From Hydractinia symbiolongicarpus (lineage: Eukaryota; Cnidaria; Hydrozoa; Anthoathecata; Hydractiniidae), in assembly GCF_029227915.1 (NCBI RefSeq), contig NC_079881.1:17831501-17895500 (forward strand): 64,000 nt of DNA, read 5' to 3'. The translations under genes were made by a program, and so were the position numbers. The first letter of the stretch is position 1, and every line of letters starts with the position of its first letter. A model generated the notes under the pieces. It saw nothing but the letters and a program-made list of their open reading frames with translations, was not told the origin of the DNA and did not search any database. Positions 1 to 64,000 of this stretch are shown here, in pieces.

Positions 1-720
1 TGTAGTACTGTTCTTACTTGCTTTAATGAGTCCTAATCTGATTAGATCTGTTGGCTTTTTCTATTAAGTTCTCAGATTATTTTGTTTTTTTAAAAAATAA
101 TTGATATTGTTAATACTTGATATTTTTAACTGGGAGAAAAACGATTGTACATAATGGATGTAAAAAAAAAAGTTATATTATATGATTGTTATTTAATGCA
201 TAACCCATGCACATACAACAGAGCCCTAACATAATAGGATGTTTGCCAGTATATACGGAAATACTGATTTTTAACGCTTGTTCTTGCTGTCCTTGATTAT
301 CATAAAGACAAAAAAACTGGAGTCGAGGTTGGTATATAATAAGTAATACGGGATTTAATATTGTCTTATGAACAAAAACACTGCATTTATCATCCCGTAT
401 TAGTGAGAATACGAGTTCTTATTTTGTCGTCCAAGTAAGAATACAGATTTTTATTTGCAATATTAGTAAGGATACGTAATTTACTATCCCATATTTGTTA
501 GAATGGGTGTAGTCCGTTAACTTCCGCATTCGTTAGGATATGATCGTATACGCCAATATTCACATCTGTGTGAATACGGTAAAATAGCCACCTCCGTAAT
601 TTCAGAGTCCCAATACGGGATAATACGTAACTTAAATACTGATTTAATATGGGATTACAAAATGCCGTATTATTCCGTACTTTGTGTTAATACGGAATAA
701 TACGGAGACAAAAACATAGG
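1..720. repeat. Intergenic region with a cluster of AATACGG/CCGTATT motifs
   Basis: I see no gene here. Between about 245 and 715 the heptamer AATACGG, its complement CCGTATT and close variants such as AATACGAG, AATACGTA and AATACAG recur many times in both orientations. Near 660-710 several are packed together as CCGTATTATTCCGTACT followed by TAATACGGAATAATACGG. The spacing is irregular, so this is not a simple tandem array. It could be the sub-terminal region of an unrecognised transposon or a decayed satellite. The function is unknown. Confidence 0.5.
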
Positions 721-724
721 TATT

Positions 725-1032
725 CAGACCCGTTTCACGCAGTGGAAGACCAAGTTAGTAAACTTGGGCACCTTACTGAACTGGGATAATAAGTGGGGTC
801 GTTGCATCCAAAGGCAATCCGAAAGCAAACCCCCTTGCTAAGCTTCTTTTAAGTTACCAGAAAAGAGTGAGCTGAACCCTTTACCCTCTGGGTATTGACG
901 GTAAACTGGTTTGAATGAACTAGCTGGGGTAATACAAAAGCGCTCAGATTTACCTTTTCCTCCCCCATGACCCTGGAAGTACAGGTTTTATAAACGTAAT
1001 GAGAAATGTAAAAAACAGAAAGAAAAAGCGGA
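725..1032 (-). repeat. 3' UTR of USP-LINE copy A
   Basis: Read on the minus strand, this stretch matches the 3'-untranslated block that follows the protease domain in copy D (about 25560-25830) and the fragment at 12355-12650. Shared landmarks are the conserved AGCAAGGGGGTTTGCTTTC block (here reversed near 825-845) and the TTACTAACTTGGTCTTC-like block near 745-765. It defines the 3' end of the retrotransposon copy that lies to its right. Confidence 0.75.
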
Positions 1033-3046
1033 TCAACAACGAACGTAACAAAGAATATAACATGAACTGTTGTTGAGAATAGGTGGAGAACATTGGCAAA
1101 CCACTCTATCGTTGCAGTGGTACCAAGAATTTGTGCTAGGATCCTTAGCATAAGCCCAATAATTACCTTCGGTCAACATACAGGAGTGATTATATGTCGC
1201 TAACAATGAGTAGTTCTGATTAAACATTGTATCCGTATCACTGACGAGAGGTAGTTGCAAGAGAGAGTCACGTAAAGAAACACGTTCACGAGATGTTTAC
1301 CATGTTTCAAAAACCTTTTAAGATGCAGGAATAAGACTTCATTACTCCTGCTGATTTGCGTTTCTCTAGCACTCCATGTGCAAAGCATTGCGGACAAAAC
1401 CACTTGTTTCCATCAGTTAGAATTTCCAGCTCTAAAAATTTGCTGACACAAGACGGGGTTTTAGATGTCATTGGCAGGGATAAAATGTCCTGCATTTCGA
1501 CATTTACCGAGGTACACAGGCAGGTGTTACAACTTACAGACATTGAGATTTCTGCAGCAATCGGGGAAAATCCCTAAGTGCGTCCAAAACCACAAACAAA
1601 ATCTCTCCTACATCTTGCTGATTATTAAATTGGAAGTCCACTTTCCCATCAGAGTGCATTTGACGTTCAAGGGCCCAGAGAAAATTTAAAGGGTCAACAG
1701 GTGACAATGATTGCTTCAACTTCGTCATGTTAAGCGAAACAGACCTCGCAATAGGTGACAAATGAAACGATTCTGAACCACTTTGGCACCAGAGTGTTGG
1801 AATGGTACTTAATACTTCGAAATGGCGTTGACGTAACAAGTGTTGCATTTGTTTAAAAAACGATGTTTTTATAGACACTAATTGCTTGAGTGTCACTTTT
1901 ATTTTGGCTAACCTTTTTAGAAGGCCCCTTTCGGCGAGATGAAACACCCTTGGTCTCTCCATTGGGCAAAGCCTGCTTGGATCTGGGTAATTGCATTAAG
2001 GAGTCAGTTGACCAAACATTGGATTCACGTGCCAGCCAGATACAAAAAAAAGACCTCATACTGATTTTACCGAGATCATTTGCAGTGGAATAAGCAAGTT
2101 TGTTGGTGAAACCCATTCTTTTTAAACAGGCAGTGGTGGTTCTTGCACAATATCCTCTTGCTCCTACTTCCACTGCGAAGAAATCAACTTGCCAGCCATT
2201 AACCATAATCACATTCATTAAACAGGAATATTTGGCAACTTTGGTGGAGTGCCAAGCATTCATGTTTTCCTCACATGGGCAAGTGAGTTCTACAATAATA
2301 ACGCGCTTAAGGTCATTTGAATATAACACAAGGTCTGGTTTAAGCTCAGAAATGGCAATATGGCTAGGAAACACATAGTTCGAGTGTGTGTCAGCAACAA
2401 TCTTCCAATCTTTGGCCAGGTGCAGTATACCTGACACTTTAGATTTTGTATGTGCCTTTGACCCGGCTCTCAGAAAGGTTATTTTTTGACAATTTTTAGG
2501 AGGTTCAGAAGGAAGCTCAAAAATGAACTTTTTCAAAGTTTCTACCAAATGGGTAAGTACAGAATCGTGTCTAAAGGTATATTTACCCTGGGAAAGAGCA
2601 GTTTTACAAGCACCAAGAATGTGAGCAGAAGTGCAAATTTCTTTGTGACATAGGAAGCATGATGGTTCTGTATTTATTTTCCACCTCCTTAGGTTACTTG
2701 GTGATGGCAGAACATCGTAAGTGGATTGCAGGCAGAAAGATAAGAGATTAGGAGGAGTTGCTAGGATGTTCTTCCATGAAAGATCAAACTTTACGTAGTT
2801 CTCCCATCTTGTCCATTGGCCCTGCACCTGAAGTTGCAGTGACTTAGATAGATAGCTTTCCTCGTCAATCTCAGCCGATGTTTTTTGCGATTAACTTTCT
2901 GTACTTGTGAGTGGTTTTTGGTGGTATTACTTCCACTTTACAAATGCCAAGACCGGTTCGTCCACGCTGTACAGGACCCCTTATGGTCTTGTACTTTAAT
3001 TCACCATCAGCTATGTCAACTGCATCGCTCACCTTCCAAGAACCTG
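1033..3046 (-). pseudogene. USP-LINE copy A: 5'-truncated LINE polyprotein (zinc finger, REL endonuclease, USP)
   Basis: This is the C-terminal half of a non-LTR retrotransposon polyprotein on the minus strand. The longest open piece (2827-1853) carries, in order, a CCHC zinc finger (CFLCHKEICTSAHILGAC), the REL endonuclease core (KPDLVLYSNDLKRVIIVELT, with a conserved D, then E..T) and the motif VEVGARGYCAR. A ubiquitin-specific protease follows across frameshifts. Its Cys box near 1815-1850 has lost one base against copy D, so the frame breaks, although the Cys codon survives out of frame. The CPQC zinc-binding pair and the His-box region follow, with GNYWAY in place of the usual GHYWTY. 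Homology to copies C and D extends up to about 3046, where the element is cut off next to a tyrosine-recombinase retroelement. The RT domain is absent. The copy is non-functional. Confidence 0.85.
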
Positions 3047-3540
3047 TAGGCGGATTCTATCTTGGTGATTGGTTCTACTCAGACTTGTTGGTAGATTCAC
3101 CATCACTTAGTTGCCTTCACATCAATTTTAAGGAAGCATTGTGTGTTGTTCTCTCAGCTGCTCGCTGGGCTTCTGCTTGGCGCAATAAGACGGTCCATGT
3201 CTATTGTGATAATACGGCTGCTGTCAGCATGCTAAACAAGGGCACTACTCGAAACCCTCTTATGATGAAGTTTCTACGGCAACTTTTTTGGTTGTCTGCA
3301 ACTTATAACTTTCGTCTAAAGGTGTTTCATGTGCCAGGCAAGGACAATGTTATGGCTGACCATGTGTCTCGGCTGCATGACGCAGGACACTTTTTAGCCT
3401 TTCTGTCCTGCCAGCAAAAATTTTTTCAATTGACTGCCTTCCAATTACCGGCCTGGATCCACATGTCTGCGAAATCATACTACTTTTTAATCGGCCTATT
3501 TGCTACTGGATCTCACTGTTCCGGGGAGAGCATTTGCTGA
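3047..3540 (+). pseudogene. RNase H domain fragment of a YR-retrotransposon pol
   Basis: The open frame encodes the RNase H that follows the RT in DIRS/Ngaro elements. Visible motifs are LHINFKEA (acidic residue of the second catalytic motif), HVYCDNTAAVSMLNKG (third motif, conserved Asp-Asn) and HVPGKDNVMADHVSRL (last motif, Asp). The first catalytic Asp and the whole RT are missing. The open frame runs upstream to 2911, but residues before about 3047 are merely antisense to LINE copy A and are not part of this protein. The recombinase frame begins before this one ends, an overlap typical of these elements. This is a truncated remnant and is unlikely to be functional alone. Confidence 0.85.
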
Positions 3541-4573
3541 TTGGTTCTCCTTTTTATTTTTATTTTTTACAATTCTAGATGCTCTTGGCATGGTGCAGGC
3601 CTTGTCGAATGATGTCATATATTTTCGTCAAGCTAATTATGCTGAGAGTACTAAGAAGAACTACCGTACATATCTTACTACTTATAAAAAATTTTGTTAC
3701 ATGCTGTCTGTGCCTTTTGTCCCGGCCACTACTAGTTTTTTGTGCTTATATGCAGCCTATCTTGCCAAGTTTCTTCTGCCGCAGTCACTCTGTTTGTATA
3801 TTTCATTCGTTGGTTTATTACATAAGGAAATGGGGTTTCCTAATCTACTTAATGAGAACTGGATACTGTCATCAGTCCTCAAGGGTATTAGACGAGTGTT
3901 GGGAGTCCCTCCTCGACCTCGTTTGCCTATTACCCCAGATTTATTGGTTCAGATCCGTTCACGCCTTAATGTTAACTGCAGTTACCATGCCTCATTTTGG
4001 GCTATTTGTGTAGTTGCATTTTTTGGGTTATTTCGTAAGGTACATTTGTTGCCAGTTTCATGTAATACCTTTAATCCTGGGCGGCAGTTTACCGAGTCAG
4101 ACTTCTCCTTTTCAAACTCAACTGTTTACATAGCCGTTCGCTGGAGCAAGACCATTCAACTAGGACAGCGTATTATTACTGTGCCTTTGTTGGCTGCTCC
4201 CAAATCTATATTGTGTCCAGTAACCGCTATACAACATGCATTTTCATTTACGGCTGGGGCTCCTAAAACCACCCAAGCATTTTGCTGCTTAGGGGATTCA
4301 ACTACCATACCTAATGTCTTCACATATAAGTCCTTTATGACTTGTATGTCTCAGATCCTCTCAGAAATCGGCATTCCTCCTGAGCAATATGGTACCCACT
4401 CGTTTCGTCGTGGGGGTGCTACCTTTGGTCTGGAGGCTGGAGTGTCATTGGATGTTATATCCCTTTTGGTTGACTGGAAGTTAGATTCCATGTTCTTATA
4501 TCTCCATATGCCTTTATCTCAGCGAATATCTGCCCAGCGTGCTATGGCATCACACCTACCTCCTATTTCCTAA
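3500..4573 (+). CDS. Tyrosine recombinase of Ngaro/PAT-like element
   Basis: A 357-residue open frame without internal stops. In YR retrotransposons this enzyme integrates the circular DNA intermediate, replacing a DDE integrase. An N-terminal SAM-like core-binding region (about residues 35-130, STKKNYRTYLTTYKKFC) precedes the catalytic domain. Candidate catalytic residues are the Arg of FGLFRKVHLLP, the H-x-x-R of GTHSFRRGG, the Trp of LLVDWKLDS and the Tyr nucleophile of MFLYLH. Length and motif order match the DIRS/Ngaro recombinase family. The true start is uncertain: the frame opens inside the RNase H end, and the first Met is followed by a hydrophobic stretch that may be readthrough sequence. 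Expression probably needs an intact element, which this is not. Confidence 0.85.
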   Translation: MLLDLTVPGRAFADWFSFLFLFFTILDALGMVQALSNDVIYFRQANYAESTKKNYRTYLTTYKKFCYMLSVPFVPATTSFLCLYAAYLAKFLLPQSLCLYISFVGLLHKEMGFPNLLNENWILSSVLKGIRRVLGVPPRPRLPITPDLLVQIRSRLNVNCSYHASFWAICVVAFFGLFRKVHLLPVSCNTFNPGRQFTESDFSFSNSTVYIAVRWSKTIQLGQRIITVPLLAAPKSILCPVTAIQHAFSFTAGAPKTTQAFCCLGDSTTIPNVFTYKSFMTCMSQILSEIGIPPEQYGTHSFRRGGATFGLEAGVSLDVISLLVDWKLDSMFLYLHMPLSQRISAQRAMASHLPPIS

Positions 4574-4597
4574 CACTTCTTATTCACTTTGGATTGG

Positions 4598-4907
4598 CAC
4601 TTTACTAGTCGCATTCAGATATGATTTTTCCTGCAGTGACACAGATTCTTTCTCCTAGTTCATTTATCCCTAACGAGGACTTTTGTTAGCTCATAGTCAT
4701 AAGCACCATTATAGAGCCTGTATATATTTATAGTACCTTTATATTACGTATAGATTTTTATTATGCTTGCTTTAAGACTTATTGCTACACTTGTATGTAT
4801 ATAGCTAGTAAGGGTTTTGTATGTTTTTAATTGTGTTTTGTACATTTTACATATTTCTGAAGAACTAGTACTTTCTGCATTCCGGTGTTTTCGATGGGTG
4901 AGTTTAA
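4598..4907 (+). repeat. Split direct repeat B1
   Basis: A sequence of 310 bp starting CACTTTACTAGTCGC and ending CGATGGGTGAGTTTAA, repeated at 5130-5438. I see only a few differences, for example TTCTTTCTCC against TTCTTGCTCC and ACGTATAGA against ACGTTTAGA. Its place just after the recombinase stop fits the B1 repeat of Ngaro/PAT elements. Confidence 0.9.
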
Positions 4908-5129
4908 TGTTCTTATAAATACTTGTGTTTATAAGGGTTTAAATTCCCCCAGTGATACACCTTCAGACCCACATTGAAGTTGTCTCACTTCACCATGTGC
5001 TCAGGGACATCCCCCTTGGCATTCCATGATGCATTGCAAGGTGGTATAAAAGAGCCATGTGCATAGCATCTTCCTTTTCAGTTCTTCAGCCTTTTCAGCA
5101 CCGCCTCCCTCCCTTCTACATGTGTTTTT
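4908..5129 (+). repeat. Putative A2 repeat with TATA-like promoter
   Basis: A unique spacer between the two B repeats. In Ngaro/PAT elements this position holds A2, a copy of the 5'-terminal A1 repeat. A1 is not in this truncated copy, so the identity is inferred from position. It contains GGTATAAAAGAGCC near 5043, a good TATA-box candidate. That would fit, because A1 is where transcription starts. Confidence 0.55.
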
Positions 5130-5438
5130 CACTTTACTAGTCGCATTCAGATATGATTTTTCCTGCAGTGACACAGATTCTTGCTCCTAGTTCATTTATC
5201 CCTAACGAGGACTTTTTTAGCTCATAGTCATAAGCACCATTATAGAGCCTGTATATATTTATAGTACCTTTATATTACGTTTAGATTTTTATTATGCTTG
5301 CTTTAAGACTTATTGCTACACTTGTATGTATATAGCTAGTAAGGGTTTTGTATGTTTTTAATTGTGTTTTGTACATTTTACATATTTCTGAAGAACTAGT
5401 ACTTTCTGCATTCCGGTGTTTTCGATGGGTGAGTTTAA
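5130..5438 (+). repeat. Split direct repeat B2
   Basis: The second copy of the 4598-4907 repeat, 309 bp, in direct orientation and nearly identical. Its end marks the likely 3' boundary of the retroelement at about 5438; downstream sequence is unrelated to that following B1. Confidence 0.9.
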
Positions 5439-8000
5439 CTGTCAGTTGTTTACCAAGCCTGGCCACATCTTACTGTGATAAAAACTTTATGGTTTACTAT
5501 TGTTTTTTAGGGTGAGTAAAACCACTCGCTAGAATATTCGGATGAAAAGGGCTTTCTCCGACATGGACCACGCGAGTAAAGAACAATAGAATTAGCTAAT
5601 CAAATAGCGCGGCCAGATTTTGGCCACAGAAAAATCATTTGAGACCAATCGTAACTTTTCCCACCTTAACTACTCCGATTTCCCGATGGTTAAAAAAATT
5701 ACGCTGGGTCTCCTGGCTAGGTGGATGCCCAAGATCGTTTGGAACACGTTACAATACTCACTTAAGAAAATTTGTCAACATAAAAATATGTCAAGACCAA
5801 TAGGAACCTGGAGAAAATCTGTCTCAAGATTGATCCGTAGAACATGCTATCAAAACAGATTTTAATCGGCACAATAGTTACTTTTTAATTAAACAAATCG
5901 TGTAGCAAACCAACAAACAGCTACCCTCAACAGCTTTTAACACAGGGTGTTTTAAGAACGATACATTTCCGTCACAATGGTTCTTTTTATATATTATAAG
6001 TTTTTGTTATCTTATAATCATAAATATCCTCATCTGACAAAGAAAATCACAAGGATAGCAGACGCTGGAAAGTTTGTGATCACCTACGTATATCTTGATG
6101 TATATTTTAACTTGACGGTGCACAACAATACCCTACTAGGTAAAAAACGAAACTAGTATAGAAAGTGTTGCGGAGAGGTTGCCAAGGCAAAGGCATTAAG
6201 CACGGCAAGGAAAGGGCACGGCAAAGGCAGGCAAGGAAACAGGAAGAGGAATCAGCAAGGCAGGGGTAGGCAGGGCATGAATATATATATATGAAAAACT
6301 TTACATGTGCATCTTATATATCCTAACTTCGGTTCAAACAAACAGACAGTTAACAAGCTGTTGTTATCCTACGCACCTAAAACAATTTTACTTTGTGGAA
6401 AATTTTGTAACATTTAAAAATAAAAATACAGTTTATAACCTGTTTTTACCCTCTTAAAGCAAAAAAAAAAAAACTGCAATATTTTATGGAAAAGTTTTTG
6501 TGAAAGATCAAAAATTAATTGTGACATCTGATAGGCGTAACACATTTTCCCAAAAAACTTTCTTGCAACTTCGGTTTAAAAAAACACAGCGGAAACAGCC
6601 TGTTGTTATCCTGTCCAGCTAAAAATCAAACAGCAGTATATGTTTATTTTGCAAACAAGTTTTCATGACGGTAGGATAAAAAGCTCTTATTCCAAACTGA
6701 AAAAAACATATACATATCGTGAAAAAGAAATAATGAATACATTTGCAGATTTTCAATACATGTCGACGATTGAACGAGAACCGCTATTCAGAATTTAAAA
6801 AGCCTCAGTGATAACAAATGTCGATGTTGTAAAAATTTCCCAATTTATATATATATTTGAAATAAGTTTCGTTTCTGCAACTTAAGCCGCACTGATGTAT
6901 GCTCAGCGGCAGGGTTAAAAAAGTTTATTTCCTGACGTGTGTACAATATATATAGCTAGCTACAACCGTCCACGAAAATATAGCTCTCTATTCCCCCTTA
7001 ATGTTAAGAACTGCCCATTTGTGGCTAAGCAACGTAAACAATTACACGAGACATACCTGTATATAAACATTTACTATCTGCAAAATATCTAGCTGGCTGT
7101 GTTTGGCCATTTTGTGGACGATTGTAGCTAAAACAAGCTGTATGATGGGACATTCCTACAGAGTAGAATTATCTCACTCACTGTGTAGTATATATGTATA
7201 ATAGCTAGCTAGATAGAGGATAAGTAGAAAATCAGTCTCAAACAATTTTTCTATGCTAGCTATGTTGCTGATTTTATGTCAGCAAAAATAGCAATTTATT
7301 GCTAGCTACATGGGTAGTTCTATCCCAGCTAAGTAGTTAATTTTCTGCAAGCTTTGTAGCTAGTTGTATGCTAGCTATATTGCATTGTTTGTTTGTTTTT
7401 ATGCTAGCTAACTCTTACAGTAGCTAGGTAGCTAAATGCTATATAAGTTCTATTATTATTCTATCTAAATCTGCAGTTTTAAGCTAGCTAGTTTTAGGTG
7501 TGAGTGAGAATAAGAATGGGTTCATTACATGTAAAAAATAGTGATATACAAGCGAGCTAAACATACCCTTTCTTCATTTTCTTGAACAAGCCCTTCCTCC
7601 TTCAGCTGCGATATAGCTAGCTTAGATTAACGGAAGTTTGAGTTTGAGGCGCTATGTTATCCGAGAAAAAGTCACGTGATATTAGTCAAAGTGACTATAT
7701 ATCACGTGGCTAAAGGTACCTTAATCTCAACTGGAAATCCCCGCTAGGCCATCTTTAAAAGTAACAAAAGCACTCCATCACCGTGCCTTTGATGTTGTCT
7801 CGTTGAATCATAAATTTACGGGGAAAATGACCAGAGTAAGCTACTGGGCAACCCAGTCAAAAAGTTGACGAAAATTGAAAATTTTGATGTATAGGTGCGG
7901 AAACCCTATAACCCTCCACCGTCCCTTATATTTGCCTTATTTAATCATATTTGGCTTATTTAATGAGGAAATGGGCTCCGCTTCTCTCCGCAAAAATACC
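5439..8000. other. Gene-free stretch with scattered GCTAGC/AGCTAGCT motifs
   Basis: No supported gene. The 81-codon open frame near 5620 has no recognisable motif. From about 6940 to 7630 the palindromic hexamer GCTAGC and the string TAGCTAGC occur many times at irregular spacing. The same motif cluster reappears briefly near 33400-33470. There is a purine-rich GGCAAGG-type stretch at 6175-6275. Otherwise this is AT-rich intergenic sequence. Confidence 0.5.
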
Positions 8001-9012
8001 TCACCTTGTCATTTTAACAACAGAACACACAACGAAGATTAAGTTCTTATCTAGAGACCAACTCTGTAAGTTCTGAAGATCTCTTCTAACGTTATCAATG
8101 CATTCATTTATATCGACCACTTTCCAATGCGTGTAGAGCGTGGTGTCGTCTGCATACTGAAGAACTGTGGAAGTATTGATACAGTCACTCAGGTCATTAA
8201 CATATACATTAAAAATCATGGTACCCAGTATGGGGCCTTGGGGCACTCTGAAGACTACTTGAGATATGCTAGATTTTTTATCATTTACTTGTATATATTG
8301 TTCTTGAGCAGAAAGTTTAACAGCATTAATATGGCAGGTTTCGATAATCCTATTCGATGAATTTTTCCTATTATTGTGTCAAATGCTTTTGAATAATCTA
8401 CCATGACAGCCAATGTTTTTTCACTTTTGTTCATTGCTTTAACAATGTCAGGGTGTAACCCTTGAATGATTTTTCCGATTATTCATTGTCAATGTACTCT
8501 AATAACTGCTTCCATAATATTTTTTCAAAAACCTTTGAAAAAGCTGGAAGAATGGTAGTTGATCTAAAATCGTTGTAAGACATTGGTTGATCAACCTTCG
8601 GTATAGGAACTACTCTACCTATCTTCTATTGCTTGGGAAAGTGTTGTTTTTTGATACAACAGTTGATTATATGTGTTAAGGGCGATGCAAGATGCTCTAT
8701 TACAGGTTTTATGAGCCATATCGGTATTTCATCATCAGCAGCAGAACAGTCGTTTCTCAATAAGCGTAACACGTCAGAAACTTCACTGTATTCAACTTCG
8801 TGAAAATAAAAACTTTCCTCACTGAAGTTGAAAGCTTTAACTGTTTCCATTATCTTATCCTTGTGTTTCAGTGATTTATTCGAAAGTCGTTCTGCAGTGG
8901 TGGTAAAGTGATTATTTAAAGCATCGATGTCCTTGATGTCATTCATAGAAGAGGCTGGTTTCAAAATTTTCTTTAAAACTTTCCAAACAAAGAAGGATTT
9001 TAAATAATGCAA
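8001..9012 (-). pseudogene. Relic of a CR1/L2/Jockey-type LINE reverse transcriptase
   Basis: Read on the minus strand, an N-terminal RT piece (9012-8626, with DEIPIWLIKPVIEHLASPLT) is followed by frameshifted central sequence (VVPIPKVDQP, NDFRSTTILPAFSKVFEKIL near 8600-8500). A later piece (8246-8001) holds motif B-like PQGPILGTMIFNVYVNDL and motif C LQYADDTTLY. This spacing and wording is typical of APE-type LINEs of the CR1/L2/Jockey group and differs from the REL-type LINEs elsewhere in the window. The endonuclease and the C-terminus are absent. The copy is broken by several frameshifts and is dead. Confidence 0.8.
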
Positions 9013-9559
9013 GACCAGGCTCTGAGCTTTCCAACTTCAAAGCAAACCGATGACACGTACCATCACTGTGTCTAAAGATCTAACGATAAAAAATGTAATT
9101 TCCACAATCAAAAATTTTTGGTAATAAAAACTTGTTGGTAGCTCGTCCATAAACCACCCTTTTATATCGCATCTTTTGTCTCCGTAACAATTTTTTCTTG
9201 TGCGTAAAAGCACAAAATTTATTATTAAAGAGATGACAAGCAACCACATTTCGCGCGAAAATTTGAGATCGTTTCATTCATAAAGCACTAAACGCATGTG
9301 TTAATACAAGAAAGTAAAGAGTAAACAATTAGCCAGATGTATTGTTACTGTGTTTGTCCCTTTTATAAAGGCCATGGCAGAAGTTTTCGCTGACTCTTTC
9401 ACAGCCGAAGAACAGACAATTTTATCTTTAAATTTAATGCACAATTTACATCAAAAAATTAACCATACGACTGCCATCCTTTTCCACAACTTTGTGGTCT
9501 ATAACGTCCCTTGCATTATAATTTTAAAATGTTTAAAGAGTTTCCATTTGTGAAAGCCA
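9013..9559. other. Gene-free spacer
   Basis: AT-rich sequence between the CR1-like relic and the next LINE fragment. The short open frames here show no family motif. I see nothing else. Confidence 0.4.
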
Positions 9560-9800
9560 TTCTTTGCCCTTTGTGTGGGGTGCAGCCTATTAATGACCAA
9601 TGTACTGCCACTCTTCCACTAGCCAAATCAACAGTTTATGCTGGCACCATAAATAAAGGCAACACACGCTATGTGAACTCTATTCTGCAGGTATTGCAGC
9701 CCTCCCAAGACTTTGGTCACAAATATTATTTGAATCAACCTTTCCCTCACCTTACCAAGCTGCAACCATCAGGTAGTCAAAATTTGGGCCACTACTGAAT
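9560..9800 (+). pseudogene. USP-LINE fragment B1: degenerate protease Cys box
   Basis: The translation contains TINKGNTRYVNSILQVL, clearly the USP Cys box (consensus G-L-x-N-x-G-N-T-C-Y-x-N-S-x-L-Q) but with Arg in place of the catalytic Cys. The following residues are no longer recognisable as the protease. A 3'-UTR-like block of the same family occurs downstream at 9990-10110, so most of the protease was deleted between them. This is a dead fragment and an independent, older copy relative to copy C. Confidence 0.7.
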
Positions 9801-9989
9801 ATTTGTCACCAGGCTCAGGTGTAATAACCACTACATTTCTGAGCTAGGTTCTGTCCACTTGAACAATTCCTCTCCTGATATACTTTAAAAAAGGAGTTAG
9901 CCCCTCTTTTCCCAGTGGTTTTTATTTATACCAGCTATACCTCATTTTGGTCAATTCTACAATGTAATAGAAGTTTAAACTTTTTTTAG

Positions 9990-10110
9990 AAGTTATAAAA
10001 AAGCCTAACAGAGGGGGCTTGACACCTTGCCTTGTCTATGGGGTTAACAATTGCACTTCTTACCCCAGTTCAGTAGAAGGCAAAGGTTGCTTGCTTTGTC
10101 TTCCGGATTT
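9990..10110 (+). repeat. USP-LINE 3'-UTR block (fragment B1)
   Basis: Contains GAGGGGGCTTGACACCTTGCC followed by a CTTGTCTATGGGGTTAAC-like segment and CTTACCCCAGTTCAGTA. This matches the order of the 3'-UTR block after copies C and D (AGCAAGGGGGTTTGAC, then CTTGTCTTTGGGTGT, then CCCCAGT). It is a decayed 3' end of the LINE family. Confidence 0.6.
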
Positions 10111-10584
10111 ACTGTCCTGTTGCCTTAAGTCTTTTTTGTGTGATGGTTTTAATACCTTTGACATATCACCACAGTTAGGAAGGGCTGCTACTTTTTTTTG
10201 CTGTTATTTGTTTAAACGAAATCCCGTTGAGGAATCCATTCAAGAGCATTTAAAATGTTTTGTATGCTTCTTATCACAAAATGATTTGTTCTCAGTTTCA
10301 TTTTTAATACGTAGACAATTGAAACTTTTGAACGAAATTGAAACTATAATAACAACGTTAATTGCGTGTGACTTTACTCGTATAACAATTTATAACAAAG
10401 CCTCCGTAACGGTAAATTTAAATTGGCATGCAATAAAATTCCCAACTAATGAATTCACTTTATTTTATCCCATGTTTTTTTTTTAGTCAATCAAAATCGT
10501 CAACAAAACGTTTATAAAGTACAGAATATTTTTATAGCGGATATACATTATAGACACTTTTAAAGAAAATACAGGACAGGAAAT
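10111..10584. other. Unassigned sequence between two LINE fragments
   Basis: Holds the rest of a 155-codon open frame with no motif I recognise. Codon content looks random and it ends in a poly-T run. Probably non-coding. Confidence 0.3.
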
Positions 10585-11165
10585 CCCGAGATACTTTTAC
10601 ACATCTGGGATGACTTAACAGAACCGTCGGTTATTGCAAACAATAGCATTACTAATATTTTAACATCGACCACGTCATGCAATTCGTGTATCTTTTCATC
10701 TAGTAGGGATGAGAGGATGACTATTGTGCCACTTGCTACCTCAAGTAGCGTTGCAAACTCCTTTCACTTGTTTTTCCAACCCAAAGAGCTGACTGGCAAT
10801 GACATGTGGCTTTGTCCACAGTGTTCTTCCCTCCAGGATTAGTACGAGAGACGGTTTTTAGTCAGTGTTTGTTGACTCTCCAACTGAAAATATTTACCTG
10901 TGTTGAGGGAAGATCAATAAAAAACAAACAATTTGTTAATTGTATCTCTCACTTTGGCAATATATTATAGGTACGTTCACATCCTGCAGACAATGTATCT
11001 TTTACCAACAAATACAAACTAGTGGCAATTATAAATCATTCAGGCACACTAGCAATTAGGCATTTTTTAAAGATCGGAATGTAGATAAGTGGTTAAAGTG
11101 CGATGACAGGGCAGTAGTTAAGGTTAAGCCTTCGATATAAATGAATCAACAGTGTATGTGTTGTT
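10585..11165 (+). pseudogene. USP-LINE fragment B2: second half of the protease
   Basis: The nucleotide sequence is closely similar to copy C from 16650 onward (the two share GAGATACTTTTACACATCT and then long near-identical stretches). It encodes the Zn-binding CNSC...CPQC region (VANSFHLFFQPKELTGND) and the start of the His-box region. There are many frameshifts and stops, including a stop just after CPQCSSLQD. The His box is damaged: the AAGHYRAF segment of copy C is deleted. This is a 5'-truncated dead copy of the copy C subfamily. Confidence 0.8.
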
Positions 11166-11873
11166 CTTTCTCAAGCTGTGCTTTGCAAATGGGGGAAGAT
11201 TCCTTTTCCTGGCGGTTTTATTACCCGGGTTGTTATTTTCACAAGCAGCCTACCGTAATTCAGGAGTTTGCTCACTCTCCACTCTCTTACAAAGTAATTA
11301 AAAGAAGCTAAGCAAGGGGGTTTGACAATTTCTCTTGTCTTTGGCTGTGACGGCCCCACTTTTAACCCCAGTTAATTAGGGAGGCCAAGTTTGCTCACTT
11401 TGTCCACAGGGTTAACGATCTTGATGTATCCACAGTTATCGTTTTAAAAAGCTTTGCAAGGTGGTTTTAAATTTGTTCTTCAGGTCTTCGTGCCCACGCA
11501 TTTAACCCCAGTAACTTCAGGCTGGTCCTGACATAGGGCTGGTCTCAAGCATCAATCACCTGTGCATGGCTGGGTGTCGTAACGGATGTGGAAATCTACC
11601 GCCAGGTTTACAAGTCTGGGCGCATGGATGGTTGTCTTCTGTTCTTGATAGTTTTATATTTATATTTACTTGTATTTGTTTCTTTCTATGCTGGATAGCA
11701 CTTTGTAACTGTCAGTAGTTGTTTGCGATGTATTGTATATGTAGAGGGTCTTTACTTTAATTACCTTGATTCGGCAGTCTATCCTTGTAAAAAAGGATAT
11801 CTTGAACTGAATTAAGATTTTAGAGGGTGTAACCTCTACAATTCAAAAACAAAAGAGTCAGTAGGCTAGTTCC
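11166..11873 (+). repeat. 3' UTR and 3' end of USP-LINE fragment B2
   Basis: Aligns with 17274-17985 of copy C throughout. Shared parts are the AGCAAGGGGGTTTGACAAT block, GGTTAACGATC, CCCCAGTAACTTCAGGCTGG and the terminal hairpin TAGAGGGTGTAACCTCTA at about 11820-11838, followed by CAATTCAAAAACAAAAGAGT. The two copies diverge just after AGAGTCAGTAG, which marks the 3' terminus near 11873. There is no poly(A) tail. Confidence 0.8.
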
Positions 11874-12354
11874 ATCATTACAGCTTGTTAATTTGTTATC
11901 TCACAATCAATGTGAAAACTTTGCCTGTCACAGAATGACAGACGCACTTAGCTTATTATTATATAGACTTATTCGTTTAAGGATAGCTTCGTCATTATAA
12001 GTTTTATTTATTTTATGTGTGCCTATTAATTCTGTTCCAATTGCTTAATTGTTTTGTTTGTTGTCTTGTTGTGTTTTGTGCTATACAACTGTTTTACGCG
12101 TCCTGTCTAATGGTCAATGTATTTTTTCTAAGAGAATCCTTGTTAGAGGGAGGTTTTTGCTATTGTGCAGAATCTTCAGAGGGTTACAACCTCCATACTA
12201 ATTAACCAGAAGTTATATCACAACAGCCAGCTGTTTTGTCACTTCATCATCAATGTCTCATCAAAAAAGCTTTTTTTTGTAAAACAAAAAAATACAAAGT
12301 GACAGGCGCTACGAAAGATACATGTCTAACCTGAAACTTTTTGTCAGTGTTTGT
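11874..12354. other. Spacer with a second LINE 3'-end hairpin
   Basis: No gene. At about 12171-12190 the string AGAGGGTTACAACCTCC resembles the terminal hairpin of the neighbouring LINE 3' ends, so a very short or decayed 3' end may lie here. Confidence 0.4.
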
Positions 12355-12780
12355 CTTCTTGTCCGCAATGCTTTGCATATAGAGAGAGCACTCATTACGT
12401 TATGAAGCCTGTACTTCCATGGTTACGGGGGAAAAAAGTGAATCCGAGCGTTTCTTTATTACCCCAGCTGGTTCATTCGAACCAGTTACTGTCAGTAGCC
12501 AAAGGGTAAAGAGTTCAGCTCACTCTTCTCTGGTAACTTGTAACAAGCTTAGCAAGGGGGTTTGCTTTTAGCTTGTCTTTGGGTGTAACGACCCCAGTTC
12601 AGTAACGTGCCCAAGTTTACTAACTTGATCTTCAGGCTTGACAACCGTGCTGGCCATAGTCAAAATATCTACAGGCTGGTCCTGTTATATGTGTTCTATC
12701 TGTAACCAGTCCCGTTTATGTTGTTAGCTCCCTCGTTTGTCGTATTATTTGCCTTGACCGTTTTTTTTTGACAATTCTCT
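12355..12780 (+). repeat. USP-LINE 3' fragment of the A/D subfamily
   Basis: The first 50 bp match the protease Zn-finger coding segment of copy D (TGTCCGCAATGCTTTGCA, 25134-25151). The sequence then jumps to the 3' UTR of that subfamily: CTGTACTTCCA..., CGAACCAG..., GTAAAGAGTTCAGCTCACTC, AGCAAGGGGGTTTGC, and CCGTTTATGTTGTTAGCTC near 12715. An internal deletion removed the rest of the protease. It lies directly upstream of copy C, so two subfamilies abut here. Confidence 0.75.
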
Positions 12781-12916
12781 ATGGATACGATTTTGTTTTG
12801 ACTACTCCGGACCCTAATCTATGGTACGTGCCAATAGATAAATGGCTAATGGGTTAATTAGTCTCTAGCGAATCCTCACAGTCGTGGTGAAGCTGTAAAA
12901 ATTATAGCCTTGCCCT

Positions 12917-15750
12917 GTGCGCCAGGCAACGCAGGGTGGTCCCTTGTCCTGTGCATATTGTTTCACTGTAGTTCTGAATTTAAACAACCCAAAACCTCAA
13001 AGCTGCTACAGCGATAAGGATATTGATTTTGAGGTAAATAGATCAGCTAATTCTTGCCAGTCAGATCAAATTCCTCCCTTGAAAAGGTGCAGCGTCGTCC
13101 TTCAGGATATCTTCTCAAAACGGGGTGCTGAAAAGTTTCAGACAGCGAATACGTTTCCATATAAAAACCACACGAACCATCCCTGTCACATTGATGAGGA
13201 ATATCTTGAAGATTTGCGAATCAAAACACCAATAAAATGGGGTAAAATGATCGATCCTCTTTGGTCTACCTTGGACATAGCTGTTTCTAACAGACTAAGT
13301 AGTTGTCTAAACCTATGCGAATCATTATCAGCTAAGGTGAAACTTATCGAAGACACTATATATGAGGAAGGTTCTAAAACATTTGGCCATCCAGAAACTA
13401 AAAAGTTTAAAAATCTTTCTGGGAAAAATAGGAGGACTTTGTGGTCCATTAAACTAATACAGTTAAAAAACTGTCTTGTGGTGCAGGTAATGACTGTGTC
13501 CGACCCTGTCCAGAAGTCAGATCTACAGGGGCTGCTAGCAGAAACGCAAGAAAAAATTATGGTGATACGTTGTGCAGAGAGACGGTTAAGGAAAAAGATA
13601 AGGTTCAGAAAGGCGCAGTTTGCGTTCAGGGCAAACCCGTTTGCAGCTGGTAAGGCTTTGCTTGATCCAAAATGCAAAACCACACTGTGTGTTAACCAAC
13701 AGACCTTAGACAAACATAAATCTTTGGCTGTTCAGGATAAGTTCTATAACGTTCCATTGACGAATCTAGACGGTCTTCCTGCTGCCCCATCAATTCCGAA
13801 AGCTTTTAACTCGTCTTCTCTTAAATACAAAGATTTTTTAGCTCTTCTAGCAAGCAGGAGAAACGCTTCATTTCCTGGTGTTAATGCAATTCCTTACCAA
13901 GTTTATAAAAAGTGTCCTAAGATTAATACCCTCTTGTTTAATGTTTTTAAATGTTGTGTCACAAATTGTGTCGTACCTGTTCAATGGCGTATTGCTCGTG
14001 AAATTTATATACCTAAATGGAAAACTTCTATGGAGTCAAACATAAAGACTTCCGACCTATAGCAATTTCAAATGTCGAAGGTAAACTTCTCTTCAGCCTT
14101 GTATCAAGTCGGTTGGAAGCTCATATCATAACAAACAACAAGTTTATAAATACATCTGGCCAAAAAGGTTGTATGGAAAAGGTTCCGGGCTGCTGGGAAC
14201 ATATTTCAATGGTTTGGTCAGCACTCAAAGATGCCCGTTCATCAAAGTCAGATCTAGCAACTATTTGGCTAGATGTCGCAAATGCATATCCCTTAATTCC
14301 TCACCGTCTTATCTTCTTTGCTCTTCAGCGGTGCAGTGTTCCACCACCTTGGATTGCTTTTATTAAAAACTACTACATTGGTATCTACAGTAAATCATTT
14401 TCTGAATATGCACCAAGTTCTTGGCATAAAGATATGCGAGGCATATTTGCTGGTTGTACGCTATCCATTGTCCTCTTTTTAGCTGGCATCAATATTATTC
14501 TTGAATATACCTTATTGGCTTCTGTTCCAGGATTTATCACATCAAGCGAGGTGGCACTTCCTTTAATGAGAGCTTTCATGGACGACATTAACCTTATGTC
14601 TTCATCTGTTTCGGGTACTCAAAAGCTATTAGACAGATGTGCTACCGCATTCAAATAAGCTGGTATGGACTTCCGAACCCAGAAGTCGCGAAGTATTGTT
14701 ATTATAAAAGGCAAGTCTCTGAATTCTGCACATTTCACCGTCCAAAAGCCTGCAAACCCTACAGACTTTTCTTCCTATATACCATCTATCCACTCCATGC
14801 CAGTACGCTTTTTAGGTCGCGACATAGATGGTTCTATTTCTGATAGGAAAGCTATTGGCTAGCTTCAGGAGAATTTATCTGTAGGCCTTTCAACTATAGA
14901 AAAGTTGTGGATTTTACAACACTTTCTAATCCCGCGTATCCAATGGTCATTGCTGATTTATGAAGTCTCAATGTCGTGCGCCAGTACTCTTGAGCAAAAG
15001 GTATCATCTTTTATAAGAAAGTGGCTTCACCGGCATCATTCCACCACCAATTTGTGTTTATATGCGTCATGTACACCCTGTCCGTTACCGATAAAAAGCC
15101 TAACTTCCATACTAAAATCATCTAAAATTAGTGGACACTTGCTCCTAAGGGATTCGAAGGACCCATTGGTTTCAGCAGGCTTGCCAATATTAAAGGCGGG
15201 TAAATGGAGTGTATTGGGCACAGTTAGGACGGCTGAAGCTGAAATAAAGGTTAGATCCATAATAGGTTCACCTCAACATGGTAAAAGTGGCCTAGGTATG
15301 CATCACAACCCTAAAGTACCCACAGTCAAGGGATGTTACCCTTACAGAAGATTGGTAACAGAAACTGCTAGAGACATCGATGCAGAAGACCGTATAAGTA
15401 AGGCTATGCAGTTACAAGTGCAAGGGTACTGGACCAGATGGGAGAATTACATTAAAAACGATCTCTCCTGGAAATCTTTGCTGGGCATGGCCCCAAACTT
15501 GCTTGCATTTTGTTTAGGCTCTACCTACGATGTTCTCCCATCACCAAGCAATTTCAAGAGGTGGCGTTTGTGCACTGAAACCTCCTGTTTCTTATGCGGT
15601 AAGCAAGTGTGCACCACAGCCCACATCTTAGGTGGCTGCAAAACTGCTCTTACACAGGGTCGGTTTACATTTTGCCACGATTCTATTTTGCGTCTACTTT
15701 TAGAGCTTCTTACTGTACTACTTCTATCTCTTCCCCGGCAAAGCAACTAA
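12917..15750 (+). pseudogene. Reverse transcriptase and zinc-finger region of USP-LINE copy C (frameshifted)
   Basis: This region would copy the element RNA into DNA at the nicked target. Piece 1 (12917-14062) holds a basic N-terminal half and the RT fingers (FPGVNAIPYQVYKKCP). Piece 2 (14017-14658) holds motif 2a-like DFRPIAISNVEGKL, motif A WLDVANAYPLIPH (Asp codon 14272), motif B-like GIFAGCTLSIVLF and motif C AFMDDINLMSS (Asp pair 14581-14586). Piece 3 (14665-15750) continues with VRFLGRDIDG and LWILQHFLIPRIQW, and ends in a CCHC finger, C-x2-C-x7-H-x4-C, at CFLCGKQVCTTAHILGGC. The catalytic aspartates are intact, but the frame changes twice and a stop lies near 14862. The listed first codon is a GTG and no good ATG is visible, so the true N-terminus is unknown or lost. 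Confidence 0.8.
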
Positions 15751-15835
15751 ACAAAATCTATTTTGTTAGAGCAGGTGCTCGTCCCCCTAGTAAAAAGTCT
15801 AAGCCCTAGGTCTCGTACATCTTACCTCCGATTGG

Positions 15836-17273
15836 TTGCTTCTTTCTAACTTAAAAGGTGGATTCGTTTTCCCTGGTCATATCGCAATAACTTCGCTTAG
15901 ACCAGATCTTGTCATGTACTCTAACAACAGTAAACGTGTAATTTTCATAGAGCTTACCTGTCCAAGTGAGGAAAATATGGAAATCTGGCATTCAAAGAAG
16001 CTTTTGAAGTATTCACCCTTAGTTGAAATTATTAAACAGAACGGATGGAATGTAGATATTTTCGCAATTGAAGTAGGTGCTCGAGGTTATTGCTCCCGAT
16101 CAGTGTCACTGTGTTTAAAAAGATTAGGTTTGAACAACAACAAAACTTTCCGAGCTGCGCGTAACCTTGCTGATGTATGTATGAAATCCTCTTTTTGTAT
16201 TTGGATTGCAAGAAATTCAAGTGAATGGAATCAAGATGGACTTATCTCCATATCCTCCACACCAACGGGGCCTGATTCTCAAATGCCAAAAACAAAAACC
16301 TTGCCACAGAAACAAAACCAAACTTACTGTAAGAACAACCCGTCTGAAAAGCCTTTCCCTGATTTGCCTACCCACAAGACTGCTTCAATAAATTTACATG
16401 CTGGGCTTATAAATAAAGGTAATACGTGCTACGCCAATTCTATTTTGCAAGCTTTAACTGTAACTCCTACACTTTGGTCACAATGTGCATCTGAGTCCTC
16501 TTATGTTTCTCCTCTCTCCAAGTCATTTTCACTGAACTTATCTCTGCTGTATAAATCACGCTCTGCTATAGACCCGTCCAACTTTCTCAGAGCTTTGCAG
16601 TGTAAGATCTCAAGCATTAGGGGCGCTCCATTTAATATTAACACTCAACAGGACGTTCCAGAGATACTTTTACACATCTTGGATGTATTAACAGGACCGT
16701 CGGTTATTGCAAACAATAGCATTACTAATATTTTAACGACGACCATGTCATGCAATTCGTGTCTCTTTTCATCTAATAGCAAGGAGAGGATGACTATTGT
16801 GCCACTTTGGTACCTTAAGTAGCGGTGCAAACTCCTTTCACTTGTTTTTCCAACCCGAAGAGCTGACTGGCAATGACATGTGGCTTTGTCCACAGTGCTC
16901 TTCCCTCCAGGATAGTACAAGAGAGACAGCTTTTAGTCAGTGTGGAGATTTGTTGATTCTCCAACTAAAAAGATTTACCTGTGTCGAGGGAAGATCAGTA
17001 AAAAACAACCAATTTGTTAATTGTATCTCTCACTCTGGCAACATATCGGAGGTACCTTCACATCCTGCAGATGATGTATCTTTTACCAACAAATACAAAC
17101 TAGTGGCAACTATAAATCATTCAGGCATACTAGCAGCAGGTCATTATCGGGCATTTATTAAAGATCGGAATGTAGACGAGTGGTTGAAATGCGATGACAG
17201 GGCAGTAGTTAGGGTTAAGCCGTCTGATATAAATAACTCAAGAGTGTATGTGTTGTTCTTTCTTAAGTTGTGA
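15836..17273 (+). pseudogene. REL endonuclease plus ubiquitin-specific protease of USP-LINE copy C
   Basis: Piece 1 (15836-16822) starts with the REL endonuclease, a PD-(D/E)XK-like nuclease that nicks the target. It shows RPDLVMYSNNSKRVIFIELT, then the conserved IEVGARGYCSR. After a Lys/Pro-rich linker comes the USP Cys box GLINKGNTCYANSILQAL (Cys codon 16427-16429) and NINTQQDVPEILLHILD (QQDxxE motif). A single extra base near 16815 shifts to piece 2 (16797-17273): LFFQPEELTGND, the CPQC zinc pair, LLILQLKRF, and the His box YKLVATINHSGILAAGHYRA (His codon 17142-17144) with WLKCDDRAV. All the USP landmarks are therefore present in order over about 290 residues. In cells such proteases remove ubiquitin from proteins; what it does for a retrotransposon is unknown. 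Confidence 0.85.
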
Positions 17274-17985
17274 AATCGCAAATTTTGCTTTGCAAAAGGG
17301 GTAGGATTTCTTTTCCTAGTGGTTTTATTACCCCGGCTGTTATTTTCACCTACCGTAATTCAGGAGTTTGCTCACTCTCCACTCTCTTACAAAGTAATTA
17401 AAAGAAGGTAAGCAAGGGGGTTTGACAATCTGTCTTGTCTTTGGGTGTGACGGCCCCACTTTTAGCCCCAGTCCATTAGGGAGGCCAAGTTTGCTCACTT
17501 TGTCTACAGGGTTAACGATCCTGATGTACCCACAGTTATTGTTATAAGAAGCTTTGCAAGGGTGGTTGAAATTTCTTTTTCGGGTATTCGTGGATTTACG
17601 CCCACGCATTTTACCCCAGTAACTTCAGGCTGGTCCTGACATCGGGTTGGTCCCAAGCGTCAATCACCTGTGTAAGGCTGAGTGTTGGGATTCCGTAACA
17701 CATGTGGAAAGCTACGGCCAGGTTCACAAGTCCTGGCGCAAGGGTGGTTATCTGCTCTTTTTTATAGTTTCTAATTTATAGTTTTACATTTATTTGTTTC
17801 TTTCTATGTCGTATAATAATTTGTAACTGTCAGTAGGTGTTTGTGATGTAATGTTTATAAGGGGTCTTTAGTTCAATTACCTTAATTCTGCAGACTATCC
17901 TTGTAAAAACGGAGATCTTGCACTGACTATAAATCTCTAGAGGGTGTAACCTCTACAATTCAAAAACAAAAGAGTCAGTAGACTA
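17274..17985 (+). repeat. 3' UTR of USP-LINE copy C with terminal hairpin
   Basis: Homologous along its length to 11166-11873. It contains the AGCAAGGGGGTTTGAC block near 17411, CCCCAGTAACTTCAGGCTGG near 17615 and the hairpin TAGAGGGTGTAACCTCTA at about 17938-17956. The shared sequence ends shortly after AGAGTCAGTAG. Structured 3' ends of this kind are what LINE reverse transcriptases bind to begin target-primed synthesis. That role is inferred. Confidence 0.75.
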
Positions 17986-18887
17986 CTTTTCTATAAATGT
18001 TTTCTAAAGGAATTAGTTATAGGCCTTGTAGTAAAATATAAGGTACCCTGAAAATAAAAGGTACCCCCGTGGGTTCCGATGTATTACTTTTATTACAAGG
18101 TATTTCTCCGTAGATTCATTTCTACGGCGACCGATCACAAAAAGAACCTTCTGGGCGCAACGCGCATTGCCTTGCAAGAACTGTGGGCTTACCTAATTAA
18201 ATTTCGCCAAAGATATGGATATTATCGACGTCAAATAATGTTATCACGTTTTCATGCAGTCATACGCCCAAACCTAAAGGGGGGGGACCTTTTAGGGGGG
18301 GGGGGGGGGATTTTAGCCATTTCCAACTAAAATATGTGGTCCCTCCTATGGCGTTTCCCATTAACTAAGCGCCCCCATTACGAAAAGGGGTACTTTCATT
18401 TCAAGCATCTCTACCTGAAATATTTGGTACCTACTGCCACGTTTTTTTGGAATTATTTGCCCATAATCAATGGGGGATCTTATATTTTAGGCATTTACAC
18501 ATAAAATACATGGCGTTTCCTGGTAACTAAGTGGTATTGTCGCTAGAAACAAATTCTACAATTGAATATGTCTATAATTGGAATCTTAAGTTTTTTACAA
18601 ATGGTTGCTTTCAAATTTAAATCTACGCCTCTTCTTTTGAAAACTTTCATCTGGTGTTTAGAAATAAAACAATCAATGGATTTGATATTGTATGTTAAAT
18701 CACGTCTCCAAGCATTTTTTGTCCATGTACATTTGATTTCTTTCTTTTTCCATTGGGTGCCTTTTCTCCTCTAATTAGGCGCAACTTCGTGGCCATTAAG
18801 CACACATCAGTGTTTGCGAAGTTGCTACCACACCCTGCACATTTTCGCATATCATTATTCGTTGGTTTAATAATGAATTTTCCTTCC
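17986..18887. other. Gene-free stretch with a long G run
   Basis: No supported gene. At 18280-18310 there is GGGGGGGA, a short spacer and then an uninterrupted run of about 15 G. This is flanked by repeated AGGTACC and GGGGG strings (18040-18480) and looks like a decayed low-copy repeat. Confidence 0.4.
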
Positions 18888-21423
18888 TTAACGTCTGTAA
18901 CGTGACAGAAGTATACTTACTTTTAAGCAAAATATGCCACACAAGACGCTATCCTGTTGTCGTGCATTTGGCACAATTTCAACACGAAAGGTTTCGGCAA
19001 CTCCATAATTAGCAGAAAGATAAGAACTAAAAGGTATGGAATATAGAATAATAACACGGTTTTTAGGAAAAATAATCCCTTGTCTATTTACTTCCATTGT
19101 TGTTTACCTTCACAAGTTTTTTAGACAACTCTCCCAGTGGGTTAAAATATATTATGGTTGCAGCAGATGGAATGACAACCTGGATGTTAAAAGTATGTTG
19201 AAAGACAAATTAATAGATTGTACAAAGAAAACGCTAATAATTTTTGCTTTTCGACATCGTAAAGTAGCGATGGGAACGAGGCGAGTGGTACTTAGGGTGA
19301 AAAACAAGAAATGTTTTATGCAGTAACTTTTTGCAAAAAGGACCAAGAACTAAGAAAATCTAATATATGAAAATAGTAAATTGAAAAACAGTCTCGATAT
19401 TGCCTGTATTTACTTGTTACGATGCGTCAGCATCATTTTTGATGCTGACGCGTCGAACATCCGGGCCATTTCTCCTGGGGTAAAAAGACTCTACGAAGAA
19501 ATTCTTTTTATCAATTCGGATGGAAAACTTGCAAGTCGAAACAATGGTATTCAAATTCGCTACCTTATTATTACTTTCCCGGGTAAGTATCTGCAAGTAT
19601 GTGTAAATGATTTCGTCATTTACACGGGTGTGCAGAGCGTCCTTTAGCAAAACGTCGGTCAGTGGCACGCTTCCAACTTCTGAAAATCGGCTAACGATAA
19701 TTTTTTTGCTCTCAATGGACGACTTTAATGCAAGCATTTTTAAACATAGCTCCAATAAAAAGCACTGTGTAATATCAACACACTTATTAAATAAGTGATT
19801 ATAAACAACATTTTCATATAGAAATACGGTGAATCAGTAAGTTTCTTTCTTTTTTTTGAAGGAAACCAAGAAAACTTTTGCAGTCGTAAAACTCGTCCCG
19901 AGCATAATCTGGATATCATAAAAGGCAAAGGTTTGCAAATTCAAATTGGCTTCTTTAGTTTAAGGACGACTTATAAATCTAAAGGTGCACGCTTAACGTC
20001 AATGCCCTCGGTGCTTTAAACGTTAAAAATAGAAGGTCCAACGCTTGTTTATATGTAAAGTATGTAGACGACACACTGTGAAAAATCTTTGTAGTATCTA
20101 CACATGAAAGGTTTTTTCCTTAGTGTAAACTTTTCGATTTCTGAGTCATTACAGGTTTTCTGGATCTGTAGGAAATGCCTTGTTATGATTGACTTAAATA
20201 AATATGATTTTATAGGAGAGTTTGATTGTACAATACATGGGGAAATTATAAGTAATGTACGCTTTCGTTCATAGGCTGTTCCTCCACTAAAACACACTCC
20301 CTTTGTGCTTTGTGTTTACGCCGCAGCTGAAACCATAAATTACTTTTGGTAATGGTATCCATTTCAATCGAACGTAATTCCATTGTAAAAATGTCAATAT
20401 CAGTAAATCTTTCTGTGCAGCAGATAAAACACTAGTATCCACAAAATCATCCTTTTTTTGAAAAATTTTATTTATACATTATCTCTCGTCAATGTTATTA
20501 GCGACAATAACTGCTGGTTCATTTACCTCAGTTACTGATGTCTTAAAAAAGTCACAAGGTTTGAAATCGTTCCCTTTAAGAGTCACTGATAACTGTAAGG
20601 CTTGTCCAAGATCATGTAAGTCCTGGCTAAGTTTTCTCATTTTTCAGTATTAGTTTCGTGTGCGAATAGAGGTGTACCACAAAACTTGCGCTTCCCAGAA
20701 ACAATAGGTGTCTTTCTTGAACAGTTTTTGTCTTTCTCAGCATCAGCTTTCTTAAAAATTAAATTTGAAAGCAGTATTGCTTCATTATTAGCTTTCTCAC
20801 CAGGTACATGCCATTGCTGTAAAATATCTGTGCAAGTCTTATCATAAGGTACACTTTTCACTGCTAATTCTTTATAGTCAATTAATTGATACAAGCTGCA
20901 ATTAATTGATACAAGCTGTTGCAAACATGTAGCCGCAGCTACATGTTTGCAACACCCTTCTGCTCCGGATTTGCATGTACATTTTGCGTAAAAGATTTCT
21001 CAATTAACTTGGCTTAAATGTGCATAAACAGTATAAAGGTTTCGTTTCATAGAAGCAGCTACACAACATTTCATAAGAAACATGTTACGTTCACCCACAA
21101 CGTTATCTTTCACAAAAACTTTTTTAGTTCTCCTTGAAAAATTGGTAGCCAAGAAATTTATGTTTTGTTGCACCCCTTGCTCGATTATCAACAGATATTG
21201 TTTCATCAACAAGATATTTATAAAAGTGTGCTTAGAGATGGCTGGTAAATTTGTCAAATCTTTTGACCAATTTTTTACATTTTCGTGTAAAGAAGATTCC
21301 TGATCTACATACAGGTCCTCGTTTGTTATTTCTCGAAAAACAGGTCTTGGAACCTTGAAAAAGGCTAGAATCAATTTCCATGTTTGAATCATTTAAAAAA
21401 ATTGCAATATCGTCGTTTTCCAT
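18888..21423 (-). pseudogene. Decayed SWIM zinc-finger protein gene, possibly with an Ulp1-like tail
   Basis: On the minus strand, a start region (21423-21232, MENDDIAIF) is followed by DLTNLPAISKHTFINILLMK and NMFLMKCCVAASMKRN. A SWIM zinc finger (AKCTCKSGAEGCCKHVAAA, C-x-C-x7-C-x-H) lies at about 20985-20930. Then come DYKELAVKSVPYDKTCTDIL and WHVPGEK (20924-20637), and LKGNDFKPCDFFKTSVTEVN (to about 20520). This wording resembles the cnidarian SWIM proteins that usually continue into a YqaJ-type nuclease; the nuclease itself is not convincingly present. Further down, 19097-18888 encodes QQDSVLCGIFC, which resembles the Gln...Cys-Gly centre of Ulp1/C48 peptidases, but in other frames. Several stops and frameshifts are visible. 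It is a pseudogene, perhaps of a transposon-linked gene. Confidence 0.6.
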
Positions 21424-23262
21424 AGCTAGCTAAATGTTTTCCTCCTTCCTATAACAAAAACAGGCTTTTGCGACCAACGCTGTAGTGCAAAGCTGTGGAG
21501 ATAATCCTTAACATTGTTTTATTACGGCGAAAAGATTGACTTTGTTCGCAAATATCATTATCTCCGTAGTTAAATACGCACAATGACCAGAATGCATTGC
21601 AAACTAGTCCCTTTACGGGAACGGGCTATTAACGTTATTAAGTAAACTGACAGGATTTAAGGATTAAGGATTTGCTTTTTCTTATAAAGTTTTGTTCAAA
21701 CTAAACTAAATTAGTTCAAGTATAATAGCTGCCTACCTCCAAGAATGCAGTAATGCTTTGATTTTTTGCGCAATAACCTCTTTTGTACTTTAGTGAATTT
21801 TTCTGGATAAGTTCCTTTCCTCAACTTTTGTTTTCAAATACATCTATATTTTTGCTTTGATTAACGTTTCAACGTTTTCTTGTAAATTAAGCAGATATGA
21901 CAAATATTCGCTTTTCCACAAAAACAAAACTGCTAGTTGTTTTTGCTCAGCTGTCTGATAAAGCACAAGTGTTCAGATCAACACAGATCACGCAAGGCGT
22001 GAAGGTTTGTGTTCCAATATAAAAGGTGTGAAGGTTACATACTTCAAAAGATTCTTAAAGATTTTCATAATCTAGAGAATCGATGGGATACGAAAGTCAC
22101 AATTTTGTCTTTGGTTTTGTCATTTATCTAATTTAACGCGGCAAACTATCTAATTATTTTCGCGGTACCGCGTTAATAATAGGAATTAAATTATGAAGTA
22201 TTTTATAATTCGAGACTGCGGTAATATTTAGAGGAATATATTAGCCAATCCGCACAAAATTAAAAGAAAAAAATACAAAATTTTTTTTTCGCTATTTTTT
22301 ATTTTTATTTTATTTTTTTTTTCAAACTATTTTCTATCCCTTCTTTTCTTCTTTCTTCAAACTTATTTTATCTCCTCCGATGTTTTTTATTTGTTCACTG
22401 AGCTCCTTTTTCTGTGTTCTATAAATAAATCCTGCCGGAGTCCCCATGCCTGCTTTAGGCAGATTGTCAAAGTAACTCCTTTTTTCTAAAGAAAGAATGT
22501 TAATTTTGACAAAAATTTAGGAACATGTTCGATAGTTTATTGTTTTTACAATGGCAATAGCATGTTTATCTTTAACAAGAGTACCGGGTCTATTTTCTTG
22601 TTCAGTTGTTACAATTGAAATAATTATAGCAGTCCATTGCGTCCATCTGTGGATATTATAATCTGAAAAATGAGAATTAAAATTAGGGAAGTGGATTTGA
22701 TTTTCAATTAACCTGAAAATCAAGAATTGCTAATTAAAAATTTAAAACTTAAAAAGATCAAAACACAGCAATTAAAAAATCAAATTCAAATTTTTTCTTT
22801 TTAATGTTTTTTAAGTTTCATCACACACACGATGTCTCCTCCCAGAGTGTCAACCTTCTTCCTGGAGCAAAAAGAAGACTTAGAAAAATGAACATTAATT
22901 TTGGTTCTGATTGGTGTAGTTAGATTTCTTAATTTTCTCTTATAAAATTAAGGGCCTCTGTAATTAACTGATCTTAAACACTTTCATTTCACGACTTTTT
23001 GAACAGAAGAAATCCAAGAAAGAATGGTTGACGCGTATTGAAAGAAAATCAATTTAAGCGATGTTGGTGATAAAAAGAATATTACGTTATTGAAGTTATT
23101 ATTTCGGTTTGTCTGTTCAGTATTCATATTACTGTGGAAAGTTTATCATTTCTTAAACATGATAATTTAGTAGGTGACGTTTCGGGAGATCCTTCTCCCA
23201 TCATCGGGCAAAGTAAAATGATGTTGAGCATGTATTTATATAGAAGTGTAAGTAGCCCTGAC
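21424..23262. other. Gene-free AT-rich stretch
   Basis: No gene recognised. There are poly-T and T/A-rich tracts near 22270-22330. At 23178-23215 the string TTTCGGGAGATCCTTCTCCCATC contains a short inverted repeat. Homology to the LINE begins at about 23263. Confidence 0.4.
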
Positions 23263-25445
23263 ACCGACATTGATTTCTCACAGTATATCCCATCTATTAT
23301 CCCATCTATTCATGCCTCGCCAGTGCGATTTTTAGGCCGCATTATTGATTGTTCTATCTCAGACAGGAAGTCCATCAACGAATTGGAGGAAAAGCTGATA
23401 GAAGGGCTTGGTGTCATTAATAAGTCCTTATACACTGGAGCTCAAAAACTTTGGATCTTGCAACATCTTTTGATCCCGCGAATTCAGTGGCCACTGTTAA
23501 TATACGAGGTTTTGATGTCTGTTGCTGGGCGCCTAGACCAAAAGGTTTCAGTGTTCATACGAAAATGGCTAAACTTGCACCGTTCCGTCACAAACATCTC
23601 CCTATATACTGACTCCTCTCTTTGCCCTCTGCCTATTAAGAGCCTCATTTCTATTTTAAAATCTGCGAAGATTAGTGGTCACCTACTTTTGCAACACTCC
23701 AAAGATCCAATTCTGTCAACACTCAATCCATCTTTAAAGGAAGGTTTTTGGAAGGTGAGCGATGCAATTGACATAGCTGAGGGTAATTAAAATACAAAAC
23801 CATAAGGGGTCCTGTACAGCGTGGACGAACCGGTCCTGGCAATTGTAAAGTGGAAGTAATACCACCAAAAACCATAAGGGGTCCTGTACAGAGTGGACGA
23901 ACCGGTCTTCGCAATTGTAAAGTGGAAGGGAAGATATACCTTTAGACACGATTCTGTACTTACCCATTTGGTAGAAACTTTAAAGAAGTTCATTTTTGAG
24001 CTTCCTTCTGAACCTCCTAAAAAATGTCACAAAGTAACCTTTCTGAGAGCCGGGTCAAAGGCACATACAAAATCTAAAGTGTCAGGTATACTGCACCTGA
24101 CCTAAGATTGGAAGATCGTTGCTGACACACACTCGAACTATGTGTTTCCTAGCCATATTGCCAATTCTGAGCTTAAACCGGACCTTGTGCTATATTCAAA
24201 TGACTTTAAGCGTGTTATTATTGTGGAACTCACTTGCCCATGTATGGAAAACATGAATGCTTGGCACTCCACCGAAGTTGCCAAGTATTCCTGTTTAATG
24301 AATGTGATTATGGTTAATGGCTGGCAAGTTGATTTCTTCGCAGTGGAAGTAGGAGCAAGAGGGTATTGTGCAAGAACCACCACTGCCTGTTTAAAAAGAA
24401 TGGGTTTCACCAACAAACTTGCTTATTCCACTGCAAATGATCTCGGTAAAATCAGTATGAGGTCTTCTTTTTGTATCTGGCTGGCACGTGAATCCAATGT
24501 TTGGTCAACTGACTCCTTAATGCAATTACCGAAATCCAAGCAGGCTTTGCCCAATGTGAAGACCAAGGGTGTTTCATCTCGCCAAAAGGAGCCTTCTAAA
24601 AAGGTTAGCCAAAGTAAAAATGACACTCAACCAATTAGTGTTTATAAAAACATCGGTCTTTTAAACAAAGGAAACACTTGTTACGCCAACGCCATTTTGC
24701 AAGTACTAAGTACCATTCCAACATTCTGGTGCCAAAGTGGGTCAGAATCGTTTCATTTGTCACCTATTGCAAGGTCTGTTTCGCTTAACATGGCGAAGCT
24801 GAAGCAATCATTGTCACCTGTTGACCCTTCGAATTTTCTCTGGGCCCTTGAACGTCAAATGCACTCCGATGGGAAAGTGGACTTCCAAATTAATAATCAG
24901 CAAGATGTAGCAGAGATTTTGTTTGTGGTTTTGGACGCACTTTTCCGCGATTGCTGCAGTTAAAATCTCAACTGAAATCTCAATGTCTGTAAGCTGTAAC
25001 ACCTGCCTCTGTGCAACTCGGTAAATGTAGAAATGCAGGACATTTTAACAATGCCAATGACATCTAAAATCCAGTCTTGTGTCAGCAAATTTTTAGAACC
25101 GGAAATTCTAACTGATGGAAACAAGTGGTTTTGTCCGCAATGCTTTGCACATAGAGAGAGTACTAGAGAAACGCAAATCAGCAGGAGTAGTGAAATTTTA
25201 TTCCTGCATCTTAAAAGGTTTTTGAAACATGGTGAACATTTGGTGAAAGACAACAGAGTTGTTGAATGTGTTTCTTTACGTGACTCTCTGCTGCAACTAC
25301 CTCTCGTCAGTGATACGGATACAATGTTTAATCAGAACTACTCATTGTTAGCAACAATTAATCACTCCGGTACGTTGGCCGCAGGTCATTATTGGACTTA
25401 TGTTAAGGATCCTGCCACAAATTCTTGGTACCACTGCAACGAATA
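23263..25445 (+). pseudogene. USP-LINE copy D: RT C-terminus, REL endonuclease and USP with an internal deletion
   Basis: Starts at DTDIDFSQYIPS, the connector after RT motif C, then VRFLGRIIDC and LWILQHLLIPRIQW, and runs to about 23787, where one missing base creates a stop. At 23797-23930 a segment of about 72 bp is tandemly duplicated. It is followed directly by GRYTFRHDSVLTHLVET, so the zinc finger and part of its flanks are deleted. The REL (KPDLVLYSNDFKRVIIVELT) and the USP are the best preserved of their subfamily. The Cys box GLLNKGNTCYANAILQVL (near 24655-24710) and QQDVAEILF are in one frame. A shift follows near 24960, then CPQC, LFLHLKRFLK and the His box NHSGTLAAGHYWTYVKD with WYHCNE. 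A frameshift just before the end truncates the C-terminus. Dead copy. Confidence 0.85.
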
Positions 25446-26060
25446 AAGCGGTTTGCAAATGCTCTCCACCTATTCTCAACAACAATTCATGTTATATTCT
25501 TTGTTACGCTCGCTGTTGATCCGCTTTTTCTTTCTTTCTTTTACATTCACCATTACGTTTATAAAACCTGTACTTCCAGGGTCTTGGGGGAGGAAAACGT
25601 AAATCCGAGCGGTTTTGTATTACCCCAGCTAGTTAATTCGAACCAGGTTACCGTCAATACCCAGAGGGTAAAGAGTTCAGCTCACTCTTCTCTGGTAACT
25701 TAAAAAAAGCTTAGCAAGGGGGTTTGCTTTCAGCTTGTCTTGGGGTCTACGACCCAACTTATTACCCCAGTTCAGTAAGGTGCCCAAGTTTACTAACTTG
25801 GTCTTCAGGCTTGACAACCCTGCTGTCCTTAGTCAAAATATGTACAGGCTGGTTCTGTCATGACAACCTCCTGTGTAAGGTTGAGTGTTGGGGCCCTGTA
25901 ACACATGTGGAAAGCTAAAGACAGAGTCACAAGTTCTGGCGCACAGGAGGGTTTTTCTTTTTTATATTATATATTTTTGAGATATACATTTTTTCTATTT
26001 GTGTTTGTTCTGTAACTAGTCCGTTTATGTTGTTAGCTCTGTCTTGTGTCGTATTGTTTG
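25446..26060 (+). repeat. 3' UTR of USP-LINE copy D
   Basis: Matches the reversed 725-1032 block and the fragment at 12400-12780: CTGTACTTCCAGGG, CGAACCAGGTTACCGTC, GTAAAGAGTTCAGCTCACTC, AGCAAGGGGGTTTGCTTTC (25713) and CCGTTTATGTTGTTAGCTC (about 26020). This is the 3' end of the A/D subfamily. Confidence 0.75.
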
Positions 26061-27413
26061 TGATTGAAGGATTGTTTTTTCTCTTTAAGATTTTCTCTGA
26101 GAATAGTTATAGGTCCAAGTTGGACAGTACTCATGCTTGTAATAAGCAAGAAAGTGTATTCAGCACCTTCTTCTGGGAGCCTAATCCCAATTTTATTTAC
26201 ACCTACCTTCCCTGTAGACAAGATACTTCAGTGCAGCTTGCTGTATTGTAAACCCTTTTCATTGTAATGAGGAAAACAGTTATATGCGAGGTAATCAAAT
26301 CAAAAACCAATACATGAATAAGCAAATCTAAACCTCCCAGATGTTTTCCACAAGCCGAATAATAAAAGCGAGTGAATTAGATATTAATTGATTGCTGCTG
26401 GGTACGAAAAAAGTATCCCCTAAAAGAATGCTAATACAATGGCGAGAATTGGAATTACAGTAGCGTGGTTTTATTCCTGTGGTATGCAAATAACGCCATA
26501 TATGTGCAAAGTAACAACAAAAGCACAATAAAAAATTAATTTGCAATTAAAAGTATGTTAAATCATGAAAAGAACAAATAAACGTTTATAAAAAACGACA
26601 CATTTAATGACGACATAATTTAGAAATATATTAAAAAGAAATTGTTCGGCGCATATAACATAGTTGGATGGAAATCAATTAGAAAATGAGACTTCCCAAG
26701 TTAACAGGTTTCCAAGCGCACTTAAAACATAGTACTACCACATATTGCACTTTAAATGTTTTATGATACTGTGCCAAATAGATAACACTCAAAATTAAAG
26801 TTCATTTCTTACCTTGGATTTTTAAAGAAGCAAAGATTTTTTTACTTGGTATTTACAAACACCGCAATAAATGCTACTACATTTTAGACCCTTTTATACA
26901 TGTTCAAACTTTATACATTCAGAGCGTGTATTAAGAAAGTTGTCATCTTTATATATTGCAACTTCGAGCTTTTTGTATATATAACGTGCATTTTTTTGCT
27001 GCAAACATTTAATAAATACGGTGCTGTCTCTACTTTGATTATTACCAAATAATTTAACACATCATATAAATCGTATAGCTATAAACACACAAAAAATAAA
27101 CAATAAAGAGAAAGTCAGGTTAATTGTTGTGGGTTCGTTAGACTTTTAACATCCCAAGGCTACGACAAATTTTTCACCAATATCTTTTAACAGAGATGCA
27201 ATCGACTCAGCATGACTTAAAGGTTTAAACTAAAAAAAAGGATAAATAGAACAGAACAAATCTTCTGCTATTTACAGCCGAGTATCGCAAAAAACGACAT
27301 ATTCGATTAAACAATTTTCATTGTTAAAATTAATAGGGACGCTGATAAAAAAGTCTTTCAGTCTTCTTCCGTTAATGCTTTCGCACTCTTCTGTCAGCAA
27401 CATCAATTTCCAT
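26061..27413. other. Gene-free AT-rich spacer
   Basis: No supported coding sequence or repeat. It lies between the LINE copy D 3' end and the left inverted repeat of the DNA transposon at 27414. Confidence 0.4.
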
Positions 27414-27445
27414 CCCAGCAGACAAAATTTGTTGCAGCAATGTTG
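27414..27445 (+). repeat. Left terminal inverted repeat of the 6.6-kb transposon
   Basis: Begins CCCAGCAGACA and continues TTTGTTGCAGCAATGTTG. It matches the complement of 33994-34025 at 28 of 32 positions. Sub-terminal GTTGCAGCAA and CAACATTGCAGCAACGTTG motifs continue to about 27640. Confidence 0.85.
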
Positions 27446-28149
27446 CAGCAACAGTTACTCCCGATGTTAGAATAACGTTGCATGAAGGTTACGGATGGGA
27501 ATCATCGTAGCATGAAATCGCAACATTGCAGCAACGTTGTAACAACTCAACCTGGCGCCAGTTATACAGCGCCAAAGCAACAAAAATGCAACATATAAAT
27601 GTTGCTAAAACGTTGTAGCAACAACCTTGAAGATGTTTTTCGCAATTTTTTTAACTGGGTATTATCAACCTTGTTATTTGTTGTTTTTTTAATTGAAACG
27701 ACAGGGTTATTTATTAAACATAACCAGTTTGGGTAATATTTTTTGTTCTCTTGTTAAGTTTTGTTTTACAATATATTATATACATAGTATTCGTATGTTG
27801 AAAATGTCAACTTGTTTTACAATTATATTATACATACATACAATTAACCTTCTTACATTTAAATATATAATTATATACATAAAACTATAACGTATTTTTT
27901 TTATACATAAAACTACAACAGGAACATAATTGTGTTGTCTATTGACTCTCTGGTAGTTAAGATTCTTTCTCTGACTCGAGCAACCCTTTTTTGTTTCCAT
28001 GTTTACCTTAAATTGACATACCCTATTCTCGCAAAATATAGGCATTGCTTGCGTCGCAAAATTAGTTCTCAAAATTAGTTTAAATTAGTTCCCGCAAAAA
28101 ATTATTCCTTTAAGGCATGCCACAATAGACCCGGACTACCACAAAATCA

Positions 28150-30452
28150 AAATCAAGTTTTTGGAAAAAGCAATGATTCTTTTTCCGAATCGCTTGACTC
28201 GAGCAGTGCCCTTCTCTTATTGCCAAGTTTTTCTTTACTTCCAGTTTTTTCAAGTATATTTTTCTTTCTCCTTCCAACACCGCCTTCTCGATCGGGAGCA
28301 TACCGGAGGAATCTTTGAATGCGTTCCTTGATTTTACCAACGGTACAATCCTTGTGATTTGCTGTAATAGCTCCTAAAGATAGATTATAATGTTGAAATT
28401 TCCGTACATCACACGGTCGTTCTAGGTAATTTAAGTGTGTTGACTACTTAATAATTATCGCGCTTGTCTCAGTAATAATTCAAGAATTGATAGATTCTGC
28501 CTGTTGTGATCTACTAAACAAAGAAATTCGAGAAAAAAACTGCTAATCATTTGTCTATTTGGAATGAGTGTTAACACCACAAGGGATTATCTTGTTTCCT
28601 GTTTCTTGTATCCCTTTAATAGAAGCACATTTTCGAAACTGAGACCTTGCTCTAACTTTTCCTTTTTTACGTGAACAGCGATTTTAAAATGACTGTGAAA
28701 TTTTCATGCAACAAAGTACACAATATATGCCTATTTCAATTCCTTTCCGTAAAAAACTTTACAACCTACTTTTGACGACTTGGTACACCTCCATTTTCTC
28801 AAATCCTTTCTTCTCATCTGTACCGTAATAAGTAAATTGCGACCAAACAGAGTAGCTTGCAATCCTATAAACAGAATTTCCTTAAAATATAATAAAGCCA
28901 GTTAACAGAACTAGTATACAATAGGTACAAGAAATAAGTACTCGCGATGATAAAAATTAATCAATTATACACTTACGCTAACATGATGTTTTTGACTGCC
29001 TCGCCAAAATTCGCTGCTCCATGCCGCGTCAAATAAGAAATCTAACAAAAAAATTTCTTTATGAAATTAAAATTAAAATATTCTTATATCTTGTATCGTA
29101 AAATGCAGTTTTTCGGCGACTATCAGTTATTTTTTGGATGGGTAATACATTAATTCCGCATTTTTTTCTTTCAAATTTATTTCCTCCCTTAAGATTGAAT
29201 ATTGAAAGTAAATTAAGGTGTATTGGCATACGGTGTTCATAAATATTTTATAGCCCAGTCAAAACTCAAAGCCCAATTTGTAGCCTCTTTAAACGAAAGA
29301 GATGAGAGGTACCTTATTGGTAAAAAATGTTTGCTAAAAAAAGTATGTTTGCTAAAAAAAGTATGTCAACGCACCATTTTTTTGAAATCTTCCTTGTTGA
29401 TATTTAGGCGACCTTCCACTTCTAACAAGTCTTTAATTTCCATGCAAGAGTCAAAAATTAAATCGTCGTCCACAACAACACCAGTCCTTTCCTGTAGAAT
29501 ATTTTTCATTTCAGCAACTTTACATTTCAGATCTGCAATCTGGGGCAACAGTTTTCGCTGAAAAGCTAACATAAAGAATTTACTAGTTTCAACCACCTAA
29601 TTCTTATCAGAATTTCCCCTTTTTATTGGAGCTTTGACACCACTTTGTGTTAGATATCAACTGAACAAAATTAAATGAAATAATGCACTTACTGCTTTCA
29701 GGCAATGGGTAATTGCAGCTATTATCTAGACTCCTTCTTGGATCTATACTTTTACTGGCTTCCTTGGTACTGCTGCAACCTTCATTAATTTTTCTCTTCT
29801 TTCTTTCCTCGTTATCAGAAATCACAGGAGTAAAGTGGGATTGGGATATATTAGCTTTTTTACTTGTGAAATCTATCCTGGGTGGCGTTTGTGATGGTGC
29901 AACTGGCAGCTGAATATCTTAAGAAAAAAGTAAAATAACTTAGAAATTTAAGCTTGCTTATAATTTAAGATCTTGTTTCAAATAAACAGTTTAAGCTTAG
30001 TTTCCATTACGGGAGTTACCGTGGGTTAGTTAAGGTTTTTGGCTTGCTTAAAAAATGGAATTATTTTAATGCCCGGCATAACTTGTTTCTTCGATTTTGT
30101 TATTTCTTTTCCTTCGTCACTTGAACCACTAGAACATTGATATTCTTCACAGATTTTTCTTTCATCTAGTAGCAGAGGATAATTTTTAAAATAATGTCAA
30201 ATTCTTAAAACACAAAAAATACTAAAATGTTTAACAACTTACAAATATTTTGGCATTACCTGATGTAAGCTTTTTCTTGATGAGTTGATACGCTGGCCAG
30301 GTGTTTTCTGGTTCACGCATTTCATTCATATCCTTAACTGCATTCAATTTGTCTGACCAATAGACTTTATTATTTTTCACCCAATTAGATGGCACAACTA
30401 CCTCTGATTCAGCTCCATCTTTTTCCAAAACCACAGCTAATGTCCAGGACAT
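28150..30452 (-). CDS. DUF4806-like protein, second gene of the DNA transposon (seven exons)
   Basis: Minus-strand gene with well-formed splice sites. Approximate exons: 30452-30260 (starts MSWTLAVVLEKDG; an AG acceptor just upstream suggests a 5' non-coding exon), about 30160-30092, 29917-29693, 29596-29375, about 29040-28985, about 28863-28771 and about 28354-28150. Reading frames join across the first junction (TSG plus DERKICEEYQ), and the third exon has donor GTAAGT. The protein has an acidic/basic low-complexity middle, then FKKMVR, an ISYLTRHGAANFGEAVKNIM helix, RIASYSVWSQFTYYGTDEKK and KIKERIQRFLRYAPDREGG. This order fits DUF4806 proteins, which are often found beside such transposases in invertebrate genomes. 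I see no stops inside the exons, so it may be intact. Its biochemical role is unknown; DNA binding is plausible. Confidence 0.6.
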
Positions 30453-30899
30453 TTTATTTATTTTGACACTAAAAAATAAAATTTTCATTATGTGTTCTGT
30501 TATTTTTGGTTAATCTATGCAGTTTGTAATAATTATAACAGCTCTACAGAACAAATAAGATTATCGGAGGATAACATTTTGGTTTAGTTTATTTCAGAAA
30601 ATACAGTAAAAGCTTCTCTTAAAAAAATTGTCACAATAACTAATTATGGGTCGTTCGCATAAAAAAAATGACAAAAAATAATAAAAACTTAAAAAAAACA
30701 ATTTTTTCTGGAAAGAAGTCAATGGCCAAGGATAATAAAATGAAAATTTCATAATAAGTTAGGAATTATTTTTAGCTTCAGGACTAGACTTTATAAATTT
30801 AAAAGGTTAATAAAAACGTAAACATTGACTGATTCGCAATTCAGAAACATTTACGCCAATCTCCATGCAAATGACCCTAAAATAAAACGTTATACAATT

Positions 30900-32802
30900 A
30901 AAAAAAAACTACCTGCATGATAATGTTACTTTAAAACAATGTCATGCAACAAAGAGATTAATATAATATCTTGATTCAATTGATGAAAACACACCAATTT
31001 TCGAAAGAGCTCTGTTGGAGCTATAGCTTTTGAACATTTCCTCTGATTACTTTTACGTATTTTGTAAACTTTAACCATGGCTGACCTACATGGTTTATTA
31101 AAAAACGATTCTAGTTGGCTGCTACTGAAAACATCACATAAATATTCGGCTTCATTAACTTTAGCCTTCACATTAGCAATATTACCATTTATCAACAGGA
31201 ACCAGGAGTCTTTATTAGATGTAGACACCTTTGCAATAATTTCCTTTTTTGATCGGGCTGAACTTAAAACATCTAGCTCTTCTTTACGGTTGAATATTTG
31301 TTCAATTGGGTATTGTGGCTTCCTGATATATTTTTTGAGTGTCTGTAAATAATTTTCAAATGGAAAACATGAAATACTATCTAACGAAGCATTGAAATAT
31401 AAAGAATCCTCATAAAGATGAATCTAGCTGTGGATGTTATAGGTCGCAAAAGTCCCACCATAAGGTTAGAATGTCGATAATCATCATCGGCTTCTAAAAA
31501 AATGCGCATAGCCACAGACAAAGCAAGAAAATGTAAATACAGATCGTCAGTAACTATTCCTTTCATCACAACTGGTCCAGTAAACAAAATAAACTGTCTA
31601 AATTCAGTGGCTTTCCATCGTTTTAATTCTTCTAGTCCTCTGGGTTGTCTAGCTAACTCTGAAGGAATCTTATTTCTGTAACAATTAAGTCTTCTGGAAA
31701 TTTCTGTAATTTGCTGGCTTGAAATTCTGCATACACGAGGGCCTTCTTTCAGAAAAGACAAAAGTCTTTTCACTGTTCCCAGCAATACTAAGTGCATATA
31801 GTCCAATGGGAATTCTTTAATACAATCAATATTGGTATCTATAAAAGGACTTCTGCCATTTTGATGCATGGGATATGACATTGTATTAAAGTTTTCTGTT
31901 GTACGCAACACATTTTCTGTTGATTGAAAAACCATTCGGCCTTCAAAATATTCACCCTTTACTTCACATCTTTCACTGCTATTATATCCATTGTGGGCTT
32001 TGTTACATTTAAAATATTGCCTAGCAGGAGCATCACAAATTACTCCTTGAATTTTCAAAGTAAACTTTTGTCCATTGAATATTATTCCTTCTTGTTGTAG
32101 TGTCAAATATTCCTTTAAAAAATCGTCTAAAAACTCTGAACAGTTAATAGGTTTTCCTTTACCAGAAAATATGGCTATAGGAAAGGGAGTTGAATCCCTT
32201 TGATTTGTGATCAACCCTAGGTTTGGCCACAAGGAAATGTTTGATGACTTAAATAAAGGTAAACCATCAATATTGACATTAACGATAATATCCCTCCCTT
32301 TTATAATTTTCTGATTCATTGCAAGTTTCTTTAAAATTTCAGTTTTGATGCCAAGATAAATATAGTCACCACCACATCTTTCAATAACATTAACATTTCT
32401 TGGAGTATGCAATAAAGTTCTTGCATCTTTAGGCAGATCACCACAATTATGAGATCGTAGAATGGTCAATAATTCTGTTATGGCTAATCTTGTCAATGCA
32501 TTACGAGATGCCCATGATGCAAGATCTTGATTAAGATTTTCATGCTGAACTTCGGCTCTATTTGTCATTTCATTGAGTTCAATATCAGACCTGTAACTTT
32601 GTTCACTGTCTGATCCTTCAGAGCTACATTCAACAACACTGGTAGCTGGCCCATCTAGTTCGAGGATTGACGCTTCATGCTCACTCAACACTACCTTATG
32701 TGTGCCATCATTGCTAACTTCTTCAGGTGATGATTCAGAGAGAAGAATCTCCCTTTCAATCATCACGCGTTTTCTCCATTGTCGTTTGTACTCTTTAGAC
32801 AT
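30900..32802 (-). pseudogene. Tnp2-like transposase of the DNA transposon (frameshifted near its C-terminus)
   Basis: The main frame starts at MSKEYKRQW (ATG at 32802; an AG acceptor lies 1-2 bases upstream) and is open to 31381. An acidic Ser/Glu-rich head (to about residue 75) precedes LASWASRNALTRLAITELLTILR, DGLPLFKSSNISLWPNLGLI, FPIAIFSGKGKP, VICDAPARQYFKCNKAHNGY, a CxxC-like site where one Cys appears replaced (NSSERCEVKGEY), EFPLDYMHLVLLGTVKRLL and KRWKATEFRQFILFTGPVV. These correspond to the Tnp2/Transposase_21 order (Asp-Gly...CDAPA...DYMHL). Near 31430 an internal deletion and frameshift disrupt the protein. The family C-terminus then reappears out of frame as CFPFENYLQTLKK and, in 31228-30926, DSWFLLINGNIANVK. 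This transposase copy is probably inactive. Confidence 0.7.
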
Positions 32803-32819
32803 ACTGAAGGAATTAAATA

Positions 32820-33993
32820 TATATATGTGAATGAACAAAAAATCGTAAAAATGATTTAATATATAACTACTTTACAAATTTTCAATTTGTGAAAATAATT
32901 TTCCAATTGCGCATAATGTGTCTACTTATCTCCTTCTCAAATAGCTCCGCTTAATAACAACAAGGAAAACTGTGAAAATGTGAACTGAAAACAAGTTCTA
33001 ACGACACAAATATGGTGTATATAATATAATTTATAATACAGCCTTTCTAATTCATTTCGGCACTAACGTCTTTAAAACTACAATTGTTTTGATAATTTTA
33101 GTGGATACACTTTCACAAATCGATGATCTGAAAATTCTATTACTGAACAAACGTTCAAGAAAGACAAAGTTTTGTGAAAAGGTAAAAAGGTTTCTCTCAA
33201 AGTTTCTATGATTAAAGTGGCAATCCTTGCCAGCAAGTAATTATTCTGCCCAGAAATATGGACAGTGAAGCACATCCACTAAAATCTGATAAGTTAGGTA
33301 AACTTTGTGGACTCTTACCGAATGATAATAATAACTAGCAAGTAAAAATAAACAAGCAGCCACTACTAACCCTAACCTATAACCTTAATCCTGTTGTAGC
33401 TAAAGCTAGCTAGCTCCAGCTAATGAGAAATAATTAGCTACAGTGCTACTTAGACAGATATCTAGCTAGTTAGGTAAAGTCTTAAAACCATATTTCTCTT
33501 TTTATTTCAAATCAACTATCAAAAAAAAAGCTAACAAGAAATAAAAATCCAAGCAACTCTCCCCATAACAAAGTCAAAATCAAACTAAATTTTTGATCAT
33601 TAGATCAAGAAGATAGAACATTAGATCCCATTCTTCCTTTTTTTCCGTTCCCTGCGCCATATTTTTGCCCAGGTGGCAATTATGTAGGTTCTTTTATTAC
33701 ATCGGCTGATCAAAAGTAAAGGTTTATTAATTTATAATAACGTTTTTCACTATTTAGTAAGAGTTTTCATATAAATTAATTTTATTTGTTGGTAAATAAA
33801 ACTACTTATAATCGCTTATACGATGATGTTAGAACATTGTTGCAACGACCGCAGTTTTACGATATTTCTCAAAGAATCTTACAACATTCCTACAACGTTG
33901 TTACGATATAACCTAAACAACGTTGCAGACGTAACATTACTACAATGTTCGAATTTAGTTGCGCAACGTCGCGATGTAAAAGCAACTTGAATA
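32820..33993. other. 5' region and sub-terminal repeats of the DNA transposon
   Basis: No protein is supported. It includes a short GCTAGCTAGC cluster (33405-33470), and from 33824 to 33993 repeated variants of AACGTTGTTGCA and TGCAACGTTG in both orientations, probably transposase-binding sites. The promoter of the transposase gene presumably lies here. Confidence 0.5.
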
Positions 33994-34025
33994 CAACATT
34001 GCTGCAACATCGTGTGTCTGCTGGG
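33994..34025 (-). repeat. Right terminal inverted repeat of the 6.6-kb transposon
   Basis: Read on the minus strand it begins CCCAGCAGACA and continues ATGTTGCAGCAATGTTG. Complementary to 27414-27445 with four mismatches. Confidence 0.85.
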
Positions 34026-34869
34026 ATATTCTACATCAACAAAAAACACGATGTAGCAAGGGAAAATCAATTCCATGTTAACATGGAATATTAAGAACTG
34101 ACTGCAATTTTTAAAAATAAGTTAATGAAACAACGTGGAGTTTCCTGAAATAATTAATTTTTAACATACACAATAGATATACAGCCAATGTTTAACTATT
34201 TTTTAATTTGAACAGCAGAAAATGGAAAATATCACAAGAACCGCCGAAAAATCACAGTTGTTTCCAATGCATGACCTGGTTCTTATACAAACACCGTTTT
34301 TATAAAACTGCACTTTACTAAAACGATTAAGATATTATCTTATAGAAAGATCGGCTCCCGGGTTTCTCCTATATGACTGACGGGTAAAGTTCCATATCCA
34401 ATCAGTATTCGTACTAACGATTTTATTAAATAATTTAAATTCAATATTACTTTCAACGAAGTTACTCCCACTATCAATTTTAGATATATAAATTTCCTCT
34501 TCTGCCAGTAAAGTGACGAAGATTTAAGGTAAACGTATCAACTTCTACGTAAAGCTCTGACCAACATGTGAACATCACACACGTCTATTTATTTCGCTTC
34601 TTCTTAGTTTGCCCAAGAAGGGCCCGAAACAACCAGTCTATATTATCTGGATGGTGATGCTTTGTTGAACCTTTTTTGCAACCATCTTTCGCTCACCAGA
34701 ACACCTTTTGAACTTCTGAATTTTGTACACTTATAAATAACCTCTTGAGGATTTTCAATTACGATCTAAATTCCATAACTTTTTCTTTGTTAATAGTTAT
34801 TTCCCTAGATTCCCAAAGATTTTCCTGAGAACGTTGCACATACGTGCAACGTTCTGAGGAAAATGTTAT
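34026..34869. other. Gene-free spacer with a perfect palindrome
   Basis: No gene. Around 34830-34855 the sequence AACGTTGCACATACGTGCAACGTT forms a near-perfect inverted repeat whose arms contain the TTGCAACGTT-type motif also seen in the neighbouring transposon ends. Confidence 0.45.
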
Positions 34870-36819
34870 AGGCTAAAGTCCCAAATACCGGTAAAACTGC
34901 TTTCTTTCATTTCTTCTCAGGTCCAATGCTGCAAATAACGCGCTTATCCTGTGGCTATTTGCTGTGGCCTGCGGCATTTTTAACAGCAAAGCATCGCAAA
35001 CACGGTGTAACGAGTTTCACCCAGAAACATGGTCCCCGAAGTTTCTAATACTTGCGAACAAATATTTATTGTTTTTGTTCACTCCAGCTTGTTGACGTGT
35101 AGTTTCGTCGCAAAGATACTTCAAAGCTGGAATTGTGTCCTCTGCTATAAGCAAAGGGACCAGATGGTTGTTTCCCTTCCCAACATGTAACAAACTTTCA
35201 AGCACTTTACTAGGAGTTGGTCTTAATCGTCCAAACTTTCTGACCTTTGTTTATTGATCCATTCATTATTTATGGCCTCAGTCCACTCGTCGATTGTCAG
35301 TCGGCCAGGCTCTTCGTGCGTTTAACAAAGTTAATCTCGTGCATGCGCTGTCCCGTATTGCAACAAATTCACTTTCGAAAGTCTTCTGGCTTTTGTGAAG
35401 CATGACTTTTACAGCGTGATTTCTCACCACCATAACGTTGTCTTTATCTGGCACCTTTTCAGGTTTGCGGAGATTTGTTTGGCGCTTAGTTATTTAACAT
35501 ACCTTCCGCATTTCTTATTCGTTGGCCTTGTTGTCTTTAGAGAGAAACAATGCTTTAAAGCTCCTGTTTGCGAAACTACCACTTCTTCGATAGCCAATCA
35601 CAAGGCTTGAAAATCACACCGCCGGAACATGTCCGCTGCGTTTCTGTGTACCTCGTTAATTTCATGTCTTAAAAATTCGTGGCCTTTTTGGTCTTCCCCA
35701 TTTCTTCTTTTACACGGTCTTCTTCTTTATGGACTCTTTCAATGTGTTGGATTACCTTCGAACTACCTTGAAACTCTCCACAGAAAATACAGAGTCTGGA
35801 AGGTCGTTCATAGTCTTCTCGACGCCTATAATTTTTCTTTTTCTTAAAATGCACATCACATTGAAAAATACCAACAAAGAAGGTTTTTTTTCTGTTCACA
35901 GGAATTTCATAAGTGGTATTTTTAGCCGTGTTGATAATATAGGAAAATTGTCATTTTTTGAATTTTTGCGAATCGAAACTTTATATACTATGTTCTGAGA
36001 TTGATTTTGTGGAAAATCGCATATAAATCCTCTCATACTTTTTCTTTTGAAGAAAATGAAGAAAGTGCCTTCCCTGAACATCGACATCAATCGAGCTCAT
36101 CTCATTGCCAATTGTCTAAATTGTGATATAACTACTTTACAAAATACATCTTTCGGACAGAAAAGAATTGAGGATAAAATACGCGGCAAAAATCAGAGTA
36201 AATTAAACCATTGTGAAAAGTTCAGAAAATTCACCAAATAATCCAGAGTCAGTCAACAGATTAAAATTATAAATTAATTAGCTTTGACACACGTTTATAA
36301 CAATATCAAAATTCTTACCAGGTTGATCACTATTCTTAATTCTCAATTGTTCTAGACAGTAGACAGATTGTAACCTGAAATTTCAACCTGATATTCTTAT
36401 AAAGTATGTTCTTATAGTAGCGTTATAAAGAGTTATGACCTGCGATCTTTATCTGTTTTTTGATTAATTACCGCCAATCAGCTATGATTAGATATTTCGT
36501 TAAGATATTCTTTGCCAATAAAGCGATTTTTTGAATCATACTTTATCTAATTGAAATCACCACTGCAAAGAATTAGACATGTTCTTCCTAAAAGGTTGTG
36601 TTTCAGGTAAAAAAATGCTATTCGAGTTATTAACGTTAAAAAGAATCTCGGAGTTTTTAATCTTTAAATGCTTCGCAGCGAGAAACATGTCAGCAAATCA
36701 TTTTGCTTTTTCATTTTTGACTTACCAGTTGAAAGTACCAATCTTCACCTCAAGAAACACCGTCATTCTTCTGAAAAAAGGTTTGCATTAAATGAATAAA
36801 CAATTTAAATATTAAATAT
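34870..36819. repeat. Tandem duplication, copy 1 (about 1.95 kb)
   Basis: Starts GGCTAAAGTCCCAAATACCGG and ends AATTTAAATATTAAATAT. The same sequence recurs at 37166-41354, once the nested LINE at 37429-39675 is removed. The copies share the same damaged gene and differ by small indels and substitutions. Confidence 0.85.
34880..35899 (-). pseudogene. C2H2 zinc-finger / recombinase-like C-terminal domain pseudogene, copy 1
   Basis: On the minus strand, an upstream piece (35899-35669) has a C2H2-like finger, RLCIFCGEFQGSSKVIQHIE followed by RVH. After frameshifts come DNVMVVRNHAVKVMLHKSQK, CTRLTLLNARRA, an EWTEAINNEWINKQR segment one frame over, and HVGKGNNHLVPLLIAEDTIP. The end is NFGDHVSG, a stop (TGA where the family has Trp), then SLHRVCDALLLK and RISALFAALDLRRNERKQFY. 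The LLNARRG...NEW...HLVP...HMGH-like order is that of a large cnidarian protein family whose C-terminus resembles tyrosine recombinases. At least three stops and a frameshift make it a pseudogene. The family assignment comes from recognition, not a search. Confidence 0.6.
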
Positions 36820-37165
36820 CAAGAACAAGCGGAACAATGCAAGAACAAGCCAGGGAGCGAAATTGTACTTAAATTCACTCTACTATACTACTGCTCAAAA
36901 TTTACAGAATGATTCTCCTTGACGAAATAAAGTTGTGCTCTAAGTTTTACGTTTAGAGCGTAATTCTAACGAAAGTTTTTATATTTTCCAGTTATGGTTG
37001 AGTTGGTAAGTGCTGTAAATTATAACATCAAAGTTGTCCAAAATTTATGTTAGCAACGCAAAGGAAGTTTCGCTGTATGTAAACTAGGAATATAAATATA
37101 AAGAAAGTTTTATTAACTTTTGTCTATGGCTGACAACTATTTGCCAATTTTAATAACTCCCTCCA
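36820..37165. other. Spacer between the two duplicated units
   Basis: AT-rich sequence of about 345 bp with no gene. It is absent after copy 2, so it separates the units rather than being part of them. Confidence 0.5.
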
Positions 37166-37428
37166 AGGCTAATGTCCCAAATACCGGTAAAACTGCTTTC
37201 TTTCATTTCTTCTCAGGTCCAATGCTGCAAATAACGCGCTTATCCTGGCTATTTGCTGTGGCCTGCGGCATTTTTAACAGCAAAGCATCGCAAACACGGT
37301 GTAACGAGTTTCACCCAGAAACATGGTCCCCGAAGTTTCTAGTACTTGGGAACAAATATTTATTGTTTTTGTTCACTCCAGCTTGTTGACGTGTAGTTTC
37401 GTCGCAAAGATACTTCAAAGCTGGAATT

Positions 37429-39675
37429 TGTTTTTTTTTTTTTTTTTTTTTTAACCCTTCATAAGTAATATACAACACTTGTTGGCTCTGTTTTTATACC
37501 GATAGGCCGCCGGTGTACATTTTTTATTTTATTTTTTTATTTTTTTTAATAAATCATTCGTTATATCGTCGACATGACATTTGACAGTTCGATGTCATGG
37601 ATGTAATGTTCTTTCTTCAGCGAACGAGAACCTCTAAGGCATAACAACATTGACCGTAACAGGGAAAAGGAAATTTTTGTTCTAATATAATTGACTGCTT
37701 GTAATGCAGGTATATCTCTTTTCTCTGCAATCATTTCAGATATACGTTTGTAAAACAGCTTAAACTCTCGCCCCATTCCACCATTTGTTGAGAAAACCAA
37801 TGGGATGAACGACCCGCTATCAACATCAAGCACACGTTCATTGTACTGGCGTTTCTTCTCATCCTCGTTGCGTTTAAAGCATTTATTGAGTTCCAAACCC
37901 TGGTATCTCCGAGCGTTTAGGTCAAAAACCCGTATATCCAAAAATACCCTTTTACCAGGAGTCCAGAACCCAATAGCGCTTGTATCAAGACGAGCTTCTT
38001 GACTTCTCTTGGCGCTTCGTGGTTGAATTTGCTCACCATCCAACTGAATCAACATTGGTTCGCGTCGAACGTCCTTACACACTTCGTTTAGAAAAACAGA
38101 AGTGATATCACGAACTTCATTGTGTCTCATCGTGATAAAACCACATTTCTTGCAGGATAAAGCATGAGTCACGTTAAATTTGCTACCACATGCACAATCT
38201 GAAGGGAGTCTAGGTAGTGCCCAATTATAACGGATACGTAACGCATCCCTAAATTGTTCTTTGTTTAAGTCATACATCAGTTCTTTCATAGGTAAACTCG
38301 TCAGCCAATTCGATGCTCCCACCATCATGTTTACATTATTAATCCTCTTCTGTTCTTCATTCATGTTTGATCTTAACAGCTCGAGCTTTTCTTTATTTTG
38401 TTGACGCCGTTCGCTTTTTATCACTGCAATTGTCTTACCACTGTCATCGTCGATCTTTCCCACGATTTCTTTTTGAAGCAGGTACGTCAATTGTTTCGAG
38501 TTTTCCAGCTCGACTGGAGCGAATTCGCATATATTTTTCAAACCAAGTCCTCCCAATCTGGGCGGCAGTGACATAAGCATTCGTTCTTCATCATTTACGA
38601 CATGACCATCAGTTATCGCTGGAATAAACTGATGTCTGATTACGTCTTCTACAGGATCAAGAAATTTTTCAATTCGTGGAATTGTGCGAACGAAGTAGGA
38701 AAAGCGATGTTGGTATCCACTAATATAGCAGGTATATGCCTCTTGCGGTTGGGTTATCGCAATTCTGCACAGCATTGACAATTCTTGAACCCATTGGTTT
38801 ACCATCTTATTACAGTACTCCTTTTCATAATCATCGCTGCCAATTACTGCGCCTAGATGTCTTTCGCCACGTGTAGTAATCTGAATGTTCGTATTTCGAA
38901 ACAATTCGTTGGCTTTTTCAACATACTGTTCTTTAACAATCAACCACGATTTTTGAGGTTGCTGAAAGTACCCGAACAATGGCCCTTTTTTTCAGATTTT
39001 TCCACCATAAAATCAATGATTCGCATTTTCCTACCGCCGTTAGATCATCAGCAAAAGCGACCATTTGATTTTGTCCTGTAATCACTGTTAACATCAATTC
39101 AAGTAGTTGTGTTATACCTATTGCATACATTGCCATACCAATGGGATCGCCTTGGGTAGTTCCTTCTTTCGAGCGTAGTTCAATCCCACCAATCACAAAT
39201 AGCCTTGCTGGTATATTGTAGCAATTTGTCACATAATTTGATAAGATCGGGCATAATATTCGAATATTGTGAATCAGAGGTCGTCTGTTGATACTGTTAA
39301 ATGCATTTGCTGCATCTACTAATAATACTGCTTCTGATTCTTCACTCTCAAACATATCTCGCATCGCATGAATGGCAGCTTCACTCCCCGCTCTTTGACC
39401 TGCACACATTTGAATCTTGCTACATGATTTAATCACGTCCTCCCTCATCACCGCCATTATAACTTTTCCACAGATTCTCCGCAAACTTCTCCCACGCCTA
39501 TTGGTCGCACACCAGGTCTTTTGTTTAACGGTACCAACCTGCTTGCCAAGAAACCTTCTAATGATTCATCATCTACATATTCTGTACATAGCTTTTTTAT
39601 AACATTCGCAATCGCTGTTCGTAGATCTCCTCCACAATCGCCGTACACTTTTGATGTTAGAGGTTTTCTCCAAAA
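37429..39675 (-). mobile_element. 5'-truncated REL-type LINE with poly(A) tail, nested in the duplication
   Basis: An insertion of about 2.25 kb on the minus strand. Its 3' end is a run of about 22 T on the plus strand (37431-37452), meaning a poly(A) tail, followed inward by a short 3' UTR. Its 5' end is truncated within the RT coding region. The empty site is preserved in copy 1 of the duplication, so both junctions are known exactly and show a 22-bp target deletion instead of a duplication. It is a different lineage from the USP-LINEs, which lack poly(A). Confidence 0.9.
37561..39660 (-). pseudogene. RT and REL endonuclease polyprotein of the nested LINE
   Basis: The 5' piece (39660-39457) has RLVPLNKRPGVRPIGVGEVC, the classical start of an R2/R4-like RT. 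The next piece (39484-38985) has motif A LLVDAANAFNSINRRPLIHN, motif B GTTQGDPIGMAMYAIGI and motif C MVAFADDLTAVGK. A frameshift in a run of seven T near 38985 leads to the third piece (38979-37561): KSWLIVKEQYVEKA, GERHLGAVIGSDDYEKEYCN, LPPRLGGLGLKN, a C-x-C...H-x4-C finger (CACGSKFNVTHALSCKKCG) and the REL nuclease RLDTSAIGFWTPGKRVFLDI with RVFDLNAR. It ends with FALLRSMLLC-like FSLLRSMLLCLRGSRS. Apart from the truncation it is broken at one or two positions, so it is a fairly young copy. Confidence 0.85.
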
Positions 39676-41354
39676 GGACCAGATGGTTGTTTCCCTTCCC
39701 AACATGTAACAAACTTTCAAGCACTTTACTAGGAGTTGGTCTTAATCGTCCAAACTTTCTGACCTTTGTTTATTGATCCATTCATTATTTATGGCCTCAG
39801 TCCACTCGTCGATTGTCAGTCGGCCAGGCTCTTCGTGCGTTTAACAAAGTTAATCTCGTGCATGCGCTGTCCCGTATTGCAACAAATTCACTTTCGAAAG
39901 TCTTCTGGCTTTTGTGAAGCATTACTTTTACAGCGTGATTTCTCACCATCATAACGTTGTCTTTATCTGGCACCTTTTCAGGTTTGCGGAGATTTGTTTG
40001 GCGCTTAGTTATTTAACATACCTTCCGCATTTCTTATTCGTTGGCCTTGTTGTCTTTAGAGAGAAACAATGCTTCAAAGCTCCTGTTTGCGAAACTACCA
40101 CTTCTTCGATAGCCAATCACAAGGCTTGAAAATCACACCGCCGGAACATGTCTGCTGCGTTTCTGTATACCTCGTTAATTTCATGTCTTAAAAATTCGAA
40201 ATACCTTACCTTTTAAATGTTTGCTATCTAAACCTGGCCTTTTTGGTCTTCCCCATTTCTTCTTTTACACGGTCTTCTTCTTTATGGACTCTTTCAATGT
40301 GTTGGATTACCTTCGAACTACCTTGAAACTCTCCACAGAAAATACAGAGCCTGGAAGGTCGTTCATAGTCTTCTCGACGCCAGTAATTTTTTTTTTCTTA
40401 GAATGCACATCACATTGAAGATTACCAACAAAGAATGTTTATTTTTGGTTCACAGGAATTTCACAGGTTATTTTTTTTAGCCGTGTTGATAATATAGGAA
40501 GATTGTCATTTTTTGAATTTTTGCGAATCGAAACTCCATATACTATGTTCTGAGATTAATTTTATGGAAAATCGCATATAGATCCTCTCATACTGTTTCT
40601 TTTGAAGAAAATGAAGAAAGTGCCTTCCCTGAATATCGACATCAATCGAACTCAACTCATTGCCAATTGTCTAAGTTATGATTTACAAAATACATCTTTC
40701 GGACAGTAAAGAATTGAGGATAAATACGCGGCAAAAATCAGATTAAATGAAACCATTGTGAAAAGTTCAGAAAAATCACCAAATAATCCAGAGTCAGCCA
40801 ACAGACTAAAATTATAAATTGATTAGCTTTGACACTCGTTTTATAACAATATCAAATTACTTACCAGATTGATTATTATTCTTACTTCTCAATTGTTCTA
40901 AACAGTAGACAGATTGTAACCTGAAATTTCAACGTGATATTCTTATAAAGTATATTCTTATAGTAGAGTTATAAATAGTTATGACCTGCGATCTTTATCT
41001 GTTTCTTGATTAATTATCGCTAATCAGCTATGATTAGATATTTCGTTAAGATATTTTTTGCCAATAAAGCCTTTTAACGATTTTTTTGAGTCATACTTTT
41101 TCTCATTGAAATCACCACTGCAAAGAATTAGACATGTTCTTCCTAATAAGGTTGTGTTTCAGGTGAAAAATGTTATTCGAGTTATTAACGTTAAAAAAAA
41201 ATGTCGGAGTTTTTAATCTTTAAATGCTTCGGAGCGAGAAACATGTCAGCAAATCATTTTGGTTTTTCAATTTTGACTTACCAGTTGAAAGTACCAATCT
41301 TGACCTCAAGAAACACCGTCATTCTTCTGAATAAATAATTTAAATATTAAATAT

Positions 41355-43269
41355 TGCTTTGTATTATTTGTTTTGTTTTTCTAAGGTCTAAAGTAGATTT
41401 TTAATATAAAACTTTTGCTTTAAGTAGATAAACAGAATTACATTTAACAAAAGATAGGCCTAAGGTAAAATTTATGGATGATTTCTAATTAAATAAAAGT
41501 TACTCGGAGATAAGTCGAGAATTGAGTTGAATTGAATTAAGTAAGAATGCAGGTAGACATAAAATAACCGACCTTAAAAAATTTCCGATATTTCCCTAAT
41601 TTAAATTTCACAATAAATTCCAGGATAATACATTTTTTTATAACACAAACTAAAACCGCGTTGAGTATATCAAAAAAGTGATATAACATTGCTTTAAACT
41701 GAAATCTTCAATTTTGCTTTTTTATTATTTATTATTTGGACTCATTTAGAATACATTATGGTTAAGTTTTTTTTGCAGACCGAATTATGTGTAATTTACT
41801 GACCAAATGTAGATTTATCATATCTTATCAAAGAAGCAAAATCATCTGTATTAAAGTGTCAGAATAAGATTAACCAGTATATTACTTTGGAGTCTCTACT
41901 ATTTAAATTATTTTTCAGATTTTTACTGATCAAAACCATTATCGTTCCAAAATAAAATCCACCAATATGTACTGCTACAATCTATCCTTTACAACTACAC
42001 CTTTCTGAAACATTTACAATTTTAAAGAAATGATTCTGATGAAAACGATACCCATTTAAAAAACAATTTTAACGCTAAACTTTACGAAAATGACACACCT
42101 AATCTCTAGTGACACAATTTTTGGCACAATTTTTTTATCACCGAAGAGTAAGATTATATTTACAAAATATTCAGAATCACAATTAATTCACAATCTGTGA
42201 TATTTTTTGTGTTGAAAATTGATTCTGCTGTTGTGCTAAGATATTTCATTTCAAAGCCCTTTTAGTAAAAAAACGAAGTTAAGTTATCAGTAATCCCCTC
42301 TTTTAGCCGTTCAAACAGATTTTTTTTCAGTCAGTTTGGTATCTATACGAATTTATTTATTTATAAATAAAAGTAATATAACAATCAAAATTTTGTAAGG
42401 ACCACGCATCTAGCTACACATACCATTTCTTTATTAAAATCATCCTTGATTATTTTATCATCCTTCTTTTCTGCAGCATGAGTATTTATGTCCTGCGCAT
42501 TTGAAAAAACATTTTTTCCGTTCACATATAAAAAAGGTTCTTAAAATTAAACTAAAAATCAGGTCCTTAGACATACTAATTTTAGGTTGGAGACTTTTAA
42601 AATCTGTTTTCTAAAAATTCCAACCTGATACTTGAAATAAAAAGAAACAAATAAAAATAATGTGGGCTAAACACAACATTTCAATAATAAAGATATCAAT
42701 TTAGAAAATTAGAAGGTTGGAATTCCTAAGTTATTTGATAGGCGATTTTGTTTACAGGTATATGATAAACTTTCTTTACCTTTCTTTACCTTTTCTATTT
42801 CTTGTGAAATGAAACGTACTACTGACTTAAAAATGATAGAAAATTGGCATATCTTTTCAACGTTTTATCAAAAAACAACTGAGCAAATAAGCTAGCTTTA
42901 ATATCTCCCTACATTTGTAAGCTTAACTAAACTTGGTACTGCATTTACTGACTTACAAAGAAATGTGTAGTCGATGTCTTTCTTCATCAGATTCTATAAG
43001 AAAGGGTCATTATTCTAGTCTTACCACAGTTGACAAAAAAGATTGGGCATTAACATACCAGGTTCTAGGGTAAGTAACAATATTACACAAGTTAGTAACC
43101 AACAAAAACAAAATAGATTACATTTTAACAAAAAATAATTTCGGTTCTAATACTTATGAAATTAATTAATAGACATTTTAAAAAATTTAATATGTGACAT
43201 TTGACAATTACGAGTTTAAAAGAGACGTGACGTTAATTCTGATTAAAATAAAAATTGTAGTTCTTAAAT
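41355..43269. other. Gene-free AT-rich stretch
   Basis: About 1.9 kb with no open frame of note and no repeat I can identify. It consists of AT-rich sequence with many short A and T runs. Confidence 0.45.
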
Positions 43270-43680
43270 TCATTGTGGTGAGCGGAATGTCCTAAAAAGG
43301 AGGAGAGCGTGGCAGTTGAAATTTGACTGCATATCCTGAATTGATGAATTTGGAGAAGACACTAACTGGTCCTGTCGTGTTTGATTGGTGGTAATTTCGG
43401 CACCAAAGTCAAATGTTACCTTAGACATGTTTCGTTTCATATCAAGGCCTGTGCGAGAATAGGATCGTATACTGAATTCGAATTTATGACCACTTTTAGA
43501 CAATATATGGCGGGCCTCAAAACCTGATTGATCCAATATGTTGACTGATATTGCTCGAATACAATGATTGGTGTAAAAATGACTTAATTCAGCGTCTACG
43601 CCAATATTATTTATCATACTTTCAAGGGTATAGACTACCAAAAACCTGTGCATCATACCATGGACCGGAATATTTGTCAC
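43270..43680 (-). pseudogene. Crypton-type (DUF3504-like) tyrosine recombinase C-terminal fragment
   Basis: The 136-residue frame contains YTNHCIRAISVNILDQSGFE, ARHILSKSGHK and FSIRSYSRTGLDMKRNMS. This is the C-terminal catalytic part of Crypton-family tyrosine recombinases: H-x-x-R in NHCIR, the second His in SGHK, and the Tyr nucleophile in RSYS. The same domain occurs in host genes derived from Cryptons. Sequence upstream of residue 15 is not recognisable, and I see no N-terminal half on this strand. It is a fragment, or the last exon of a gene whose other exons I cannot find. Confidence 0.7.
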
Positions 43681-43699
43681 TAACAGATGCTTTAGACCG

Positions 43700-45700
43700 T
43701 AGAAAGAAACTTATGTCAGCAAGGGGGTTTGACTGCACTGGTCTTATCTTTGGAGAGTGACGACTCCACTTCTTACCCCAGTCACACAAGATTGTACAGA
43801 GTAGGACAGATGAAAAGTTACGGATGAAAGAAATGTCTAGTCCCTGCTGAAAACTGTTCGCAGACCTCTTTTGAGGTGACTCAGCTAGACATTTTGGGTA
43901 CCTTGGTTCAGGAATATGAGTCGAAACCCTTGTACCCTTTACAGAAGTCCTGTCCTACTCTCTCTGTCTGTCTGTTTGTTTGTTCAATTTTTGTGCCAAT
44001 TACCTCCTTGGAAAAAGGAAGAATTGTGTTCCTTTATATGAGCATATTCTTTAGAGGAGCAAAACCTCTAGAATTTAAATTTTAAGACTTAACTGGTCGA
44101 GTTTATCATTGTGCGTGCACTTTGTAATTTTCATTCTTTATTTAAACGATTTTACTGGGCAATGATCTGTTCAAGCGACCAAAATAAATCCTCCTTATTC
44201 TGCTTCATCATTTTCTCGCCTATTTTTGTTAGATCGTCTGCTACTTTATCAACATACGCCCAATCTTTGTTTACTTATAAAGCAAAGTCTGTCGTTTTAA
44301 GCTGCCTTAAGTTTTCTCTTCCCCTTCGGCAAAGGTACAGTATCAAGTGAAAGTTTCTCTGCTTTTCTCGTTAAAGATTTTGGCGGGTTCAGATTAAACA
44401 CGTTACTCCCATACAATTTCTTCATGTTTTCTGGTGATATTGGCATTTTGTGACTTATCTTACTAAGTTCTTTCTTCTTCAAAAAAACGCACATTGTGCA
44501 CGAAATATTTTGTTCGAAGTTGAAAAGTCCCCAGATTCAGTAATAGAAATTTCTAGTTCCTGCGGACGACTGTTCGCAAACCTCTTTTGAGGTGACTCAG
44601 TTAGACATTTTGGGTACCTTGGTTCAGGAATATGAGTTGAAACCCGTGTGCCCTTTACCGAAGTCCTGTCCTACTCTCTCTGTTTGTTTGTGTATTTTTT
44701 GTGCCGATTATCTTCTTGGAAAAAGGAAGAATTGTGTTCCTTTATATGAGCATATTCTTTAAAGGAGCAAAACCTCTAGACTTTAAATTTTAAGACTGGT
44801 GGAGTTTATCATTGTTTGTGCACATTGTAATTTTCATTGTTTTTTTCGTTGTTCATTCACCAGCCGCTATAAACCAAATCTCAACGATGACGGGGTTGCT
44901 TTGCTGTATATTGTCACATCTTTTTTCGTACTTTGATGCAAAACTTCTTCAATACTTCGTTCAGTTCATTGCCTGGAACAGTCTTAATGTCTAAGTTGAT
45001 CTTTGCGTATTTGAGTTTTTTTTAATTAACAGCTTTTTAATATCACATTTATCAATAAAGCAAAATTTTGCCATCGTATATTAGCACAGCAGTGATCTCA
45101 CAGCACAACAGAATTTTTATTTATCTGTTATTTTGTTTTCCTGCGTTTCTAACGAACCAAAACAACCGTAAACTGTTCTGAAATTAAAAGATAGTAACAA
45201 GCTTTCTTTTCTACTACCAAATGTAGTCAATCAGGCAAATTCTTAGATAACAAGGAACCTTAAAGATTTACTTGAGCCCTTGCCAAGCCGTAAAGTGAAT
45301 TATAGGTCTCTCTTTTCGATTTTCTGCATGTTAGCAGTAACCTGAAAAGCACCACCTGCTTTAAGCTTTAAAAGGATATTGTGCTGCGAATCTGCTGATT
45401 TTTTCACAAGCGCGTAAATCAAAAGTAATTTTCTTGGAGACTGTGCGCTAAGAATATCATAAATTTTATTACATGTTGAACTTAAAACCGCGAAACTTTA
45501 GAACAAATTTTAATTTTTAGAGGCATTTTCTGTAGAGGATTATAACCTCTAGTTTGTTTCCGAAGACCTGACAGGTTGAGTTCATCATTGCGATGGCGAA
45601 CCACCTCCTTGTAAAAGAAGTACAACCTCTAGTTTATTTCCAAAGACCTAACAGGTTGAGTTCATCATTGCGGTGGCTTGCCGCCTCTTTGTAAATTATT
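43700..45700 (+). repeat. Several LINE 3' ends of a USP-LINE-related lineage
   Basis: At 43715 the string AGCAAGGGGGTTTGACTGCA, then CTTATCTTTGGAGAGTGACG and CTTACCCCAGTCAC, reproduces the USP-LINE 3'-UTR block. From 43840 to 44130 a segment is repeated at 44550-44830 with high similarity (AACCTCTTTTGAGGTGACTC-like core, then TAGACATTTTGGGTACCTTG). Each copy ends in a hairpin of the AGAGG/ACCTCT type (TAGAGGAGCAAAACCTCTA at about 44052) followed by GAGTTTATCATTG. Two more ends of the same type lie at 45525-45595 and 45610-45690, with TAGAGGATTATAACCTCTA at about 45533 and GAGTTCATCATTG. Between them I see no coding sequence. Confidence 0.65.
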
Positions 45701-45839
45701 TTCTTTCTTTTCTTTTGATGGTAAAAACTTACATGATTACCCAGAATTATAAATATCGAAAATGTCTGACATAATGTGCATAAACCGATCTTTGTCCTTC
45801 TTTGTACATCGGCACATGAATTCTCACAAATATGATGCA

Positions 45840-46195
45840 AAAAAACTTTCCTGACACCAAATGCCCCTCTATGTTTTTGGTATGATCACCAGATCGTTTA
45901 GAAATTCAAGTGAATGATTCACTTTTAAATAATGATAGCCTAGTTCATTGAGAATGTCATAGACTTTCCAGCAGTGACGGACAATTGTCGTTCCTGGTAA
46001 GATGTATTTTTCTGTGATGGGGATCAAGGTATTGTGATCTCGCTTTTCGACAGGAGTCATAAGTTCCTTCTTGATTCATATTCTCTCCGAAGACCCATTG
46101 TCCTTTTACTTTATGACCGCGGTGGTACTTCCTCTTTGCAACTTTTGATTTGTCAATATGCACTATGATGGCTTTTCCACTATTTATCATGATCT
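45840..46195 (-). pseudogene. Merlin / ISXO2-like DDE transposase fragment
   Basis: On the minus strand, 46190-46075 encodes IIVHIDKSKVAKRKYHRGHK followed by VKGQWVFGE. A frameshift near 46070 leads to 46060-45869 with VEKRDHNTLIPITEKYILPG and TTIVRHCWKVYDILNELGYHYLKVNHS-type residues. These are the core segments of the ISXO2-like (IS1595) transposase domain found in Merlin transposons: the first acidic residue in HIDKS, then the KRKYNRGR-like motif, and VNHS before the last acidic segment. It is truncated at both ends and frameshifted. It lies head-on against a USP fragment. Confidence 0.75.
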
Positions 46196-46339
46196 CATCC
46201 CAAATTCCCTCAAAATGTTTGCCCAGTCCACAATAGTTGCCGATGATAACCCACTTCCTGACATATGTTTACTTGTTCGGCTCCTGTTTATAAAAGAAGA
46301 TCGGGTTTTTTTAGAAATAGAGTATCGTAAGGCCTGTAA

Positions 46340-46738
46340 AATTTTAAAACATGTTTTTTTAGGTAGAACCCAAGAGTCATTGAACCTCTTCTTACAACCC
46401 GAGGTTTTGACAGGGAATGCCTTCTGTGTAATTCCCATCAAACAACAACACGAGAGACGGAAATTGTAAACAGTGGTTCACACCTTATAGTTCAGTTAAA
46501 ACGTTTCATCATGTGAAATGGTCATATCTCAAAACAAGTGTCGCCAGTTTCTTGTTTCCCAGACTTCTTAATCCTTCCTGTTACCATCGACGAGGTAAGA
46601 AGCTGTAAGCACTTTAAGATCAAAGCGCTTATTAACCACTCCGGTTCTCCTAATAATGACAGAGCTATGACACATTGTGACGTTCGGAAGGAACTTAACA
46701 GAAAACTGTCCTACGTCTTTTTCTTCCAGGCAGTTTAA
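46340..46738 (+). pseudogene. Diverged USP fragment of a third USP-LINE lineage
   Basis: The translation gives ESLNLFLQPEVLTGNAF, matching SFHLFFQPEELTGND of copy C, then IVQLKRF in a shifted frame, then FKIKALINHSG, matching the start of the USP His box (VATINHSG). The expected GHY is not preserved (SPNNDRAM). It ends at KLSYVFFFQAV, matching the copy C end VYVLFFLKL. It is clearly related to, but much more diverged than, the other copies. Upstream the Merlin fragment interrupts it. Dead. Confidence 0.6.
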
Positions 46739-47039
46739 AATAATAGAATATAAAACTAGAAAAATTAAAAAAAATTAAATATAAAAACGTCGCCTAGCAA
46801 GGGGTCATCACTGATACTAGTTAATATTTGATTATAGATAAAAGTTTTACAAGAGTTAAAATATTGAAATAATATATATACATTTCTTTCTCTGTGTATT
46901 TACAAAGGTAATGTGTTAAAAATATGTTAACAATTTGCAGCAGGTCAGATAGTAAGTTGAGCGTCATCACATGCTAATTCAAAATGGTCTATTACGTCAG
47001 TGTATTTTTAATTATTATGTGGGCGGCTACCTCGTATGC
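46739..47039. other. Short spacer with a LINE 3'-block trace
   Basis: AT-rich. CCTAGCAAGGGGTCATC near 46796 resembles the USP-LINE AGCAAGGGGG block and is probably the decayed 3' UTR of the preceding USP fragment. Confidence 0.4.
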
Positions 47040-50000
47040 ACATTAAGGACGATCTTAACACTGAGAATGAAATCTTACAACGAATCCAGGTGAGTACTTT
47101 TTCGTATCTGTCGTCACTTTTCTTTGCAATGCGTTCTGCAACGTGTTTTGAGACATAGAGCACTCGAGACCTTCACCACCGTTTGTCGAGAATATCAATG
47201 GAGTGAATGTGCCGTGCTCTATGTTCATTACGCGGTCGTTGTAATTGCGTTTCTTTTCTTTTTCATGCTTTCGAAAAATCTGTTTGTTCGATAGATGAAT
47301 CTGGGATTGCGCGTTCGGATTTATGACGCGTGTGTCAACAAAGGCAGGTCTCCATACTCCGCGTGCTGGTATGTCGGGTCGTGTTTCGTCCCTAGAGATG
47401 CCTTTTACGTGTTCTCCCTCTAATGTAATGTAGGCTCGAGTTCAACATCGTTATGATCCTTCCTTAACAAATTTGCTTCAAAATCGCGAAGATTTTAATG
47501 ACGGATTGTTACGAATCCTCCCTATTTGCAGTTGAAGGCGTGAGTAGCGATGTGGTTTTCACCACCACTTTTGTTGTACCTGAGACTTATCGCGTCTCTA
47601 AACTCCCCTTTGTTTAGTACAAAACCATGCTCTTCCAGTGGTATAACACTCAACCAGTTGGAGGCTCCCTTTTCTTGCGTTTGTCAAACAGCTCTGATAG
47701 TAAAGTTGGAGAGACTTCTTTCGATCGTACTAACACGTGTTTTCATTATCGATGTTTTGTTGGTGTGAATCTCACGACTGATGGCTGTTACTTCACCGTC
47801 ATTTGTGATTTCCATCATTGCTGCGAGGGGAGCTGTCAATTTTTTCGTCGGGTCGTGTTCGGTTATGGCCTTCTCAGCGTATATTGGTCTACTCAATCCC
47901 CCTAGAGTGATGAGTAGTGAGAAACGTTCACGTTCGCTACCTGTATTACTATTGAAATTACTTACCCAGGAAAGCCTTTCAGGTTTCTATTGGTACTGCT
48001 ATGAACGAGGGTCCTGCGACGGGGGCCCTAGCGCATTTAAAGCTCTCATTTGAGCTACGAAAGTCGTGCAAGCACAGCAATCGCTCAACTAGACAACCGC
48101 CTAAGATATCAATCCTATTCTCATGCTGAACGGTAAGCAGAAAGGATAGATTCACACTTGTATAGTCTCTGGCATGACTCGGCCGGCCGGGGTTTGAACC
48201 CAAGACCTCCCGCACTGGAAGCGAACGCTCTACCACAAGGCTACCAGTCGGTAAACGACGTCCTGATTAAAGCTGGGAAAAACTTATCGTTGATTACTTC
48301 ATCGAGGTTTAACAAATTTTTCCATGCCAGGTATCGTTCTAAGGAAATAATTAAACCGGTGAGTTTCGCCGTGAATAAATGCCGCAAATACTGCTTGTGG
48401 TTGAGTTTTCGCGTATTCGGCCAATTTTTCCATTTCGTCACACCACCTTTTTCTTTGTCGTTGGTGTATTTCTTGCGAAACTCATCGCTCCCGATGGCGG
48501 CTCCGAGATGTTGTTTACCTTCTGTTGTGACCTGTATGGCTGTGTTGGAGAACAACAGTTTCACTTCGTTTAGTTTGCGGCAGTCTTTTAAAATTAACCA
48601 GGACTTTTTTCGTTTACAGTGTAACCGAGTTTTTTCCCGTCCGATATGATTGTATCCCACCAAGTTTTTAAATCAGTTATGCTTCCAGCACCTGTGGCAT
48701 CATCTGCTAGGCGAACTTGTTTAACTTTGGGCGATGACAATGTCAATATGTTTTGTAGGGGTGAAGCTCCTAGCGCGTAGAATTGCATGGCTAAATTATG
48801 CCCTTGGGTCGTACCTTCTTTTGAGAGAAGTTCCTTGCCTCCTGATATTATTAATCGCGTCGACTCTCTACGCATTTTCAGCATCAACTAGAATAACCGT
48901 CTCGGTGTCATCGTCGTGGAATATCTCTTTCATGGCGTGGATTGCTGCCTCGGCACCCCCTTTTAGCCCTGTTGCCTCTTGTAAGAGACCTGCCGTGTTT
49001 TGAATATCGTCTTTCAAAGTCCATCCAATTGTTTTTCCGAGAATTCGTCTCAACACTTCGCCAACCACGATTGGTCGAACATCGGGGTTTTTGTTTAGTG
49101 GGATTAATCGGCAGTCGTAAATGACTCGATAGATTTCGGATCTACTACCTCAGATTCAACCTTTCTTGCTAGCAAAGCAATTTGTGTTCGTAAGTCCTTG
49201 CTTTCTTTTTCGTACTTATTGCTCAGCAGAGTGTGTCTGTATTGATCGGCACCAAGCTGAGACGTACCTCCCGGTCCTTTCGTTAGACGTGCGGCTTTTC
49301 CAACCATATTTTCGTCGATATTGTCGAAATAGAATGGTAGTTGTCTGTCAATTGGTCCTTAGAGTAAACCATTTTCCTTGATTGGTTTTAAGTTCTTTTA
49401 GAACATTATGGTCTAGTTCAAGGACACCCTGTTCACTCTCTGACGATAAAAATTTAAGCGCGGCGTGGATTTTACCCTGGAACACAAGTCTCACAAACAC
49501 TCTCGCAGTATCTTCTGAAAATCGACTTTTCGACAATGACAATTTTTTCTGTATTAAACGTCCTTCTCGCAACAAGTCAAGTTTGTTACCACTTCTCCAG
49601 GTTGTAAGCCGTGCCTCAAGTTTGATAATGTACTCTTTTGTTTTGCTGTGTCGAGATGGTTTTTGAAGTAACAAGCAAGGTAGTACCATGTATACTTTTA
49701 TTGCTATACCATGATATTTAGTGTCATTGTTAAAAAGTTCAAGCCAGCAAGTCAATTCTGAAATAAATGACTTTGCTGCTTTGCCAGTAGGAAGTTTGAA
49801 CAGATTTTTTGTCCACGTTGTTATTTCATCGTAAGCTTTAAGAACGAAAGACGTAAAGGTGTCGTCCACGTCGATCGTGGCACTTTTGTAAGGCTGAAGA
49901 TTGGCTGTTGTAGGAGTTTCAGGATAATTTGCAACCTCCGTGGTATCTACCACTTATTCTGACACATCCGAGGTTGGTAATGATGTGGGTATCTTCGGTA

Positions 50001-50206
50001 AAATTCGTGGTATTTTCGTGACTTTGTTTATTGATTTTGTTACTTGGTTCGGAGGAGTGCAAACTGGTAGATGTTTGCATTTAAGGATGTGCCGTTGAAT
50101 CCCACTTGCTGTTCTAAGTTCGTGATTGCAATATGGACACGAATGTGTTGATAAGACTTTGATGTTTAGCATAATAACTGAATAGTGTAAACCAGCCCTA
50201 AATAGT
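47040..50206 (-). pseudogene. REL-type LINE, near full-length but decayed (same family as the 37-39 kb element)
   Basis: From the right on the minus strand: an N-terminal zinc finger CPYCNHELRTASGIQRHILK with a following C (about 50140-50060); the RT N-domain LFKLPTGKAAKSFISELTCW and RLTTWRSGNKLDLLREGRLI (49953-49348); VRPIVVGEVLRRILGK-like residues (about 49090-49030); ILVDAENAF (motif A, near 48870); LSKEGTTQGHNLAMQFYALG (motif B); VRLADDATGAGS (motif C); then KSWLILKDCRKLNEVK and GKQHLGAAIGSDEFRKKY. A SINE interrupts it at 47960-48256. The end encodes the REL nuclease (DETRPDIPARGVW, FVDTRVINPNAQ) and HGTFTPLIFSTNGG. Many frameshifts. Its 5' side is cut by the DIRS insertion at 50207. Confidence 0.85.
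47960..48256 (-). repeat. tRNA-derived SINE inserted in the LINE
   Basis: On the minus strand the element opens CCGACTGGTAGCCTTGTGGT and has a polymerase III A box (TAGCCTTGTGGTAGAGCG, about 48229-48246) and a perfect B box (GGTTCAAACCC, near 48190-48201), about 35 bp apart as in tRNAs. The tRNA-like head lacks a convincing acceptor stem and is followed by about 200 bp of unrelated body. The LINE reading frame continues on both sides, so it is an insertion. No clear target duplication was identified, so the 3' border is approximate. Confidence 0.7.
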
Positions 50207-50271
50207 AATTTTATTTCCCAATCTTCTGCGCAAGCAGAGTATGAGAGCGAAGCTCGATAACCCAAAATCCT
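50207..50271 (+). repeat. DIRS left inverted terminal repeat
   Basis: Begins AATTTTATTTCCCAATCTTC and ends CGATAACCCAAAATCCT. It is inverted and imperfectly repeated at 54973-55038. Its first 40 bp are perfectly complementary to 54778-54817. Confidence 0.9.
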
Positions 50272-50504
50272 CAGCAGTTCATTTCCCAAATCTTACTGAA
50301 GGTGAAGGACGTGTGCGATTTGTTGGTGTTTGCGATTGGTAAACTTCAGCTATGCTAATCCGTTTTTAATTCTTTTTCTATAGCTAGCTATATTTTATTA
50401 TTTTTCCATAAGTAGTAGAGAATTATATTTATTCCTTCTCTTATATAATTTTATTTATTTACTTACTGCTATAGATCTAAAATTTATGGTGAGCTGCAAT
50501 CAAA

Positions 50505-51731
50505 ATGGCAGACACCTCAGCTCCAAAAGAAGGTGGTGAACCCATAGTGTTAGAAACTCCAATGGATTTTTTAACTAAGCTCCTTCCAGCCATGCAACAA
50601 CAGCAGCTGGGAGCAATCACAGCCCTAGGAGAAAAATTTTCTACTTCCTTGAACAGCCTCCGAGCCGATGTTTTAAACAATGATAATAACTTCCATGTGG
50701 ACCGCAGTGGAGACAATTCTCCTGGTCTAAGTCATGGTGCAGATAAACAAAATGAAGCAAATGCTTCCATATCTGCAGATCACCCTAGAGGAAGGAAAAG
50801 ATCCAGGTCTTCATCAGCAGAAACTTGCCTCAGTCATGTAGAATCTAGTTCTTCTACTAGGAGGCCTAGTAAAAAAGATGTTGATGCCATAAGTACATCA
50901 GCATCCAACCAATTGTATGATGGTTTAATGAATGAAATGCTGGGGCAAGAAGACAACCAGTTAGAGGACCCAGACCAAGATGTCTGGTCTGACCTCATCA
51001 AAGAGTATAACGATGAGGACTCCTTTGGCACAGAAGTAGCTCCACCTTTAGCATCTATGGCTAAACTCATGTGGTCGAAGAAACTTACCAATGAAAAATT
51101 GAAAGGCAGACTAGAAAAAGTCCAAATTCCCACGAATTGCCGTTTTTTGTCTGTAAAGAGCTGCAATAAACCTATATGGGCCAAGGCAGACAGCAAAAGA
51201 TCAAATGATCTGGTATTGCAGAAACTGCAAACCACTGTTTCGAAAAGCCAAGTGCATATCTTACAATTGGCAGACCAAATTATTAAGGCACCCAAACAAG
51301 GAAACCTTATTGTAATAGAACCATCCATTTTATTAAATTTGGCTAAAGATGCTCTTTGTCTAATCGGTAACGCCAACCAGCAGCTAAATCAGTATCGAAG
51401 AGTCGGATTAATCGGTGCAATGCCTCACCTAAAAGGATTGGCAAAGGATGTGTCTGAAGAAGACTTGTTGCTGTTTGGAGATGATTTGGACAAAAGAATC
51501 CAATCATTGCAAGATGAGGAGAAAACTAGTAAAGTGCTCTCACGACCATCTACACCATATTCAAAAAATAATTTTAAAAAGTACAAACAGCCATCCTCCA
51601 GTTATTCCTCCTCTGCAAAGTATAACCAGTCAAAAAACGAGAAGACCTTCTCAAAAGATCGAAACCACTCCCTGAGAAGGTACACTCAAACCCTGAAGTA
51701 CAAAGGGTACAAAGGGAGAAAACAATGGTAG
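50505..51731 (+). CDS. DIRS ORF1, gag-like protein
   Basis: A 408-residue protein starting with a good ATG (AAAATGGCAGAC context). The N-terminus (residues 1-60) is Gln-rich and probably helical. Residues 70-130 are Ser/Arg-rich with a nuclear-localisation-like RGRKRSRS. The middle (about 160-330) carries the conserved DIRS gag region: SLASMAKLMWSKKL-like segment, CNKPIW, VHILQLADQIIKAP, NLAKDALCLIGNANQQLNQY and RRVGLI, then LLLFGDDLDKRIQSL. The tail is basic and Ser/Tyr/Lys-rich (KYKQPSSSYSSS, KGYKGRKQW), suited to binding nucleic acid. No zinc knuckle is seen, as is usual for DIRS. ORF2 starts inside its last codons (ATG at 51725), so the two are translationally close. No disruption is seen. 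Confidence 0.88.
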   Translation: MADTSAPKEGGEPIVLETPMDFLTKLLPAMQQQQLGAITALGEKFSTSLNSLRADVLNNDNNFHVDRSGDNSPGLSHGADKQNEANASISADHPRGRKRSRSSSAETCLSHVESSSSTRRPSKKDVDAISTSASNQLYDGLMNEMLGQEDNQLEDPDQDVWSDLIKEYNDEDSFGTEVAPPLASMAKLMWSKKLTNEKLKGRLEKVQIPTNCRFLSVKSCNKPIWAKADSKRSNDLVLQKLQTTVSKSQVHILQLADQIIKAPKQGNLIVIEPSILLNLAKDALCLIGNANQQLNQYRRVGLIGAMPHLKGLAKDVSEEDLLLFGDDLDKRIQSLQDEEKTSKVLSRPSTPYSKNNFKKYKQPSSSYSSSAKYNQSKNEKTFSKDRNHSLRRYTQTLKYKGYKGRKQW

Positions 51732-53785
51732 GTAAAGACCTTGTTGTTGCTGACCTTGAGTTAGCAGTTAGGCGTTATCAAGCTTGTAATACTCACAAAT
51801 TTTTGGAAGTTTGGAGGACTATCACTTCAAACCAGTATATTCTAGACATAATTGAGCATGGGGTTAAAATTGAATTTATTAGTGTCCCAGTGTCATCTTA
51901 CCACCCAGTGAAGTTTTCACAAAAAGATTGTATAACTATAAGTAAGGAAATTCAACAACTTTTACAAAAGAAGGCAATCCAGCAGGTACAAGCAACAAAT
52001 AACTGTTTTCTTTCAGGTATATTTATTGTCCCTAAAAAAGATGGTAGCTCAAGAATGATTATCAACCTTAAACAGTTAAATAGATCTGTCAGATATCGCC
52101 ATTTTAAAATGGAAACACTGCAAGATGTTTTATGTCTTATCAAACCAGGTGTTTGGATGGGAAGTATTGACTTAAAGGACGCATACCACAGCATCCCTTT
52201 TCATATTGACTTCCAAAAGTTCTTAGCTTTTTCTTGGGATGGACAGTTTTACCAATTTCTAGCTTTACCCTTTGGATTTGGTCCAGCTGTTAGGATCTTC
52301 ACCAAAGTTCTTAAAGCACCCTTTAAAGTACTAAGAGGGGCAGGTCATGTTTCTGTTGTATATATAGATGATTCTTATTTGCAGGGTGACACTTATGAAT
52401 CATGCCAAAGAAACATTACGGCAACTGTCTCACTTTTGAGCAGCTTAGGATTTACTGTACATCCAAACAAGTCAATTCTTGTGCCTACCCAATGTATGGT
52501 GTTTTTAGGGTTTGTGTTAAACTCTGCTCAGATGACAATAGCCTTAAGCGAGGAAAGGGTCATAAAATTAAAGTGTCTATGTAAGGACTTGCTGTACATG
52601 CATCACCCCACAGTTAGGTTTGTTTCCAGGGTTATTGGAACATTAGTTTCTGCCTTTGATGCCGTGAAGTATGGCAAGTTACATTACAGGTCCTTGGAGA
52701 CAGATAAGAATCTAGCACTCAAACTAGGCCATGGAAATTTTGATTCAAAGGTTTTTATTTCAGAGTTTTCTATTAAGGATTTACAGTGGTGGCTCAACAT
52801 GGCTCAGTTTACCAGACCTATACAATTGCCTAAAATTGATCTTATTTTATCCTCTGATGCTAGTCTTCAAGGATGGGGTGGCACTGACGGAAACCCTCAA
52901 ATAGGGGGGCGTTGGTCTGAAGGAGAATTACCTGAGCATATCAATACTTTAGAGTTGTTGGCTGCATTTTTTACACTCAAAGCCTTCTTGAAAATAAGAC
53001 ATTTTAGACATGTTCAGTTAAGATTGGATAACACCACAGCTGTGGCCTACATTAGAAAGATGGGGGGCCTTCACTCCATTGCTTGTAATAAATTGGCTGT
53101 TGAAATATGGGAATTTGCTAGAACATGTGATGTTTGGTTATCAGCTTGTCATATACCTGGTGTATTAAATACTATAGCTGATTATAAATCAAGACAATTT
53201 CAGGATAACATTGAATGGTCCTTGAATGTAAAACAATTTAACATAATTTCCGACATTTTTTGGAAATTTGATATTGACCTTTTTGCATCCAGACTCAATG
53301 CAAAATGTGAGGATTATTTTTCTTTAAGACCTGATCCAGATGCTAAAGCTGTAAATGCCTTCGCTCAGACCTGGTCGAATTTAAACTTCTATGCCTTCCC
53401 ACCATTTAATTTGATTGGAAAAGTTCTTGCAAAGATAAATATAGATCAAGCCACAGGCATTCTTGTAGTACCTTTCTGGTCTTCGCAGCCTTGGTTTCCT
53501 CAAGCAACTAATATGTTATACAGGACACCTGTGTTATTTCCTCCTTCATCTAGATTATTGTTTCGACCGGGAACAAAAAGACAACATCCTCTACACCAAA
53601 CCTTGTCGCTGCTCATGCTGCCTGTCTCCGGGAATCGTTACAAGGTAAAGAGCTTCCATCAGACACTGTCGATATCATTGCAGCATCATGGAGAGAAGGT
53701 ACCCAGAAACAATACTCGGGTCCAATCAGACGATGGATACAATATTGCACTGGGAGGTCGATTGATCCCTATCATCCAAATGTGA
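51725..53785 (+). CDS. DIRS ORF2, reverse transcriptase-RNase H
   Basis: 686 residues without interruption. The RT core shows GIFIVPKKDGSSRMIINLKQ (fingers), motif A SIDLKDAYHSIPF, motif B-like ALPFGFGPAVRIFTKVLKAP and motif C VVYIDDSYLQG (about residue 215). The RNase H follows with ILSSDASLQGWGG (first Asp), HINTLELLAAFFTL (Glu), LRLDNTTAVAYIRKMGG (Asp) and HIPGVLNTIADYKSR (last Asp). A DIRS-specific C-terminal domain then has DIDLFASRLNAKCEDYFSLR, AFPPFNLIGKVLAK and LVVPFWSSQPWFPQ. It converts element RNA to DNA and removes the RNA strand. All catalytic residues are in place. Its last 230 bp overlap the recombinase frame. Confidence 0.93.
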   Translation: MVGKDLVVADLELAVRRYQACNTHKFLEVWRTITSNQYILDIIEHGVKIEFISVPVSSYHPVKFSQKDCITISKEIQQLLQKKAIQQVQATNNCFLSGIFIVPKKDGSSRMIINLKQLNRSVRYRHFKMETLQDVLCLIKPGVWMGSIDLKDAYHSIPFHIDFQKFLAFSWDGQFYQFLALPFGFGPAVRIFTKVLKAPFKVLRGAGHVSVVYIDDSYLQGDTYESCQRNITATVSLLSSLGFTVHPNKSILVPTQCMVFLGFVLNSAQMTIALSEERVIKLKCLCKDLLYMHHPTVRFVSRVIGTLVSAFDAVKYGKLHYRSLETDKNLALKLGHGNFDSKVFISEFSIKDLQWWLNMAQFTRPIQLPKIDLILSSDASLQGWGGTDGNPQIGGRWSEGELPEHINTLELLAAFFTLKAFLKIRHFRHVQLRLDNTTAVAYIRKMGGLHSIACNKLAVEIWEFARTCDVWLSACHIPGVLNTIADYKSRQFQDNIEWSLNVKQFNIISDIFWKFDIDLFASRLNAKCEDYFSLRPDPDAKAVNAFAQTWSNLNFYAFPPFNLIGKVLAKINIDQATGILVVPFWSSQPWFPQATNMLYRTPVLFPPSSRLLFRPGTKRQHPLHQTLSLLMLPVSGNRYKVKSFHQTLSISLQHHGEKVPRNNTRVQSDDGYNIALGGRLIPIIQM

Positions 53786-54630
53786 AAGATGTGTTAATAC
53801 ACCTTACTGAATTATTCAAAGGTGGGTCTGGATATAGTGTTTTATGTACAACTAGAAGTGCTATTGCTTCAGTTGTTTCAATCAGTGGTTACAGTTCTCT
53901 TTCAGAGCATCCATTGATAAGCCGTTTTATAAAAGGAGTTTTTAATATAAGACCAAGTACCCCCAAATACTCTTTAATATGGGATACAAATGTTCTTTTG
54001 ACTTATTTAAAGTCTCTTAGTCCTAACAAAGATTTATCCTTTAAGGATATTAACATCAAGCTGGCTTGTCTCCTTACTATTTTAGCAGGTCAAAGAGTTC
54101 ACAGTGTCCATAATATATCTGTTCCGTATATAGATTTGACAGACGATGTGATGCTATGTCACTTACCTGGCTTGCTTAAAACAACACGGCCTAAAAAGAC
54201 TGATAGGACCTTGATGTACAGGGCATTCCCTTCTGACCCAGATTTATGCCCACTCCAATGTACCAAAGCCTACCTGTCAAAAAGAGAACAATTGATATCT
54301 AAGGAAATTGCTCCGCTTTTTGTAACTTTTGGGAAACCTCATCATGCTGCCTCTAAGGATACACTATCAAGATGGATAAAATCAGCTATGACCTCAGCCG
54401 GTATTGATACCAGTGTTTTTTCCCCAGGCAGCTGTCGTTCAGCCTCTGGGAGTAAAGCAAAAATTACCGGGGTACCTCTAGATGTCATTTTAAAGTATGG
54501 CACTTGGAGTAGGGATTCTACCTTTTATCGTTATTATTGTAGAGATGTTATTGGTAGTGTGACAAGTCTTCATGATCTTGGTGCCTCGCTCTTGGACTCA
54601 GTTATGGAAGCGACAAGTCATGAATCTTAG
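53554..54630 (+). CDS. DIRS ORF3, tyrosine recombinase
   Basis: The frame is open from 53554 (after a TAG) to 54630 and overlaps the end of ORF2 by 232 bp in the -1 frame. The functional N-terminus must lie in the overlap: it encodes ASWREGTQKQYSGPIRRWIQ and SIDPYHPNVKD, the SAM-like DNA-binding start seen in DIRS recombinases. There is no ATG in that stretch, so the protein is probably made by frameshifting or from a spliced or re-initiated message. Catalytic domain: LAGQRVHSVHNIS (first Arg), LPGLLKTTRP (Lys), SPGSCRSASGSKAK (H-x-x-R position, but Gly instead of His), LKYGTWSRDSTF (Trp) and YRYYCRDV (Tyr). It would integrate the circular DNA copy. Frame intact; the Gly is unusual. Confidence 0.88.
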   Translation: MIVSTGNKKTTSSTPNLVAAHAACLRESLQGKELPSDTVDIIAASWREGTQKQYSGPIRRWIQYCTGRSIDPYHPNVKDVLIHLTELFKGGSGYSVLCTTRSAIASVVSISGYSSLSEHPLISRFIKGVFNIRPSTPKYSLIWDTNVLLTYLKSLSPNKDLSFKDINIKLACLLTILAGQRVHSVHNISVPYIDLTDDVMLCHLPGLLKTTRPKKTDRTLMYRAFPSDPDLCPLQCTKAYLSKREQLISKEIAPLFVTFGKPHHAASKDTLSRWIKSAMTSAGIDTSVFSPGSCRSASGSKAKITGVPLDVILKYGTWSRDSTFYRYYCRDVIGSVTSLHDLGASLLDSVMEATSHES

Positions 54631-54777
54631 TTTGCGTTCTTTTTAACATTTACATACTGATTGTAACATTATATTGTTAAAAGAAGTTTGCTCAGTTATT
54701 CAAATTTTCTTTATCTTATCCTTCTCACCCTTTGTTTTGTTTTCACCACATCCGCTGGCCGCGTTTATGCTTTGAAG

Positions 54778-54895
54778 TCTCATACTCTGCTTGCGCAGAA
54801 GATTGGGAAATAAAATTGAAGGATTAATCGAGTACTTACGTATGATGATTGATCCAGATTTTATTTTCCAAATCTTCTGCGTAAGCATGAGGGTG
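54778..54895 (+). repeat. DIRS internal complementary region (circle-junction template)
   Basis: 54778-54817 is the exact complement of the element's first 40 bp (50207-50246), and 54814-54895 is the exact complement of its last 82 bp (55001-55082). They overlap at AATT. The region therefore spells the junction of joined ends, as expected for the DIRS template that completes the DNA circle. Confidence 0.93.
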
Positions 54896-54972
54896 CCCTG
54901 CCCTCCCTGCCCTATGCCTTTTTGGCTTTAGCAGGTACACTCGGCCAGCGAGTCACGTTCTGTCTTCAAAGT

Positions 54973-55082
54973 AGGATTTGGGGTTATCGAGCTTCGCTCT
55001 CACCCTCATGCTTACGCAGAAGATTTGGAAAATAAAATCTGGATCAATCATCATACGTAAGTACTCGATTAATCCTTCAATT
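54973..55082 (+). repeat. DIRS right inverted terminal repeat plus outer extension
   Basis: 54973-55038 is an inverted, imperfect copy of the left repeat (complement begins ATTTTATTTTCCAAATCTTC). The outer 44 bp (55039-55082, ending CCTTCAATT) have no counterpart at the left end but are copied in the internal region. An outer extension on the right repeat is a known DIRS trait. Confidence 0.9.
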
Positions 55083-57463
55083 ATTTGTTAACGAGAGTAA
55101 TCAAAGTCAATGAGTTACAACAAACTTGTTGAATGTTTGCACGGCATGGTTTCTATTGTCGGCATATAATAGATATTTATAATACTTGTGTGTAACGATT
55201 TTTTGATTATTTGAGCAAAATAAATCCAAAACAACAAACTTTGAGATTTCACTAGATTTTCAACAGTCGGTTTTCAACCGCAGCAGATGAGTAAAATAAT
55301 CTTCTATTAATAACCTGTTTCAAATAGCAGTTAATATCCGAGCTCAATCAAGTTTAAGAAGGTTTTATAAACAATATAACAACAAATAAATCAGACACGT
55401 GCCAATAGATCAAGCTAGATCAGGGGGTATTTGTGTAAGTGTCTGTGGGTATAGACAATAAACAGTACAAAACTGACTTTTATTGATTTAAATTACGAAA
55501 CACAACCATTCTTCATTACATTTAGTGTAACCTTTTGTGCGTATGGACATATTTAATACACTCAAAGAGCTACTTTTTTATTTCAATTTTAAAGTCTTTC
55601 ACAGCTGTTTTTTTTTCTTTTTGACACTTTGGATTGCCATACTGTGGTAGAAGGCATATGCAATATGTATACTTAAATAATGGACTTTTGCGAATTTTTG
55701 TTTTACTGTTTAATTTTTACATTGTATATAATGCTTTTTTTGAACAGGATGGTACGTAATAGACCGAAATACCTGATCTTAGTTGATTTTTAGTTTACAG
55801 GTTGTAGTTTGTGAATGTTCCAGGTAAAATTTTTTTGCAATACAATGATATACTGAAAAAACTGACTTTTGTTGTTTTTAATGTTACTGAAACATTTTTT
55901 TTACAATTCATGTTAATTTGGTGACGAAGAACCATACACAAATGAAGAATTAGAGTTTACATCTTGCAAGCTGTGTTTTTCTACATTTGGTATAAATTCT
56001 TACCGGGGAGGGCTGTGTGCCTTTAAATTTGATGAGTTCCAAATTGTGTTTTTTAAATTTTGTGTAAGATTTTATGGGTAAGGACAACATGCATAATGTG
56101 AAAAGAACAGATTTTTTAAAATTAGAATACAACCGTTCTTTTTTACATTTCGTGTAAGCTTTTGTGAGACTGTTATGACCGTTGTTGCAAACTGTTTTAC
56201 TTTGACGTTGTAGATTAAAATATTGTTTGATAGGGACTATGCAATAAACAAACCCGTATTATATACAGATTTGTGTTTCAGAATCAGCGTTTTTGTATGG
56301 GACATAATGAAATATGTTACAATTTTTTCCAAATAATTTTTGCATTTTAAGAGCAACTAACTTTAGTAGATTTTATCCTTCAAATGTTACATACATAGTC
56401 CAGTTGTTAGACACCTTCAATTTTAATGGCCATTTATTTATTAATGCAGATTTTAATATTCGCACTCCTGTGTTGTTGTTGTTTTTTGATACACGTTTAT
56501 ATCTGTCACATGAATTGATTGAGACATGCAGCTATAATTAGATTAGAACGTTTTAGTACTTGCTAAATACTTCAAGTGACGCAAAATATAAATTAAACTA
56601 AGTAGGCATGTAATTGATATTTTGTATTTTAATCTTAGCCAATGCCTAAAGTCGTTCCACTCAAACGAACGAAAATTACACTCGACCATGGCTTAATTGA
56701 TGGCGACTCATTCAATTTTATATCAAAACAATAACACATATTTGATATAAAATAATTGACAGTGAGTATGTACGTAGGACTTCATGACATATAAATACGA
56801 TAAACAAAATTATTTTTAAGTATTCTTCTAAAATTTCTTTTCTATTTGCCTACAAACTCTTTATTTACTGGGACTGTCTTTGAAACGTTTCGAGGAATTG
56901 TCCCAAGACACTGAAATCTGCTAACTTATTCTACAAATGTTATCTAAATTCCTTATCATTTATCTGCGAATATTGGTGATGCATTTTCATCTTTTAACAA
57001 TTGCTCGTGTTGAGTAGTGTTTGTTGTTGCTGCATCAAATATGTAATTAAATTTTTGTTTTATAAAATGTTTTTAGCTATTTTTTTTCCTGCTTGAATGT
57101 TCATTTCTTAGTGGATTTGTTGACATTACGTGGGTATAAATTAATCTCATTGGATAAATTTCAATCGATCGACAAAAAAGTAGAAAGTAATCCTATTTTT
57201 GAATTCGATCGAATTCCACGGGCAGGTCGACGTGGATCGACGAAGATTATGCAATTTTATATATATAGTAACATCGATGCGGTCGACGTCGATCGATTCG
57301 ACCACATTCGTTTGAGTGGAAACCAGCCATAAGTCTGAAATAATCCAATCCTAATTCCTACGCCTAATTAAACCGACCAGCTTGTTAAATTAGAATTACA
57401 TTCTTCAGATCACGCTGTCAAACTTGCAGGCTTCTTTCTAAAAATCTACAGGATTTCTCAATC
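55083..57463. other. Gene-free stretch upstream of the methyltransferase gene
   Basis: No coding sequence. A motif of about 40 bp (ACAACCRTTCTT, then TTACATTTMGTGTAA and CTTTTGTG) occurs at about 55503 and again at about 56128, with weaker echoes between. At 57160-57300 there is a dense cluster of TCGA and GATCGA palindromes. A possible 3' splice acceptor (CTACAG at about 57446-57451) precedes the methyltransferase start, so a 5' non-coding exon may lie in this region. Confidence 0.45.
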
Positions 57464-60400
57464 ATGAGTATACTGCGAGATTATGATGAATATTGCAAGA
57501 CATATGACAATTTCAGATTTGCTGATGGAGCAAATGTGATGTCATACATGATAAAAGGAATGCTAAAGAAGGATCCTTTAAAGGTGAAAATAACTTCTCT
57601 TTTCATAAAAATGAGTAGCTGTGAACGTATATAAACTTTTGAAATTAAAACAAAATTGTTTTTAATCTCTCTAAATCCGTTATGTTCGCATGAACAGAAA
57701 TGTTTTAAGTTGTTAAAACTAAACGTATAATTGTTGAATTGTTAAAAGAATTTATCTTCCAGAAGAATTCATATTTATTTTGTTAGCCACGATGTGAGAA
57801 TTTCTGTCTCGTTACGCTTTATTTTACTGCTGTTTCATCGATGCAGGTAGCACCACAGGATTCTGCCGAGCTTGTTTAATAATACACTCAGACATGTCAG
57901 TGTACTTTATTGGTTTTGTCTTTTAAACATAAATTATCCTTTTAAAATGAATGACATGAATTTTTTCCAACTTTCAAACCCAAACAAACGACCCATTAGG
58001 TCGTTTGTTTTGGTTTGAAAGTTGCGTTATGCGTTAGCTAAAATGATATGACTAAAACATTTTAGTACTAAGCCCTAAAAACATTTTGTGTCGTCAATGG
58101 AAACCGAGCATTAATACAATTTAAAACTTTTACCTTTTTAAAGTGTCTAAAACACAACCTTTGTATATGTCAGATACTCCTAGATATATAAGTGCAAAGT
58201 AAGTAATATTTTATTGCAAACTTCAGCCGGTCGTTTTCATGCACAATCTAAAGTACAATAAGGCTTCCCACGTTATAATTATGCATCATTGATTCTCTAA
58301 AGAAAATTTATGACATTTATTTGATTTATCACATCTTGCCTCACATTACTAAAACGACTAATTAATCACATGAACGTCAAAGCGGTTTAACTAAAATTTA
58401 TTTTGTCGCAGTATCCGCCATTTGATAAATTCCCCGGGTATAAGCCAGTTTACCCTTCCACTGAGTTGTGGGTATTTTCGCCGTATAATTGCACACAAAA
58501 AAAGGCAACCCGGTAGGTGACCCGTTTGCTGTGCCTGCTGGGCTTCATTTAACCACTCATGCGGAAAGTTTGTATGTATATTATAACATCTTTAAATATG
58601 TATCTGCCTGCTCATCCCCCGTTGGAATTTTTAAAATAAAATTATGCAATAACCTTGACCATACACTTTAAGGCGTGTATGTAACAATCTGTATGTCCTA
58701 AATGTTGCTACGATAAAGGATCGACTGAAATCTCAACTCACGCACTTTGTGAGATTTAAACTCACGCCCTCTAAACTACCGCGTGATTGCTGCACCAACT
58801 GCGCCGTCGATTTAATGATTTATTTTTTTAAGTACACAGGCTACGATTAATTCGATTAACAACTTTCAGGACAATATCCAACTATGGAGCAGGAAATATC
58901 ATGCTAGGTTTTTTGATGCAATAACCGTTTTCGTACAAACATTGCAGTTTGTAGTCGCAATATAAAAGCCACTGCGCTAGCGAATCATGTACTTCTTTCT
59001 GTTAAGACATACATCATAATTCATTGTCCTTTGTCACTTTCTGCTTTAGATCCAAGCCAGTGGTTGTGGGATTTATTTGTGCGATTTATTTTTTTTATTA
59101 GATACTTTTAGCGGTATGCATAAGTACCTAATCCAATTTACATTTTTGTTATAAAACTAAAGCAAATTAATTTTTTTGCGTAGTGCGTAACTTATTAGTG
59201 CGAATCTTTTTTTTAAATACTGTTTAAAGCATCCCATGAAAACCCCAATATCGCTATTATTAGTATATTAGTAATATTAGTAAACTCCAATATTAGTAAA
59301 CTCTGCACTTCCTAGCAATGTTGCCGACTAGCACTAATTAATTCCGCCCGAATCTGAAAATATTGAGCGTTAAAACGCAGTATTTTCATGCGCACTTTTT
59401 TTATTATCGCACTTTTTATACCCTTAAGGTGGGCCAGTAAGTCTCTGAGTATAACGTGCAACTGAATAATGTTGCATGTATGTATTTATGCCCTGTTGGT
59501 ATAATGGCTATAACATGCAAATGATAGATTCGGGAAACGTGCAAATGATAGATCCGGGTTTGAATCCTGGAGGAAAAACATCTATCATATACCTAAATTA
59601 AGTATTGTGCGACGTCAAATGTTACGGAGGGCGGGACTGTTAACCCAGAACGGCTAGATCCTGGCACTTGCTGTCGCCGTTTCTGTTTTGGTTTCGTAAG
59701 GTCCCTACTATGGTCATAAGTCATTTTTCACGCATTAGCAACAAGTTTATACTAATTATTTATTTATTGCACCATGTTACATTTATTTCTCCTTTAGATC
59801 CATATGTTGGAAGCCGGATGTGGGACAGGAAATTACAGTCTTGCTTTTTTACAAAATGGAATTGGGAAATTGACCTTATTGGATGCAAGTAATGGAATGC
59901 TTGCAAAAGCCAAATCAAAACTTTCCAACTATGAAGAGAGAGTAGTGGAGATAAAAGAACACCCTCTGCCTGAAATTCCATTTGCTGATGGAACATTTGA
60001 TGCTTGTACCTTCATAGAAGTTTTGCATCATCTGGACACTGTCAAAAATGAGGAGGAAGTTTCGAAACACAATAATTTGAAAAAGGCTCTCGTGGAGGCA
60101 CACCGAGTGTTAAAGCCAGGTGGTGTTCTATTGATTGACACCTGTTTCCGAGAAAACCTGAATGGCTTTTGTACGGGTTTGGCCCCTAAGACAAATGCGT
60201 ACTTGGAACGATTGTTCATAGATGAAGAAATACTGATAAGTTTTTTGAAGGAGAATGGATTTACCAATATGTCGTGTATCAGTAGACCTGGCTGCATACT
60301 CTACAAAGATAATTTTAAAATAGAAAATATTTTAGATCCAGTGTGGCGTGGTTGCGATTCTTCGTGGCAAATCTTAGAAGAAAACGGAGAGTTAGATTCG

Positions 60401-60520
60401 GTGTTGAAATTAGTTCAGAAACATAAAGATAAAGGAACGTTGGAGCAATTAGAGCGTCAGTTTAAAAAAGTTAATGACAAAGTTGGCGACCACACAATGT
60501 TATTTGCTCAGAAATTGTAG
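57464..60520 (+). CDS. Class I SAM-dependent methyltransferase (methyltransferase 11-like), two coding exons
   Basis: Exon 1 is 57464-57583 (40 codons, MSILRDYDEYCKTYDNFRF...) with donor AAG|GTGAAA. Exon 2 is 59798-60520 with acceptor CTCCTTTAG. Both junctions are phase 0 and give a 280-residue protein. Exon 2 opens with SAM-binding motif I, LEAGCGTGNYSLAF, then LLDASNGMLAKAKSKL (acidic Asp after strand 2), FADGTFDACTFIEVLHHLD (motifs II/III) and AHRVLKPGGVLLIDTC (motif IV region). The C-terminal third (ISFLKENGFTNMSCISRPGC to FAQKL) is a lid or substrate region I cannot assign. Length and motif order fit the UbiE/methyltransferase 11 group; the substrate, small molecule or otherwise, is unknown. 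No disruption. It is the only clear host gene in the window. The 2.2-kb intron contains two SINE-like sequences and a hairpin. Confidence 0.85.
57968..58024. repeat. 26-bp hairpin in the methyltransferase intron
   Basis: Arms 57968-57993 and 57999-58024 are complementary with one mismatch, around a 5-base loop (CATTA). The right arm begins GGTCGTTTGTTTTGGTTTG. Small foldback; function unknown. Confidence 0.75.
58725..58815 (-). repeat. tRNA-like SINE head (weak)
   Basis: On the minus strand GACGGCGCAGTTGGTGCAGC is tRNA-like at the D-arm/A-box position, and GAGTTTAAATCTC resembles a degenerate B box about 35 bp later. There is no acceptor stem closure, so I treat it as a SINE remnant, not a tRNA gene. 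Confidence 0.4.
59486..59700 (+). repeat. tRNA-derived SINE-like element
   Basis: CCCTGTTGGTATAATGGCTA carries an A-box-like TGGTATAATGGCT, and CCGGGTTTGAATCCTGG carries a good B box (GGTTTGAATCC). They are spaced wider than in a tRNA because GCAAATGATAGATYCGGG is present twice in tandem. An unrelated body follows. It lies about 100-300 bp upstream of methyltransferase exon 2. Confidence 0.5.
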
Positions 60521-60622
60521 TGAATTTTTTTTTGTACCACTCTAAAGCGCTAAACAATTTTTCACTTATTTTACCCTGGCTGTTTTGATTCCTGCCCCAA
60601 CCCCGCTTTAAATGTATATTCT

Positions 60623-60970
60623 CGAGATATGGGACAATCAATTTCGACTATAACTATGGCAACTGATATCAGGTGCCGCGTGGCACCTTATTCGAGGTGG
60701 ATTTTTATATTGCAATAGAACCTGAAAAAGGAACCTTTTTTTTCAACCTACAAACCAGACTCAATATGTAAAAAGAGAGATTTAAAATGAGTACCAGTAT
60801 TATATCCTCGTTAGTCAATGGCACAAAAGGCAGCTAATTAAAATTATAATTTGAGCGTAACAGGCTATCCCTTTTCAATAAACAGAGAATATTTCATAAT
60901 ATGCTAAGTCTACATAAATACCGCTTTCACTATGCAATGTCATAGTCGAAATTGATTGTCCCATATCTCG
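60623..60970. mobile_element. MITE-like element with about 32-bp terminal inverted repeats
   Basis: The left arm 60623-60654 begins CGAGATATGGGACAATCAAT and continues TTCGACTATAAC. The complement of the right arm (60970-60938) begins with the same 30 bases, with a single change near the inner end. The 348-bp interior has no coding capacity. No clear target duplication was seen. It lies just 3' of the methyltransferase stop, in what may be its 3' UTR. Confidence 0.75.
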
Positions 60971-62904
60971 CGTATTATCTGTGATTGTGATTAGTCTTTT
61001 AGTCACATAAGTCTTCTACAAAAGGAAAATAAACAATTATATCTTGAGTGCTTTATTATTCATTTCTCACGGCTTTATAAGCTTTTGTAAACAAAGTTTT
61101 CTTATTGACCGTCCACTAATGCTTCATGGGGAGTGTTTTCTTTCCTTCTGCGAGATGAAATAGAGTAAATTATTACACGGTCCAACCCTACGCTATTAAT
61201 AGTGGGGGAGAACTGAAAACTAAAAATTAATCTCATTATTCGTGTAAATTATGCATCAATATAGAGTATTGTTGAATAACCACAATTTAAACGTGAAGTG
61301 TAAACAGAACCATGTTTTCAAAGTTTTATCTCAATGAATATTAACATGTGGACAGTTACGATGAAAGCGAAGATCCGTCGGACGCAAGCGAGAATCTAGC
61401 CAATTTTTTTACTATGTCAAAAGCGATAAATATATATAAAAAACAATGCAGTAACCCTTTTTTAGCTGTCCAAATAGCTGAATTATTTACTCAGTGTTTT
61501 ATTTATACCATTTTTTTTTACAATTTCCTGAAAATATAGGCCTTAATACATAATAAAATGATTTTAACTTAACACTAAAATTGCTGCGTCAGCAGAACTT
61601 TCTATTTAAAAATGTATCATAAACTAGAAAAAAATCGGCTTCTGCAGGCTCCAACTTTTTACAATCTCGTTATTTTTCATCAGCTTCTGATTTTAAATGA
61701 GCCTTGGGTTGACCTTGTTAAAACAGTGTGCGGATTTTTTTTGTTCATTCTTCTTTTTTTTTAACTATAGCCTTTTGTTTTTTTCAAAAGATTCTTTGTT
61801 AACATCCCCTGCTGCATCGAACATTGTTAAAAGAAAAATATTACGAGTCTTTACTCGTAATATATTTTTTTTTCGCAAGATTTCCGCACACCGTATCATG
61901 GCTGCATGATTCACCAAGTATATCTGAAAATTTTAAAGTAAAACGAAAATGCTATCGAAAGTTAAAGCTCGTGCAGTGTAGCATAATAAAGATCGTCTTA
62001 TTTTTCTACATAATGCACCATCTTTGTTGTTATTAACGTTTCTCTTTAATAATTACGTCATTTCTTTCTGTACAATTTCGCAAGCGCGTAGACTTAAACT
62101 ATGTTCATGTTCGGCAGAACTAATTAATTATTTATGAATTTTGTTTTAAAGAGGAATTGTTGAGGCTGAATATTTTTGGTGAAAGATAATAGTATTTTAG
62201 CCATAAAATTGTGACAAGTGTGTTATATCAGAAAAAATGAATATATAGTCTGTAAAAAATCTTACCTAACTAATCATGTAAAAAAATTCCGATTTTTAAA
62301 AGGATTACTGCCACCTTAAAGGTTAATTTTTATTTAACTGTTAGAAATACATCTTTCTCCTAAAAAATAATCTTGAACATTTTGATCGGCAGAGTTGAGT
62401 TTCTTCAGCATCTTTCTCGTTACAATACTTAAATAGAATAAACTACCGTGCCTGATTACAACGTTTTGTTTTTATTTAATATAGGCGCACAGAATAAAGA
62501 CGCGGCTGCGTTTTTTTAAGCGCAGCCGCGTGTTTTACCAAATAAGGAGAAACACATGACTTAGCTATTATTGAAACAAAGGAGATTAACAAAAACAACT
62601 AACCTTAAAACTATTGTGCAGCCATCCTTGTTTGTTTTTACATGGGCGGGAAGATAGTACTCTGCAGGTTAATTTCTTTGGATTAAACAAAAATCAACTT
62701 GATTTTGTGGCACGGCGAAAATGGTAACATAGAATTAGATTAAATCTTCCCTAGCGATTTGGCATATATTTTATGTATCCCATCAAAATTTTATCATTCG
62801 AAAACCAACTTCACGCGCTCTCGCAAGCTGCTGCAAGACATGTTGAGAACGGAAGGATCCTTCCGAACAGGGGACCGATATTTATACTAAACGCCTATAA
62901 TCTT
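60971..62904. other. Gene-free stretch with a GC-rich hairpin
   Basis: No gene recognised. At 62500-62531 the arms ACGCGGCTGCG and CGCAGCCGCGT form an 11-bp GC-rich hairpin with a 10-base T/A loop, conspicuous in AT-rich DNA. A smaller one (TATTACGAG / CTCGTAATA) lies near 61838-61862. Confidence 0.45.
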
Positions 62905-63215
62905 TATCAATACCTAGAACCAACCTTGACAGGGTTTGAGTTCTATAAGGTCTAATTTCACGGTCAAATCCTTACGAAAGAATATACCGTAGTTATGTCT
63001 AGAAACAACCTTGACAGGGTTTGTGGGCTATAACGTATAGCGTTACAGTCAAACCCTTACGGAAGAACATATTATAGTAATACCTAGAAACAACCTTGAC
63101 AGGGTTTGTGTGCTATAAAATATAATCTTACGGTCAAACTCTTACGGAGAAACATTCCATTATTATACCATACCTTGACAGGGTTTGTGTGTTATGAAGT
63201 ATATGGTTACAGTCT
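62905..63215 (+). repeat. Tandem repeat, four units of about 80-85 bp
   Basis: Units are marked by CCTTGACAGGGTTTG at 62924, 63009, 63094 and 63173 (periods 85, 85 and 79). The first three units continue into a TCAAAYCCTTACG or TCAAACTCTTACGG segment, so GGGTTTG and CAAACCC-type strings can pair within each unit. The last unit is truncated. Confidence 0.85.
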
Positions 63216-63837
63216 GAAATAAAATAGGTTAGGTTAGGATAGGGTTGACATAGTCTAAATCTGCGCCTACAAAGAATACGACGAACGTTTGACGTCATGC
63301 TACTGGGTCACGATCATAAATTTCATTCAAGAATGTTTAAAAGAATATGTGTGTGCAAACTTTGTCACAATTTCATCACTATAAAAGAAATCTGTAGCTT
63401 TCCATTTCTTTTATCAAATAACTTCGGCAGTTGACATCGCTTTTAAAAAAACATTTGATTTGATTTCTATGGTATGCTATGCTTATAAATACTAAAATTT
63501 ATCGTCTCTGAAGTGTGAAAGTATCACCCTCATTATAAGTATGCTTGAAAGGTGTGATATATAAAAAATTATTCAAAACACTTTCACTTCAAAACAAACA
63601 TCTAGCTTACCTGTATATAACTTATGTTGCTATCTGTAGCCATTCAGCTTCTTAGTGGTCTTTGCTAGGAATTTTGATGTAACTTATTTGACTAGACCTT
63701 TTGAGTTTAAATCATAGAAGATTCAACAAGCTACAAAACCTTTTAAGAAAGTATATATGCACCCGATATTTAGGAATAGTTGGACACTTTTTTATGCAAA
63801 AATAGTTAATTTTTCACATGTTGCGTAACTACATAAA
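63216..63837. other. Gene-free spacer
   Basis: AT-rich sequence between the tandem array and the terminal hairpin. The string AGGTTAGGTTAGGATAGGG (near 63226) resembles degenerate telomere-like repeats but is only three units long. I see nothing else. Confidence 0.4.
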
Positions 63838-63894
63838 CTTACATCAGATGCATGCAATAAGATTTTTTATCTTATTGCATGCATCTGATGTAAG
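63838..63894. repeat. Perfect 26-bp hairpin
   Basis: Arms 63838-63863 and 63869-63894 are exactly complementary around a TTTTT loop; the stem contains ATGCATGC. It is too long and perfect to be chance. Confidence 0.85.
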
Positions 63895-64000
63895 ATTTTT
63901 ATTCCACCTGTGGTAAGAGCTGGTGTTTAACAAAGGTTTAAAATTTTTAAAGGGAGTACTGCATGGTAAAACTGTTTATGCTTGAGAACTATATGGGGTA

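Follow-up and report, generated by a model that had tools for sequence, protein, structure and literature searches.

Between about 12.8 kb and 18.0 kb of the window, by which we mean the whole stretch of 64,000 nucleotides of Hydractinia symbiolongicarpus DNA analysed here (NC_079881.1, positions 17,831,501 to 17,895,500), lies a dead copy (copy A) of a LINE encoding an R2-like machine and a C-terminal ubiquitin-specific protease (USP) as one protein. Taken as a whole, the account in which this USP deubiquitinates the element's own RNP and so delays its loss has, in our judgement, an even chance of being right. Positions 15836-17273 are the C-terminal half of copy A, whose features are:

12392..12685, + strand: 3'-UTR-like sequence 5' of copy A, 86% identical to 4645-4954 of the 5369-bp unit of a related family (family X, see below); possibly the leftover of a head-to-tail neighbour
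12782..12957, + strand: 5'-UTR-like sequence, 84% identical to 153-332 of the family X unit
12908..14062, + strand: frame of the N-terminal region, without a Pfam family; 13079-13996 has 48% identity to the N-terminal region of an intact Hydractinia ORF
14017..14658, + strand: reverse transcriptase (RT), RVT_1 E 1.7e-11, with AGCTLS and FMDD motifs
14863..15750, + strand: thumb/linker and CCHC knuckle CFLCGKQVCTTAHILGGC; zf-RVT E 0.0041, under the Pfam cut-off
15809..16237, + strand: restriction-like endonuclease (REL), with the motif RPD...IELT...E..N...K
16403..16807, + strand: N-terminal half of the USP, with Cys box GNTCYAN, QQDVPE and the first CxxC, in the frame of the REL
16845..17273, + strand: C-terminal half of the USP, with CPQC, His box NHSGILAAGHYRAF and CDDRAV, in a frame different from that of the N-terminal half
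17274..17985, + strand: 3' UTR; the homology between copies A and B stops at 17985

Copy A is interrupted by frameshifts and stops at about 14040, 14658, 14862, 15750-15803 and 16803. One open frame (15803-16822) comprises the REL and the N-terminal half of the USP (UCH 6e-12, Pfam), and the frame 16794-17273 comprises the C-terminal half (UCH 8e-20, Pfam). Every motif named in the initial annotation was found in the window. Its description of an RT-CCHC-REL polyprotein running into a USP is accurate for the REL and the first half of the USP, but not for the RT, which in copy A is in a frame separate from the USP. As the copy is split over several frames, an accidental join between a host USP gene and a neighbouring LINE fragment is conceivable at this place. 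Against such a chance adjacency, however, the window holds three independent REL-USP copies belonging to two families. The second family was found by tblastn with parts of copy A, at 23383-25443 (+) and 3044-1039 (-), and its REL is 47% identical to that of copy A. The further copies in the window are:

9622..11178, + strand: copy B, USP fragments of copy A's family, internally interrupted; the shared stretch is 86% identical to copy A
23245..26262, + strand: copy C (family X), with RT end, thumb, knuckle, REL (24085-24513), USP (24652-25516) and a 3' UTR reaching the penultimate base of the unit
745..3046, - strand: copy D (family X), with thumb, knuckle, REL (2431-2003) and USP (1859-1036)
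46373..46729, + strand: old C-terminal USP fragment, with about 33% identity to the USP of family X

The 86% identity of copies A and B (10584-11868 versus 16657-17985) extends beyond the end of the USP. Copies C and D, 92% identical to each other, belong to the family of the intact locus L012, with a DNA identity of 93-95% over longer stretches; no REL or RT was found beside the fragment at 46373..46729. Compared with the young family, the proteins of copies C and D are 97-99% identical in the REL and 87% in the USP. Since their private changes are unevenly distributed over the domains, being found in the USP of copy D and in the thumb and knuckle of copy C, a mosaic origin of both copies is suggested.

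The join recurs throughout the genome (480,894,487 bases, 76 contigs), in which 150 matches were scored both for PF00443 (among 1015 candidates) and for the REL query (among 569 candidates). For at least 62 of the 150 scored RELs, a scored USP follows within 2 kb on the same strand; in the control positions (upstream or opposite strand) this is so for 2. The open frames around six of the 150 scored PF00443 matches are each exactly 1426 codons long. Loci L009-L014 encode one ORF of 1421 aa, counted from the first Met, and with respect to L012 the other five differ by 1-6 residues and 7-9 bases. Pfam recognises UCH (5e-32), RVT_1 (8.3e-16) and, under its cut-off, zf-RVT (5.3e-5) in the L012 ORF, and UCH (3.8e-31) and RVT_1 (4.7e-17) in that of L016, which represents a second family. 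Copies with RT and USP in one intact ORF, which the initial annotation had proposed to look for, are thus present at other loci of the genome. In 26 fetched loci, partly picked for long frames, and the window together, a REL lies directly upstream of 28 of 38 USP places and an RT within 3.5 kb of 23; the 10 places lacking a REL include truncated pieces and the 46.4-kb fragment of the window. A second class of USP derived from another transposon was considered and rejected, as members of that USP group have either RT and REL (L029, L031 and L033) or a REL (L030) upstream. At L028 a USP alone adjoins a RecQ-like frame; this locus, like L032 and L034, has the appearance of a copy truncated at the 5' end.

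Database proteins show the same architecture. The REL-USP frame gave 247 protein matches, with PF00443 in all of the first 15 of 120 listed. When pieces of the whole protein were used as query, PF00443 and PF00078 occurred together in 37 of 46 matches, and among the 55 matches to protein P0159, 43 had both domains, 10 the RT only and 2 the USP only. The few named sources are Hydractinia, Mytilus (for P0164, a relative without USP) and one protein labelled as a Pseudomonadales MAG, which is probably eukaryotic DNA in the bin. The fusion of a USP to the C-terminus of a REL-type LINE, as first proposed, is therefore borne out by intact single ORFs and by these proteins, which contradict the two circumstances named beforehand as speaking against it, separate transcripts and an adjacency confined to this place. 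On the strength of the window copies, the genome-wide pairing, the intact ORFs and the RT-plus-USP proteins of other elements, we rejected chance adjacency, the probability of which is practically negligible.

In the LINE part, C538, C541, H550 and C555 of the knuckle and P645, D646, E661 and K677 of the REL are invariant in 31 aligned rows, and we take them to be CCHC knuckle and PD-(D/E)xK-like endonuclease motifs. With an RVT_1 reverse transcriptase followed, 3' and in the same ORF, by the knuckle and the endonuclease, the element is a REL-type LINE; the PDB chains nearest to its RT are those of R2 and LINE-1. The USP belongs to peptidase family C19, having the Cys box, QQD box, His box and two CxxC pairs in order (UCH 5e-32), and in a structural model it has the USP fold. 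The Cys, the His, the box Asp and the four zinc Cys are present in 56 of 56 rows, at identities of up to about 30%, while the third position of the triad is N in 44, D in 7 and S in 5, the Ser in place of Asn/Asp counting against the main account. The domain is a predicted ubiquitin-cleaving deubiquitinase.

In an RT-REL tree of 73 rows, 56 carry a full USP. The main clade comprises 58 rows, 52 of them with a USP; of the other six, four end inside the USP and two (P0155 and P0157) before it. In its sister clade (12 rows, support 88), a USP is present in four, and the remaining eight ORFs (P0181, P0183, P0184, P0185 and P0188-P0191) stop 2-40 aa past the REL. P0183 is the sister of the USP-bearing P0187, and P0164, P0165 and P0192, all devoid of a USP, fall outside both clades. 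From this distribution, either an early gain of the USP preceded the main clade and sister lineages lost it afterwards, or there were repeated gains. P0183 and P0187 also have N-terminal C2H2 zinc fingers (precomputed PF00096).

Distances of RT and USP were strongly correlated, both for 40 rows (Mantel r 0.773; largest of 2000 shuffles 0.359) and for 56 rows (r 0.851; largest shuffle 0.405), and the two trees of 40 rows shared 18 of 37 splits (shuffle mean 0.17). These comparisons show that RT and USP descended jointly. Two cases run against strict joint descent: P0163 has an RT placed beside that of P0156 and a USP placed beside those of P0159 and P0167, and in P0175 the RT falls with P0173 and P0176, the USP with P0142-P0144. 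LINE lineages have thus probably exchanged USP modules. In the free USP tree, cellular USPs were placed among those of the sister clade, but holding all 56 LINE USPs as one clade was not rejected (p-AU 0.334), in a weak test with six cellular USPs in the free tree and five in the constrained one. The likelihood improved over that of the free tree when the 52 USPs of the main clade were constrained to one group, and a single USP origin for this clade is likely.

Between L012 and L016/L017, dN was 0.52 for the USP, compared with 0.21-0.22 for the RT and 0.31 for the REL; the N-terminal region had 0.50-0.56 and the linker 0.87-0.92. Because dS was saturated or above 2 in every domain, no dN/dS ratio is given for most of them. 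The fast evolution of the USP may also reflect weaker constraint. The USP changes common to copies C and D with respect to L012 comprise 10 synonymous and 3 nonsynonymous ones (pN/pS 0.08), and the private changes of these copies, mostly acquired after insertion, give 0.34 and 0.61, all from small counts. The USP ratio of 1.04 between L016 and L017, calculated from a handful of changes in copies of which one or both are decaying, lends no support to constraint. The absence of the USP from some sister lineages would suit a captured passenger with little effect. We consider this very improbable, given the catalytic and zinc residues retained in every row, the constraint on the USP and the congruence of the RT and USP trees.

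By analogy with R2, the element's protein would bind its own RNA and insert by target-primed reverse transcription. The USP, carried on the RNP by the long flexible linker that precedes it in the polyprotein, would strip ubiquitin off the LINE protein itself and off its close partners, and proteasomal removal of the RNP might thereby be delayed before insertion. The USP would thus be a host-facing accessory outside the insertion chemistry. Such an accessory, acting on ubiquitination of the RNP by the host, would agree with an active USP that is tethered by a linker to an R2-like enzyme, constrained, and dispensable in sister lineages. Its place behind the linker would also suit a maturation protease cleaving the element's polyprotein, which we regard as quite improbable: USPs need a ubiquitin or ubiquitin-like unit, none of which is called by Pfam in the ORF (only a sub-threshold APG12, E 0.042), and the sister ORFs lacking the USP retain the same RT-REL.

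The functions initially suggested for the USP, acting on the element's own RNP, on chromatin or on repair factors, are reasonable. Rather than protecting the element's own protein, the USP could work at the insertion site, where removal of ubiquitin from histones H2A/H2B or from factors of repair and replication would keep the nicked target open or let the join be repaired to the advantage of the element. It is indeed tethered beside the endonuclease, and structures of chromatin and repair USPs (USP1 with FANCD2, USP46 and USP21) are among the close folds to its model, as are many others; moreover, the Ginger paper proposes a role in DNA repair for transposon-borne ubiquitin/SUMO proteases (PMC2836005). 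However, the nearest sequences (USP8, USP15 and USP2) do not indicate chromatin, likeness of fold gives no substrates, and there are sister lineages without the USP. We consider a role at the insertion site rather unlikely. Protection of the own protein is ranked first and action on chromatin or repair second by our choice; the results agree with either.

The way in which the element spreads could be followed in family X, the single family studied in this depth, at loci picked for long frames. Its unit of 5369 bp has no poly(A). Of 13 insertions, five are truncated within the unit and eight contain the whole unit; they share the 3' end CCTTTTTCAT, and 5' truncation with a common 3' end is what is seen in REL-type LINEs. 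All eight full insertions (L009-L014, L018 and L026) continue upstream, head-to-tail, into the 3' part of another unit, of 111, 204, 291, 480, about 760, about 1030, about 2030 and more than 2300 bp, and one insertion contains two full units. Since 45 bases are identical at the nine junctions read, and base 1 of the unit is the end of none of the 13 insertions, the template crosses the junction: it would be a transcript of several units or a circle, or else jumping between templates would never halt there. Site-specific insertion and target-site duplications were rejected on 11 insertions, which have unlike flanks and no shared motif, and in which the longest shared flank word averages 5.09, compared with 4.97 in mismatched pairs. 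A satellite-like array at G000:C13:23678942-23700482 contains five REL matches 5296-5305 bp apart. In a stretch of it (L038), RT-REL-USP is followed by the next unit, and the units are 99% identical with the same broken frames, which indicates that the array expanded after decay. More tentatively, these elements may form an old and diverse LINE clade whose lasting, active USP counters a host defence that uses ubiquitin against LINE RNPs, and which spreads by multi-unit head-to-tail RNA templates, each full-length insertion bringing along an upstream 3' end as a possible promoter.

Among known elements, the R2 protein (PDB 9nl2, 9nl3, 9dou and 8gh6) is most alike in having a single ORF with RT, CCHC knuckle and REL. 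It gives the best PDB sequence match to the RT-REL (9nl2, 1.5e-17) and the best fold matches to its model, over 758-801 columns with an rmsd of about 15 A, from which only the order of domains is claimed. Unlike R2, the Hydractinia LINE has a C-terminal USP and no insertion site common to its 11 insertions, where the R2 clade inserts at one site in 28S rDNA; its RT has AGCTLS instead of the R2 motif. Dualen/RandI LINEs carry an OTU protease, a deubiquitinase-type domain of another family than the USP, and Dualen has an APE endonuclease as well. In Penelope-like elements, full units come after a truncated unit of the same orientation, which resembles the head-to-tail partial copies seen here, but the Hydractinia protein is that of a REL-type LINE, and a Pfam scan of two intact ORFs gave RVT_1, zf-RVT and UCH without GIY-YIG.

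Some of the REL-type LINEs NeSL and Utopia carry a ubiquitin/SUMO-type cysteine protease, which is Ulp1-like and N-terminal (PMC4640811), whereas that of the Hydractinia LINE is a C-terminal USP (C19). A Pfam scan of the two intact ORFs found no Ulp1 domain, and there is no target motif in 11 insertions, so the element is set apart from NeSL/Utopia on these features and not on RT phylogeny. Ulp1, OTU or C19 domains also occur in the DNA transposons Ginger1, Mutator and Helitron, and a C19 peptidase, of the same family as the USP, is mentioned in passing for one Trichomonas transposase_11 protein (PMC2836005); DNA transposons, however, do not reverse transcribe. No USP-bearing LINE was found in the open-licence full-text literature; within this scope, the initial statement that no USP-bearing LINE clade is established stands, and the element may bear an unpublished or Repbase name. 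In the table of Hydractinia repeats, the classes CRE/SLACS and R2/R4/NeSL are listed along with 48% unclassified repeats (PMC10411563), and USP-bearing LINEs may be filed under any of these.

The USP is a third protease family on a LINE, and its chemistry, probes and inhibitors are well known. Cysteine proteases of the Ulp1 and OTU families, long described on LINEs, have no known function there. A LINE with intact, near-identical copies in a hydroid kept in the laboratory makes the use of ubiquitin by a retroelement directly testable. The NCBI models P0002, P0021 and P0085, named USP51-like, USP50 and USP35-like, are among the matches to the LINE REL-USP query, and P0002 at least consists of REL and USP of the L016 family. 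Because Hydractinia models named as USPs match the LINE, the USP gene tallies of such genomes contain LINE fragments annotated as host USPs.

A distant USP match (25% identity) was also observed on a 56-kb IMG/VR contig classed as viral (L035). Elsewhere in the window, 50493-54630 holds a DIRS-like element with an RT, a Dam-like methyltransferase match just below the cut-off and a tyrosine recombinase. A second reverse transcriptase lies at 37561-39565 (-; RVT_1 1e-8), followed by a 476-aa frame with no Pfam match, and direct repeats of 92-99% identity are located at 35152-36779 and 39671-41335. Finally, a frame with a methyltransferase domain at 59798-60520 (PF08241, 2.7e-21) is possibly an exon of a host gene.
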